NCBI GenBank assembly: GCA_037042185.1
Contig: JAXQJY010000030.1
Coordinates: 1,798,001 to 1,862,000 of the forward strand
Direction of reading: 5' to 3'
Length of the DNA stretch: 64,000 nt
From: Sordariomycetes sp. S80-01Y
Taxonomy: Eukaryota; Ascomycota; Sordariomycetes
How positions within the stretch are numbered: position 1 is the stretch's first letter; each line of letters opens with the position of its first letter. The notes beneath the pieces are model-generated. The model saw only the letters and a program-made list of their open reading frames with translations, did no database searches and was not told the origin of the DNA. Below, one piece after another: positions 1-64,000 of this stretch. The translations under genes and the position numbers were made by a program.

Positions 1-990
1 TTCTCTTTCATTATTGTTGGGATGCAGTCCTGCAAACTCGCGGTGGTGTCCGTCGTCCTCGACAAGGAGGCTGCACAGCACCTTGGGCGTCGCCTGACTC
101 ACTCGAACCGCTGGCGGATCAAGAACCTCGACGGGCCCGTCAGTGCAGTTGTGACCGACGAAACGGGGTTCATTTGCTGTGCTGGGAGGACTTTGCAACG
201 ATACGTGCTGGAAGACCGCAAACTAGTTGCAGTAAAGCAGTTTGAGCTTGACTCGCCAGCGGTCTCGCTGGAGCTTCACGGCGGCAATGTCTATGCGCTG
301 ACTCAGAGTCACTCACTGGAGGTTATCGACTACAAGAGAAACCCGAACAGCCAGGAGATGAGCTTGCTACACTGCGATTCGGTCTCCAGACTCGGGAACC
401 ACATGATCCAGGTAGGGCCTATGGCGGATCGCTGGCCGATTTCCCTCATTGCCGACGCACAAGGCTCGGTTACCGGCATATGGACACCAAAGGGACAGAA
501 GAGCAGGGAGTTTGAAACCGTTTTCAGCGGGAAACTGTCCAACGCAGTGCGGAAGTTTGTTCGCGCTCACTGTCGTGCACCGTATTCGGGGGATTCGGAG
601 CAGCTAGATCAGGCGAGGCTCCGAGAACTCGCTAGTACGGCAGACGATGCTGAGATACTTGGGGTGTCGTTGAATGGCAGGCTGAGGCACTTCAAGCTGT
701 TGCCACCCGATCTCTGGGAAGTGCTCTGGGCGATTCAGCGTCTGACTGGCCCATCGGCGGCAGACAAGATCATTGACGGGGATGCGCTGGCCCTATGTTT
801 GCGCAAGCGCCTATTGGAGGCCACAATTGATCAGGAGGGCCAGGAGAGGCTCATGCATATGCTTCATAGGCTTGAGTACGGGTTTCATGTTGGACGAGTT
901 CGGAGGCAGAACGGTGGTGTGTGGGATTGGGACCAAGCTTGCAAGCTCAGCTACTGGATTCTCGAGTGCCTGCTCAGGCCGCTCATTTGA
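1..990 (+). CDS. CPSF A-subunit/DDB1/RSE1-like protein, C-terminal part (5' end outside window)
   Basis: The reading frame is open from base 1, so this is the last 329 residues of a longer protein that begins upstream. The order of features resembles the C-terminal beta-propeller and helical tail of the CPSF-A/DDB1/RSE1 superfamily: beta-rich blocks, then a segment on non-coding control of sequence 'LGVSLNGRLRHFKLLP', then a helix with I-x-DGDAL near residue 257, matching the family's conserved IDGDLI-type motif. Such proteins act in mRNA 3'-end processing, splicing, or cullin-4 ubiquitin ligases; divergent fungal members are often annotated as Mms1/thermotolerance-like. No intron is seen in this part and the stop is at 988-990. 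The superfamily assignment is an inference from motif resemblance, and which member it is cannot be decided without the N-terminal two thirds. Confidence 0.6.
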   Translation, partial: FSFIIVGMQSCKLAVVSVVLDKEAAQHLGRRLTHSNRWRIKNLDGPVSAVVTDETGFICCAGRTLQRYVLEDRKLVAVKQFELDSPAVSLELHGGNVYALTQSHSLEVIDYKRNPNSQEMSLLHCDSVSRLGNHMIQVGPMADRWPISLIADAQGSVTGIWTPKGQKSREFETVFSGKLSNAVRKFVRAHCRAPYSGDSEQLDQARLRELASTADDAEILGVSLNGRLRHFKLLPPDLWEVLWAIQRLTGPSAADKIIDGDALALCLRKRLLEATIDQEGQERLMHMLHRLEYGFHVGRVRRQNGGVWDWDQACKLSYWILECLLRPLI

Positions 991-1888
991 AAAAAACTCA
1001 ATTCGAAAATTCTATCTTTGGCCCCAGAGCAGTCAGTGGTGCCTCTTTTGAGTTCCTCGGTGCTGGGGAGATTCTGCCTACTTGGCACAAGTCCGGGGTT
1101 ACCCCTTTCTGTCTGCATCGTCTGCCTGCTATATACGAGCAAGGATGACTCAAGGAAGCTGACGTGCGTCAAAAATTTCAGCTGACTGCCCTTTCGACCT
1201 TGGCTCGATGTATTCGCTGAACCAAACGTCAGTGTTCTGTGTTGAGTGGTGGGAAGAGAGGTTGAGAGTACGTGTGTGACTCAGAAAAAGGGGGATGCAG
1301 AAAATAGAGAGGCAAGCCCAACACGATGTCGCGTAGCATCTTGACTGCACAGACTTTTGTCACCCCCTGCGCCATCACCGGTCTGTGCCGTCATAACAGC
1401 CCTCAGACTGCCCCGCCTTGAGTGACCGGCGAGCAGCCACCCCCACCAGCACCAGCGCCAGCACCACCACCAGCACATTGGCAACGCCTGGCATCTTGAG
1501 GGATCCCCGATCGACTGCCCATCTTTTTCGACCGCACAACCCGCCTAATATTTGGGCCGCCGCATCACCCTCGACAACGTCCGACCAAGGCTGACAAGTC
1601 GCATCAGACCAAGTCACCGCTGGAGCATGTCGTGTCGCTCCTCGCCGTTGCTCAAACAACCTTCGATTCTTGCGCTGGATTTGCCACCGGACATCGTCAA
1701 GCCGTGCTGAGCTGCCTACTCGGTAACTGGGGTTCTCCCTTCGGACTTACGAATATTTCTACAAACCAGAAAGTCACCAGCTTGACAAATCAGAAACGAT
1801 TTGCGGCTTTCCCTCCCATGATCGCAGGATCCTCAGCGTCGCGACCACACCCGACCACTAAAACTTTTCAACCTCCAACACCTTGACC
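991..1888. other. Intergenic: 3' end of the first gene and eIF5B promoter/leader
   Basis: No gene is supported here. The part close to eIF5B is pyrimidine-rich and holds a short ACCAGC/CACCAC run (1445-1476), as is common in leaders of strongly expressed fungal genes. Short open frames on both strands have no coding character. Confidence 0.6.
1441..1476. repeat. Short ACCAGC/CACCAC simple repeat
   Basis: Imperfect hexamer/trimer run in the eIF5B upstream region, about 410-450 bp before the start codon. Low-complexity sequence with no assigned function. Confidence 0.6.
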
Positions 1889-4800
1889 ATGCCGCCCAAA
1901 AAGAAGAACAACAAGAAGGGCGACGATGACTGGGAAGCCGAACTCGGCGAGTCCATCGCCCCCCCCAACGGAGATGCCGCCGCTGCCAACGGTGCCAACG
2001 GCGACGAGCCTCCCGCCGACGGCGAGGAAGATGGCGAGAACACCGGTGGTCTGATGGCCATGTTGAAGAAGCGCAAGGAGAGGCGCAAGCAGAAGGGCCT
2101 TCCCGAGGAGGAGGGTGCCGAGACGGTCGGGGAACCGCAGCTTGCCACTGCGCAGGAGGCCAACGCCGATGACGAGTTTGCCCTACCGGACAAGAAGGCG
2201 GGAAAGGGCAAGGGTGGGAAGAATGCCCAGCAGAACAAGAAGGCCGCAGCAGAGGATGATGGAGGTGACGGCACAGGAAAGGTCTTGACCAAGGCCGAGA
2301 AGGAGAAGCTCAAGAAGGAGCGTGAGAAGCAAAGGAAAAAGGAGCAGGTATGTTTCGTGCCATGGCCCTTGCGAATGTGTGGAATACCGAGAACTAACAA
2401 GATACCTAGGCTGCAAAGAAGAAGACACCTGGCCCTGCAAAGAGTGAGCCCGCAAAGCCCGCTGTCGAAGAGAAGCCCGCGTCCCCGACCCCAGACCCGG
2501 CCGCCGAAACCGAGTCAAGCGCCGGCGGAAAGAAAAAGAAGCTCCCCGCTCATCTTGCAGCTATTCAAAAGCAGCAAGAGCAACTGCGTCTTCAGCGCGA
2601 GGCCGAAGAGCGCGCCAAGGCTGAGGCTAAGGCCAAGGCTGAGGAACTCGACCGCCTCGACGAGGAGGAGAAGAAGCGACGCGAGGAGGCCAAGGCTGCG
2701 AAGAAGCAGAAGGAAAAGGAGCGCATCGAGCAGCTGAAGAAGGAGGGCAAGTACATGACCAAGGCCCAGAAGGAAGAGAAGGCGAGGAACGAACGGAAGC
2801 TGCAGCAGATGAAGGAGGCTGGTCTCATCATTGGCGGCGAGCAGGATGGGGAAAAGCCTAAGAAGGAGAAGCCTACCTTTGAGAAGAAGACCAAGAGCAA
2901 GCAGCAACAAAAGGTGAGTTCTGCCACGGTCGTAGAAGCGAGATGATCTCTAACCTGTTCGGCAGATCGATGAGGAGAAGGCCTTGGCTGAAGCTGCTGA
3001 GCGAGCCCGAGTTCAAGCTGAGAAGGAGCTCAAGGAGGCTGAAGAGCGGGCTGCTAAAGAGAAGGCCGAGGCTGAGGCCAAGGCTGCCGCTGCCAAGAAA
3101 GCCGCCGAGAGCGACGTCGAAGACGACTGGGAGGCTGCCGCCGCCTCAGACGAGGACGTCAAGGATTCCTGGGACGCCGACTCCGACGAGGAGGGCGGGA
3201 AGAAGGCTTCAGCAGACAAGAAGGGGCAGTCAGATTCGGAGGGCGACGACGACGAGGACTCCTCGGACGACGAAGAGGAAGCAGCTCGCGTCTCAGCCGC
3301 CGCCGCTGCCGAGGCGCAAAGAAAAAAGGAGGCTGCCGAGAGGCGAGAGAAGGCTCACCAGGCTGCCCTCGCCGCCCGATCAAAGGACAACCTCCGCTCC
3401 CCTATCTGCTGTATTCTCGGTCACGTCGATACCGGAAAGACGAAGCTTCTCGACAAGGTCCGCCAGACCAATGTCCAGGAGGGCGAAGCTGGTGGTATCA
3501 CGCAACAGATTGGTGCAACATACTTCCCAGTGGATGCTATCCGACAGAAGACCGCGGTCGTCAACAAGGACAACAGCTTCCAGTACAAGGTCCCTGGTCT
3601 GCTGGTCATCGACACCCCTGGTCACGAGTCTTTCTCCAACTTGCGTTCTCGTGGTTCCTCGCTCTGTAACATTGCCATTCTGGTCGTCGATATTATGCAC
3701 GGTCTCGAGCCTCAGACGAGGGAGTCCATTCAACTGCTCAAGGACAGAAAGACGCCCTTCATTGTTGCTCTGAACAAGATTGATCGTCTCTACGGTTGGA
3801 AGAAGATCGACAACAACGGCTTCCAGGAGTCTTTGGCGATGCAGAGCAAGGCTGTCCACAACGAGTTCGCCACCCGCCTGGAGAAGACGAAGCTCGAGTT
3901 CGCCGAGATGGGTTTCAACTCGTTCCTGTTCTACGAGAACCCTTCGCTGAAGAACAACGTGTCGCTCGTGCCTACGTCCGCTCACACCGGCGAGGGTGTT
4001 CCGGATATGCTGAAGCTTATTCTGCACTTGACTCAGGAGCGTATGACTTCGTCGTTGATGTACCTTTCCGAGGTCCAGGCCACCGTTCTCGAGGTCAAGG
4101 CCATCGAAGGTTTCGGTATGACCATCGATGTCATCCTGTCCAACGGTATCCTGCGCGAGGGCGACCGCATTGTGCTCTGCGGTACTGAAGGCGCCATCGT
4201 CACCAACATTCGAGCCCTCCTCACCCCTGCGCCCCTCAAGGAACTGCGTCTCAAGTCGCAGTACGTCCACAACAAGGAGGTCAAGGCTGCCTTGGGTGTC
4301 AAGATCTCCGCCCCCGGCCTCGAAGGCGCCATCGCCGGTTCGCGTCTGATGGTCGTCGGCCCCGACGATGACGAGGAGGACATTGAGGAGGAAGTCGAGG
4401 CCGATCTCGCCCAGCTTCTCAGCCGTGTCGAGAAGTCCGGTCGCGGTGTCTCGGTCCAGGCCTCCACGCTCGGTTCCCTCGAAGCCCTCCTCGACTTCCT
4501 GAAGGACTGCAAGATTCCCGTAGCAAACGTCGGCATCGGCCCCGTTTACAAGCGCGATATCATGCAGTGCGGCACCATGCTCGAGAAGGCCCCCGACTAC
4601 GCCGTCATGCTCTGCTTCGACGTCAAGGTCGACAAGGAGGCGCAGCAGTATGCCGAGGACAACGGCATCCGCGTCTTCACCGCAGACATCATCTACCATC
4701 TCTTCGACGCCTTCACCAAGCACATGGACGAGCAGCTCGCCAAGAAGAAGGAGGAGAGCAAGATGCTGGCCGTCTTCCCGTGCGTGCTGAAGCCCGTCGC

Positions 4801-5240
4801 CGTCTTCAACAAAACCACCCCCATCGTCATTGGTGTCGACGTCACCGACGGCCAGTTGAAGATCAACACGCCCATCGCGGCGGTCAAGCAGAGCGCCACT
4901 GGCGGAAAGGAAATCGTCAACCTGGGCAGAGTGTACGTTCCCTCAACCCCCGCCCCTAAAGATCTACCCCGGAAACCAATGCTAACACCGTCGCAGAACC
5001 TCCATCGAGCGCGAACACAAGCAGATCCCCGTCTGCAAGAAGGGCCAGCCCTCGGTGGCCGTCAAGATCGAGATGGGCGGCTCGCAGCCCATCTACGGCC
5101 GTCACCTCGAGGAGGGCGACACGCTGTACTCCCTCATCTCGCGCAAGAGCATCGACACACTCAAGGAATTCTACCGCAAGGAGGTGACCAACGACGAGTG
5201 GCAGCTCATCATCAAGCTGAAGCCCCTGTTCGACATCTAA
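1889..5240 (+). CDS. FUN12: Translation initiation factor eIF5B (IF2-type GTPase)
   Basis: Cytosolic GTPase that joins the 60S subunit to the 48S complex and positions initiator tRNA. Four exons: 1889-2347, 2410-2913, 2966-4932 and 4997-5240, giving 1057 residues, normal for fungal eIF5B. Every junction keeps the frame, and the last intron uses donor GTACGT inside the Arg-Val codons. Residues 1-450 are a charged Lys/Glu/Ala-rich tail, typical of the family. The G domain follows: P-loop GHVDTGKT (473-480), switch II DTPGHE (537-542), NKID (591-594). Beta-barrel domains II-IV run to the end. The start at 1889 (MPPKKK) is the first ATG in a good context; the frame upstream has only a TTG. It is tail-to-tail with hsp88. 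High confidence. Confidence 0.97.
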
Positions 5241-5674
5241 ACCGGCTGGCCACAGGTAAAGAGAGACAGAGTACAGTAGCCCTGGGCGGGAATGTAGGTA
5301 GAGAAGAGGAAGAAGAAGCTAGGATGATGGGGAAAAGTTGCAAGATTAGTATATTCTCATTGTAGGCGCACCAAAAAGAAAAAGACCTTCTGGTTCATCT
5401 TAATCATGATCGCGAGAGGGCGCATGGTGACTTCACAAGCGAATCGTCTAATGGATAGTATAGAAACGGTCTAACATAGGCACGTGTCCATTATCATGAT
5501 AGCATCTCATCTCATCTCATCTCATCGCATCTCCGTAAAACAACGCAGGAAAAACCCAGAACCATGTGTTTTTTGTGTCCTTCGATACTCCCTCTATATC
5601 TTCAGCTTTTTACCCGCGTCGCTCCAATCTTGGCCGGAGCGCCTCTTTCCTGGAGTGCTCGTCTGAGCGCTCCT
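5241..5674. other. Convergent 3' intergenic region between eIF5B and hsp88
   Basis: Holds the 3' ends of two convergent genes. The only structure seen is four tandem CTCAT units at 5506-5525. No coding signal. Confidence 0.6.
5506..5525. repeat. (CTCAT)4 microsatellite
   Basis: Four perfect pentamers, flanked by degenerate copies (ATCTCAT before, CGCATCTC after), in the gap between two convergent genes. Likely replication-slippage repeat. Confidence 0.8.
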
Positions 5675-8369
5675 CTATTTCGGGTCACCGGCCTCCTCGG
5701 TCTCTGGTGCTGGCGCCTCGGCGTCCTTCATCTCGGCGTCGCCGTTGGACTGAGCAGACTTGTCGGCCTCCTCGGCAGCCTTCTTCTCGGCTTCGGCGGC
5801 CTTCCTCGCCTCCTCCTCAGCGGCCTTCTTCGCGGCCACTTCCGCTTCGACGCGCTGGCGCTCGGCCTCGACCTTGTCGAAGTGGCGCTGGACGATGGGG
5901 CCGGCCATGGCGCGGATCTCGTCCATCTTGGCGATGTAGACACCCTTGGAGGCGTCGTCACCCTCGTCGTACAGCCAGTCCTAATTAACCATGTCAGTAT
6001 CCTTTATGCAGGGACAGGGTTGAAGATGGGGCTTACCTCGCTGGCCTCGAGCTTGGCCTTGATTGTGGCCTTCTCCTCCTCGCTGGCAAACTCGGCGTAC
6101 TGCTCGTCGAGCTTAGCACGCAAGTCGTAGATGTACGCCTCGAGCTCGTTCTTCTTCTCCTCGGTGTCGGCAACCAACTTGTCCTCCATCACCATGGCGT
6201 TCTCCTTCTCGGCCAGCGCCGCCTTGGACTGGTCGTCTAGCGAAGCAGTACCGCTGGAGATGGGGAGATCGCCCTTGCGGACTTGCTTCTTAACCTTGCG
6301 GGTCTTCTTGGATCCATCGTCCTTGTTGTCTGTGTCCATAGCCTGTTTAATGCTGTTAGCCATGGACTTGAATGACCGCTTCAAGGATGCGCTTACATCG
6401 GGGTCCTTCTTCTCCTCGCCCTCGGCGCCCTCCTTGACCTCCTCCTCGACCTCCTGGTCCTCAACGTAGTAGCCAGTCTCGACGTTCAGCACACCGTGGA
6501 TGTTGACGCGGGCCTTGAGCTTGCAGATCATGAAGTCGTCGGCACCGTCGGCCTTAACGCCCTTGACAGAGAAGCGGCCGATCCAAGGGTTGGTCTTGCC
6601 GGGCAGCTCTTCTGGCTTGGCATACCGGGCCTCAAGATCGAAGGGCTGCTTGCGGTAGAATGTGAGAATCTTGGTGGAGGGGAGGACGTTAGCCTTGTTG
6701 AAGACGGTGAGGCTGGTGTCCTCGTCAGGAATATCGGGGGCCTTCTCCCAGGCGAACTCGATGGGGTAGCTGACGATGTCCTGGACGGCAAAGTCACGGA
6801 CACGGAAGACGGGGGAGAGGATGGCGCAGCTGAAGGCGCAGCCACGGGCAACAGCCTCGTCGGCGTTCATGGTGTAAGACAGGCCCTTGCCGAAGAACTG
6901 GTGAATGCGCTCCTTGAGAGCGGGGAGACGCGAGCCACCACCCACGATCTCGATGACATCGATGTCATCCTTGGTGATCTTGGCCTGAGCAAGAGCCTGC
7001 TCCAGGGGAGCAACAGTCTTGACCAGAAGGGGCTCGATGAGAGCCTCGAACTCTTGCCTGGTGATCATAGCGCTGACATCAATGTCGTTCATGAGGGACT
7101 CAATGTTGACAGGAGCCTGCTGGTTGGCAGACAGGATCTTCTTGGTCTTCTCGGCGGCGGCGATGGTACGGGCCATGGCGCGGGGGTGGGTGTAGATGTC
7201 GGCCTTGTACTTGCCCTTGAACTCCTTGGCCAAGTGCTCAACGAGGGCCTTGTCGAAGTCACGACCACCGAAGTTGCGGTCCCAGGCAGTCGACTTAACG
7301 GCCAACTCGCCCTTCTTAAACTCGACGATGGAAGCAGTGTAGCTCGAGTGGCCAATGTCGACAATGCAGACGCGACGGGGCTTCTCCTCAGGAGCAGGCA
7401 AGTCAAGCTTGGTGATACCCCAGCCAAGAGCAGCGGCGGTGTTGTCGTTGATCAGACGCAGGACCTTGAGGCCAGCAATCTCGGCAGCGTCAAGCAGAGC
7501 GCGGCGCTGAATGTCAGTGAACCAAGCAGGAACACTGATGCACAGGTCTGAGACGGGAAGCTTGAGCTCAGCGGCGGCGGTGGCCTTGATCTTGCTAAGA
7601 TACATGGCGACAAGCTGGGTCGCTGTGAACTTCTGCTTCTCGCCCATGTAGTTGACCTCGGCGCCGACCTGGCCGTTGACGTCGACAAGAGGCGCGGTGA
7701 CAAACTGTTGCTCGATGGCGACATCGGGGTCGTTGAAGGAACGGCCGAGGAGGCGCTTGATATTGTTGACGGTGTTTTTCAAGTTGGTGATCTCTTGGGT
7801 CTTGGCGGTCTCTCCGAGGTAGCGGCACTTGGGGCCGAAGCCGACCATGGAACTGAGAGTTTGTTAGCTTCCTCTTTCCCCATTGTAAAGGCTGTGGCTA
7901 TTCGCGATCGAAGCGCAAACGGTTCGCGGAACGGCTGGGGTAGCTTACGGGGTGGCTCGGTTGGAGACTTCATTGGTGATCTGCCCACAGAACAAAAGTC
8001 AGCCGTCCATTCTTGCATCTCCATGAAAGCCATGTTCCTCGTCGGGTCACCTTCGCTCGCGACGTCGGCGCAGAAGAGGATTTTGTCGAAGATCAGTGTG
8101 TGTTGTGGGGACGACAGAGCGACTCGACTCGGACGCAGGCTCGGCAGGGAAAAAAGGGATTGTACGCACCACATCGACACCACGGTTCCTCGCAACGGCG
8201 ACGACCGTCTTGAGGGTACCGAAATCAACACCTACAGCACCGTCAGCAAGGCTCATCGACCGTGCGCGAGAGCGGCGGCAGGCAGAGCCGCCGGGGAGGA
8301 GGGGCATCTGGATCGCCGGCCGCAACTCAGCGCAGCGCAGGGACCGAAAAACTCACCCACGACGCTCAT
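5675..8369 (-). CDS. hsp88: Heat shock protein Hsp88 (Hsp110/Sse1 family)
   Basis: Hsp70-superfamily nucleotide exchange factor and holdase acting with cytosolic Hsp70. Exons on the minus strand: 8369-8357 (only 13 nt), 8231-8170, 7980-7949, 7852-6397, 6342-6037 and 5980-5675, giving 724 residues against roughly 700 in Neurospora Hsp88. The N-terminus MSVVGVDFGT carries the phosphate-binding loop, followed by RNRGVDV, ITNEVSNRATP and GPKCRYLGE as in Sse1. The ATPase domain covers about the first 380 residues (IVDIGHSS, IVGGGSRLP), then the substrate domain with an acidic loop and a helical C-terminus ending in an Ala/Glu/Lys-rich coil. The 54-nt intron 6343-6396 has GTAAGC, GCTAAC and AACAG but is stop-free and a multiple of three; keeping it would give 742 residues. 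Heat-shock-like elements lie upstream. Confidence 0.95.
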
Positions 8370-8826
8370 TGTATCGGCTTTTGGAACTTTGGAACTCTAT
8401 GTCGTGACTGTCGTAAACGGAAGAGGGGGAGGCTGATGCGCGCGGCAGCAAAAACCTTTTAAGTCGTGAGGACGAGGCGAGGCAGAGTACAGACAGAGCA
8501 CAGAAAAAGTTGATGGAGGAAGGTTGGAGAAGGATGTCAAACTGCTGCTAAGAAAGTGGGACGCGGTGAGCTGGCGTTGATACTGCGCTGCCAATCTGGA
8601 CGTCGACAACCAGGTTGGGTAGGAAAAGTGAGGTAACAGTTAGCAAATCAAGCCGGGTTCTTCTAGCTGCTTGCGCAAAGTGAGGCGATTGTTGTTAAGG
8701 TTTTACGTTAATATTGACCAGGTCCTTGTTGATAGCCTCGCAAATGGGTGGCTTCGAGGTGCTGCCAGCGGTACCTTAGCACCGCGACAACTTCAACTCA
8801 TAGCAGCACAGCAGCACCATCTCGAA

Positions 8827-8839
8827 GAGACTTCTGGAG
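8827..8839. promoter_or_regulatory. Degenerate heat shock element
   Basis: Reads GAG-ac-TTC-tg-GAG, matching the nGAAnnTTCnnGAAn trimer at 7 of 9 core positions, about 460 bp upstream of the hsp88 start. A degenerate match alone is weak; its closeness to a second array and to a heat shock gene raises it. Confidence 0.3.
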
Positions 8840-8926
8840 GGGCAACCGGTACGAGCAACTTGGCTGGCGCATGGGTGACGCAAGAGGTACCACTTGCCGT
8901 CGCCTGCCCCGCCATCGAAGGCGACA

Positions 8927-8939
8927 GAAATTTCGAGAC
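8927..8939. promoter_or_regulatory. Heat shock element (near-consensus)
   Basis: Reads GAA-at-TTC-ga-GAC, 8 of 9 core positions of the three-unit heat shock factor site, about 560 bp upstream of the hsp88 start codon. The unit phasing of 5 bp is exact. Likely Hsf1 binding site by inference. Confidence 0.45.
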
Positions 8940-9353
8940 TTCAGCAGAAAGGGATCCTGGAGCCTCTGAACCGCACCGAGTGCCCCGCGGCCGTCACCGC
9001 CTTATCGTTTATCGCTTTATCAGTTTATCGACCTATCAGAGGGGACAGACCGCGAATTGGCTCCAGGCTACATACCATGCCTGCGTGCTACCTTGGTCTC
9101 GAATGCGCCCCCTTTCCCCTTTTACATGGTGACGTGAACTCTAATCTACTTTAGTGCTCTCGTCGACCCTAATAGTCTTACCGCTGTTCACCCAAGAAAG
9201 CGTGGCCCGCTAAGTTAGCATCAAGGTCTATGTCATGTTGCTCAGCTCGACTCGTTCCTCAGACGTAGTGACCACCACATCATCGGATGACCCCCTTGGT
9301 CTGCTGCTGCTTCCGCACACGACTCGAGCGTACCTGTGATTCCGCGAAGGATC

Positions 9354-11649
9354 CTATCCTGTCCCATCTGGCTCAAAGCGGGCGAGCTCCAGCCGTGGTC
9401 CCAGCCGCTGTGGTTCTGCTCGCGGCATTGGGTTGCGCGCAGGTGGACGGTGGGAGCTGGCCGGTCCCTCGTGCTGCGCTCGGGCCTGTCTTGCTCGCCG
9501 TGCGATAGCATACTTGCGTTGGTCTTCTTCGCTCATCATGTCCTGCATCTCATCTGCTGGGATATACACCGTGTGATCTCGCGGAGGTAATGAGATCGCG
9601 CTCTCCAGAGAATCTCGCGAGGAAGCCATGGCCATGGCTGAACTGCCGTCTAGGCCGTCCTGATGTGTGTACAAGCCGGCGGCCGTCTTTCGCCGCGCTG
9701 AGAATTTCCCCTCGACGTCCTTCGGTGGCCGAACTTGACTCTTCTTCCGGCCCAATTCATCGCTGGCTCTCTTTGCCCTTTCCTTCTTGGATCTCGCCCG
9801 CTGGGCTTCGTGCGCCACCCTGAAGGTCTCTGGCACAATGTTGAGATCATCTCCTTGCTCTTCTGCTAGCTCGATAGCTTCGCGAGCAGTCGTGTGATTG
9901 TCTGCTGTGGCAGCGTCTGCTCGCGGACCGCCCCAAGTACGTTGCCCAGCTGTGAATATGCCGTAAACCATGTAGTACCAGTTGAAAAAGGGGTTCAGGA
10001 CGAACATGAGAGGATATAAGAAGATCTTGAATCGCCTCAGCTTCATCCCGAAGTACAGCATGAGGAGCCAATTCAGTCCGAGGGAGACGGCGATGAAGCC
10101 GACGGGCAAGTCGTCGACTATCTTGCTCGTGGTGAGTAGCGCCAGAACCATAATGAAGAAGAGGAGCGCTGTCGTCCGAATGGTATTCTGCATGAAGCGA
10201 ACAAAGATAAGGACTGGATACCTCTTCCATAATCTCCAGTCAGTCAGCATGCACACCTCGTTGGTGATGAAGCCCAAGAACCATCGGCGCCGCTGCTTAA
10301 TCAGGGATCGATAGGTCTGCACAGCTTCAGTTTTGCAGAATGCCGAAGTGCACATCCTGATTTGGCCTCTCTTCTTCGCGCCAATCATGAACAGATGTGT
10401 GAGCCACCGGTCTTCTCCCAGATGACACTTTGCGAAATCGAAGAGGTCCTCGCATTGCTCAGTCTTGTCTGCAAAGTAGTATTTGGCCATCCTCCTAAAA
10501 GCTGAGAAGCGAAGCATGGTCAGAGCTCCCGGTAAACAAGTGACAGAGCCACACCCTGACTCGACGGTCCGTTCAAAAAGCTGGCCGTGGACATACTCCA
10601 TATCCTGCAGCAAGGTGATGATGCTGTGTTTCTTGGTCGTAGACGTGATCACACCAGTCATTGCCAGCATGTCTCTAGAATTGCCGGGACTGAGCTCCAT
10701 GTCATAAACAAAGTTCTGCAGACACACTTTGTCAAGGATGCAGTCTGAATCGATGAAGAGAATGAAGAGGTTGTCGTTGCGCTTGAGATAGTGCTCGTAT
10801 ACTTTGTCGATGAGCTTGAAAGTCGACTTCTGGCAGTGCCGTTTGCCTCCGTGCGGAAAGCGAGAAATGGTGATGCGCGAGCCCTTGTAGCAGACATCGA
10901 TACTCTCGGGGTATGTATCCATTGTCAAAGGCACGCCAAGCTTTTCGATGGTGTTGAGGTAGAGCTCGTCTTCCTGAACTCCATCAAAAGAGAGGAAGAC
11001 ATGAATGCAGGCCGGTGGATAGTCGCACTCGATAACGGAGTTGACGGCCTTGATCAGGACCTCGGGCTCCTCGCGGTAGCAGGGCATGACAATGACCACT
11101 TTTGGCGCAGTGACGTCGTCCAGTACTTGTTTGATTCTTTTTGTACGGCCAAGCTGGTTGGTGACGAGCTGGTAGACGCAAAAAAGCCAAGGAATAGTCA
11201 GGAGGAGGGCAAAGCTCCAGAAGGCGAACCACTGCAGAAACTTGACCATTGGTTCGGGCCAGTACTTGCTAACCCGGCTTGGGAGAGGGAGGGTGACTAC
11301 CATTATCGGCAGGAATATTACCCTGAAAGACTTAGTTAGTGCACAGGCCCAACGTGGCTGCGGGATGACCTCCATCTCACCTCAGCAGCGTGAATGCTGT
11401 TCCTACAAGGACACACAGCAGGTTGATCGACCAATGTTCTGACTTGCGAAACACCTTGACGAGACAGTACAGGAAAGCAGCCAGCCACAGGAACCATTCG
11501 AGACATGCCATCAACATGACCACACCGACGATCGAGGTGTAGATGACCTAGGATTCAGCTCAGTATGAAGGGCCGCGCGCAAGCGGTGCTTCGGGGAAAG
11601 GGGTTGGTTGGCTCACATCCTTGAGCGGCCAAGCTGTTTCAAGAGCCAT
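9354..11649 (-). CDS. Chitin synthase, short myosin-less type (class VI/VII-like)
   Basis: Membrane glycosyltransferase family 2 enzyme that polymerises UDP-GlcNAc into cell-wall chitin. Three exons: 11649-11617, 11547-11381 and 11322-9354, giving 722 residues, close to the small myosin-free fungal class. The N-terminus has hydrophobic segments (residues 12-45, 55-80, 100-125). The catalytic core shows the DSD metal-binding motif (258-260), EDRWL (370-374) with the catalytic Asp, and QRRRW (410-414). Four or so membrane segments follow (about 435-540). The last 180 residues are charged and probably disordered. The myosin motor and the cytochrome-b5-like domain of classes V/VII, and the long N-terminus of classes I-III, are absent. 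Class naming differs among authors, so I leave it open. The start is chosen because the 33-nt first exon restores frame and a membrane-type N-terminus. Confidence 0.9.
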
Positions 11650-14600
11650 GTTTGCTGATGATTGATGGAATAAATATCTGATTTCATTGAGCCACGATCG
11701 TCAATATTGGTGATGAGAGCTTCAGGGGCAGCGCAGCGTGGGCTGGTTGACGCAGCAGCGGTCTGATGTGACACATGCAGAAGATTGTTTGCCGCCTTGG
11801 GATCTGCAGCCGCGCTTGGAGCTTCCAGGGAGCTTCCAGTATCTGCAACTTGTGGTGCTTGGGTCCGCGGCCCGCATCTCATGCGAAGTTGAGGGCTTCA
11901 ACGGCTTCTTGCAGTGAGGATTCGTCATCGTCCGCGATTGGGATCCCAACCTGATTTTGCTAAGTGCAGTGGCAGGAAAGGGGCCACCGAGAACCACCCA
12001 AGGCGAAAGACGCGAAGCTTTTGGAAAGAGAGATGCTACCGCGAATGTTCCATTAGGTAAACCTTATATACAAAAGTTGTCACGGGGAAGGAGCACGCTG
12101 AGGTGCCAGTGGGACCAGCTCGACCTTGGTGGCTCAGGCACACCATACGGCGAGACGCCTCCGCGCACTACAGCATTACTGACCATGACGTTGCAGTTTA
12201 GGGAGATCTCTGCGCTAGGTACCTAGGTAGTGTTTGCTTCGCATTGAGAGGTCCCAAATCGCCTAGTGCCCAGCTAGGCCTTTTCGCTGGAGATAGGCGG
12301 TAGAAGGCACCCCTGGCCGTGTCTCGATGCCTCTTGTAGAATAATCAGTGGGTCGTAGCATCTGCTCAACCCATTCGAATTTACTATCGTCTGTGCACAC
12401 ATGATCAATAAAATTGAAGTTCCATCTCATAGGCAATCCTCCAACCGGTCATGAACAGCTTTAAATAGCAAGCGTCCGGAGGCTTTGCTCCTCGATGGCA
12501 GGACGCGAACCTGGATGCATCTGGTGTTCGAAAGAGATAGGATCTGCGAGGATGGAAATAAGCTGGTAATTCAAGCAGCAATTTCATGTATCGAATACAA
12601 ACTGAGACACGCCACCGGCCATCTCGATGTTGAGGAGGGAAACGAGCTCGGATACAGACGAGGCCGAGATGATGACAGTGTCGAGGAAGTTCCTCGCACG
12701 GCTGCTCCATCGCGAGTCCAGGTAGTGATGGAAGGGTGCTGTGCCTGGTAGGCCCTCAGGCTCGCACTACCTACACTCTTACTACCTTGATACTGATTAC
12801 TAGACCCCATCCGAACTTCCAAGCTCCTCTGTGACTTTCACTCCAGCCCCAGCGTCTTTCCATTCCCACACAGGATCCATGGAAGATTGGTTGGGAGACA
12901 CAACTGTCAAATCATGCAGGATTGGAAACTTGAGACACCTGCAGTTCTAGTGGCCGGCCCCACGGTTTGGAGGGCAACGTGCTATCCCGATACTACTATA
13001 GCAGGCTAGTAGGCATGACACCCATCCGGAGCTCGGAATGTCAACCGCGGAGCCAATGTGACCTCATGTTGAGGTCGGAGGCTGAACGCTTCTCCAATTT
13101 CCGCGAAACGAACCAAGGCAGCGCCACTGACGAAGGGCACCTGCATGGGGGCACGCCACTGTTGACGTGCCTACTCTATCGCCTGCATAGCGTAACAGGT
13201 GCGTTGTTGTCTCGGACTCTCGAAGCTCGGTGTGCTCAATGCATTCGCAAGACAGGCTCAAACCGACTTGATTGCTTACACCAACTCCCAGCAAACCGTT
13301 TGCGGGCTGTGCTATGACACGAACTCAGCCTACCTTTCCGACAATAAGCTTGAGCAGAAGATTCTGAACCTTGCGCGATGGGGTTCGCAAGGGCTTCCGA
13401 ACGAGGCAGCCTTCGAAGCTCCCGGAGCCTCTCTCCTCAGGTTGAACATTCCGGAACAGCTTTCACCTAGTCGCACCTCACACCCAGAGCGCTGGGAAGC
13501 AGCAAACATGCGTCTCGCGCCAGCGTCTCCGTGCGACCTGAGAGCGTTGCGCAACATGAGAAGGAGCCAACGGCCCCTGAACCAAAAATGATCCTTGACA
13601 TATTGCTAATACTAGTCTCCTGCATGTCGACAGGAAAGAAAATCGGTGCTGGAGTCGTGTCAAAGGCGGCCGAAGCTTGCACAACAAGTGATTGTATACA
13701 TTGGACAAAAAGGTAGCTGAGCATGCAGCTCGAAGGAATGTTGCAGTATTTCTTCCCATGAAGTCCACCTACCAGCACTGGTAAGAATCAAGTAATGAGA
13801 AGAATCGAGGCTGGAAACACGATACGGTGCCATACCGTGTCGGCAACACTGTTCGCGCTGATGGATCCCGGTCCGGCCCTGGATGGAGCGGGTAGCTGCA
13901 TCTCCCACCCTCATCCTGCACTGGCACTGGCAAGCATCACCACGTCCAATCCGCTCTCTTCACCGTGACGCTGGCAAGGGAAGACAGCTTCCCATTTACG
14001 TGGAAGTTCTCGCTACCGCATCGTCCGTGGCTCCTCGAGGCATCGCGTGCCGCGCTTCTGCATCAACCCTGGTGCCGCGGGAAGCAAAGACCAGAGGAGA
14101 GGCCTTCACACCCCATCCAACAATACTCGTACCCTGATCTGAGCCTGGACTCTGACCCACGCACCTAGACCGAGGCAGGTCGTGGCGGGCTACTACTCTT
14201 GACCTTCTCCGCCAACCACTCCACCAGCTTTTCGCAAGGCTGGTTCTGTCCGAAACGACGAGCTGATGACATCGTTGCTCTCCGCTTGCGCGTTTATCGG
14301 TTCCCGTCTCGCACAATCGCTGCGTCGTGGCCATTGCCCTATTTGATCTCCATCGACCACCAAAGCCAAACGTGCGACTTGTGTCCGCCCGGAAATCCTC
14401 GAGACCAACTTGAGCAAGGCAAGTCCCGAGGAATAAGCAGCATCACGCAGGCGAGCTACCCGCCCTGTTGGGTGTGACCCTGCCAAATCTGCATCCAGCC
14501 GCCCCCCCCTACACTCTGCCTCTCCTCTGCCCTTTGGGTGCACTCCCGACGCCCCGTTCCTGTCGAACAAGGTGAGACTACGCGGCTCCTCTGTCGACGA

Positions 14601-14930
14601 GAAAAGTCATCCTTGCGACTTCCGACGGCGTACAAAGACAACGTGTTGGCCGCACTCCTTTCATCTTCCTCAAATGACCCGAACACTTGGAACCGTGGCT
14701 GCAACAAGATACATCCGTGGATCGTTCGTCCGACATCTTTCAACTCAACCTCCTCTCCTCAGTCTCGGCCTGCTGTCCAAATATCGACCCCGTACCCGTT
14801 CATGTCTTCTCTCCAGATGACCCTGCCCTAAGAACCGAGATCGTACTAGCTCCCATCAATCCACATGCCCCTCGGCGTCTGATACTATTAGGTATCTAAG
14901 TTTGAAACCTCAAACTGCGCCTGTATCGCT
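11650..14930. other. 3.3 kb gene-free region (divergent promoters)
   Basis: Longest stretch without a supported gene. The start sides of both flanking genes (chitin synthase leftward, PAS protein rightward) face it, so it holds two promoters and probably a long 5' leader of the PAS gene. Open frames of 60-130 codons on both strands show no recognisable domain or codon pattern. The base composition looks ordinary, not the AT-rich state of RIP-mutated repeats. A palindrome CTAGGTACCTAG lies near 12217-12228. Confidence 0.5.
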
Positions 14931-16822
14931 ATGTCTACCATGGACCAAACGTTCATCACGATTCACAGTGAGTCGCTCCCGCAAGCCCAGGCAATAGTGA
15001 GCTGACAACCTCTCAGACTTGACGCCGGATGCCAACATCCTGTTTGCCTCAGACTCGATAACTGACATCCTCGGATTCCTGCCTCAGGAGGTCCAAAACA
15101 AGTCTTGTTTTGAGTTCTTCCACCCCAACGAGGTTCCCTTCGCCCGCTCGATTCACAGCCGAGGGGTGCGGCTGGACAGGGCCGCAGTCCTTCACTATGC
15201 GCGCATACTGTCTGTTGATGGCCGATGGGTGAACTGCGAGTGTTGCTTCACCATCGTTCACGATGTTCTTGTTGCCTGCACTAGCATCTATCGGCGAACC
15301 CGGAAGAGTGAAAGTAAGCCGCTCTCAACAATTTCAACAGCCTGGCATTAACACACCATCAGAAAGAGCAATCGAAGCCCCCCAGATTCGGCGGCTTTTT
15401 TCATGCTCGCCACGGGACCCGCGATACCACATGTTGGAGCATCTATCCCCCAAATTCAGGATGCCGGCAACGGAGCGCGAGCCCAGAGCGGCGCTGATCC
15501 TCAACCGATTCACACGATCGTTGAGCATCATGTTCTCAACGAATGCGATAGCAGCTATCATGGGCCTCTCGCCTCAAGATCTGCGAGACCAGAGCTTCTA
15601 TGACTGCATCTCAGAGAATTGTCTCGAAGAAGCTGTTCGTTGCTTGGAAGGCGCGAAAGCTAACGACTCGATCGCCTATCTCCGCTTTTGGTCAAAAGAT
15701 CCTCGCCGACCTGAGGATTTTGCGGACTCGCAGCGTGGTGACAGCGCTGACAGAGAAAGCAGCTCGGAGATCTCTTTGAAAGTCGAGGATGAAGATGGCA
15801 ACGAAGAGCCCCTGCCATTGAGGTCGCAAGCGAACACTGCGGGCGGAGATCACGTAGTATTAAGCGCCGAACATCAGCTGGACTTTGATCACAACGGTGC
15901 CTCGTCCGCGCGGGTCAAGGTTGAGAGAGACGAAGACATGCAGTCTGCGAACAGCGTCCCTCTCAAGCGTTCATCATCTGAGCCGCCTGTACGGAGGATG
16001 TCCCAACTACCATCTCGAAGTCCTTCGGCTGAGCGCCAACATCCCGGAAGTTCAGAAAGCAGCGGGCACTCGCGATACCCGGCCCCTTCTGTCGAGCTCG
16101 AGGCAGTGGTCTCATGCACATCCGATGGTCTTGTTGTCGTCATCCGAAGAGCAAGACCTGCTGTGCCTGGTGCTGAGCCTCCGCAGCCGTCAGCACCCGC
16201 CGCGGGCTTATTCGCTGCACCTTGGGCTAGAAACCCAGTGCACCCGGCGTACGTTGATGGAAACATGCATAGCAGCATGCAGCACCCCAGAGGGCCGCCT
16301 GTCGAGAGCCTTATGAGATCCATTCGCGAAGTAGCAGTATTTGCATGGGCTCTCGTCGGCATCAACGAAAACATTGCCATGCACGGCGGCGGGATGCCCC
16401 ATGGGGAGGCCGCTCCTCCGGACTGGGCTCCTCCGTCCAATGGCTATCCTGTGCACTCTCTGAAAAGGAAAGCCGAGGACATGCAAGAGTCGAGTGACTG
16501 TTGGATGGGCTGCAGGTGCAAGGTTGATAAGCCCCCGACTTTTGGCTATCCTCACAAGATGCATGCTGCGCACCATCCAGGCTTGCACTGCGACTGCAAA
16601 GAGTGTCGACAGCCTGATCCCAGACCGCATAACCAGCCGTCGGGATATCCACAAGCCGAGCAACTTCGATTTGGAAGCGCGGTGCGTCCTGGTCTACGCA
16701 GCCACGCGTCGACCAGCAGCTTGCCCACGGTCAATTCAGCTTGGTGGGCTGAGCATCATGGTAGATCGGACGGGACTCAGCGACGGGAGGACGCAGAGAA
16801 ATGGCCTTATACAGGTCCGTAA
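14931..16822 (+). CDS. PAS-domain protein with Cys-rich C-terminal segment
   Basis: Three exons, 14931-14967, 15017-15313 and 15363-16822, encode 597 residues. Residues about 10-115 form a PAS fold (ASDSITDILGF, FFHPNE, YARILSVDGRWV), the class of domain used to bind small ligands or partner proteins. A second weaker PAS-like block follows (about 145-200: ILNRFTRSL, NAIAAIMGLSPQDL). The middle is rich in Ser, Glu and Pro and probably disordered. Near residues 515-560 lies a Cys/His-rich stretch (CWMGCRCK ... HCDCKECRQ) that could bind metal, but it does not match the GATA finger of White Collar proteins. There is no kinase domain. Conserved fungal proteins with this N-terminus are known to me only as uncharacterised PAS proteins. 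Nuclear or signalling role is inference. Confidence 0.8.
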
Positions 16823-17345
16823 TGGTTATGAGCAGCAGGATAAGTCCTGTTGATAAGACCAAGTAGACATCTGACCGGAATGGACTGTGATGGAATGCTC
16901 TTCAACGAATGTGTAGTGCTATTTGGCGAGCCTTCGCCTCTTCAGGCTCAGTGATAGTAGTCAAGAGATGGCAATAGTACCAAACAACAACCACCTGACC
17001 AGTATCTTTGGGTTGGCATAGTAATGTAGATGGTATGAACTTGCTGCTTCGTCTGCTTCGGATCGCACGGTGCAGAAACACAGTGTGCGCCCGCACAGCG
17101 ACCGTGCCCCTGAAACAGCTGGAGCTTGGACCACCTTGCTCCTTCAGGAAACGTGGAAGGAACAGCTGCGAAGCGAGGTGCAAGCAAGATACGTCAGCCT
17201 CCCACGAAACACCCAGCATTTCTTCACAACCGCAAATCTACCTCCGCGACGCGACATTAGCAGTGCTGACTTCCCTCGAGATCGCTTTACAGCGTTTCCT
17301 TAGCTCTCGTCCACACCAGACAGCCCTCAGAACCGATCGCGCGCA
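16823..17345. other. Intergenic: PAS gene 3' end and YIP4 promoter
   Basis: About 520 bp in a head-to-tail arrangement. Nothing beyond likely 3' UTR and promoter is seen. Confidence 0.5.
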
Positions 17346-18333
17346 ATGGCTTCCTCAAGGGGCGACTACCACAACCCGTCTCTCGAAGACGACGAGCTTA
17401 TCGACCCCGATGATGGTAACCTTCCGTCCTCGCCCCATTTAACGACAATTTACTGACAGGCGTAGCTGATCTCAACGACTTCGACGACCCTTTGGGCAAC
17501 CAATCATCTCGCCAGCCCGGGCTATCAGGCAACATCGGCTCATCCTCCCGCCCCCTAAACGAAGGCTACCTCACCTCGCGCGTGCCAGGCGAGGACCGTC
17601 GCGCCCCGCAGGATACAATTGACGAATCTGTCTGGGACACCCTCCGACGCGATCTGCTCGCTGTGTGGGCCAAGCTGCGCGAGGTTCTATACCCCAAGTA
17701 CCTCCTCGGCGGAACCATGTTTGATGCCGAGGGCGGACTCCGAGGCGCGTACTCAAACATCAGAGGCGCCGGCATCACAGGGACACGGGAGGAGCTCACA
17801 GGCTTGGCGAGCAGGGTCATGGATAGCGAGGCGCTGTTGCAGGCCAACATGACGCCTGGGCTCAGGGACTGGGATCTATGGGGGCCGTTGATCTTTTGTC
17901 TTGCGCTGAGCGTGCTGTTGAGCATGCCACACACGGAGCAGAGGGACGAGGTATTCTCAGGAGTGTTTGCGATGGTCTGGCTGGGAGAGGCGATTGTCAC
18001 ATTGCAGATCAAGCTGCTTGGTGGTAATATGTGAGTTCAACTGGGAGATTCGAGATTGTCAACTCGCATGCTAACGAACACAGCTCCTTCGCTCAGAGCG
18101 TGTGTATCATCGGATACACCCTCTTCCCGCTGGTCTTGGCGGCGCTCATGTCCGCGCTGAACCTTCACTGGATTGCGAGGATACCGGTCTACCTGGTCTT
18201 GGTTGGATGGTCCCTTGCGGCAGGAGTCAGCATTTTGGGCGGTAGCGGCGTCGTGAAGAATCGTGTCGGAATCGCCATTTACCCGCTGTTCGTCTTCTAT
18301 CTGGGATTGGGCTGCTTGTGCTTTATCAGCTAG
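17346..18333 (+). CDS. YIP4: Yip1-family Golgi membrane protein (Yip4/YIPF6-like)
   Basis: Multi-pass protein of the early secretory pathway that binds Rab GTPases. Three exons (17346-17415, 17466-18030, 18084-18333) give 294 residues. The first half is hydrophilic and cytosolic, with an acidic start (LEDDELIDPDD). The conserved cytosolic box of the family follows (VLYPKYLLGG, then WDLWGPLIF near residue 165-173), leading into five hydrophobic segments up to the C-terminus. The first intron has two usable acceptors 6 nt apart (CAG at 17457-17459 and TAG at 17463-17465); both keep frame and differ by Gly-Val. I chose the second because the CTGAC branch site would otherwise sit too close. Family assignment is firm; Yip4 rather than Yip5 is likely. 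Confidence 0.9.
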
Positions 18334-18991
18334 AGAATCCATGCGTGGAAGGCATTGTGTGAATGTCAGAGGGCGGATGGAAAGTCTGTGGGAGTCAACC
18401 TCTGTGTTGTTGTATCGCTAAGGAAGGGTTTGTATGGTTTACACCGGCGAAAGGAAATATGTACGAATGTTCTTGGCAGCTTCCTAATCCAAAATTATCA
18501 ACAAGTATCTTGCGACTGTGTGTGACCTCGAATCAGGCGTGCTGCTGGTACTGGGTACCGAATCCAGTTCGTTTCCTTTAACAATGATAAGCGTTGACTG
18601 GCACTTCGCCCAGCGATTCCAAGTGGGCGGTGGCCCTTTAATTTTGGCGTGAGCAACTGCCGTCGTTGACGCCTTTGATTGGACCGCACCTGCCCGACTT
18701 CACCTCACCATCTAGCGGACCTGTTCCTCGACTGGCGACAACCAGTATCCTCGGCTTTTCTGCTCCAGACCCTGTCGCGTCCACTGTCCTCCCTTCAGTT
18801 CTGACGCGACAGTCTTGGCTTTCTGCATCCTCCTCGCACAGTCGCGACCGTCTACAGCACACGTGCAAAAGAACCGTCGATCGGCTGCTGACGATTAGAG
18901 CTAGTCTGCTCAACTTCACCACTCTCCAAAAAGCCCACTTCGAGGCTCCTCCCTCATCCGCCCCGTATACGAACACAACACAGCCGTCGCC
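18334..18991. other. Intergenic: YIP4 3' end and promoter of Ran-binding gene
   Basis: About 660 bp between head-to-tail genes. A CT-rich block just before 18992 fits a leader. No other structure recognised. Confidence 0.5.
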
Positions 18992-20540
18992 ATGGCCGAT
19001 TCAACCCCAAAGGGCGAAAGTCCAAAGAACTCTCAACCCGAGACAAACGAAGACGCCGAAACGCGCGCCGCCCGTCGCGAACTCAAGCAATCCTCGATAT
19101 CAGAAGCCGACGCCCGACCAGCGACACCCCTAACCGGCACAGATGCGACTAGCAAAGAGCCGGCGGAAAATGACTCTATCATGAGTCCGAAAAAGAAGAG
19201 GGCGCATGATCAGCTCGATGCAGATAAGAAGGCAGACGAAGCAGAAGATGCGGCGAGCGTGAGCAGCGGGAAAGACAGAACAAAGGGAGAGGAGCCGGAG
19301 AAGAAGAGGGTCAGAGATGAAGATGTAGGTTCTTCTACTTGTACCCTTGAGGATCAGCTGACAGTGGAATAGAAGTCTGCAACCGAGGCCGAGACGAAAG
19401 CGACCGGGTCAAAAGACAAGACTCAGCAACAGACATCATCGAGTGCCTTCGCGGCATCAGGCTTCGGAAAGCTTGCCTCGGGGGGTTCAGGATTTGGCTC
19501 CCTTGGTGGTTCTGGTGGCAGCGCATTTGGGTCGGCGGCCAGTGGCTCGAAGCTGAGCTCTTTCGCCTCTCCCTCGAAACAGACCGACGCCACATCCAAG
19601 GAGGCGCCGAAACTTTCTTTTGGCGGCTCAAATACAGCCTCGCCCTTCGCCAAGATCGGTGCCAGCTCCAACGGCTTTGGCGGTGCATTAGGTGGCGGAG
19701 GCTTCGGCGGGGTGGGTGGTGGTGCTCGATTAGGGTCCTTTGCTGCCTCTGCTGCTAAGCCATTGGGGAGCTCGAAACCAGCGAAGCCGTTTGGTGCGCC
19801 GGATAGCGATGCTGAGAGTGACGGAGATGACGACGACGAAGAACAGGACGAAAAGGATGACAAAGATGACGATGGTGAGGCAAGGGCCGCTTCTCCCGTT
19901 AAGGATTCGGAGGATAAGAAGAAGTCCAAGCTTCACAAAGGTGCGATCATCGATGCTACCGGCATGAGACATTGCTAACGCTTCCAAGTTGAGGTTGACA
20001 CGGGCGAAGCTGGGGAAGCTACAATCGTCTCCGTTCGCGCCAAAGTCTTCCATCTCGACAACACCGGGAAAGATGCCGGCGTTGAGCCAGCTTGGAAAGA
20101 ACGAGGCTCCGGCATGCTCAAGATCAACGTGCCCCGCGCGTGTGTGGACTTTGACGAGGACACAGGACTCCCAATCCCGGGTTCTTTCGATGCTTCCGGC
20201 CTAGAAATGGACGATGAGGAAGTCGGCGAGGAGGCCAAGGGTCATAAGGTAGTACGGCTGATCTTGAGGCAGGATCACACACACAGGGTTATCTTGAACA
20301 CGGCGATCAACGCTTCTACGAAGTTCTTGGAGAAGCAGACGTTGAAGAGTGCCGTGGTTCAGTTCATGGCTTTCGAGGGCGGTGTTACTACGCCAGTCAA
20401 CTTTACGCTGAGGGTAGGTCATGGCTGCGCGGGTTGACGAGACCGAACTTCGTGCTAATAGACAACAGATGACTAGTGCGAACTGCAAGGCGTTCATGGA
20501 TGAGATGAACGTTGTCCTACGTTCGCTGCAGGACAGCTAG
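18992..20540 (+). CDS. YRB2: Ran-binding protein with FG-type middle and RanBP1 domain (Yrb2/RanBP3-like)
   Basis: Nuclear cofactor of Crm1-dependent export that binds Ran-GTP. Four exons: 18992-19324, 19373-19940, 19989-20413 and 20469-20540, giving 465 residues. Residues 1-110 are charged with a Lys/Arg-rich nuclear-signal-like SPKKKRAH. Residues 125-245 are Gly/Ser/Phe-rich with scattered FG (SGFGKL, SGFGSL, GSAFGS, NGFGGA, GFGGVGG), as in Yrb2. An acidic stretch (about 255-290) is followed by a RanBD: VFHLDNTGKDAGVEPAWKERGSG, LRQDHTHRVILN, FLEKQTLKS. The order and length match Yrb2/RanBP3 rather than the short cytosolic RanBP1. Convergent with the 2EXR gene. Confidence 0.9.
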
Positions 20541-21073
20541 AAGCTTGATTACCGAGCTGCGGCGTGGGCTAAACTTGTGCGGAATGAAGAGGAGGCAGGA
20601 ATGCATAGCGTCGTGGGCTCAGCGGGTGTCGACCAAGAGTGGCAGCACCAACACACAAGTGTCAGGGCGGGACCAGAGGCGACGGACAGCGATGAAGCGG
20701 CGCACAACGACGGAGACGGCCCTGCTCGTCACATAGACTACGATGTTTTCGTTGATGTTTCTTGAGAAGCTCACGGCAACCAAAAATGCCGGGGTGCCGG
20801 CGGAGTTTGACAGCATCATGCTGGGGGAGGGCATGCAATTACGGGCGGGATTGAGGCGCACAGAGGGCGGGAGGCCCGCACGAATATGACTCACGTGTAC
20901 GTCTATAGAGGCAATAAAATGGATCAACGGTACCAGAGAGTTCCTCAACCCTGGATGTAGTAGGTGATGTGGCGTTCTTCTGTACGAAGTCCAAGGCGTC
21001 TTCATTCTCCAGTCCCTTTTCGAGCTGTATACACTCTTGCTTGCCCTCATGGCCGATTCAGCAGCCTTGGCAA
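20541..21073. other. Convergent 3' region
   Basis: About 530 bp between stop codons of convergent genes. No coding signal; 3' UTRs expected. Confidence 0.5.
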
Positions 21074-22246
21074 TCAGGGTATATTAGCCAAACAGAGTTG
21101 AGGTCTGTGTTCTCTCAAGTCCAAGACCCTCTGCGGCTTCCAGTACCGGGCGTCCCACTGATACTCCTCTTCCATCTTGGGAAACTTCCCTAGAGCAGTA
21201 ACATCAAAAACCCAGAACCCGACTGCCGTCTTGGTTGCGTTCATCAGCTCCTCCTCGCTCTCGATGGGTACGCTCAGGCCCTTCTTCTCGATCACCCCCC
21301 GGAACCGCTCCTGGCCCTTGAGCCAAGACTGGTGCTCGGTCTCAAGCCAAGCCTCCGCGGTCTCGCGGGAGCTCGCGTGCTCCCTGGCCGGCCGGTCGTG
21401 GGACAGGAAGAAATGATGCTTCGTCTGGCTTTTGTGCTGCGTGACGCGCCAGCGCTGGAGCAGCTTGCGCCACTGGAAAATCATGCAACGGGGATCGCGG
21501 AAGCCGACATAAACTTTGCTGAGGTCCCGTTCGATGTCTGGTCGAGGGTCAGAGAGAAGACGCGTGAAGGATGGCGTTAGGGGCATGATGGGCTTAGAGC
21601 GATGGACCTCGAAGTCTTTGATGGCCTGGATGCCGCTGAAGTGGCCTAGGTGGACGCGACCTTCGTGCTGTATGCTTAGGTAGTACATGTTCCTGAGACC
21701 GGAGAGGGTTGACTTGAGGGTCTCATGGTCTTCGGCTGATAAACGGGGCGTTTGTATACCGTTGAGGCGTCTGATGCCGCTCGCTTTCATGGCGAGGTTC
21801 TGCAGCCCGACATTTCTTGGATCGTTCTCTCTCAGGTCTGATAGGAAGGATATAAAAGACTCATGTGTGATCGGAAGTCGAGGCGACACCCATAAGATAT
21901 CGAGCTCAGGGTGGAAGTAGAAAGTCCCGTCGACGGGCTGCATCCCGTCCGGACCGCCGGCGTACTGACAAGGCAGCCTCACGCGGTAGAAACTTTGAGC
22001 AGCCTGGCGGGATTCGACATTGACGCGGAGTAGCTTGCTCAAAACCTTGCATCCCTTGATCAAGATGCTGTACTTTTGGTCGGAGCCTTCGGTGGGTGGA
22101 TGGAGCTCGATGCGAAGGAAGCGCTCATGGCGGAGTGATAGCGACCAGATGTAGAGGCGCAGCTCCCGAGGGAGGCGCGCAAAATTTGGGAATGATTGAG
22201 ATGAGTTCGGTGCTGGGTTGTAAATTTGCAGATGAGCGGATGTCAT
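21074..22246 (-). CDS. 2EXR-domain protein
   Basis: Single-exon protein of 390 residues. The start is set at the ATG at 22246 (MTSAHLQIY); upstream the frame has only a GTG. Near residues 20-35 it carries the 2EXR signature F-x-x-F-x-x-LPRELRLYIW, named for its two E-x-R-type repeats, followed by Leu/Arg-rich segments such as LRHERFLRIEL and VNVESRQAAQSFYRV. This is a large, expanded and mostly uncharacterised family in Pezizomycotina. There is no signal peptide or membrane segment. The C-terminal half is charged (HHFFLSHDRPAREH). Function unknown. Confidence 0.85.
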   Translation of the reverse strand: MTSAHLQIYNPAPNSSQSFPNFARLPRELRLYIWSLSLRHERFLRIELHPPTEGSDQKYSILIKGCKVLSKLLRVNVESRQAAQSFYRVRLPCQYAGGPDGMQPVDGTFYFHPELDILWVSPRLPITHESFISFLSDLRENDPRNVGLQNLAMKASGIRRLNGIQTPRLSAEDHETLKSTLSGLRNMYYLSIQHEGRVHLGHFSGIQAIKDFEVHRSKPIMPLTPSFTRLLSDPRPDIERDLSKVYVGFRDPRCMIFQWRKLLQRWRVTQHKSQTKHHFFLSHDRPAREHASSRETAEAWLETEHQSWLKGQERFRGVIEKKGLSVPIESEEELMNATKTAVGFWVFDVTALGKFPKMEEEYQWDARYWKPQRVLDLREHRPQLCLANIP

Positions 22247-23146
22247 GGTTGTGATTTGCACGGGTCCTGCTGACCCTGCTGATGATGTGAAGGGCTCAAG
22301 TTGGGTCGACCACCAAAGAGTGGGAAGCCCTGTGTAGGCGGCTCAGAGGATGAGGCGATGGGTGTTCAGGGTCACCATGCGGCACAGGTGGTTTATTACT
22401 CCCTTCAGATGTTCTCGTTGACGGTCGATACCTTTCGTGGAAGACAGGTCTCGACGCCACCAATGTTGACAATAAGTGACGTTGTTCACAGGTGAGATCC
22501 TACGGTGCAGGGTCCTGTGCCGCATCATGCGTAATCAGGGACAATCCCATCTTCCACAAAAGCCATACGTATGATGTACGCCCCCAATGAATACAATTGA
22601 TCTGTCGGATGTGTTGAATCCTTCTGGCGTGTTCGAACGGGACGCCACTTCTCACCGTGGCCGTACACGAACCCAAGGCTGGACGATGCCGCCCCCTGAA
22701 GGAAGGCTGTGCCACGGGATCGAACCCTTCATAGTTGGAGGTTTGTTTCGGGTTGACAGATCTGGAATTATGTTTCTTCCTCAATTTCGAATCTGACATG
22801 ACGTGCCGTGAGATCGAAGTACCGGAGCTTGAAGCCCCCTTTTTCTGCCGGACGATGATCCGTGAGTTCGTAAGCATATGATGCGAAACGAGGCTGGGAT
22901 GTACTGAACGCCGCAATAGCTGTCGGATTGTACGTCAGTCTCCTCGAATCTATGTTTTGCCGTTACAGCATGGAATGAGGAGGTATAAAAGACGTGGTGG
23001 TTGTCCGCTCTAAATACTATCAACAGACCAAGCCTCCCCAACTACCATATCAGCGCGACCACCCCTCTTCTTCAACTCTCGGCCGGCCCGAGAATTTGCA
23101 TAGATTTTCTTTCTTCAACTCAGTTCCTATTTGTACCAATCTGAAG
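22247..23146. other. Divergent promoter region
   Basis: 900 bp between divergently transcribed 2EXR and secreted-protein genes. It contains a TATA box for the rightward gene (22984-22990). No gene supported. Confidence 0.55.
22984..22990 (+). promoter_or_regulatory. TATA box of the secreted-protein gene
   Basis: TATAAAA 157 bp before the ATG at 23147. This distance fits a leader of about 100 nt. It suggests a regulated rather than housekeeping promoter. Confidence 0.5.
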
Positions 23147-23808
23147 ATGCTTTTCTCCAAGAACCCCGCCGCTCTCTTCATGGGGGCCCTCATGGCCACC
23201 ACGGCTATGGGTGAGCTCACCAAGACTGTTCGGTAATCAAGGCTTCTTCGGGTCCAAAATGATCGAAAAACTGACATGATCTCAGACGTGCCCCTAACAG
23301 CCCTTCGAAGCGTCTTGCCAAGCGCGAGGAGAAGTTTATCGAAATGGGCGACTGGGACTACGGCGAGGACGAAGACGTGCTCACCACCGACGGCCTCGCA
23401 ACCTGCATGGGCGTCGCCATCGCCGGCGACTGCCCCGAGGAAGGCGAGATCTGCGAGGACCGCTGGCTCGCCCACGCCACCGCCGTCGACCTCTCCGTCC
23501 TCGAGGAGCTAGTCGCCCAGGCCGAGGAGGCGGAGAACAACGGCCTGGTCAACATCCGCTACGAGGCCGTCTTCATGGATCCCGCACAGGAAGAAGACGA
23601 TTATGTAGAGGCTGCGGAGGAGGTCAATGCCGAGGCCATCGAGATTCTGTCCGAGTTCCTGGGCGACGTTGAGCCGGTGCTCCATGCTTCGACTGAATTT
23701 TGGGGGCTGACTATCAACTCGGACAAGAGCTTCTCCGCTGGTCCCGTAGAGGATTCTCAAAACGACTCTGATGAGTCTATGGAGGACTTCTACGACGAGT
23801 TTGACTGA
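23147..23808 (+). CDS. Small acidic secreted protein with Kex2-type propeptide
   Basis: Two exons, 23147-23232 and 23286-23808, give 202 residues. Residues 1-22 look like a signal peptide (hydrophobic core ALFMGALMATTAMG). Dibasic sites RR29-30, KR37-38 and KR41-42 suggest Kex2 processing, leaving a mature chain beginning near EEKF. The mature part is strongly acidic, with three cysteines (69, 78, 85) and a Glu/Asp-rich C-terminus. The core around residues 62-92, TTDGLATCMGVAIAGD followed by RWLAH, has Thr63, Cys69 and His92 spaced much like the catalytic Thr-Cys-His of CheD-type glutamine deamidases; that is my inference and unproven. It has the gene structure and size of a typical secreted fungal protein or effector candidate. 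No family name is known to me. Confidence 0.8.
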
Positions 23809-24556
23809 GCAATTGCATTGGTGAGATGGGTATGACACAAGCGATGGGTATAGAACAGTTTCCAGCATGGTCGTACCAACTCAGGGAACGAATAGCTGAA
23901 ATCCTGTCATTTTCGCAAGGAGTAGATTTTGAAGCAATCTCCAGGCGAGACGATTCAAGTCTAGATACAATGAGAGCAACAAAGCTTGCTCAAAGCTTCA
24001 ACCCCTCGGGACCTTGTGGTGAAGTTCGAGTTGTTGCAACACTACCAGACGCACTCAGCGCAGTCGTTTCGGGCTGGGAAAAAGGGCTAAGAATGACTAG
24101 GACACTGATTATATATACACGGAGGACAAAGAAAGATTTACATTAAAGATGGAAACCTCCAGTAGTGAGATCGCCTGTGCACACTAATTCGTAAAACCGA
24201 TTCTACTCTGGGCGTGATGATTCTTTTAATTACTTCGGAGGAAACAAAATATGGTGAGAACAACTATGCTATGGTGTCCTTGTGTGCCTCTCTATATCTT
24301 GGCCAATCCCCTTCGCAGTATAGCGTTGCATCTGATCATCTGATAGCCTGCAAGGCTTTCTTGCAACCAACAAACTCCAAGAATGCGCAGATGATTCGCG
24401 AGGAATATGCCAATCGTAGGAAGCCACGTCTGAGAACCCCTCTTTCGGTTGAGGTGGACCCAATACTTATGACTCCCAGGCTTCATGTTCGTCGCCTCAG
24501 GACGAAGCCTTCGGTGTCTTTCTTACCCGGATTTCTACTAGCACGTGTCCAGAACC
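23809..24556. other. Intergenic between secreted-protein and 3CxxC genes
   Basis: About 750 bp. Short open frames (for example 23826-24146) lack domain or codon signal. 3' UTR and promoter expected. Confidence 0.5.
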
Positions 24557-25060
24557 ATGTCCTCGAAGAGAAAGAAATCAAACAAACCAAATAAAAAGCC
24601 TCCGCGAAGCTGGTCGATGTATCCAGCTTTGCATGATAAGGTTTCCCGAGCCATCGAAGACGACCAACTTTCCTTCACCTTCCACAAGGCCGACGACGCG
24701 AGCGGTTGTGTCAATGAGTACGATACCAACATCATGGGCCGTTTCGTCTGCCACAACAGCGGCTGCGACTTGTCGGGCTGGTCCAGCAAGATGATCGCCA
24801 TAACAATCCGCATGTATCCCAATGACAGATACAACGCAAGGGTATACTATCAGCGCTGCAAAGGATGCAACCGCCTTAGTCGGCCGTTTTTGGACAAGTC
24901 TTACACCGAGAGAGTCGCATATCGTCTCAAAAAGTGGTCCGGAGTAGAGATGGAGCTACCACCCTACGATGGCGAGAGCCGAGGGCCGCATCACAGCAAC
25001 TTGTGTGAGGGATGCAGGAACGGCCATTGTAGTGAACTATCGCGAAGGGGATCTGAATGA
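24557..25060 (+). CDS. 3CxxC-type zinc-finger protein
   Basis: Single exon of 167 residues. The start is the ATG at 24557; the frame extends upstream only from a GTG. The N-terminus is Lys-rich (SSKRKKSNKPNKK), possibly a nuclear signal. The rest is one zf-3CxxC domain: FVCHNSGC near residue 70, then RMYPNDRYNARVYYQRCKGC, then HHSNLCEGCRNGHC. This gives the Cys pairs and His expected to hold zinc. Fungal stand-alone members are common and uncharacterised. The vertebrate members (receptor transporting proteins) are chaperones of membrane receptors and antiviral zinc proteins, but no such role can be inferred here. An upstream exon cannot be excluded. Confidence 0.8.
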   Translation: MSSKRKKSNKPNKKPPRSWSMYPALHDKVSRAIEDDQLSFTFHKADDASGCVNEYDTNIMGRFVCHNSGCDLSGWSSKMIAITIRMYPNDRYNARVYYQRCKGCNRLSRPFLDKSYTERVAYRLKKWSGVEMELPPYDGESRGPHHSNLCEGCRNGHCSELSRRGSE

Positions 25061-26268
25061 AGGCAAAGAATCGCCGCTTCTGAGTTATCCCTTTCTATTT
25101 TGTGCGAAGACACGGGTTTAATTTTTCCCCTTCTGTCACCTGGTCTCAGACTCAGGGGTTAAAGTATCAACAAGATCACTCGAATACACAATTGAATAAT
25201 TTCTTCACCATATTTCGTTTGCCCAGTATCATTAGGGAAGCCTCTCTACATGTAGTATAACTCTACCTGGGATGACTTGTTCGCAGCGAGAGAGAGACAA
25301 CTGTTTAGCATCGATCAACGACTTTGCACAGGGTATACTACCTTTGGCGCTGAAAGACTTCGGAAGAAGGATTTAAGACAATGGTGGAATACCTCATACC
25401 GGGACATGTAGCGACGCAGTTCAAGCATGACGATGCTCAATAATGGAAGTCTCCCAAGTGTCCAGCTCCCCTTAGCTGCGTGGCTTTTACCCGTGGCACG
25501 AGTAGGTTTGTCGACTCCCGTTGCCGTGCCAGGCCGACCAAAGTCTGGTCTTTCATGTCGGACCTAGGTCTCAGTATTTGAGCGTTCCTCAGCATCAATA
25601 GCGATTTGGCGTGATGAGCGGTTGCCCTTGCCATCTGATCTGACCATTTCTGCAGGAAGTAGAGCGTGATCCCCGGCGGTACGAGGCGTGGCCCACAATG
25701 ATCCATCTCACAACCGGTGTCTCCACTCACAAGGTGCGCTTGTATGTGACTAGACAAATGGTTGTACTAATTCAATGTGGGGTATTCTCAGAAATGTAAG
25801 ATCCGTGCACGTTGGTCCCCAGTTAGTATGTATCGTAGCCACCGCGTTGTTTGATAGATCACATTTCTCTTGCCAATTTGGGCGCCCCCATCCACTACAG
25901 ATGACTATTAGTGTCCGGATCCCAGATCTGGAAAGAAAGCTCGGCGGATAGTAACGTTGATGTACTAACGATGTTGACCGTGCTCAGACGCTAGCATGTG
26001 TCCTCGGTCTGTTCTATATAGCTTCGCAAGGACTAGCCCTGGGTTGGGCTTGGCCAAGTACAAATTGCCCTGCGCGTGAGCGTGTGCTTTTCTTGCGACG
26101 TAAGCAGGTCCGGAAACAATTCTAGTGAGTTCTGACCCAAGCCATATCCCTGAGCACATCATACAGACTTGTTGAAGTTGCAAACCCAAATTATGATCGT
26201 GCTGCTCTCAGTTAGTTCGGCCTGTGGCGGCGATTTGCTCGTTTTGCCAAATTGCGATGTTATGATTA
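25061..26268. other. Gene-free 1.2 kb
   Basis: Lies between convergent genes (3CxxC gene and ankyrin-like gene). Slightly AT-rich at the left end. No recognisable gene, RNA or repeat. Small open frames at 25437-25757 show no coding character. Confidence 0.5.
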
Positions 26269-27012
26269 TTACGGTAGACCATAGTACTCATCGCAGCCCT
26301 CACGCCACAGCTGCATAACAGACGCATCGCGGCGGTCTCCATGAGGATCGTCTACCTGTGTCGCCCTCTCTAACCACGCCGCCATGTCCGCATGGCCAAG
26401 CACCCTCGCCTCAGCGGCAGCAGTCCTACCCTTATCGTTATGGTGGAGGAGAAACATTAGCTCTCCGATCCGCATGCCGATTTCTTCTTCATTCTCGTCG
26501 TCCCACCATGGGCTTACTCTTTGGGCGGCCTCGTCTGATTGTAGACTTTCATCCGGGCTGTCGAGGTACTGGCCTCGAAACACCTGGAACGCCGCGGTGA
26601 GAAGCTCCTGTTTGCCGGAACGCACTGCTGAGTGAAGGATCGTATCGCCGTCGTGCCTCGCGTGGCTGTGTAGGGCGTAGAAAGGCTGACGGTAGGCCGC
26701 CGCGTTATGCGACCTAAAGCGCCGCAAGATATCCACGAGGTCGATTCGCTGCGCAATCATCGCCGTATGCATGAGCGAGTTACCTGTCGTTGGTTCCATA
26801 GCCATGAGCTGCACAGCGGGACGAGTGGCATGGCAGTGGTCAACCGCACCCACAAGAGCGCGCTCGACTTGATCGGGCGTCCCCGTCCTAACGACGGCAT
26901 GGAGCTCTGCAATGGTTTCAAGAGTCGGTGCTTTTGCGGTATGAGCTAGCCGACAGTGCTCGGGATACCTGAGGAAATCCTCAGGGGCGAATGGCAGCGA
27001 AGGAATTTTCAT
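26269..27012 (-). CDS. Ankyrin-repeat-like protein
   Basis: Single exon of 247 residues with an ATG at 27012. Three degenerate ankyrin-like units are visible: TTGNSLMHTAMIAQRIDLVDIL (about 75-96), HDGDTILHSAVRSGKQELLTAAF (about 118-141) and NDKGRTAAAEARVLGHADMAAWL (about 194-216). A long acidic insert (DENEEEIG) separates the last two. The N-terminus (FLRYPEHCRLAHTAKAPT) has no signal peptide. It is probably a soluble protein-binding module. I recognise no specific orthologue. Confidence 0.7.
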   Translation of the reverse strand: MKIPSLPFAPEDFLRYPEHCRLAHTAKAPTLETIAELHAVVRTGTPDQVERALVGAVDHCHATRPAVQLMAMEPTTGNSLMHTAMIAQRIDLVDILRRFRSHNAAAYRQPFYALHSHARHDGDTILHSAVRSGKQELLTAAFQVFRGQYLDSPDESLQSDEAAQRVSPWWDDENEEEIGMRIGELMFLLHHNDKGRTAAAEARVLGHADMAAWLERATQVDDPHGDRRDASVMQLWREGCDEYYGLP

Positions 27013-27210
27013 AGCTTCAGTATTGGGTTAAGAATGGTTAAGGCACTTGTGGCCAACAAGTGGCGGGCAGTTGCGATAAGAGCAGGATTGAGGAAGGATT
27101 GAAGTAAGTGAGGGGTTGCGTATGGTGAGTACATGATGTGATCGATAAATACATACCTGAGTAAAGGGCTTTTGGGCGGGAAATTTCCACGGCGCAACTG
27201 CTATTATAGA

Positions 27211-28524
27211 CTATCCTAGCACCACTTCTATGAAGGAAAAGACTGAGTTGAGAGGTCTGTGAGCCCTAGTGACCTTCAGTCTCTCATCAACAAGACCTAA
27301 CATCCGCTGAAGGTCAGAAGCACTTCTCTCTCCACCACCGGAGAGCGTGAAAACTAACAAGTCCAACGTGCGCAGAAGCTCCTCCTTGTGGACCGGCATC
27401 GTAGCGAGCTCGTCTGGCAGGATACGATTCATGATCCACAGCTTGGTGCCGTACTTTTCCATGGACGGTAGAAGGGGCTTCAATATGCGCACGCAGTCTG
27501 CATCGCTCCAATCCTGGAGCACACGGAGGAGCATATACGCTTTGGGAATACGTCCACCTGGGAGCTGTGGCTGGTCCTGGAAGAAGTCATGTGCCTGAAA
27601 CTGCACCCGACTACCAAGGCCGTGATCTGCAAGTAGTTGTCTTGCAGTCTCTTCGTTTGATGGTTGGTCCTGTACCACAAATCCCACGCCGGGAACGAGC
27701 GGCGCGATTTGAGCCTCGATGTGTCCGTTACCGCCCCCAATGTCGACCACTGTGGCATCTGGGCCGAGCGAAGACCAGTCGAATCCGTGAATAAAGGGCA
27801 AATAAGACCCGCCAGCATGATGTGTAAACAAGTCGATCATACCTTTACTGAACCTCTCCATTCCCCTGCCATCCGGCTCGTCTTCCAGCTGGTCGTAGCA
27901 GGTTCTGGAAAGCCCTTTTGGATCGGCGAGCGCGCAAGGGCAGGTGGTTTTCCCTCGGCGGTCATCGGTCCGCAAAGTGGTGGCAACCTCGAAGGCACCC
28001 TGGCAGAACAGCTTGCTCAGCCTCACACTGATCCAGGCCTCAGATTCCGGAATGGCCGCGCTGAGTGCCGTGTGAGCGACCTTACCATCTTCAGTCTGAC
28101 GGAACATCCCCATGAGGTAAGCGAAGCGTAGCTGCTTGTAAAATGCTGCCTCATCCTTGACTGCGATCTTGGCAGCAAGGTCTGACACACTGATGCTGCC
28201 ATCCAAGGGTACTGCCTGGGGAACTTCGAGGGCGACAAAGGTACGGAGCACGTCCAGCTCTGAGACACGAGGACCAGCGTAGGCGGCAAGAGTATCGGTG
28301 GGGCCGAGTGCGAGGCTGAGAAGAGTCTGTGCCGTATCGATGAGGTTGGAGCGAGCAGCAAGGATGTCGGGGTGCGTCTGCGCGTCTGACCAGTTCTTGC
28401 GCCCCGTAGGCGAGAGCGAGGGCTGTGGCAACTGCTGCTGAGAAAGCAAGCGCTCTAGAGCGCTTGCCGACGCCTTTACTGAGTCGCCAAGAACGCTGAG
28501 CGTGGGGGTGTGAGAAGCCGACAT
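27211..28524 (-). CDS. SAM-dependent O-methyltransferase (COMT-like class), catalytic His replaced
   Basis: Single exon of 437 residues, the usual size of O-methyltransferases in fungal secondary metabolism. The start is the ATG at 28524 (MSASHTPTL); upstream the frame has only a TTG. The N-terminal half is the helical dimerisation domain (LDVLRTFVALEVPQAVPLDGSISVSDLAAKI). The Rossmann core has the SAM-binding motif VDIGGGNGH starting near residue 260 and the later FVVQDQPS segment. At the position where family members usually read LHDW, with His as catalytic base, this protein has LQDW (Gln337). It may use another mechanism, be inactive, or act in an unusual reaction. It sits near a 2-oxoglutarate oxygenase and a transporter, but no polyketide or peptide synthase is in the window. 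Confidence 0.87.
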   Translation of the reverse strand: MSASHTPTLSVLGDSVKASASALERLLSQQQLPQPSLSPTGRKNWSDAQTHPDILAARSNLIDTAQTLLSLALGPTDTLAAYAGPRVSELDVLRTFVALEVPQAVPLDGSISVSDLAAKIAVKDEAAFYKQLRFAYLMGMFRQTEDGKVAHTALSAAIPESEAWISVRLSKLFCQGAFEVATTLRTDDRRGKTTCPCALADPKGLSRTCYDQLEDEPDGRGMERFSKGMIDLFTHHAGGSYLPFIHGFDWSSLGPDATVVDIGGGNGHIEAQIAPLVPGVGFVVQDQPSNEETARQLLADHGLGSRVQFQAHDFFQDQPQLPGGRIPKAYMLLRVLQDWSDADCVRILKPLLPSMEKYGTKLWIMNRILPDELATMPVHKEELLRTLDLLVFTLSGGGERSASDLQRMLGLVDERLKVTRAHRPLNSVFSFIEVVLG

Positions 28525-29637
28525 ATTCAAGTCCGAGAATATCTGTTGTAAGGAGGATAAAAAGTCCAACGTATAGTGCGGCGACGACCTTTTCCAACTG
28601 CATCTTTGACTCTTGGAAGATGCAATGTACTTATCCTCGGCTTCTGTACCTACGATGAGCCTCCCTGTGCATCAGAGCAGGGGTTCTCGCCTTCAGGAGC
28701 AAGCTGCAGAATGTGGGTTGTATTGCAACCCCGCTTGGTGAACGTCAGCACCAAAATGTTCTTGTTATTCTTGTTTAGGTCGAAGGGCTTAATGTAGGAA
28801 GGTGGAGAACACAGCATGTAGTCCGAGGTCCTAGTTGCGTCAACAGCATCGAGCGTAGCCGGGGAAAAGGTATAGTCTTTTCATGGCATTCCTGTGTTCT
28901 CAAAGACTCTGGACGAAACCCTAAATATGAAATAACCATTCTATACCTTGTGTTATCGCGCGCTGCAGTCTTCTCTCTGGTTGTCGTTTGGTATTTGACC
29001 ATGCCTCATGTGGTGCTGGAGGAAAGTCTTCGCCCAAGGCATTACGATCTATTCCCAGCCATCCTCGAGCTTTAGTGGACTGGATTGGCGTACCAGGCGA
29101 GAATTGAGATTCCCTTCATGCTAAATTCTATGTCTTCCGTTCCCAAACCAATCTTCAAATTATCAGGGGCGATATGTTTCTAATCCACGCAGGTAGCGAG
29201 GGGGTGACTGAGATACAACCTGCCATCCTTGGCCAGTCAAAGTTGATCTGAGAAAGATCACCGAGCTTTGATACTACTTAAAGAAAGCGAAATATAGCAC
29301 AAGGATTCCGAAGTGACATCCAGGTAGACACAGCACGGGTGTGATTGCCTATTCCAAAGAAACTTGCATATGATAGCCAGTATCGAGCTGCCCTCCTCGA
29401 TGCCTTCGCGGGATGAACGCATCAGAGGCATTCATTCTAGGCAATTTCCTTGGCTCATTGACTTGAGCCTGCTTTCAATGTAATTTGAACAGACGTGCTA
29501 TTAAATTGCTCGTGCAACCCGTGTCATTGGTGTTGGTTTGAGGTTTCTCAAGTTACACCAAGTCTACTCTCTTCACACTAGTAACATCACATTCTATCAG
29601 ATTGAAACATTACTGAAAGCTCCTAAAATAACTCAAG
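28525..29637. other. Divergent promoter region, methyltransferase and oxygenase
   Basis: 1.1 kb between start codons of the divergent O-methyltransferase and 2-oxoglutarate oxygenase genes. No gene is supported; two promoters expected. Confidence 0.5.
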
Positions 29638-30749
29638 ATGGGTTCTCTTACCAGTACAGCCTCTGAAGACCAAGTTCTGGTCGCCTCATTTGAGACGGTC
29701 GACTTCGCTGCCCTTGAACGCAAGGACCAGACCGAGGTCAACAAACTTCTACAAGCCAGCGCCGATGCTGGGTTTTTCTATCTGGACTTTGCGAAGAGCG
29801 GCGCAGAAGGCTTGCCTGACCGGAAGAAAGAGCTACTCGAAACCATGGACAGCTATTTTCTACAGTCCACGTCGACCAAGATGAAGGACAGTCGGGGAAT
29901 ATCAACTCGAGGGTACATCTACTGCTTCCCAGACCATCCAAGAAATTATCAAGGACAATATTGACGTACATAACTCCAGATATGTTGCCGGGGGCACATT
30001 CTCCGCTGTCGATCGCGAGAAGCCCAAAGAGTCATTTGAGCACTTGGCTGTCATCCACTCCACCCATTTCAAAGATGCGTCAGGCTAACCCCCTTTTCTA
30101 GATCTCGACATATGAGTTGCAGCAAGATGCCAAAACGGTAGTCCCTTCTCTCTTTCAAGAGGCTGGAAGATTAGTGCCTGACTACATCCGCACCTGCGAG
30201 CATGTAGTTGACGTGCTTCTCTCTCGTCTTTCTGAAGTTCTGGGGCTAGAGGGCGACTCGCATCTTCTCAAGACTCACTTCCACGACCGGCCGTCGGACA
30301 CGATCCTTGCTCTCCTGAGCTATCCAGGGAAGCTCACGCACCAGAAACATACAGACCTGGGGTCCCTGACTGTTCTCTTCAGCGATCAGTGGGGCCTTCA
30401 AGTAGTGGCGCCCCGGAGCGGTCAATGGGAGTGGGTTGAGCCCAGGGAGCGACATGCTGTCATTAACGTCGGCGACACTCTCCGCTTCCTCACGGGCAAG
30501 AAGCTTTACTCGTGCGTGCACCGTGTTGTTCGGGATGGGCGGGCCAGCGACGAGGGCCACCGCTACTCGATCGCTTACTTGCTTCGACCAGACCACGAAG
30601 CTGAGTTTGATGATGCCAGCGAGGCACGTACAACAGCCAAGGAGTTTGTGGACACCAAGTATGATTCGTACTCGGCCTCGCATGACGTCCAAGAGAGCAA
30701 CGACGTCCTCACGGGGGGCATGGAGAAGACCCTCGGAGTCCGTGTGTAA
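29638..30749 (+). CDS. 2-oxoglutarate/Fe(II)-dependent oxygenase (isopenicillin N synthase-like)
   Basis: Three exons (29638-29912, 29980-30049, 30102-30749) give 330 residues. The N-terminal DIOX_N part (VASFETVDFAALERKDQTEVNKLL, DAGFFYLDF) and the C-terminal 2OG-FeII domain are both present. Iron ligands are His198, Asp200 (HTDLGSL) and His255 (CVHRVV), and Arg269-x-Ser271 binds 2-oxoglutarate. Members oxidise small molecules, often in secondary metabolism. Both introns have poor donors (GTACAT and GTCATC), yet the spliced joins (RG-YVAGGTFS and FEHLA-ISTYEL) match family sequence and keep frame. The second intron has a good CTAAC branch and TTCTAG acceptor. Divergent to the O-methyltransferase; substrate unknown. 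Confidence 0.85.
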
Positions 30750-32096
30750 ATACGCCGCGGTAGAGGGCCCCTTTGATGCCTTTCGGAGCGCAGCCGCGCG
30801 GAAGGTGTTTCGAACATAGATAGAAATTTATTTGGTTCTCCCATGAGTTGTGTGTCGCTGTGCTTCTGAAGCGTTTGCCGTATTCCTGCTTCTGGAACAT
30901 ATGACCACGACCCGACCAGGCATGCATTCCAGTCTCAAATTGAGCTTCGCCTAAGGCCGGACTGACTGACCAGGGGTGCTGACGTAGTTCCCTGTACTGT
31001 ACACATTTGTACAAGGACTTCAGCAGTGGTGGGATAAGGGTTGATGATCACGAGGTGGTATGCAGACGCAAATGCAGCAGTGACAAGCTTGCGAGGTCGC
31101 TGTATGCGACGCTCAGGCTGTCGTGACCCCAAGCATCTACGGACCGTGCCGTCAGCGGCTAACCCCGCATGAAAATCAGCTTAGCGTTATTGTATGGAGC
31201 GCAGTAGAGTTAATGTACGCGTATGAATGCTACCTTAATTTAATGATGCGTCGATGCACCATGTCGCCTGATCCTTATGCAATCCTGAGCACAGGCTGGT
31301 ATTCCCGTGTGGCGGTGGGCGCGCCAGCCACCTCAGGCTCTCCTTTCCCCTCCTTGCCACCTAGACGATCTCAAATCATCTGTGTTTTCGGAAGTGGCCG
31401 GTCTGCTCAAGGCTGGTTGCGCGGAGCTGAGCTGTTGAAGTCGTTCGATTAGCACCGGTAGCCTAAAGCCATCTTCAGGCATTTCATGATTACGGCGTAG
31501 TGGGCGGCGAAAGACACGCTAGGTGGTTGCCGAGAGATGGAGTGGATGCTACATTGCATGCATAATAACCGCGGAGACGAGCTGAGCCGCGTCTACAATG
31601 TACCGATTTGGTGCCTCTGCCGGTGCAAGGGTCAGCAGAATAAGCTTACAAGGAGGGTTGGTGGCTGGTGCGGACGGACCACACGGAGAGGCACCCCCGG
31701 GAGTCACTGTTGGTCGTTACAGGCTGAACAATGTACCGCGTACAGCATGTTTACGCGGCCTTTTGCCCCGTGCGTGATACAAGCGCGCTTTGTGCAGACT
31801 GTGCCCTTTGCCCTATTCGACCTGGTGATGGTATGCGTGCAGCCTTGCCCCACCCTCTCAGTGAATACCAGTATCAACACTGTACAGCCGGTGAAGTTTC
31901 TTTGTTCAATGGGCTTGTCTTCCCCTCATGCTGTCTCTCTTTGCCCCGAGTTGGCATACAGCTGCTGCCTCTGTGATCACCATTCTTCGTTGCCTGCGTG
32001 CTTTTTCACCTTGCCGTGTAGGTGAATCTGTTTGACGAGAAGCTAGAGCTTAGCTGACACTTTACACTTAGACAGTTTCACGACAGAGAAACGGCC
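30750..32096. other. Intergenic 1.3 kb upstream of MCT transporter
   Basis: No gene is supported. An open frame at 31537-32025 is Cys-rich but lacks a domain and is probably chance. It should contain the transporter's promoter. Confidence 0.5.
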
Positions 32097-33494
32097 ATGC
32101 CTCCAGTTACGCGTACTGATGGAGATAATGAGAATGAGACCTCCACAGTGGAAGCCGTCGCCCCATTAGACCGCCCCTGCAGGCCTGAGAATGCCGAGAA
32201 GCCTGCCACGAACGAAGGAAGCACCCCTCAAGACGCTGTCGAGGAACCCCCTACTGAAGCATCCGCCACTGACGTGCCGCCGATTCCTGATGGCGGCTAC
32301 GGATGGTGGGTTATCTTCGCCTGCTTCGTCCACATGTTCTGGCTGAATGCTTGGACGGGGTCGTGGGGCATACTGCAAGTCGCGCTGCTGCGGACGACAC
32401 TAGACCACTCCACGTCGAGCACCCTATCATTCATAGGTTCACTCGGTATTTCCATGTCAGTCGGCCTCGGTATCCTAGCCATCTGGATTGCCCGGAACAT
32501 CGGCGCCCGCTGGACCAGCTTGATTGGCATCGTGCTCTACGGGCTGGGCTGTGTCGCCAGCGGATTCGCTGTCCACACTGTCCCCGGGATGTTTGTGGCC
32601 TGCGGTCTCACCTACGGGATCGCCTCGTTTCTGCTGTATACAATGACCAACAGCCTGCCTGTGCAATGGTTCAGCACAAAGCTGGGTACGGCAAATGGCA
32701 TCGTGAAGCTTGGGGGAGGCATCGGAGCCACTGCCATGGCGCTGGTCACCGGAAACCTCACTGACAGTGTTGGCATCGCGTGGACCTTTAGGATCATGGG
32801 ATTTGCATCCCTAGCTACCGGTGTTCCCGTGGCATTTTTGATTAGGGAGCGGCTTCAGAAGCACGGCGGCTTCTCCATCGACTGGACACTGTTCAAAGAT
32901 TTGCCCTTTTGCTGCTTCTTCGGAACCGGAGTGATGGGAGTGTTTGCAATCTACGCGCCTTCTTTCTTCTTGCCGTATGTGTCGTCCTCCATCGGCCTCT
33001 CGAGTTCAGTCTCAGCCGGAGTCATGGCATGCTTCAATGCGTGCATGTCCATAGGACGTCTCACGTCGGGAATCGCTTGCGACAAGCTCGGAGCCATGAA
33101 CGTGTTGGTTTTGACAATGGTAGTCAACGCCGTAACTATGTTTGCCGTGTGGTCTGTTTCATCCACGTTGGCCATTCTGCTCGTCTTCGCCATCTTCAAC
33201 GGGCTCGCGAACGGGTCCTTTTTCGTCGCACTGCCCACGGCCATCAGCCGGCACGTGGGAGAGCGGCGGGCTGCGGGAGCAATGAGCCTTGCTCTGACCG
33301 GGTGGACTCCCGGTCTCCTCCTTGGAAACCCAATCGCGGGGTTTCTGATCGATGCATTCCAGGCTGATGAGGCGACTTCTATTGCCCCCTACCGGCCAGC
33401 CATCTTCTATGCCGGTGCCACAGCCGTCTTGTCAGCCGTCTTCGCCCTCCTCGCGCGATTGAGGGTAGATGTTAGGCTTGCAATCAAGGTGTAA
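32097..33494 (+). CDS. Monocarboxylate-type MFS transporter (MCT family)
   Basis: Single exon of 465 residues. The hydrophilic N-terminus ends in the MCT signature PDGGYGWWVIFACF (about residues 62-75), directly before membrane segment 1. Twelve hydrophobic segments follow, with the expected pattern of WF-x-KRG-like sequence replaced by WFSTKLGTANGIVKLGGGIGA between segments 4 and 5. A cytosolic loop lies in the middle (RERLQKHGGFSID) and segments 7-12 end at LLARLRVDVRLAIKV. Fungal members import monocarboxylates, riboflavin or other small acids, or export metabolites. The substrate cannot be read from sequence. Next to methyltransferase and oxygenase genes it could serve a small metabolite cluster. 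Confidence 0.9.
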   Translation: MPPVTRTDGDNENETSTVEAVAPLDRPCRPENAEKPATNEGSTPQDAVEEPPTEASATDVPPIPDGGYGWWVIFACFVHMFWLNAWTGSWGILQVALLRTTLDHSTSSTLSFIGSLGISMSVGLGILAIWIARNIGARWTSLIGIVLYGLGCVASGFAVHTVPGMFVACGLTYGIASFLLYTMTNSLPVQWFSTKLGTANGIVKLGGGIGATAMALVTGNLTDSVGIAWTFRIMGFASLATGVPVAFLIRERLQKHGGFSIDWTLFKDLPFCCFFGTGVMGVFAIYAPSFFLPYVSSSIGLSSSVSAGVMACFNACMSIGRLTSGIACDKLGAMNVLVLTMVVNAVTMFAVWSVSSTLAILLVFAIFNGLANGSFFVALPTAISRHVGERRAAGAMSLALTGWTPGLLLGNPIAGFLIDAFQADEATSIAPYRPAIFYAGATAVLSAVFALLARLRVDVRLAIKV

Positions 33495-34666
33495 TCCGTT
33501 CAATTCGGGGTCAGTTGTACTTAGTTTTCGAGCCGCATTCTGGGCGGTGACAATACTCAGCGGCGAAGGATTCCTGTGCGAGGCGATTTCTAGGTGAAGA
33601 AGCAGCATGACGCTTCGTTGCTGGTCATAATGAAGGATTATGGAAGACTTAAGCCGACTTAAAGACCCAGAAGCTCCAGCGAACTGGACCAGAGCCAGAT
33701 TCCAAATTCTACGTGATCTGACCTGTTTAGCTTTAACTCGAGAGTGTTAGCGCGGCTGCTTCTCATGTTCCAACCGTTAACTTCTCGTGGACCACAACCA
33801 GACCCGGCCCTGACATTTCCGCTGCGGACACCGCTCCCTAGATGATGGAGAGTTTCCACGGAAAAGTCGCAAGCAAGACTCAGCTTCTCAACTACTAATT
33901 AACTTCAAAAGATCTATTCAACGCTTCAGCGGCCGACGCTCTCGAGCCTCGGCCCTCAGCCCGGTACGCCCATCCCGCCAGCATTTCAACTTATTTATTT
34001 CACCCCCAATGGTCTAGAGTCTCTAATGGGCTTAGATTGGACGGATAGGACAGCGGAGTCAGTATTGAGTGCCTACCTACCTCATCCAAAGACTCATCTT
34101 TGCTGATCACCTGTTATTTAGTTGCCTGATAGTCGCCCTTGCAGTCAGTGTGACCTCGAGAGTGAAGGCAAGGACGAAGCTAGTACTTATAACGTTATTC
34201 TTTCCAGAAGCTAAAAGCACTTATAATTGACATTGCTCAAGTGCTTGCGCATCGATTCCCATTTAAGGCAGCAACGGGAGAAGGGTGTATTCGCGGCGTT
34301 TGGTGGTAGATACGAAGTTCAATTATTGACCCGAATTCTGAATAGTTCGCTCCCCATCCCTTACAGGGTAGGAGTCACTCCTGGATAGCCCCCTCAATTC
34401 TGAGTAATAGTACACAATAAGATACTCTTAGGTTTACATGTTGCTTCATGTTAACCAAGAATGAGCCCCTGTTGTAGTTTAACTGTCACCTGCGGGTTAC
34501 CTCGCTATATACAACATTTACATAATTCGTAGTCTTACTGTTTTTGTATATAATATTCAACAAAAGCGATTTTTAGAAGCATTCATAAGTGTCTCTAAGT
34601 ATTTACTATTTGCAAAGAAAACGCTTAGCTTGCTTGAGATGCGAATGATGAAGACTATGCCTGCTG
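33495..34666. other. AT-rich gene-free 1.2 kb
   Basis: Between convergent MCT-transporter and guanine deaminase genes. By eye it is clearly richer in A and T than its neighbours, especially 34380-34620, with many TA steps (TATATACAACA, TATATAATATT). This may be a decayed repeat or simple 3' sequence; no coding frame, target-site duplication or inverted ends could be shown. Confidence 0.5.
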
Positions 34667-36028
34667 CTACCGGGACCCAGCTACTCTGCGGCCCCTCACG
34701 TACACATTGGCTATATTGCGATCATCTCCAGTCATGATGAATTTCTCAAAAACCGCCCTCAAAGTATCCTCTTCGCCTCGCGGCGTCATCGCAGAGTGCA
34801 GCCCTGTAGTCGTCGACACCACCATCGCGTCGAACTGCTTCCCAACCTGGAAACTGCCGATCTGGTCGTCAAGGCACATCACCCTGGCGCCTCCCAAGGT
34901 CGCAAGGTAAAAGGCCTCCTCCAGGGAGAGCCCCTTGTCCTGCCCCTGGGACATGACTTCTCGGGCGTTGGAGGCTATCATCGCTTGTCGGATAACTATG
35001 AGCATTTGTGACGCCCAGCCGCCACCACTGTCCGTACCAAGGCCGACCTTGATGCCCCGGCGCAGGAAGTCTCGCACCGGGGCGACCATGAACCCGCCGC
35101 CAACGGTCATGTTGGCGATGGGGCAGTGGGCGACACCGCACCCCAGGGCTGCAATTCTCTCCTTGTCATAGTCGGTCATGATGGTACAGTGTGCCAGGAT
35201 AGACCTCGGGCCGAGAAGGCCAAAGCTCTCGTACAGATCGGCCTCGCTTTTTGCGGCGAGGTCCGGGAACAGCTCCCTCGTCGCCAAGATCTCCTGTTCG
35301 GCCTCATTGAAATGCGTCTGCATGGCCAGCTCTCCGTCCGCCTTCATCATATCGCCCAGCCCTCGCAGCAGATCCGGTGTGCAGCATATGGCAAACCGAG
35401 GCGTCACGATCGGCTTCACGAGGGCATGCTGCGGGTCGCCGCAGCCGGGAAGTCTCCTTATGTGCGTGATGCACGCCTCGGTCTCGCGCAAGGAGACGGA
35501 AGCGTCCTGCTCGCGGATGTACTCCGGTGCGTTGCGGTCCATGTTGCACTTACCGACGAAAGCGCGCTGGCCCTTCTCGAGGCATATCTCGGCCAGGATG
35601 CGTGTCGACTCGCCGTGCTGTGAGCTGTAGTACGAGGCCGTGGTGATGCCCTGGCGTAGGAAGTCAGACACGGCGTGCTCGTAGGTCTTGCGGGCGTAGG
35701 CGGCGTCTGCGAAGCACGCCTCGACGGGGAAGGTGACCTGGTCAAGCCATTCAAGGATGTGCAGGCCTTGTCCCAGGCCGCGCATCGGCCATTGAGGTGC
35801 GTGGTTGTGTGTATCGACGAAGCCGGGGAGGAGGAATTCTCCAAAGGCGAGATGGTGTATCTCGGCGTCCTTGGGGATCGCAGGTTCTAGGGCTCCATCA
35901 TTGGGGTATTTTTTGAAGGCGGTTATCACGCCGGCCTCGTTGACGATGAGGGTTGCGTGCTCGAGGACTTCGAGCTCCTCGAGGCTCTTGGAGTGGATCG
36001 CCGCACCGTAGAATACTTTAGCCGTCAT
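34667..36028 (-). CDS. Guanine deaminase
   Basis: Amidohydrolase that converts guanine to xanthine and ammonia in purine salvage and catabolism. Single exon of 453 residues; start at the ATG at 36028 (MTAKVFYGA), because upstream the frame offers only a GTG. The metal and active-site motifs are present: PGFVDTHNHAPQW (metal ligands His74 and His76), MQTHFNEAEQE, AHCTIMTD and GLGTDSGGG with the catalytic Asp. Length matches fungal guanine deaminases. Related 8-oxoguanine or N-heterocycle deaminases share the fold, but PGFVDTHNHAPQ is the guanine deaminase form. Divergent from a Zn2Cys6 regulator across a 411-bp promoter holding CGGGCGAG repeats, which suggests pathway-specific control. Confidence 0.93.
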   Translation of the reverse strand: MTAKVFYGAAIHSKSLEELEVLEHATLIVNEAGVITAFKKYPNDGALEPAIPKDAEIHHLAFGEFLLPGFVDTHNHAPQWPMRGLGQGLHILEWLDQVTFPVEACFADAAYARKTYEHAVSDFLRQGITTASYYSSQHGESTRILAEICLEKGQRAFVGKCNMDRNAPEYIREQDASVSLRETEACITHIRRLPGCGDPQHALVKPIVTPRFAICCTPDLLRGLGDMMKADGELAMQTHFNEAEQEILATRELFPDLAAKSEADLYESFGLLGPRSILAHCTIMTDYDKERIAALGCGVAHCPIANMTVGGGFMVAPVRDFLRRGIKVGLGTDSGGGWASQMLIVIRQAMIASNAREVMSQGQDKGLSLEEAFYLATLGGARVMCLDDQIGSFQVGKQFDAMVVSTTTGLHSAMTPRGEEDTLRAVFEKFIMTGDDRNIANVYVRGRRVAGSR

Positions 36029-36184
36029 CACGTATGCTGGCGTGGTGGTCACATCTCGTCCTCTACGAAGCCGTGAGATATAGACAGCGTGCTGCCGTGA
36101 TCTCTCTCTTGGGCAGGAAGCATAAGACGTAGGAGTTCACTTCTGGACCCGGTGTTGGCCGGCCGGGCTGACCCGCAATTCCTC

Positions 36185-36202
36185 CGGGCGAGTCCGGGCG
36201 AG
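36185..36202. promoter_or_regulatory. Tandem CGGGCGAG sites
   Basis: Two copies of CGGGCGAG with start-to-start spacing of exactly 10 bp, one helical turn. They contain CGG triplets typical of Zn2Cys6 binding sites. The second runs into CGAGCTCGG, seen again at 40105-40113. Confidence 0.4.
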
Positions 36203-36243
36203 CTCGGCGGAGCTGCCACGACCCTTCCCGGATGGGCCCGGAT

Positions 36244-36259
36244 GAGCTCGGGCGAGTTT
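36244..36259. promoter_or_regulatory. Shared 16-bp element, copy 1
   Basis: GAGCTCGGGCGAGTTT, identical to 40106-40121. It lies 181-216 bp from the start codons on either side. Candidate binding site of the adjacent Zn2Cys6 factor. Confidence 0.5.
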
Positions 36260-36439
36260 GTTTGTGTGAATCTGAGCCACACCTGAACCAGGCGCCCGGG
36301 ACATCAGGGCTGCATTGCTTTGCAGGTTTTGGCTGCGCTTCTCACCTCTTGCCTCTGGAAACTCGTCTACGTCGTCCCCGCTTGGAGGGACTGAGGGACT
36401 CACCCGAGGACCGCCAGACAAACGCGCGCCTCTCGGACA

Positions 36440-38447
36440 ATGTCAGACACCTCCGCATCCCTCAGAACCACTCAGAGAGTCCCGCGCAGCTGTATCCCGT
36501 GCTCGTCCCGCAAAGTCAAGTGCGATAAGGGGGAGCCGTGCGTGACCTGCGTCCGCCGTGGCGAATCATCTCTTTGCGTTCGCGAGACTGTGCTGATCAG
36601 GGGCGAGCCGAAAACGTCCGTCTCGTCCCCAAATCCCCGTCAGCGTGCGAGGAACAAGGTCGCGGTAAACAGAGCTAACTTTTTGTCTGGCAGATGGCAA
36701 GAGACCCGGCGTGTTCCCACCCCTGACTCCGAGAGCTTGATGCAGGAAATTGTGTGTCTAAAGGCAGAGTTGCGCGCTTTTAAAGATGCACAGAATTCGC
36801 ATGTTCGGCTCGGCATTGCTCAGGGCCCAAGGAAGGGCCGTCAGCTGGAGAACAGGGACTCGATGGAGGACTCACTATGGGACAGCATCAGCTCGAATAT
36901 CGTGGCTTCGAGGTCCAATGTTGTGAATTGGGATGATGTCGTCCTACCTGCCCGGTCACTTAGCAGCCGTCTTGTCGCTTACGATAGGACTTGGAATTCC
37001 TGGGTCCACTATGCTCTCGAATACCCTCGTTTCCAGCACGAGTGCGATGCCTTCATGGACGCAATGGACAGCGGTGTGTCGCTCGGGGGGCATGACCCCT
37101 TCTGGATGGCTGTCTACTTCAGCGTTATATCCGTGGGTTGCACCGGCCGTTCCCTCACCATCTTCTTGTTTTTGCTTACAACTTGTAGACGGCGCTGCTG
37201 ATGATGGATGAGGAGGAAGCTGCAGGAGTACTTGCTTCCCAGCATGTCGGTAAGCTGTGCCTCTAACTACCAAACCATTATGAGGACTACCTTGTGCCTT
37301 TGCTAAGCAAGTGTACAGCCATGGACGTAAGAAGCCTCTGCCGCAACTGGTATGATGCCGCCATCTTCTGCCTTTATCGAGCAGAGTTCATGCGGGTACC
37401 ACACATCTGCACGGTCCAGTCGATTGCTATCCTGGGCATGTGCTTCAACATCCTCGGCGATGTCGACCTTTACCAGCATCTTTGGAGCATTGCCATTCGC
37501 GTTGCTCAGCGACTGGGCTTGAACACACCGAGCTCCCAGAAAGCCGGCGCATTGACACCAGAAGCACAGCACCGCCTCTGGTGGACATTAACAATTTGCG
37601 AGTGGTGTGTCCTTACTTGTGTTTTGAGTCGTTTAAGGACGCTCTATAATCTAACATACGTATGTTATAGGCTAAAGGACCCAAACGAGCCAACACAGAT
37701 CGAAGAGGTCGACTTCGATGTTCCCCTCCCATGCCCACTCCAGACTTCTGTTACTGGGAGAATGACAAATCTTGATCCAGCTCATTATCACCTATTCATG
37801 GCGAGAACTTCCACAGTTTACAACAGGTTCTGTCAGTCGCTCCGGAGGAGCGCGCTCTCCCTCGAGGACATTGTCAAGGCAGCCGACGAGGAGTTGGCAC
37901 TCGTCATTGACACTCTCCCTGACCATCTGCAGCCTGACCTCGGCATCACCGAAGGCGTCAGAGAGCTCGAGCTGTCACAGCCGTGGATCAAGTGGCAGCG
38001 TTTCGATATCACCCTCGTGCTCCTACAGCAACGGGTTCGCATCAACCGCACCCTTCAGCGCCACTGGCTATCATCGCCGGGTAGGTACGACTGGGCTCGA
38101 GCCGTCTGCATTAGTTCCTCACTAGAGATCATATGGATCAGTCGTAACTGGGACCAACCAGTGTCTATGCGGAAGCAGTGGTAGGTGAAAGCCGGGGGAG
38201 AGAAGATGCCACTTTCTATCATGTGCTAATCCAATGCGTGTATAGGGCGCTCTCTCTTCACTTGTTTGTGGCATCGATCTTGCTGCTTAGAGAATGGCGA
38301 AGTTCGTACGATGGCCGCGGCCGCGAGTACGAGGAGGCGATTGAGGTTGCCATATCCATCCTAAAACAAGTCCAATCGGAGAACGAGATCGCTCGTCATG
38401 CCGTCCGAATATTGAGGAACAATTTACCTATCCCGCATCCATACTAG
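36440..38447 (+). CDS. Zn2Cys6 transcription factor with fungal-specific regulatory domain
   Basis: Nuclear regulator of 583 residues in five exons: 36440-37132, 37189-37249, 37319-37604, 37671-38180 and 38246-38447; all joins keep frame. The binuclear zinc cluster has C18-x2-C21-x6-C28-x5-C34-x2-C37-x8-C46 with the basic RKVKCDKG. A short coiled segment follows (SLMQEIVCLKAELRAF, near 95-115). The middle-homology region is in residues 200-430, with the family's LGMCFNILGD, AQRLGLN and QHRLWWTL. The third intron donor, GTGTGT, is weak. It is divergent from guanine deaminase and convergent with the DUF1479 gene, so it is the natural candidate for controlling the group at 34.7-42.2 kb. Confidence 0.92.
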
Positions 38448-38497
38448 TAGTAACAATACCTAAGAGCAGCTTCTGCGCTTACTCATCGCCTCTCGCT
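38448..38497. other. 50-bp gap between convergent stop codons
   Basis: The regulator and the DUF1479 gene end only 50 bp apart, so their transcripts must overlap or terminate inside each other. Confidence 0.7.
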
Positions 38498-39872
38498 TCA
38501 CAGGTCAAACCCGAAAGCTCGTTTTGCTTCCGCTGTAAGGCCGCCCAGGCCGACGTATCCTCGAAGTTTGGTCTCGTCCAAATCGTTCCCTTCGCTGTAG
38601 TCAGGAGACGGCTTTCCCGCCAGAGTAGCCTCGAGTTGTCTCTTGACGTATGCTTTGTTAGCCGGGGTGGATGGACAGGCTGCGATGTAGGCGACCGAAG
38701 CATTGTTCGAGCCCAGATGTTCGGTGTCTACGGCGTGGCAGAGCTTGAAAGAAGAGCATCGCGTCAGTCTAATGGCTTGCAAGGGCTGGAAAGGATAGAC
38801 TCACGTCAGAGTGCCACCAAACCGTGTCACCTGGTTGGAGCTTCGGCATGTGAACGAGGCACTGCTCTAGCCTTAGGTGTGGGTGAGAAGTCCGGCTCAA
38901 GCGCTGGCTGTTCGGCTTGGTCGTGCCGGGGAACCAGCCCGTCTCTGTGTCAAGTGTCCATTTCTCGGCGTCGAGAACATCGGCCGGGTTCGAGGGTTGG
39001 GTGAAGAAGGGCCGCAGCAGCACGTACGCAATAACGCTGGCGACGTTTGGGTACACCATGACAGTGCCCTCCCGGGGGGCGGTCGGTGTCAGGGCCGTCC
39101 AGCCCTGGAAAGATCGAAAGACGGATGAGTGAGCCATGCCGGGGAAAAGCTCCTGGTTAGCTGAGGAGCGGGTTGCGAGATCATAGCAGTCGTGTTCGTC
39201 GAGCTTGCCCGAGAGGATCTTGTCGTAGGTCTTGAGGTAAGCCTCGTCTGCCCAGCGACACAAGCTGCCAGCATCAATGTGTGGTCCAAGCCCGAGGAAC
39301 AGCTGTCCCGGTGTTCGATCACGGACTCCATCGTGATATATCAGTGGATCGCTCGACGTGTTTCCCGTCGCGTCGTGCCACAAGCTGTTGAGCAGACGCT
39401 GCAGCTGGAGCTGGTTGGGGTGCGCACGAAGGGTGTTCTGAGTCGGAGAGTCGTACAGGATGAGCATCGACGGACTGTCTGCTGGCCATCCTTTGATGGC
39501 TTCTCTGTTGTCCGCAATGTATTGCTTGAGCTCGCTGTAGAGGTTGCTGGTCTCAGCCTCGGAGACAGTTGCCCTGAAGACGAGAGTCCCGATCCTCTTG
39601 ACTTCTTCTCGTTGACTATCGGTGAACCCTCCAGCAGCCAAGACTGTCTCGGTGTCGAAAACGGGGATGATGGAGCTTCCCTTGGCTGCGATCTCCTCAG
39701 TCACACTTTCGAGATCCTTGCACACTTGCAGCCAGCCTCGGCGGAGGGCATCGCCACCGTATCGGTCGATGACTGCTTTCTTGACGCTCAAGAATTCGGG
39801 GTCTTCTGTGTTCTTGATGCCCTGAGCGGCGAACTCGGGCCAAGCAGGCCACTCCCAAGTCTGAGCGGGCAT
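38498..39872 (-). CDS. DUF1479 (YbiU-like) protein, probable Fe(II)/2-oxoglutarate-type fold
   Basis: Two exons, 39872-38805 and 38743-38498, give 437 residues, the family's usual length. Typical segments are present: KKAVIDRYGGDALRRGWLQVCKDLESVTEEI near the N-terminus, LGLGPHIDAGSLCRW in the middle, and MPKLQPGDTVWWHSDLCHAVDTEH across the exon junction. HxD (HID) plus the later WWHSD/H are compatible with a cupin-type metal site, and the family has been proposed to be iron/2-oxoglutarate oxygenases; no substrate is known to me. The acceptor TTTCAAG follows a pyrimidine tract. Start MPAQTWEW at 39872 is the only in-frame ATG before the conserved region. It shares a promoter with a sugar-type transporter. 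Confidence 0.88.
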
Positions 39873-39874
39873 GC

Positions 39875-40044
39875 TGATAAGGGGCGGTGATGAAGTGTGG
39901 CCAAAGGGTCGAGTTTGGGTAGACCTAAAGAAGAATGGGGGACGGGCTTGTCTGGACTACGCAGCTTATCTTGACGAGATGCGAGAAAGTTCAGTTTATT
40001 GCTTTGAACTGCTTTAAGAGTCCATGGCTTACCTCAAATTATCT
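39875..40044. promoter_or_regulatory. Three HGATAR (AreA/NIT2-type) sites
   Basis: TGATAA at 39875-39880, and AGATAA on the minus strand at 39966-39971 and 40039-40044. GATA factors of this type switch on nitrogen-scavenging genes when good nitrogen is lacking. Single sites occur by chance; three in 170 bp beside a deaminase group are suggestive only. Confidence 0.35.
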
Positions 40045-40105
40045 GCATAGCATGGAGTTGCCGCCGCCTTCGACGCCGGATCCACATGTCCTGTCGAGCC
40101 CGGCC

Positions 40106-40121
40106 GAGCTCGGGCGAGTTT
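40106..40121. promoter_or_regulatory. Shared 16-bp element, copy 2
   Basis: GAGCTCGGGCGAGTTT, identical to 36244-36259 in the same orientation. Here it extends into the palindrome CCGAGCTCGG (40104-40113), that is CCG and CGG half-sites four bases apart, a form that suits a dimeric Zn2Cys6 protein. Confidence 0.5.
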
Positions 40122-40334
40122 TCGATCTGCGTTCTTACTCGCTGGTCATTACTCGCTGTCCATCTTTTGGGCGCAGGATCCGGGGTAGCTCTGATTACCG
40201 GTATCTTGTTGGCGGGTCGGGACTGGGGCTACGGGCGCCAGCACCGAGCTAATACTGGAGCAGATGCAGGGACGATAAGGGAGACTAATGGTCGACGACC
40301 AGTTGCGAAGCCTAGATCTCCATCAGTTTGGCGA

Positions 40335-40340
40335 TATAAA
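40335..40340 (+). promoter_or_regulatory. TATA box of the MFS transporter
   Basis: TATAAA, 117-122 bp before the ATG at 40457. Confidence 0.45.
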
Positions 40341-40456
40341 GTGCAATGCATCGTGTCCGCTTCCATTTCCGATTTCCAGCCCGTCTGAGTTGTCTGACCA
40401 AGTGACTACTTGTTCGCTCCCGCTCGGCACGCAACCATCCCACCTATTCACGCACC

Positions 40457-42243
40457 ATGGCCAGCTCCGGAGCATTCAAACGTCAGCATGTATCAAAGCT
40501 GATTCCGGCGGACCACAGGGTGCTGATGCCCCTGTTACTGGCTGTGACCATCGTCAACTCGGCGGTAAGTAGCCCTCCGTAGACCTCCATGGCATCTCAG
40601 AGTCGCAAAATCGCCATACTGATATGTCTATTCTTAGACGCTGGGATATGACTCTTCTGTGATGAATGGGCTGCTCATCCTGCCCGTGTACTCCGAGTAC
40701 TTCAAACTCAACACCGCCACAGAGGGTCTCAATAATGCCGCCATGTGGATGGGCGGTATCGTAGGTGCCTTCCTCATGCAGCCTGTGCCCGACTACTTCG
40801 GGCGCAGGAAAGCCATCTATATCGCATCAGCAGTCACGATAATCGGCGTGATCCTTCAGGCCGCTGCGCAGAACATCCCCATGTTTGTCATCGCACGCTT
40901 CATTGTGGGCGTAGGCTCCGCCATCAGCAACGGTGCCGCGCCAACACTTCTCGGCGAACTTCTGCCCCCTCGCCAGCGCGCCCGGGTCCTTGGGCTGTTC
41001 TTCTCCTGCTACTACGTCGGCAGCCTGGCGTCCGCTATCGTCAACTATGGGAGCCAGAACATCGGCAACACCTGGGCTTGGCGCCTGCCTTCGCTCTTGC
41101 AGTTCGTGCCCAGTCTGCTGGCCGTTGCCATCGTCCCGTTCGTCCCCGAGTCGCCTCGCTGGCTCATTGCCCACGACCGCAACGAGGAAGCTCTCGAAGT
41201 CCTCATCCTCATGCAGGGTAAAGACAAGACCGACTTGAGAAAGGGCGACGAACAGCTGAACGAGATCCGCAACACGATCAAGCGTGAAGCGATCGAGTAC
41301 CCGCGCAACCCTTGGAGAGAAATCGTGTCCACCAAAGCGAATCGCAAAAGGCTTGCTATTCTTTGCACGTTCGGTCCGATGATCAACATGTTTGGCAATT
41401 TCATTATCTCGTAAGTGGATCAGTCACCCTCTTTCTCGTCCGAGGATCAATCTTCTCACCAAACAACAGCTACTATCTGGGCAAGATTCTTGGCCAAGCC
41501 GGTATCACGAGCGTCAAGACGCAGACGCAAGTTCAAGTGATCATCAGCTGCTGGTCATTCGTCGTGGCTGTAATGGGAAGCTTCATGCTTGACATCCTCG
41601 GGCGAAGGGTTCAGACATTCATCAGCGTAGGGGGGATGACTGCGTCTCTGCTTCTTATCGGGGGCCTCATTAAGAGTTCGTGACTTTCCCACCCCCGGCG
41701 CACTTACTTGATCGCTAACACCTGGTCCAGAATACGGCGAGAGCTCGGATACGTCTGGCATTTACGGCACTGTGGCCGCCATCTTCCTCTTCCAGGGTTT
41801 CTATGCTTTTGCCATCACCCCAATGACAAGCTTGTATCCGACTGAAGTATCGCCATTCAAGCTCCGTGCGACCGGCATTGCCATCTTCCGCATGTTGGAT
41901 GGAGGTTTCGGGTATGTTCAGTCAGCAGCTACAATTTGGTCCTTATGTTCATTGCTGACATCTTTACCCCCTTACTAGTCTCCTTGCCTCCTTCGCTATG
42001 GCATACGCAATGGCTGATCTGGGATGGAAGTTCTACTTCATCAACGCTGCATGGGACTTTGTTTTCCTCATCATCGCGTACTTTAGCTTCGTGGAGACGA
42101 AGGGTCTCAAGCTGGAGGAAATCAATGCCAAATTTGAGGGACAGGAATTTATCGAGGGCTTGGCTGAAGACTCATCCTCTCAGGGCGGAGGGTTCGAGAC
42201 GATCAAGGCCGGGGGGGTCCAGACTGTCAAACCTGTTATGTGA
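40457..42243 (+). CDS. MFS sugar-porter-family transporter
   Basis: Plasma-membrane 12-segment transporter of 510 residues in five exons: 40457-40564, 40638-41410, 41470-41675, 41731-41911 and 41979-42243. Sugar-porter signatures are all visible: GYDSSVMNG in segment 1, PDYFGRRKAIY after segment 2, RFIVGVGSAISNGAAPTLLGELLPPRQR, PESPRWLI before the central loop, DILGRR between 8 and 9, YPTEVSPFKLRATG, and FVETKGLKLEEI at the C-terminus. It resembles the lactose/hexose-like fungal subgroup. Many members carry substrates other than sugars, and with guanine deaminase and DUF1479 nearby a nucleoside or glycoside cannot be excluded. Confidence 0.93.
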
Positions 42244-43190
42244 ATATATAGTGACCACTGGGCCAATAGTTCAATGCTCCCTACCATGATTGCTTACCTG
42301 TTGTGTAGCAAGGCTTGTAGCGCATTGGAGTCGGCGATGTACCTACATCACATGGCGATCTGACATTTATTTCGTGAACGTACCCGGCTGATACGAACTC
42401 ACATGACTGAAGCTCGACATTCATAGCTATTGGTGCCTCTAGCAACTCAACGATGAGTATAGAATACTACTAATTATATGCCTGACCACTTCTTCACCAG
42501 TATCACTCGTCGTCTAGAGAGTCCACCGTGAGCGCGAATCCAAGCACTGACCTAAGACTCAAAGACTGCGAGGCGTTTTCAAGGCTCCTTAGAGTTCCAT
42601 AAACTATATCTCGCCACTTGAATGTGTTCTCCGCCTTTTAATCTAGTAAGATCTTGGGGTCAGAGCGACGGCATCAATAAGTGCCGAGGCATCCCGCATG
42701 AGGCATTACTTACGAATAGTGATGTTTCGAAACTTAACCACTCGCAACTATGTCCTGGTAAGCTATAAGAGGTAATATTAAAGAGCCGAGGCACCGAGGT
42801 CAGTAAGTCTATAGTGTAGTATGTAAGTGGAAGTAATTGTTAGTCTTCGTTTAGAGAAGCCACTATTGCTATATAAATGATAGGGGCACGCTCCTACGAT
42901 GTGTGTATATATAGGCCACAGTAACAAAGTTATCTCTTCCAACATAATAATAATATTCGCTTCCTAAGTTCTTGATCTTTCTCTTGGTCCAAATTGCGGT
43001 AGCGAGCTAATGTGTCACCGTACCAGCACGTGACTTGGCGCGATTCCCGCGATGAACAAGCACGTCATTGATCATGGTCGCCACGAGCCCACTACGCTTC
43101 TTCAACTCGACCTGTAATCCGCATCTCCTGCTCGACAAAGGCTCAAACGCCCCATTTGGAAGGCCCAATATGAGCTGAAGATACATAAAC
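42244..43190. other. AT-rich intergenic region
   Basis: About 950 bp. The part 42700-42970 is visibly AT-rich, with TATATATA-type runs and a TAATAATAATA stretch near 42945. No gene, repeat boundary or RNA was recognised. It holds the 3' end of the transporter and the promoter of the helicase. Confidence 0.5.
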
Positions 43191-46100
43191 ATGCCTCCCG
43201 CCAAGGCTGCTGCGGAAACGCATGGCGGATCGCAACCGCTGAAGTCCAAAACCACTAAGCGCAAGAGAGCGCCTACAAACGGCACAGTAACCCCTGAGCC
43301 GGCGCAAGATGGCATTTCCAGTCCTAGACCAGTGGATGAGCCCGAGGCTAAAGGGCGTCGCGGTAATGCAAAAGCCAAGAAGACAAGCCTCAAGAATGAG
43401 ACCAGCGCGGTTGTCGAGTGTTTGATGACATGGCCGGATCGCTTCAGGGATCTAGAGAAGACACACCGCGCGCTAAATCTTGTGTACACGTTTTGCTGCA
43501 CTCGGAGGCACCTGGCGACGACATTCGAGACCATCAGACCGACCGTGGAGACTCATATCAAGAAGGCGTTGACGGTCAAAGACGTGGCTTCCATTGTCGC
43601 TTTGCGTCCCGAGGGCATCAACTTCACATATGTCGATGAGTTGATGCTCGAGCTAGACGTCAAGGGCTCGGAGCGGGACGACACCTTCAAGACCGGGAGA
43701 TCGATCCGATCACAAGCCCCAGCGCACGACTCTTCCGTCGGTGGATATACTGGCAAAGACACACTCGACGCGTACCATGACCGTGAAAATGGGTCTGGAA
43801 GTCGGGAGGTGCTATACTTTGAGTTTATCGATGGTGATCTGAAACGTCAGGTCCAGGACCGCAAGACCGGGGAAGCCGTCAAACCAAACCGAAAGCTAAG
43901 AGATGAGGACCTGAAGATGCCAGTCTTCAGTCAGAAGCAGATGACTTCCTTGATTGAACGGAGAAATGTCAGATTTACAACCGCCGTTAATGCCTTCTTG
44001 AACAAGTGCGTCGAGGACAGTCTGGATCCAAATCTTGCACTGGACGAGCAGACTGAGCCCTACATTCCTCAGCCATCAGAGCTGGAGCTTGACCCTCCAC
44101 AAGCGCCTACATCACTGCCGGAGAACATACCCAAGGAGCGTAAAAGCATTCCGGAAATCGTGCAGGAGCTCAAGGAGAGTAGTTGGTATACCGGCCAAAT
44201 TGTTCCCGATGGTCATCGAGTGTTCGATATCCAAGAGCCCATTTATGGCGATCTCAGTTTTCTGCTCAGCCAGGATCTTGTCAACGCTCTCTACAACGCT
44301 AAGGGTATAACTCAGTTCTTCGCCCACCAAGCTGAAGCTCTAAATGGCCTGATTGAAGGGCAGAACGTTATCGTTTCCACATCAACCAGCTCCGGCAAGT
44401 CTTTGATCTACCAGCTGCCAATCATTCATGCACTGGAGGAAGATATCAACTCGAGGGCGATGTACATATTTCCTACCAAGGCCTTGGCACAGGACCAGAA
44501 GCGAAGTTTGAGGGAGCTAATGTCATACATGCCTGGGATGGAGGAAGTCATTGTCGACACATATGATGGCGACACCCCGATGCAGCAGAGAAACGAGATA
44601 CGCGAACAGGCACGGATCATCTTCACTAATCCCGATATGCTGCATATTACCATCTTGCCTCAGGAAGAGCGCTGGCGATCGTTTCTGAAGAATTTGAAAT
44701 ACGTTGTTGGTATGTTGATTCCAGTCCTTTTTGCTATAGATGCTGATGTACTCTCAGTCGACGAAATTCACTACTACAACGGGCAGATGGGCTCGCATGT
44801 TGCGTTCATCATGCGACGGCTGAGGCGAATCTGTGCCGCTCTTGGTAATCGCAAGATCAAATTCGTGTCTTGTTCGGCGACCGTGGCAAATCCCAAAGAG
44901 CACTTTAAAACGATCTTCGGAATCGACAACGTGCGACTCATTGACTTCGATGGCTCGCCTTCTGGCCGCAAGGAGTTCTTGTGCTGGAACACGCCATACA
45001 AAGACCCAGGCGATCCAGCGAGTGGCCGCGGCAGCGCGAAATTCGAGTGCGCTCGTCTATTCTGCGCCTTGATGCTGAGAGGAGTCCGCATTATTGCGTT
45101 CTGTCGCGTGCGGCATCAATGTGAGAAACTTGTCAACGCAATCAAAGGAGAGCTCGAATCCATGGGTAGGCCCGAGGCTATAAACCTCGTGATGGGTTAT
45201 CGCGGAGGCTACACTGCTCCAGACCGACGAAGAATCGAATCGGAGATGTTTGAGGGCAAATTACTCGGAATTGTTGCCACGACTGCTCTCGAGTTGGGCA
45301 TCGACATCGGTACGCTGGACTGTGTCATGACATGGGGCTTTCCATACACCATTGCCAACCTACGGCAGCAGAGCGGTCGAGCTGGCCGGAGAAACAAAGA
45401 TTCTCTGTCGATCTTGGTGGGCGACTCGTTTCCTACAGACCAGCACTACATGCAGAATCCGGATGAGCTTTTCACGAAGCCGAACTGCGAGCTTCGCGTC
45501 GATTTGGAAAACATGCTCGTTCGAGAAGGACATATCCAATGCGCTGCTTACGAGATGCCCATTCGGCCGGACGAAGACATAAAGTACTTCGGCCACGACT
45601 TGGCCAAGATCTGTGAAGAGCGTTTACTAGGCGACGAGCAAGGGTTCTTTCATTGCCACGATCGGTTTCGTCCTCTCCCGGCTAAGTTCGTCGCCATTCG
45701 CGATACTGAAGATGACCACTTTGCCATCATTGACATCACAAATGGCCGAAATGTAGTTCTCGAGGAGTTAGAGGCCTCGAGAGCTACATTTACGATCTAT
45801 GATGGCGCCATCTTTTTGCACCAAGGCAACACATATCTGGTCCGGGATTTCCTCCCAGATAAGCAGATGGCCAAGGTGGAAAAGGTTAAGGTCGACTGGA
45901 CAACTACTCAAAGAGACTTTACGGATACTGATCCCACCGAGACGGAAGCCATCCGCAGGATCAGCGGTTCGCGGTCTATGGCTTATTACGGGACCATCAA
46001 GATCCAGCAGAACGTATTCGGTTTCTTCAAAGTCGACAAACAAAACCGCGTCCTTGACGCAGTACACGTGGACAACCCTCCTGTCATCCGCTACAGCAAG

Positions 46101-46766
46101 GGTATGTGGCTAGACGTGCCAAAGGCCGCGTTGGATATCCTACAAGAAAGACGTCTACACTCTGCTGCGGCCATTCACGCTGCTGAACACGCGCTCATGA
46201 GTCTTCTTCCAACATTCGTCATTAGCATGCCAGAAGATGTGCGGACAGAATGCAAAGTAGCCCTCAAGGAGTTCGCCAAGAACGAAAGTCAACGCAAACG
46301 TCCAGCAAGGTTGACGTTCTACGATGCAAAAGGCGGTGCTGGCGGATCGGGAATCAACACCAAAGCTTTTGAGCATATTGATCAACTCCTGCGCGATGCG
46401 CTGCAGCGCGTAGAGCACTGCCATTGCGAACGAGGGTGCGTAGAGTGCGTCGCGAGCGAACAGTGCAAGGAATCGAACGAAGTCATGAGCAAGGCTGGTT
46501 GCGCTGTCGTCTTGAAAAGTCTGCTGAACGTCAAGATTGATGTTGAGGACTTGCCGATGGGACCTGAGGATCACAGCCCTATGGGTATCGAGAGCGTGGT
46601 GGTCGCGCAACCGGTACCGATGAGGGCTGGTGTGGCTGTCAGGGGAGCAGAGGCGGTTGAGGTCAAAGAAGAGCCCAGAGATGATGCGACGATGGGTGGG
46701 TTTGAGCGATGGTCCGGGGTGATGGGACCAGATCCATGCCGTGATTCAGGGGCTGGGGGTGGATGA
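43191..46766 (+). CDS. HRQ1: Hrq1-type (RecQ4-like) DNA helicase
   Basis: Superfamily 2 3'-5' helicase acting in crosslink repair and genome stability. Two exons, 43191-44709 and 44758-46766, give 1175 residues. The 48-nt intron (GTATGT ... CTCAG) is stop-free and a multiple of three, so the unspliced frame reads through with 16 extra residues; splicing is preferred because it restores KYVVVDEIHYY. Motif I TSTSSGKS is at about 397-404, the DExH box DEIH at 508-511, and motif VI QQSGRAGRR near 710. The C-terminal MZB/DUF1998 zinc region has HCHCERGCVECVASEQC near 1060-1080. The N-terminus is Lys/Arg-rich. The helicase core plus MZB without RQC/HRDC domains is the Hrq1 layout. Confidence 0.94.
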   Translation: MPPAKAAAETHGGSQPLKSKTTKRKRAPTNGTVTPEPAQDGISSPRPVDEPEAKGRRGNAKAKKTSLKNETSAVVECLMTWPDRFRDLEKTHRALNLVYTFCCTRRHLATTFETIRPTVETHIKKALTVKDVASIVALRPEGINFTYVDELMLELDVKGSERDDTFKTGRSIRSQAPAHDSSVGGYTGKDTLDAYHDRENGSGSREVLYFEFIDGDLKRQVQDRKTGEAVKPNRKLRDEDLKMPVFSQKQMTSLIERRNVRFTTAVNAFLNKCVEDSLDPNLALDEQTEPYIPQPSELELDPPQAPTSLPENIPKERKSIPEIVQELKESSWYTGQIVPDGHRVFDIQEPIYGDLSFLLSQDLVNALYNAKGITQFFAHQAEALNGLIEGQNVIVSTSTSSGKSLIYQLPIIHALEEDINSRAMYIFPTKALAQDQKRSLRELMSYMPGMEEVIVDTYDGDTPMQQRNEIREQARIIFTNPDMLHITILPQEERWRSFLKNLKYVVGMLIPVLFAIDADVLSVDEIHYYNGQMGSHVAFIMRRLRRICAALGNRKIKFVSCSATVANPKEHFKTIFGIDNVRLIDFDGSPSGRKEFLCWNTPYKDPGDPASGRGSAKFECARLFCALMLRGVRIIAFCRVRHQCEKLVNAIKGELESMGRPEAINLVMGYRGGYTAPDRRRIESEMFEGKLLGIVATTALELGIDIGTLDCVMTWGFPYTIANLRQQSGRAGRRNKDSLSILVGDSFPTDQHYMQNPDELFTKPNCELRVDLENMLVREGHIQCAAYEMPIRPDEDIKYFGHDLAKICEERLLGDEQGFFHCHDRFRPLPAKFVAIRDTEDDHFAIIDITNGRNVVLEELEASRATFTIYDGAIFLHQGNTYLVRDFLPDKQMAKVEKVKVDWTTTQRDFTDTDPTETEAIRRISGSRSMAYYGTIKIQQNVFGFFKVDKQNRVLDAVHVDNPPVIRYSKGMWLDVPKAALDILQERRLHSAAAIHAAEHALMSLLPTFVISMPEDVRTECKVALKEFAKNESQRKRPARLTFYDAKGGAGGSGINTKAFEHIDQLLRDALQRVEHCHCERGCVECVASEQCKESNEVMSKAGCAVVLKSLLNVKIDVEDLPMGPEDHSPMGIESVVVAQPVPMRAGVAVRGAEAVEVKEEPRDDATMGGFERWSGVMGPDPCRDSGAGGG

Positions 46767-47550
46767 GTCCCGAGACACGGGCGCGGGTGGTGGAATCTGC
46801 ATCGTCTCACAGGACGTCATGCCAGATTCTAGAATGGCCGGTACGACGGGCAGGCAGCCCATCCCCGATGTTGTTGGTATCAAGCAATAGATAATAGATC
46901 AGTAAGTCCCCTTCGGCACCAATAATTACATCTCGATGCGCTGCAATTTCAAGCGGTGAGCGCTTACACGGCAACGAAGTCCCGAGGTCCCTTGTAGATC
47001 TGCCCGTCCGTGCTGTACCGCGACTGAAACACCAGCCACTGCCAATCAATCAATACCAATGACCTCATTTCCATCTGCAGGCTAATGAACAAAACTGGTC
47101 TAGTACTCAGATCTGCTTGGCTCGATTCAATCAGTTCCAACGCGAATCAGGGAAGTGGGATGCCGAGAAGCCGGTCACCTCCCCACATCCCTCCCTCGCG
47201 GTCACCTCGCAGCTGTAAGTACTTACTATAGTAGGCAGCCCATGCCACGCCCACGACCCCTTCGGTGAGTCAAGCTTGTTTCTATGCTTCATTCTCGGGC
47301 ACGCAGAATCACTACGGCGACCCTGCATTAAACTCAACTTGAAAGCATCATTCTGAGTGCACTGTTCCAAAGCTCGGCTCACGTCACTAGACGCGATCTG
47401 GGAGGCCGCCAGCTGTCCCTACGAGCCTGACGACCGCCTGAACAACCGTCCATATCACATAACGAACCTCTACCTTCCCACGCGCATCTTAAGTCGATAC
47501 TACGTCCTAGGGGAAACAAGACTTCCAACCTCCAGCTCTCGGTCTTCAAG
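46767..47550. other. Intergenic: helicase 3' end and exchanger promoter
   Basis: About 780 bp in head-to-tail order. No supported gene. The part just before 47551 is CT-rich, like a leader. Confidence 0.5.
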
Positions 47551-49079
47551 ATGGGCGCCTCCTCGCCCTCCCGCGAGCGCCATGCCTCTCAGCCCGGCCA
47601 AGCAGACCACCCTGCTACCTACGGCGAACAGACAAACAGCAGCAGCCTACCACCTCCCGCAACCTACGATGAGTACAGGCGCAGCAATCAGCTCAGCGAG
47701 AAGAAGAAGACGGGGCGGAATCCTGCAGGCGAAAGCGGCCGCAACGGCTTCCACCCGTGGCATTTCTTGAAAATCAACTTCAGGTCTGCTAGCAGGGCTA
47801 GTACCCTCTGCAACATCCTGTGGCCGTTCGTGCCGGCTGCTTTGGCGCTAAGATGTGAGTTTCTTGGTTTTCTGACAGAGTGTTGGGAGAATGTGTTGCT
47901 CATGCGAGGCAGATGCGACTCCGGATCGTCACCTGATCATCTTCAGCATGGCGTATATTGCCATGGTTCCCTGTGCCAACTTGGTTGGCTTTGCCGGGCA
48001 AGAACTTGCGAGGAAGATGCCGCATGTTTTGGGCGTCCTGACCGAGGTTACGTGAGTGTCTTTCCTCGTTCAGTCACTCGCAGCACTGGTGCTGACAACG
48101 TTAATAGCTGTGGCTCTGTCGTGGAGATTGTGCTGTTCCTCGTTCTGCTCTCCAAGGGCTACTTCGACGTTATCAAAGCTGCCATTCTCGGCTCCATTCT
48201 TGCTACGATGCTGCTCTGTCTCGGGCTGTGCTTCTTCATCGGCGGCTTCAGACATGTTGAACAGAGCTTCAGCACCGCCATCACCGAAACGGGCCATGGG
48301 CTACTCTTCACGGCGTAAGTCTCCCCTTTTTTGTCGCTTAACAGTTGCTCACATCCTTCAGTGGCGTGGCCATCTCCGTGCCCACAGTCTTTGGTCAGGG
48401 TGTCGCGCAATACGGGCTGAGCATCGAAGAAATCGACAGCAGGACGCTCAACATCAGCCGCATCATCGCCGTTCTGCTCATAGCGAGCTACTTCGTCTTC
48501 ATCTTCTTCCAGACGCAAACCCACCACGGCATCTACACGGCCGTGTACGAGTACGACGAGGAGCGCGACAAGGACAAGCACGAGGACGCGCGCAAGGCGA
48601 GGCTCACCATGACGGAGTGCATCATCGCCCTCGCCATCAGCATCACGCTGGTCACGCTCATGGCCATCATCCTGGTGTTGCAGATCCACCACGTCATCGA
48701 GATCTCCTCGGTCAGCGACTCCTTCATGGGCCTCATCCTGGTGCCCCTGGTCGAAAAGTTCGCCGAGCACCTCACCGCCATCGACGAGGCGTGGGACAAC
48801 TCGATGAACTTTGCCATCTCCCACATTTTGGGCGCCACGCTCCAGACGGCCCTGTTCAACGCTCCCCTGACGGTCATCGTGGGGTGGGGTCTGGGCAAGG
48901 CCATGGACCTGAACTTCGATATATTCAACTTGGTCATGCTGATCCTGAGCATCATGATCGTGGGGCGCTTCTTGCAGGATCAGAAGAGCAATTACTTGGA
49001 GGGGTGGTTGATGGTGGCCCTTTACGTGGCTATTGCCGTTAGCGCGTGGCATTATCCCAATCCGCAAAGTGAGCATTAA
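47551..49079 (+). CDS. Ca2+/H+ exchanger (CAX family, divergent)
   Basis: Vacuolar-type cation/proton antiporter of 455 residues in four exons: 47551-47854, 47913-48051, 48108-48314 and 48362-49079. A polar N-terminus of about 85 residues is followed by 10-11 hydrophobic segments. An acidic, charged loop (EYDEERDKDKHEDARKAR) separates the two halves, as in CAX proteins. Both alpha-repeats are recognisable but altered: TCGSVVEIVLFLVLL where the family has GN-x-x-E, and PLVEKFAEHLTAIDEAWDNSMNFAISHILGATLQTALFNAPL where it has GNAAEH. The second Glu-His is kept; the Gly-Asn is not. It may belong to a separate fungal CAX group with changed ion choice. Convergent with nitrate reductase, 266 bp apart. 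Confidence 0.88.
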
Positions 49080-49345
49080 AGGTAGCAGGAATGTAGCAAC
49101 AGAGTGGAGATCTCTCTTCCGTATAATGTCGAATTGGTTTCAATGAGTGGCCTGTAGGTCCTCCGCGCAGACAGGGGCACCAGCGCTGCCTCGAAGACAC
49201 GAGTTACGACGCAACGAATTTTTCCGAGTTTTGGACAGACAGCCGGGAGCTCTGGGTATACACAAATTTGTATCAGAACGTTTGACCTTCATGATAATAT
49301 CCAGAACGCCTTCATGCTATGCAATCTATACAACTCCTTGAAAAC

Positions 49346-52049
49346 TCAGAAGAACAGCAAATCATCCTCTTTCCAGCCCATATTTAAGAAGACCTCCTTG
49401 GCCGTCTTCTCCATGGGCTCAGGGCCGCATATGAGGACCATCTCCTCTCCAGCCGGCGACTTGGGCGGTCCGACTTCCTCGGCAAAGAAAGCCTGGTTCA
49501 TCCTGCCCCTCTTTCCAGCCCAGCTATCCTCCGGCCTGCTCAGGGTATGGACGAGGCGGTATCTGTGGGGGTTGGCCTTTGCGAGTGCGTCAAGGTCGGT
49601 CCGGCAGAGAATGTCCTGCTCGGCTCTGTTGCCGTCCAGGACCAGGCACTCCGTTTGATCCTCGGAGTCCTTCATAACTGCTCGCAGGACCTGGAAGATG
49701 GGGGTGATGCCCGAGCCGCCGCAGACCATGACAAAACGTCGTATGGGGCGTGTGTGTCCCGAGATGCTCGCCTTCCCCTGACCGAGGTACTCGAACTTCC
49801 CAACGGGGCCCTTGAAATCGACAAAGTGGCCCAGGGGGATGGCGTCAAGTGCCTGCGTCATCTTGCCTCCCTTACACTCCGGCGTATCGTAGTACACCTT
49901 GATCAGGATCTCCAGCCTGCCCTTCTCGCCGGCCTCGGACAGCGGCGTGTAAGGGCGGATGATGGCCTCCCTCGTTGCAGGGTCGCGCAGACGCATAAGC
50001 AGGTGTTGGCCCGTCGGGAGACCTATATCCTGATTCCCGTGGTCGAGTCTGAAGACGAAGACGAAGCTGTCTGACGAGACGCGCTTCTTCTCTTCGAGGA
50101 TGGCCTTGCTCCAGGCTTTGGGCTGGAGGAAGACGGCGCGGTTGGGGTCGCTCTCCTCGGCGGCGGCGTCCCCGTTGGCGAGGGCTTCGCGGGATGCAGC
50201 GTCGAGGGTGCCGATGTGATACTCTGGCATCATTGCCTTCGCATTCTCGCTGTCTGCCGTGGTATTAGCGAGCGGCTTTTACATGCTAGCGGGCTGACTT
50301 ACGTATTGTGACGAACTCTTCTGTAGCGTCTTGACCAGCTGCACCAAAGATGGATGCCGCACCACCAGGGTGAGCATCCAGATAGGGAGTGCCATCGTAG
50401 ACCTCTCCGTTGACGACGAACCATGGTTCAGTCTCGCCGTCATGCGCCTTGAGTTCCGCCAAGGTTATAGTTCTTTCGACCTTCGGATTCGTCATGACAA
50501 TCTCCTTCTCCGGCTCAGGCTCGACGTGCGGACTATCGTCGCCAGACATCCGCTCGCCCCAGAATCCGTTGGTCAGGTCGCCGCCTGCTTTCTTCACCCT
50601 CTCCATCCATCCGCCGGGCATGAGAGCCGGCTGTGTCGGATGCTCGAAGCGTAGCGAATGTCCCTCCTTATGGATGACAACCCTGAACCAGGGATTGTTC
50701 ATCATACCCAGCACACTCCAGTACATGTCGCGCGGCTGGACCATCATGCCTTCGTCCATGGCTCGAACCATGACGTCGTCGGCTTCGCGCAGGTCGTCGA
50801 GCGGTATGTCGAGATCCCAGAAGCACCAGCAGAACGACGTCTCGCGCCACCACATATCGACTCGCCCGCCGTAGAGCGTGTCGCCGTCGGGGGCGTTTCG
50901 ATAATCGTCTTCGGGATATCGCAGATTCGCCAGACGCCAGGATTTGCCCTTGTCCAAAGTCACTTCCATCCTCGTGATTCGCTTCCCGCCGCCACCATAG
51001 GCGTAACCTTTGATGTTGTAACTCCGGTTCTCGCCAGTCAAGGGCAAGGTCTCGTTGTGAGCCGGGAAGCAGATGGCGCTGTTGGAGTTCAAGTCGTAGA
51101 TGGCGTACCGTTCATCCTTCCAGGTTTCAGGCAGGTTGGCGCTCTCCTCAGGCGAGACTGTGGTTGGGAGAACTCGGTTGTCGTAGATGTGGTACCAGTT
51201 GTCGCTCGGCTCGGCGGTGACGATGATCTTCTTCAGCCACTTTACGCTTCGCCCCCCTATCTGTCCAGGCACGACGATGCGCACCGGCTTTCCATGGTCG
51301 GGATGGAGCTTTTCGCCGTTCATCTTGTGAGCCACCAAGATGCCCTTGTTTGGATCCATGCACCAGTTCAACTTGAGGGATGTGCCATAATAGCCATTGG
51401 GGAGCTTGTCTGCGCCCTCGAAGCAGACATACTTAGCTCCTCTCCTTGGCAGCGCCCGAGCCAGCAGTTCGCCTACCGGAACGCCAGTCCATAGAGCGGT
51501 AGCAAGACCAGCAGCACCCCATGAGAAGCCTTTCGACTTGCGGACCATGTTCTGCTCTTTCCGTCGGTTGCCGGCACACACTAAAGTGATAGGATAAGTA
51601 GCCTGTTCGTAATCGGCTAACAAGTCCCGGACGGTCATGGTGATTGGGTTTTCCACCATGCCCTCTATGCTGAATTCCCAGCTGAGCATGTCATCATCCT
51701 CGCACTTGGGCACTGGCCCGTGGTTCCGGACATAGTGCAAGTCTTCGCTCGTCAAGAATCCGTCGTTGTACAGGTCGCTGAGGGGCGGCTCAACATTGAA
51801 CGGGTGGACGCCGGTGAGACGAATAAGGCGAGGATCTCGTTCGACATGGCTGTCTGGTGTCTTCAAGTCTTCCTTGAGGACCTGCTTCTTGGTTGCCTTT
51901 GGGGGAAGGGGATAGTATCCGGGTGTTACTTCTGATGACGGCGTTGTCGGCTCGTCTGGTGAAGAATCGCGAACTGTGTCAACACTTCCTGATCTCGAGT
52001 GTTTCGCCGTTGGTGGCGGGCTGGGTGGAAATTGTGTATATGTAGCCAT
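49346..52049 (-). CDS. niaD: Nitrate reductase (NADPH)
   Basis: Cytosolic enzyme reducing nitrate to nitrite, first step of nitrate assimilation. Two exons, 52049-50303 and 50253-49346, give 884 residues, normal for fungi. Domains in order: molybdopterin domain (about 95-340, with LVCAGNRRKEQN holding the Mo-binding Cys), dimerisation domain (about 350-490), cytochrome b5 (about 530-600) with haem ligand His560 in HPGG and the second in TIHS (His583), then FAD (RPYTPLSE) and NADPH (CGGSGITP; CGPEPM) domains ending DDLLFF. The His583 codon is split by the 49-nt intron; acceptor CGGCAG rather than the later GACAG keeps frame. It stands alone, without nitrite reductase or a nitrate transporter nearby. 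GATA sites upstream fit NIT2/AreA control. Confidence 0.96.
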
Positions 52050-53382
52050 GTCGTATACCGCCCAATGCTCTGGGGTATGGACTTGGAAAAAGCAAGGCTA
52101 TTCACGTGTGATAGACAAAGACAAGGGCCAAAGCAGCAGGAAAGCAGGGAAAGTCTTATCAGTCCCCTGCTTAGTGGTACAAGGCAGGCTCTAGGTTATA
52201 AAGAGCCCCGAGACCCCAATGGCCGGGACTGGTGGCTCCATGAGCATCATCTTTCTCCCCGGAGGTGCGAGATCAGCACCAAATCTGACAATCTGGGGAC
52301 GCCTCAACGGCACAGGCAGCGAGGAGATGCAACCTCGATCAGAGTGGATTCCGTCCTGCCAGAGCCATCATGGGTGAGACGTAGTGGCCGCCCGTAGATA
52401 AAGGAGGCGGCGAATCAAGATAGTCTGATTGGCGTTGCTGCTGATAAGCACTGGACGCGAGATAGGAGCCCGGAGATGCTCGCATCGTCTCCACACCGGC
52501 ACCTCATCTTCTAGACCAAGAAGCCGATTGATGTGGTGTCAATAGAAGATGGACATCGCGAGGCGCTTCGCCTCTGGATCTCTCACCTCTCGATCACTGG
52601 AGGCCGTGGACATGTTGTGCGCCGGAGCACAGCGCACGACACGGCGTCACTGCGAATCGCTGGCTGCATCGTAATGTGACGGGTCCTGATGGCCCGGAAC
52701 CTGGTCCCAAAGTCAAAAACCGCGAAATCTGAGTGTGATGTACTGTATGTACAGCGTGGCCCATGAGACGCTGCCAATTGATAGAAGGGGCCTCCTCAGA
52801 CCTCGAAATCCGAGGTGCCCCCCAGCAGATGCTAATCGATACGGGGGGCTGTGGTGCTGCCAGCGGTCTCTCGTAGCTGCCAGCCGCTGCCGCTGCCGCT
52901 GTCAGTGACAGAGACATGTCAATGTCAGCGAACTCTTGGCTCCCGTCGCTGCAACGTTTTTCCGGGCAACCTCAAATTCATACCGTCATTGCTTCAGGGC
53001 ACACCTCCACGGCTCCCCCACCGTCTGCAGAAGCTCGAAGTGTTAGTGGCGCATCCCTGCACCGTCCGTCTTGGTGCCTTGCGCATATCGATACGCAAAC
53101 TAGTCATCGCTATACACTCACCCGCGGGATGAGTTGTGCCCTTGAAGCCCATTCAGCAAACGTCCCATGATTTCAACGCACCCATCTCCGCCCTCACAAA
53201 CGCTGCGCGACTGCGAATCGATCGCTTCGTCCCCTTGGAAGCACCGATGCCGGCACAACTTGCCCGACCGCAATACCACTACTTGGGGCAGTACATCCCT
53301 TAGCAGCGACCCGAACGTCGACCGAATGTAGCCCCGACTTACCATCGCTGGAGACAACTGGAAATTTTGTCGTGATCCTAGA
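52050..53382. promoter_or_regulatory. Divergent promoter, nitrate reductase / UPF2
   Basis: 1.3 kb between start codons. Contains a TATAA on the minus strand near 52197-52202, several HGATAR sites, and CTCCCCGGAG at 52255-52264, one base off the NirA consensus CTCCGHGG read in reverse. No gene is supported inside it. Confidence 0.6.
52396..52465. promoter_or_regulatory. Cluster of four HGATAR sites (NIT2/AreA)
   Basis: AGATAA 52396-52401, AGATAG 52418-52423, TGATAA 52442-52447 and AGATAG 52460-52465, all in one orientation within 70 bp, about 350-415 bp upstream of nitrate reductase. Isolated TGATAG sites also occur at 52109-52114 and 52779-52784. NIT2/AreA binding is established for nitrate reductase promoters in related fungi; here it is inferred. 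Confidence 0.6.
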
Positions 53383-56300
53383 ATGGATCGCGCTAAAAAG
53401 CGTATTTGCTCCCCACCCACGTTGGGCTGCCGTTGAGACTCACTCTTCCAGGCGAACTGCGCAATTTGAACGAGAGGGCTTGGGATGGAGAGACCGGCCT
53501 GTTCGCCGTGAACAAGACCCTCGATTCGTCCCTCAAGAAGAACACCGCCTTCATCAAGCGACTTCGAACCGCCGTCACCCCCGCGACTCTGGCGACCTTC
53601 CTCCAAGAGATCAAAACTCTGAGTCTTTCCAAATACCTGTCCGAAATCATCTCTGCCTGCTATGAAGGTCTCTGCAAGCTCAAGTCGCCCGGAGAGGTGG
53701 ACGCTGGCGTGGAAATCGTGAGCGCGCTCCACCAGCGCTTCGGCCCCGACGAGTTCACTGGATACCTCGCCTGGCTGCTAGGCAAAGGCATGGCGACGCC
53801 CGATAAGAGTTTTCTCAAGACTCTGTCTCAGGAGGCCAGGGAGAAGGAGGAAAAGGAGCGCATCAGCCGTCAGCGTAATCTCTTGCGTGTCGTGACGGAC
53901 CTGTGGCTTGTTGGAGTTGTCAGGACCTTGGACGATGCGACGAAGCCCGACGACGCGACTAAGGCGGCTGCTGGGAAGGCGACTGAGATCAAGACACGCA
54001 GCGCTCCCAATAAGAATGGTGGAGCTGCGGAGCCTTTCCCTCTGGAAGTGCTTAAGGACCTTTTGGGGTACGATCGAGACCACGCCAACCTCCCTTTGCT
54101 GGTCATATTCGTCAAGGCATTCAGCTGGGATATTCTTGGTGTTCGTCCGGCAGGTGTCGAGGGGAGGAAGACAGTGGAGGAAGATGGGGTGGTCGAGGAT
54201 CACCAGGAGGGAGATGAGACGGCCGTGGCGAACGGGACTGATGATGCGACGGACCAGCCGTTCACCCCACCCGAGCTTCGTGAAAAGTTCAAGAAGATTC
54301 TCAGCCGGTACTTTGAAGATGTCAAGGCACACGTTGTGCGTGACCAGAAAACCATTCAGGGCCAGGCGCGACGCAACGCCGAGGCCTATGTCAAGTCTGG
54401 TGAGGTTTTTGAGGACCGTCAGTCCAACTACGAGAAGCAAGTTAAGAATCAAGAGCGTCTTGTCGCGAATGCGCAGGTGGTAGCCGACGCTATCGGCGCC
54501 GAGATGCCAGATTTGAAGGACTCCAACGACAACGGTGCCAACTCAAGCAACGCCATCGGACTTGTCAAGACGGGTGAATACCTGCGATCTATGGGCGATG
54601 GTGCGGGCATCTGGGAGGACGATGATGAACGTCGCTTTTACGAGAACTTGGTAGATCTGCGCGGCAAAGTTCCCGCAATTCTACTTGAAGACGGCAAGAA
54701 GAAGAAGCCTGATTCAGATGAGCAAGTTGGAAAGAAGGTCGAACCATCTGAGGTCCCCGAAGGCCCCAAGCCCGACCCAGCAGAGGACCAGTCCACTGCT
54801 ATTGCCAACAAGACCATTGGTGCCCAGGTCGACGGCTTACTCGCCCGTTTGCCTGAACTCACCAACAAGGATGCCATCGACCAATTGGCTACCGAGTTCT
54901 GCTTCCTCAACTCGAAGGCTTCCCGGAATCGTCTGGTCAAGGCGTTGACTGAAGTGCCGAAAGGGCGTAGTGACCTCCTCCCATGCTGGTCCCGCCTCGT
55001 CGCTACTCTTGGACAGTACATGCCAGATGTGCCCAAGGGTCTGGTCGAGTATCTTGACGCTGAGTTCCGTAGCCTTCAAAGGCGCAAGGAAAAGGACTTC
55101 CTCGGTCAGGTGCGCCTGAGCAACATTCGCTACCTGGCGGAGCTCACGAAGTTCGGTGTTGTGCCGGAGCACGTGGTCTTTCACTGCCTGAAGGTCAGCG
55201 TGGACGACTTTTCTCGGATGAATATTGAGATTCTGTGTAACCTTGTCGAAAATTGCGGCCGGTACCTGCTGCGCAACCCGGAGACATCGCCGCGCATGGC
55301 AAGCTTCCTCGAGACGCTCCAGCGCAAGAAAGGAGCCCATCATCTCGGACAGACCGAGCGGATGCTGATTGACAACGCTGTCTACTATGTCGATCCTCCA
55401 GAACGAGCTGCAATCGTGCAAAAAGAGCGCACGCCGATGGAGCTCTTCATACGCAAGCTCGTTTACGTCGACATGACGAAGCGTAACTACAGCAAAATCT
55501 TGAAGCAGCTACGCAGACTCCACTGGGAAGAACCTGAGGTATGTAGGAACGTTCGATTCCACCAGCACGGGACTAACGTGCCTAGGTCGTGGGTATTCTG
55601 GAGAAGATTTTCTCAAAGCCAGGCAAGATGAAGTTCGGCAACGTCCATCTTCTGGGTGTTCTGCTTGGGGCTCTTTACAGGTACCACCCAGCCTTTGTCG
55701 TCAGGGTGATCGAGAATGTCATCGAGTCAATCTGCATGGGTTTGGAGCAGAATGACTTCAGATTCTACCAGCGCCGCATTGCCGAGGTCAAATACCTGAG
55801 CGAGCTCTACAATTATCGGATGCTGGAACACCCAGTCATTTTCGATACCATGTACAAGATCCTCACCTTTGGTCATGGTAAGCCAACGCCACTGCAGCTC
55901 CAGGACCTCTTACTCACTTTCAATAGGAGGGGCTCCCATACCTGGACGTTTCAACCCGTTTGATGCGCCGGACGACTTCTTCCGCATCCGTCTGATTACG
56001 ACTATGTTGGAAACCTGCGGCATGTTCTTCAACCGGGGTACCGCTGGCAAGAAGCTTGACTACTTCCTTTCCTTCTTCCAGGTTAGTATTACATATGCTC
56101 ATGCTTGGCGGAATGACTAACAAGATCCCAGTACTACGTGTTCACCAAGGCTGCCATGCCCATGGACATAGAGTTCAGTGTCCACGATGTCTTCTCCCTG
56201 ACACGCCCGCAATGGAAGCTCGCGTCCAATCTCGAAGAAGCTGCCAAGGCATTCCAACTTGCTGTGGCGCAGGACCAGAAGGCCTCTGGTGCCGACAAGG

Positions 56301-57087
56301 CTGCCGAGGCATATGAGCCATCGAGTGGACCCTCGTCGGACGACGAGAACATGGATGCGGACGAGCTTGATGGCGAAGGCGAAGATGAGGAGAGTGCGTC
56401 CGAGGAAGAAGAAGTCGAAGAAGCAGAAGATGCCTCTGACAAGGAGAGCGATTTCGGCGACGAGGAACTCGAGATCTCTCGCAACGAGCCTCAGATCGAT
56501 CCCGAAGAGGAGGCAGAGTTCGAGCGCGAGTATGCTAAGATGATGGCTGAAAGCATCGAATCTCGCAAGTTTGAGCGCAAGCAGCTCTTCGACGTGCCGC
56601 TTCCCGTCAGAGCGAAGGCCAAGGAGACTTCACCTGCGCCGGCTGAGGCCGAGAGTGAGGCTGCGCCGGCGCCGACAGGCAACAAGATGGCCTTTGCTCT
56701 TCTCACCAAGAAGGGCAACCGTCAACAGGTATGGCTTTTGTTAACTTGTTCCCGCGTAAGAGCTTTTATTGACCTGCGAAACAGACGAAAGAAATCCAGC
56801 TGCCATCCGACTCAACCTTTGCGGTCGCTATGAAATCACAGCAACAGGCCCAGAAGGAAGAGCAGCAGCGGATCAAGAACCTGGTGCTCAACTACGATCT
56901 TCAGCAGAATGATGATCAGGAAGGTAAGCTGATGTCTGGCGTCTGGTTTCAAGGCGTAGTACTGATCTCCCAAGCAGCCCAGGACGCCCGCGATCGACCG
57001 GCCACCTTCCATCACAACCGTGTCGAGAGGCCGAAGGACCGGGGCCAACGCAGCCGCAAGCTCCAGCTCAGTGACATGGATTGGTAG
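53383..57087 (+). CDS. UPF2: Nonsense-mediated mRNA decay factor Upf2
   Basis: Scaffold linking Upf1 and Upf3 in nonsense-mediated decay. Seven exons: 53383-53401 (19 nt), 53452-55538, 55586-55877, 55927-56081, 56132-56728, 56785-56923 and 56978-57087, giving 1132 residues. The tiny first exon encodes MDRAKK and joins to RELRNLNERAWDG, which opens the first of three MIF4G domains (about 1-330, 470-660, 680-860). After them comes a strongly acidic stretch (about 900-970, DDENMDADELDGEGEDEE) that binds Upf3 in the family, then a Upf1-binding C-terminus (FERKQLFDVPLP, MAFALLTKKGNRQQ). All seven joins keep frame. Divergent from nitrate reductase. Confidence 0.95.
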
Positions 57088-57512
57088 AGACCCGTCTCTG
57101 GCCACTGCTGGCCCCCGCGGTAACATACTATTTGCGACCACTACGGCGACCTTCTGCGTCGGACGAACGGTCCTCTTCGCGAATACAGCGTGATCTCGAC
57201 ACGACAGGAAGCTACCGTTACAGTCCCTCATGGGGAGTTGTCTTGTGACGGCCACGAAGTTGACTTCAATGTCAAGCAAATCCTTTCGGGACCCGAGAGA
57301 CGCGATCTAGTCGACTTCCCGGCTATGCTGCGATCTCACATGCATAAGGCTTCAAACCTACGCTGAGTGTTTGCATCCAAAGACCGTGCTGTGCCAAGTC
57401 CAGCATCGGCTACTCTGCCTTGCTGTCGTTCCATCAGCTTTTTCATAGAGCAGATCGACGTCATGGGCAGGGTTGGATGTATTCATTTCGATTTTGCCCG
57501 AGTAGCTATACG
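57088..57512. other. Convergent 3' region, UPF2 and RRN11
   Basis: About 425 bp between stop codons. No coding signal recognised. Confidence 0.5.
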
Positions 57513-58670
57513 TTATCTTATCGGCAGGGACGAGTACATAGGCGCCATGCTTAGCTCCTCATCGTCCTCTAGACCCAAGAACGCAATGGATGCCGGATCC
57601 AACTGGCCCCCCAATCTTACCACCTGCTCCAGCGCCGTCCTTGCTTTGTCGTGCTCTGCGTCCCGCCTAATCCGTGCATTCTCCTCCATCAAGCTCGAAA
57701 CCGGCTTCAGTGGCATTACTAAATCCCCGAGGTAGAGCGCCACCGTAGCCCTTAGCCTCTGCAGGGCGACGTCCTTTCGATACGGCGACTCGTTGATGAA
57801 CTCCCCCATCGTCCTCTCAATCCTCTCCATGTCCGCGAGTGCCTGCTGCCGTAGCCTGTCCTTCTTGGCGAGCGCCCTGTCCCTCACCTCGTCCGCGTAG
57901 CCCTCCTCGTCCAGGCCGTAGCACGCCTCCAGCTCCTCGTCGCGGCGGCCCGCCTCGTCCTCCACCGCGCGCAGCCCGATGACGTGCTCGGCGTAGACGT
58001 TGTAGACCTCGCAGCTGAGCAGGGCGGCCCAGAAGTCGAGGCTGCAGACCTTGTGCAGCCGCCTCTCGTCCGCGGGGTACTGCTGGATCAGCGTCTCGAA
58101 GTAGGCCCTGACCTTGGGCATGTGCCTCGCCGAGCCCCATCTCCGCCTGCGTCCCTCGTTCTTCCCTGACGTTGGGTCGGCTGAGGGGGGCGTCTCGCCC
58201 TCGCGCATCAGGATCTCGGCGCCCACTGCCCAGAGATCATGATGGCGCACGTCGACCCGTTCCCCGGTGGGCCTCAGCTGGAGCAGTATGGCATAGGCGC
58301 GCGCAGCCCTCTCCACGTCGCCCCGGTCGAGGAGGTGGTGCACGCTCTGCAGCAGGACGTGCCACTGCCGCTCGAGCAGGCCTGGCTCCTTGCTGCTGCT
58401 GCTGCTGCCGCCGCCGCCTAGCCCCCTGTCCTCCTCATCCGCCGCACCGCCTCCAGGCTGCGATTCGTCTTTGGAGGGAAAGGCGCGGTGCGGGAAGTCC
58501 GGCACGCTCACGGCGGGATCTGGATCCGTGTCGTTGAGCCCCGCGGTGCGGAACTGGAGCAGCGTCGACGGCGTGAGGCTGAAGGGGTTGATGGCGTCCG
58601 GGGGGAGATGCGAGGGGACGGATGATGACGACCGTTTGCGCTTGGGGGTGCGGATGGGCGACGTTTCCAT
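57513..58670 (-). CDS. RRN11: RNA polymerase I core factor subunit Rrn11-like
   Basis: Single exon of 385 residues. The region NPFSLTPSTLLQFRTAGL (about 29-46), then RQWHVLLQSVHHLLDRGDVERAARAYAILLQL (about 102-133) and HHDLWAVGAEIL, is the TPR-like core typical of fungal Rrn11, part of the Pol I core factor that recruits polymerase to the rDNA promoter. The N-terminus has a basic nuclear-signal-like TPKRKR. A Gly4-Ser5 run, encoded by trinucleotide repeats at about 58390-58425, lies in a disordered linker. The second half is helical and charged. The family call is by pattern memory and should hold; complex membership is inferred. Confidence 0.8.
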   Translation of the reverse strand: METSPIRTPKRKRSSSSVPSHLPPDAINPFSLTPSTLLQFRTAGLNDTDPDPAVSVPDFPHRAFPSKDESQPGGGAADEEDRGLGGGGSSSSSKEPGLLERQWHVLLQSVHHLLDRGDVERAARAYAILLQLRPTGERVDVRHHDLWAVGAEILMREGETPPSADPTSGKNEGRRRRWGSARHMPKVRAYFETLIQQYPADERRLHKVCSLDFWAALLSCEVYNVYAEHVIGLRAVEDEAGRRDEELEACYGLDEEGYADEVRDRALAKKDRLRQQALADMERIERTMGEFINESPYRKDVALQRLRATVALYLGDLVMPLKPVSSLMEENARIRRDAEHDKARTALEQVVRLGGQLDPASIAFLGLEDDEELSMAPMYSSLPIR

Positions 58671-59000
58671 TGATGTAGAAGTCTGTCCTTCTTCAGAATG
58701 AGTTGGAATGAAGTACGACGTCTTTGTGCCTATGGGTGATAGTGAATATTGTTAGCTGAGTACACCAGGTTTGAGTTGAGATAGACTCAGATTTTGATTC
58801 AGATGAACGGCGGATTCACTTCACACAAGAAACCACGATACACGAGAAAATGAAACAACTTTGGACACTCCTCATCATTAGAATGTTATTTTTCCTCTTA
58901 AAAAAATAGGTTTCCTACCATCCCATTCCCCATGACGTCCCATGCTCTCAAACTAGGGAGCTTTCTGTAGGTGCAGTACAGGGTAGTTAGCAAGAGCCGT
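58671..59000. other. Intergenic 330 bp
   Basis: Upstream of RRN11 and downstream of the frameshifted gene. Has a short A/T-rich block (58886-58912). Nothing else seen. Confidence 0.5.
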
Positions 59001-59721
59001 TCACTTCGACATCCGCTTCCTCCTCAAACCTCCCCAACTTCCTCTTTGCACAACCTCTCCTTCATCAGCCGTCTCATTCAACGCCCACAGACCCTCCATA
59101 GGCATGCGATCGTAGACCGTGTTAAACCTCAGGCCCCTCCCCGCGGCGTACGCGTAGACCCTCTCCCCAGCCCAGTTCCACGCCTCAGCCTCGGTGATCA
59201 AGTCTCTCGTCACCCACGTAAGATCGAAGCCAGTCACGACGGCCTCCTCCCTGGAGCGCACCTCGAGCACAGCCCGCCAGTCGCTCGGATCCCTCACAGG
59301 GCTCCTCAGCTGGTAGCGTCTCACGTGCGGACCGAGGAGTCGACTCCTCTTGATGTCGATGCTGCCCGCCGCCGAGAGCTCGCACGTCGGTGACCAGTGG
59401 AAGCCGCCCAGCATGAGACGGGGGATGTTATCGCAGTGAACGCTGAGCTTCGCGCCAGAGGCTTCCTGCTCGTCGCTTGCTGAAAAGCCCTGGCCGCGGG
59501 TGTGGCTCGCTGGAGGTAAAGGTGAGCACCAGGTTCGGCTTCCCCTTGAACCAGTCGCGAGGGCGTGTGCGGTCGAAATGTAGTTCGTTCTGCGCTGCTG
59601 CGTGCGCCGACGGCCTCAGGGTACCGTATGTCGGTGGTTTGTTCTGCTTCTTTGCTGGTCGTTGGCGGTTGCGGTGCATCGAAGAGATATCCGGTAGTTG
59701 TGCGCTGATGAACATCGCCAT
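59001..59721 (-). pseudogene. Conserved fungal protein with an apparent +1 frameshift
   Basis: Two open frames on the minus strand join into one plausible protein of about 240 residues. The first starts at ATG 59721 (MAMFISAQLPDISS) and reads well through HFDRTRPRDWFKGKPNLVLTFTSSE. The second, one base out of phase, reads TRGQGFSASDEQEASGAK, then LSVHCDNIPRLMLGG and FHWSPTCEL to a stop at 59001. The shift lies about 59485-59515, and the total length of 721 nt is 3n+1, consistent with one extra base. A 40-nt intron (GTGCTC ... GGCCAG) would also restore frame but is shorter than the others here and would remove what looks like coding sequence. It may be an assembly error, a true mutation or a tiny intron. 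Function unknown. Confidence 0.6.
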
Positions 59722-60119
59722 TGTTGAGGTTCAAGTCGTATTGGAAGAAATGCTGTGGTCGCGGCAAGGCGACGACAGCTTTATGTTTTTCTACCTAAAG
59801 TTCGCTCCAAGGAATGTCTTTCCGTTAGCTTTCTGCTAGTCGTTAGAGAGTCAACTCCCGCGCCTGTGGATGCTCAACGTGACTGCATGGGGGCTGAGGA
59901 GCGCTCAAGGTTTAATACGCGTCCCTGCGCAAAGCGTCCGAGTATCAAAAGTTAGTCAGCTAGACCACCATATATACTCAGCGTCCCGCGGTGAAGAATG
60001 TGCATTCTGGGTGAGAAAAGTGAAAGTCTTTTGACCACTCTATGGTATCCCCCACTTCAGCCGGAATATACAGCAACGGCATCTCCTACTTTACACGCAA
60101 AACATCAATGTTGCTTCGT
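59722..60119. other. Intergenic 400 bp
   Basis: Between the frameshifted gene's start and the complex I gene's stop. No gene supported. Confidence 0.5.
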
Positions 60120-60954
60120 CTAAGCCGCGTTGCGCTCGAAGTACGTCCACTGGCCCTCGGGGGCCTTGTCCTCGAGGTCCTCCCAGCTGCGGGCGTTGTC
60201 AGTCTAGATTCTGGACAAGTCAAACAGATTCCACTTACACCTTGCTCTTCTCCATGGAGTCAACGAGCTGGAGCTCGCCCTCAGCGACCTGAATGATTTC
60301 CTCGATGAGGCCAGCGCCAATCTGTTGCTCGACTTCGTGGATCCTGGAATTCCCATGTTAGCCCTGTCTTCTCCTCGCAACCATCTGCCAGCGCGGCACT
60401 CACTGATCAGCAGTCAACTGCGGCTCGTCCTCCCACTCAATCTTCTCCTCGGCCTCGAGGGGCTTCCTCTCGGCCCAGACGACCTGTCCCTTCCTCTCCT
60501 CCGCCGTCCGGATGCCCTCGAGCTCGGCACCCTCGTTCTCCTCTCCGTCCCACTCCTCCTCCCTCTGGTCGCGGGGCTCGTGCCTCTGTCCCACGATAAA
60601 GACGCGGTCGCCCATCTTGACGATCCTGGCCTCAGAGCCGTCGATGCGGCCGGAGTTGACGCGGAACTTCTCGGTGTCCTTGCCGACCAGGGCCTTGGCC
60701 TTGGCCGCCCATTCCGTGTAGCCCGGCGGGATGACCTTTTCGATGATGTTCATGCGATGCTTCGTCGTGGCCTCGACGGACTGGCGGTACAGGGAGGACT
60801 CGGGTATCGATTGGAGCTTGGACAGGGTCGTGCCGTAGAGGTAGAGGAGGGTCGATCGGGGGGTGGAGTGTGTCCATAGGCCGGTCAGGCCGGTGGGCGT
60901 GCCCGGCTCGAGGTAGCGAGCCTGCTGGGCGAGCAGGCGGATTGAGGGCCGCAT
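60120..60954 (-). CDS. Mitochondrial complex I subunit, NDUFA5/29.9 kDa type
   Basis: Accessory subunit of NADH:ubiquinone oxidoreductase, in the matrix arm. Exons 60954-60404, 60343-60239 and 60186-60120 give 240 residues. The N-terminus MRPSIRLLAQQARYLEPGTPTGLTGL is Arg-rich and suits mitochondrial import. The conserved core is PRSTLLYLYGTTLSKLQSIPESSLYRQSVEATTKHRMNIIEKVIPPGY, the ETC complex I 'B13' domain. The fungal C-terminal extension ends in QIGAGLIEEIIQVAEGELQLV and GQWTYFERN, as in the Neurospora 29.9 kDa subunit. The second intron uses the stronger GTAAGT donor two bases inside the apparent GTGTAAGT. Confidence 0.94.
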
Positions 60955-61474
60955 GCTGGCTATCGTTTTGGGGGAGGTGGTGTTGTGGTGGTTTGCGACG
61001 GGGTGCAGTCCAGGAATTGACCTCATTGACAATCTGGATTGGAGCTCTGGCGATTGGTCAATTGCAGTCACGTGCCGAGTCACGTTACTCGTCATCTGAA
61101 AGAGTCGATCTCCAGGCAGAACAGAGGAGAGCGATAAGCATTTCATTTGATGATTTAAGGACCAGATTGAGTTTGCGGTAGCGTAATCACATGCCGCATA
61201 GAAGAAGAAGCGACGTCGCTGGCGTCAAGGCCATCGTAGCGACACCGCCTGCATCTTGAGCATCGCGTGATATGTGTTCAGGTCCGCAACATACAACTTA
61301 TGTGCAAGGAGTGGGACGGCTGTGGAAAGCAACCCAGATTTATGGTATACCCGAAAAACAGATCGATTTACAACATTGATATTCTGCTCATCAGCCGAGC
61401 GCTGCTCCGGCCGCACTTCCAACCAACATAGCTCAGTATAGCCTCAGGAAACACATTGCACGCCATTTTCGAAC
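60955..61474. other. Intergenic: complex I subunit promoter
   Basis: About 520 bp upstream of the complex I gene and downstream of the BAR gene. Nothing else recognised. Confidence 0.5.
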
Positions 61475-62831
61475 TTAAGAAGCCTCCTCGCGGCTCTTGC
61501 GGTAGCTGGCCTACAGGCAAATGTCAGCCTGCGTCTCTATAATCAAGCGGCGTAGTCTTGAGCGTGACCTACTTCTTGCTCGGTCTGCAGGCCCTCGATG
61601 ACAGGGGCGAGCTCCTGGAGAATCTCGTAGGCCTTCTTGTGGTATTCAATCTGAGCAGCGACGAGCTCGGACAGATTGCGCAGAGGCTCGGGGGAGTCAA
61701 GGACCTGTCCACGTAAGCAACGATTCTGAACAACAGAGCCTCATGGCAACGTACGTTCTTCATGACTCCAACAGCCTCCTCTGTCTGAGTGACGAACTCA
61801 TCCTCGGCCTTCTCAATCTCCTCCTGGGCCTCAGGGCTAAGTTCCTGCTCCTCGCTGGGCTGGGCTCCCTGGGCGCCCTGGCCGAGCTTGAAAGTGTTGC
61901 CCTTGGCATGGGCCTTCACGGCATCGAGGCTCAGCCTGGACTTCTCGACATTCTTGCGAGCACGGGACGCAAAGTTCAGGTTGGTGTTGAGCGTCGTATT
62001 CCAGCCCGCCAGGAAGCGCTGCTGGATCTGCGAGTCCTGCGCAAGGCGAGCCTCACCCACGCGCTCCGAGGCCAAGGCGTACTTCTCGAGCCCGGTGGCC
62101 AGGGGGTCCTCGCCGGTGCCGGTGTGGTTCTGGTGCAGCATCTGGCTGCTGGCTAAGCTGGCGCGGGCGATGGCATGGCTGAAGGTCTTGGGCTGGGGCT
62201 TGGCGGAGGGGGGAGCGACGAGGGCAGCCTGAGCTTCGGCGGGCGAGGTTGCGGAGGAGAGGAGGGTGACCTTTTCGGAAACGGTGCGGCCGAGGTCCTG
62301 GAAGGACTCCTTGACGTTGGCCGGGTAGTCGTAGGTCTCGTTGTTGTAGGTCGAGCTTTATCAGTGCTGTCAGCTACCACATCTGCGAGCTTGTGCGGCC
62401 TGAACGGAACTCACGTCACGGCCAGCATCTTCTGATGCGCCTGCTTGAGGGCATCGACGCGCTTCTCGAGGTCGATGTAGTCGGGGGGCAGCTGGGTCTA
62501 GCATGATGTCAGCGGTCGAAGCTCGGGCTAGCTGCGCAAGTAGCATCAAGTAACGCAGAATGACGGAGAGGCAAGGCAGACCACCTTATCGTCGGCTTGA
62601 CCGAACTGCTCCTTGGTGTACTGGAAGGTACGCGACGCAAATGGGGTGATCTGCGCCCCCAAATCGCTGCGATCAATCCATTAGCTTGCGTTTCGTCGAA
62701 TTCGCGGCAACAGACGGGCGCATGTAGGCGTCGGTCGTGTGCGCGCAGATAGCTAGCTACTGGGGAGCTTGAGGGTCGACTCACGAGAGGTTCTTGCCGA
62801 AGCTCTTGAAGTCGACGTTGAAAGAATCCAT
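61475..62831 (-). CDS. BAR-domain protein (Gvp36-like)
   Basis: Membrane-curving protein of the Golgi/endocytic system. Six exons: 62831-62785, 62666-62585, 62497-62415, 62355-61755, 61704-61573 and 61510-61475, giving 326 residues. The N-terminus MDSFNVDFKSFGKNLSDLGAQITPFASRTFQYTKEQFG and the following PPDYIDLEKRVDALKQAHQKMLAVT match the start of the Gvp36 family. The rest is helical with the arginine/lysine-rich face of a BAR dimer (NFASRARKNVEKSRLSLDAVKAHAK) and a long coiled helix (EEIEKAEDEFVTQTEEAV, AAQIEYHKKAYEILQEL). The C-terminus ASYRKSREEAS comes from a 36-nt last exon. Length and order fit fungal members. Confidence 0.9.
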
Positions 62832-63333
62832 GATGACGATTGTGTGGAGGTATCGAGGGAAATGTGAATCAGAGGTGTAAGGAGAAGAAAGGCGACGCAG
62901 GCAGAAGGTTTAGCTTGACGAGGACTCGTGGAGGGTCCTTTAGGGGATGCGGGTGCCGCAATCAGCGCTCGTCACGGTTGGCCGTCAACGGTTGATACGG
63001 GAACTGGGCTCCACTGCCAATGCAGCCTGCGTGGGACGCTGTCAGGGGCAGAGCCTTGCAGAGCAAAGTCACATGATTATTCCTTCCATGACTCTAGTAC
63101 GGTACTTATACTCTCATCTCGTCTATTGATTCTATTTACTTCGTGCGTGCTGATGAGTACCAACATTTGTGCTCGTCGCGGGTATCGTCTCTCCAACAAG
63201 TTGGTCAACTGCGTCGTTCCCAATCGGCTTCCCTCAAAGTTCCACAGGGAGTACGCCGCCTCGTTACCAACTTCACTGGTTCTTCCAATTCAATGGTTGC
63301 CAAGAAACCGTGCTTGGTAATTTCATGTCTGCT
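62832..63333. other. Intergenic 500 bp
   Basis: Promoter of the BAR gene and 3' region of the next gene. No gene supported. Confidence 0.5.
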
Positions 63334-64000
63334 CTATTCCAAAATATGTTTGTTGTCGGACCATGATGGCTGGATGGTCCGGCAGACGTATTCGTAATCA
63401 TTCCACATGACGGGCTGCTTTGACAGGTTCGGCGTTGTCCAGAACATGGTCCAACCGCTGTCGCTCAGCTTCGAAGTGCCGGCTGATCTCTCAAAATACC
63501 ACTTGTTGACGGGATTGTCTTTCCGGCTCCGCCAGCAGACACCCTGCGGGAAGCAGTCGTTGACCATGGCGTTGAAGACAATGTCCGCCACGCCGCCGCT
63601 TCCTTGCCTGCTCCTCAAGACCGCAAACTTGTCGAGGTAAGGGACCAGACGTCCTTGCTCGTAGGCAGTCTCTCGATCAAGGCCCTCGGGAACCTCCCAC
63701 GTGAGAATCGCACCGCCCTCGTACTCGCCAGCTATGATGACGCCGGCTAGGTTCTCGTTGACTCGCTCCAAGTAGTCTTGAACATCGAGCTTCCGGCCAA
63801 ATGAGTCTTCGATGAGATATGTCAGCCGCGGTAGGTCGATGCAACTGTCTGTGAGCCGCAAGCGTGTCTCCCCAGGCTTCGGCGGTGTCCATGAGACGAC
63901 CCGAGAGTCCGGATATATGGTCAAGGGCATGCCGCGCTTGATCAATGTTGCCGCAGAGGAGGGTCCAGTGTCGTTCCCATTATAGCCGCCGTCCTGTATC
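63334..64000 (-). CDS. ARG2: N-acetylglutamate synthase, C-terminal part (5' end outside window)
   Basis: Mitochondrial enzyme making N-acetylglutamate from glutamate and acetyl-CoA, first step of arginine biosynthesis. The frame is open to the window edge; about 221 residues of the C-terminus are visible. The GNAT domain of the fungal/vertebrate NAT type is clear: [43 protein letters not shown], then [25 protein letters not shown] and [16 protein letters not shown] is the acetyl-CoA loop. The N-terminal inactive kinase-like domain and transit peptide should lie beyond base 64000. Confidence 0.93.

What the first reader, a model, noticed from the sequence alone, without database searches (positions are those of the whole stretch)
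34667..42243. Four-gene guanine deaminase group with the same 16-bp word in both bidirectional promoters
Guanine deaminase and a Zn2Cys6 factor diverge across 411 bp; DUF1479 protein and a sugar-family MFS transporter diverge across 584 bp; the factor and DUF1479 genes converge with a 50-bp gap. GAGCTCGGGCGAGTTT occurs identically at 36244-36259 and 40106-40121, plus two more CGGGCGAG words at 36185-36202. With equal base use, a shared 16-mer between two such promoters on either strand is expected about 1 time in 10,000, though I looked at several promoters. This points to a self-regulated uptake and breakdown unit for a guanine-type compound, with DUF1479 as a possible oxygenase. I know of no described cluster with this content.
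Basis: partly seen in the sequence, partly recalled or inferred. Interest (0 to 1): 0.75.

Follow-up and report, generated by a model that had tools for sequence, protein, structure and literature searches.

The report
Conserved fungal purine-type catabolic gene cluster
Four neighbouring genes in a filamentous fungus (a guanine-deaminase-like enzyme, a regulator, an oxygenase of unknown substrate and a sugar-type transporter) share a ten-base repeat in their two promoters that is almost unique in the genome, and three of the four stay together in other fungal classes, so they probably form an undescribed, self-regulated nutrient-breakdown unit.

Summary
The 16-mer occurs only twice in the 30.9-Mb genome, once per bidirectional promoter. 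It belongs to a tandem 10-bp unit, YYCGGGCGAG: the two-unit 20-mer at up to one mismatch occurs genome-wide only in these promoters, and 4 of 6 matches at up to two mismatches lie there. The transporter's linkage elsewhere was not tested. The substrate is less clear: the cluster deaminase is not the housekeeping enzyme, since a GUD1 orthologue lies elsewhere, and bacterial DUF1479 genes show no deaminase nearby. The DUF1479 protein is a credible Fe(II)/2-oxoglutarate oxygenase. Best reading: a pathway-specific, probably autoregulated catabolic cluster for a guanine-like, perhaps substituted, aminopurine. My searches listed no paper describing it. It would give an orphan oxygenase family a testable substrate class.

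The parts
34667..36028 (-). guanine-deaminase-like amidohydrolase, single exon, 453 aa
   Evidence: Pfam Amidohydro_1; NCBIfam guan_deamin 369.1 bits, cut-off 375.4; catalytic and substrate residues invariant in A3
36183..36212 (+). decamer array A1: three tandem 10-bp units TCCGGGCGAG TCCGGGCGAG CTCGGCGGAG
36227..36256 (+). decamer array A2: CCCGGATGGG CCCGGATGAG CTCGGGCGAG (first unit has three mismatches and was read by eye); overlaps one copy of the 16-mer (36244-36259)
36440..38447 (+). Zn2Cys6 transcription factor, five exons, 583 aa (exons 36440-37132, 37189-37249, 37319-37604, 37671-38180, 38246-38447)
   Evidence: Pfam Zn_clus and Fungal_trans on separate open frames; model; DNA-binding domain strongly conserved in homologues
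38498..39872 (-). DUF1479 / Gig2-like protein, two exons (39872-38805, 38743-38498), 437 aa, probable Fe(II)/2OG oxygenase
   Evidence: Pfam PF07350 306 bits; HxD...H conserved; fold of orthologue P0121; stop checked
40089..40118 (+). decamer array B: TCCTGTCGAG CCCGGCCGAG CTCGGGCGAG (first unit lacks the CGG triplet); overlaps the second copy of the 16-mer (40106-40121)
40457..42243 (+). MFS sugar-porter-family transporter, five exons, 510 aa
   Evidence: TIGR00879 238.7 bits, cut-off 237.8; best solved relatives GlcP and STP10; model

Best explanation
A pathway-specific catabolic gene cluster. Its core (guanine-deaminase-like hydrolase, Zn2Cys6 factor, DUF1479 oxygenase) is conserved in Pezizomycotina; here a sugar-porter MFS gene is added. 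Inferred mechanism: an imported small molecule, or a product of it, activates the Zn2Cys6 factor; the factor binds tandem decamers (CGGGCGAG core, CGG triplets 10 bp apart, one helical turn) in both divergent promoters and switches on all four genes, its own included; the MFS protein imports the compound, the DUF1479 enzyme oxidises or dealkylates it, and the deaminase removes an exocyclic amino group from a guanine-like ring, releasing ammonium and a xanthine-like product that can enter the ordinary purine pathway. Shown: gene content, arrays, near-uniqueness of the arrays, synteny of three genes, oxygenase fold and ligands, guanine-site residues. Inferred: binding, autoregulation, substrate, order of reactions.
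For: Exact 16-mer only in these two promoters. YYCGGGCGAG x2: at <=1 mismatch only these two promoters genome-wide, at <=2 mismatches 4 of 6 matches, at <=3 mismatches 5 of 43 (reversed control 39). CGGNNGAGNNCGGNNGAG: 4 of 19 matches (reversed control 12). On the + strand, CGG start-to-start distance 10 is seen 5 times in promoter A and once in B, of 18 in the 64-kb window. Zn2Cys6 domain and linker strongly conserved in the 44 of 75 homologues where the motif was found, two of them (P0308, P0314) divergent. Residues H74, H76, Q79, R211, F212, H239, E242, H280, D333 invariant in 9 of 9 aligned deaminases. H198, D200, H359 invariant in 32 of 32 DUF1479 homologues. Fold matches YbiU and Gig2, then Fe/2OG oxygenases.
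Against: The deaminase scores just under the curated guanine-deaminase cut-off (369.1 against 375.4) and is not the GUD1 orthologue. Sugar porters are not the known fungal nucleobase transporter families (recalled). 0 of 80 bacterial DUF1479 loci hold a deaminase relative at E 1e-4 (control: the DUF1479 query finds 80 of 80). Transporter conservation was not tested. No expression or binding data. The decamer was derived from these promoters, so part of the enrichment is circular; at three mismatches the genome-wide total (43) hardly exceeds the reversed control (39), and the 13-base core at one mismatch has 53 matches against 41. Promoter A also has four CGG-N7-CGG pairs on the other strand and promoter B only one pair in all, so the CGG-direct-repeat reading of the site is not settled. 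Fungal relatives' promoter DNA could not be read.
Confidence: 0.6

Rival explanations
1. The DUF1479 protein is mainly a control element: like CLR-3 of Neurospora, itself a DUF1479 protein, it restrains the adjacent Zn2Cys6 factor, perhaps by consuming the inducer, while the deaminase is the only pathway enzyme.
For: [quoted passage not shown] A second DUF1479 gene in this genome lies beside a Fungal_trans gene (L039). Another paralogue (L041) has lost the HxD pair and the histidine matching H359.
Against: The cluster protein and its 32 aligned relatives keep HxD...H, which suits an enzyme. Orthology to CLR-3 was not tested.
Confidence: 0.15
2. The cluster simply degrades free guanine, and the DUF1479 enzyme hydroxylates the product xanthine to urate, as XanA does in other fungi.
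For: Guanine-site residues are conserved. 2OG-dependent xanthine hydroxylation is known in fungi (XanA, recalled).
Against: The genome already holds a GUD1 orthologue and one protein of the xanthine-dehydrogenase/aldehyde-oxidase family (PF01315). A sugar-porter transporter does not suit free guanine. The UaY-type site TCGG-N6-CCGA (recalled) is absent from both promoters.
Confidence: 0.12
3. The compound is a toxic or modified purine (methylated, 8-oxo- or analogue base, or a natural-product purine), and the cluster is a detoxification unit.
For: Extra paralogous deaminase with a loop two residues longer than in the GUD1 orthologue, an oxygenase able in principle to dealkylate, class-crossing gene trees.
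Against: No resistance gene among the four; the MFS family is that of sugar uptake.
Confidence: 0.18
4. The decamers are a minisatellite or a chance likeness, not binding sites.
For: Tandem short units can arise by slippage. The loose 16-mer count in the window is unremarkable (25 of 100 shuffles reach it).
Against: Two promoters 3.9 kb apart share the unit while flanking sequence differs. Simulated promoters carried the tandem pattern in both in 0 of 20,000 trials. Genome-wide near-uniqueness at up to two mismatches.
Confidence: 0.1

Closest known systems
Canonical fungal guanine deaminase (GUD1)
   Same: Amidohydrolase family and the catalytic and guanine-contact residues
   Different: Separate group: solved yeast guanine deaminase scores 267 bits against the cluster enzyme and 399 against the orthologue elsewhere in this genome
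DUF1479 / Gig2 / YbiU family (PF07350)
   Same: 306 bits; same fold as 6akz, 2dbi, 2dbn, 2csg, 4rgk, 7twe (model of an orthologue); HxD...H kept
   Different: Lies in a cluster with a deaminase. Candida GIG2 is named for GlcNAc induction (PDB title) and called a component of GlcNAc metabolism in a reference title (the paper itself is not held). E. coli ybiU heads an operon with a sugar phosphatase gene (passages of PMC8464067)
Aspergillus nidulans hxn nicotinate regulon
   Same: Fungal catabolic genes clustered with their own regulator and co-induced (starts of abstracts of PMC5746545 and PMC8478523)
   Different: Different enzymes and substrate; regulator HxnR is a Cys2/His2 protein, not Zn2Cys6
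CLR-1 / CLR-3 circuit of Neurospora crassa
   Same: A C6 zinc factor paired with a DUF1479 protein whose promoter it binds (passages of PMC12892961)
   Different: Concerns cellulose; no deaminase mentioned in those passages; adjacency of the two genes not checked

Membership tests
Guanine deaminase (NCBIfam TIGR02967, equivalog) | score at or above the curated cut-off 375.4 bits | tested here: not met
   369.1 bits; of six others scanned, Plenodomus 383.3 and Oculimacula 398.1 pass, Emericellopsis 370.7, Pyricularia 365.6, the C14 paralogue 355.5 and the GUD1 orthologue's exon 363.9 do not
Guanine deaminase | zinc and guanine-contact residues (roles recalled from the human enzyme) | tested here: met
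   H74, H76, Q79, R211, F212, H239, E242, H280, D333 invariant in 9 of 9
Guanine deaminase | orthology to the housekeeping GUD1 | tested here: not met
   the orthologue by score is at C13:1631242 (399 bits, against 267)
Guanine deaminase | deamination of guanine | not testable with these tools
   needs an enzyme assay
DUF1479 / Gig2-like | PF07350 above gathering score 27 | tested here: met
   306.3 bits
Fe(II)/2OG oxygenase | HxD...H metal ligands | tested here: met
   H198, D200, H359 invariant in 32 of 32; H354 is invariant too, and which of the two is the ligand was not tested; present in the window protein
Fe(II)/2OG oxygenase | double-stranded beta-helix fold | tested here: met
   model of orthologue P0121, pLDDT 85.4; first seven rows are DUF1479 structures, the rest of the 50 shown are mostly Fe/2OG oxygenases at E about 1e-6, TM-score 0.33-0.40 by query length; the HxD loop has pLDDT under 50
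Zn2Cys6 activator | six-cysteine cluster and fungal_trans domain | tested here: met
Sugar porter MFS | TIGR00879 above cut-off 237.8 | tested here: met
   238.7 bits, barely above
UaY purine regulon | TCGG-N6-CCGA site (recalled) | tested here: not met
   absent from both promoters
Fungal catabolic gene cluster | genes kept together in related genomes | tested here: met
   three of four genes; MFS not tested
Fungal catabolic gene cluster | co-induction by the substrate | not testable with these tools
   no expression data

The most novel reading that the evidence does not exclude
The DUF1479 enzyme is an oxidative nucleosidase or dealkylase: it oxidises the sugar or substituent of an imported guanine glycoside, nucleoside or N-substituted guanine so that the base falls off, and the dedicated deaminase then takes the amino nitrogen. 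This would be a first assigned pathway for the DUF1479/YbiU/Gig2 oxygenases outside GlcNAc and cellulose regulation, under a Zn2Cys6 factor reading helically phased repeats.
Probability: 0.1. Interest if true: 0.75.

Novelty: new member of a known kind. Interest (0 to 1): 0.5.

Why it matters
DUF1479 (YbiU, Gig2, CLR-3) is a widespread oxygenase-like family, from SAR11 and enterobacteria to fungi, and no passage that I saw assigns it a reaction. A conserved cluster that ties it to a guanine-deaminase-like enzyme, a dedicated regulator and a defined promoter word gives a short list of substrates and a clean genetic test. It would also add an undescribed nitrogen- or carbon-scavenging route to ascomycetes of several classes.

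Tried and rejected
DUF1479 as replacement for xanthine dehydrogenase: weakened, because the genome has one protein of that family (PF01315; aldehyde oxidases share the domain, so it is not proven to be xanthine dehydrogenase).

Neighbours, judged on family representatives only, are a LacI-type gene in 21 of 80, an SBP_bac_1 binding protein in 10 of 80, and in 26-27 loci, by their titles all Pelagibacter relatives, a 2-hydroxyacid dehydrogenase, an EamA transporter and a deacetylase-like gene. This is mixed, partly sugar-type and partly not; I do not build the substrate on it.

Other genomic matches to the tandem pattern: of the 15 outside the cluster, 11 were inspected. They lie in open frames of 125 to 765 codons, eight of them of 230 or more; none was followed as a second regulon site.

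Papers: search listings with starts of abstracts only, except passages of PMC8464067, PMC12892961, PMC10406608, PMC10879430, PMC7832408, PMC13029064, PMC5545021 and PMC7203126; none was read whole.
Full report
Observation. The window is G000:C13:1798001-1862000 of an unnamed 30.87-Mb, 16-contig fungal genome. A 13-base core CTCGGGCGAGTTT has one further exact match, on C7, inside a 490-codon open frame; at up to one mismatch it has 53 matches in all against 41 for the reversed pattern. Scanning for the decamer YYCGGGCGAG shows that both promoters carry tandem 10-bp units: 36183-36212 and 36227-36256 between deaminase and factor, 40089-40118 between DUF1479 and MFS genes (the first unit of the second array has three mismatches and was read by eye, the first unit of the third lacks CGG). 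In that scan tandem pairs at up to two mismatches per unit appeared nowhere else in the window and in one of 13 other 10-kb stretches; that one was among four chosen because they held a pattern match. Genome-wide, the two-unit 20-mer at up to one mismatch is found only in these two promoters; at up to two mismatches 6 places, 4 of them here; at up to three 43 places against 39 for the reversed pattern, 5 of them here. The looser pattern CGGNNGAGNNCGGNNGAG gives 19 places, 4 here, reversed control 12. The pattern came from these promoters, so the fair reading is that promoter A defines the unit and promoter B, 3.9 kb away and otherwise different, repeats it. In 20,000 first-order Markov simulations, 1 copy of promoter B held the tandem pattern and none had it in both promoters. 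The tool warns that its DNA search skips simple repeats and very common words.

Genes. The deaminase has one exon, 34667-36028. The factor has five exons ending at 38447. The DUF1479 gene has two exons, 39872-38805 and 38743-38498. The transporter has five exons, 40457-42243 (splice sites by eye, with full-length homologues of similar length for the first three). Pfam gives Amidohydro_1, Zn_clus and Fungal_trans, Gig2-like PF07350 and Sugar_tr.

Deaminase. Three guanine-deaminase-like genes lie in the genome, with a fourth weak match. The copy at C13:1631242 is the GUD1 orthologue by score (399 bits to solved yeast guanine deaminase); the cluster copy scores 267 and the C14 copy 273. The cluster enzyme keeps the metal and guanine-contact residues (their roles are recalled from the human enzyme). 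It falls just short of the curated equivalog cut-off; of the homologues scanned some pass and some do not. It differs from the GUD1 orthologue by a loop two residues longer (TVGGGFMVAP against SLTSGAAS). Guanine or a close relative is therefore likely but not certain.

DUF1479. H198, D200 and H359 are invariant in 32 of 32 relatives. A model of the Emericellopsis orthologue (pLDDT 85.4) matches DUF1479 structures 7twe, 4rgk, 6akz, 2dbi, 2dbn and 2csg and then Fe/2OG oxygenases. The HxD loop has low confidence in the model. The genome holds four further clear members and one weak one. One of them (L041) lacks the HxD pair and the later histidine, and one (L039) stands beside a Fungal_trans gene.

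Synteny. In the protein searches, names carry locus tags. Consecutive, in the same order: Plenodomus lingam deaminase 7698, factor 7699, DUF 7700; Boeremia exigua deaminase g3982, factor g3983, DUF g3984; Oculimacula yallundae DUF 2984, factor 2985, deaminase 2986; Aspergillus californicus DUF 218516, factor 218517, deaminase 218518 (the last two are JGI-style numbers, which need not follow position). Pairs: Verticillium albo-atrum deaminase 4764 and DUF 4765; Fusarium nematophilum 6350 and 6352; Fusarium torreyae DUF 9220 and deaminase 9222; Fusarium austroafricanum DUF 4991 and factor 4992, deaminase on the same contig. Classes were looked up for seven species: Leotiomycetes (Oculimacula), Dothideomycetes (Boeremia, Plenodomus, Bimuria), Eurotiomycetes (A. 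californicus), Sordariomycetes (Verticillium, Emericellopsis). A shared multi-megabase contig alone is weak; seven of the contigs are under 60 kb, one 8,672 bases. The factor's zinc cluster and linker are strongly conserved in the 44 of 75 homologues where the motif was found, with two divergent rows, which predicts the same DNA site in most of them.

Trees. FastTree trees of selected homologues (52 of the 120 listed deaminases; 31 of the 75 regulators) do not follow the classes (mostly recalled): deaminases of Bimuria and relatives sit inside a Sordariomycete group (nodes 0.98, 0.72 and 0.96, though the immediate sister node is only 0.24), and Fusarium groups near Aspergillus in both trees (0.89 and 0.92). 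Bimuria is not among the listed regulator or DUF1479 rows. Horizontal transfer, or old duplication with loss, is likely; I did not test between them. No tree was made for the DUF1479 proteins.

Function. The most economical reading is an inducible, probably autoregulated catabolic cluster for a guanine-like compound carrying something an oxygenase must remove, taken up by a sugar-type porter. The PF01315 gene could supply the next step. The bacterial context neither supports nor excludes this: a deaminase in 0 of 80 loci, neighbours partly sugar-type and partly not. Four HGATAR sites lie in the DUF1479/MFS promoter and none in the other.

Literature. DUF1479 is named in 11 held papers, none together with guanine deaminase; ybiU with guanine deaminase, 0. 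Searches on guanine deaminase with fungal gene-cluster terms listed no paper on such a cluster (20 of 271, 20 of 20 and 15 of 188 papers shown; listings only). CLR-3 as a DUF1479 brake on a C6 factor is the nearest regulatory precedent.

Noticed in passing
50286-52049 (-): Exon of a nitrate reductase [NADPH]-like gene (598 bits to solved 2bih), about 8 kb from the cluster: a second nitrogen-assimilation gene nearby.
   Followed up: partly
L041:4042-5493 (G000:C14:720173-721384): A DUF1479 paralogue that has lost the HxD pair and the later histidine, hence probably non-catalytic; could be a CLR-3-type regulator, not tested.
   Followed up: partly
L039:1671-2933 and 4468-5778 (G000:C10): Another DUF1479 gene beside a Fungal_trans gene; pairing of DUF1479 with C6-type factors may be a recurring theme.
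   Followed up: no
33500-34670 and 42250-43000: The cluster is flanked by stretches of lower GC (0.43-0.51 against 0.52-0.63 inside) that hold no open frame of 100 codons wholly within them.
   Followed up: no
L037:4492-5796 (G000:C14:2170494-2171795): A third guanine-deaminase-like gene, 55% identical to the cluster enzyme, with no tandem decamer in the fetched 10 kb.
   Followed up: partly
L053, L056, L057 and other Pelagibacter loci: DUF1479 in SAR11 sits in a conserved neighbourhood with a 2-hydroxyacid dehydrogenase, an EamA transporter, a deacetylase-like gene, LysE and an ABC importer: an unexplained pathway.
   Followed up: no
32097-33494 (+): MFS_1-family transporter gene next to the cluster; no tandem decamer array lies near it.
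   Followed up: no
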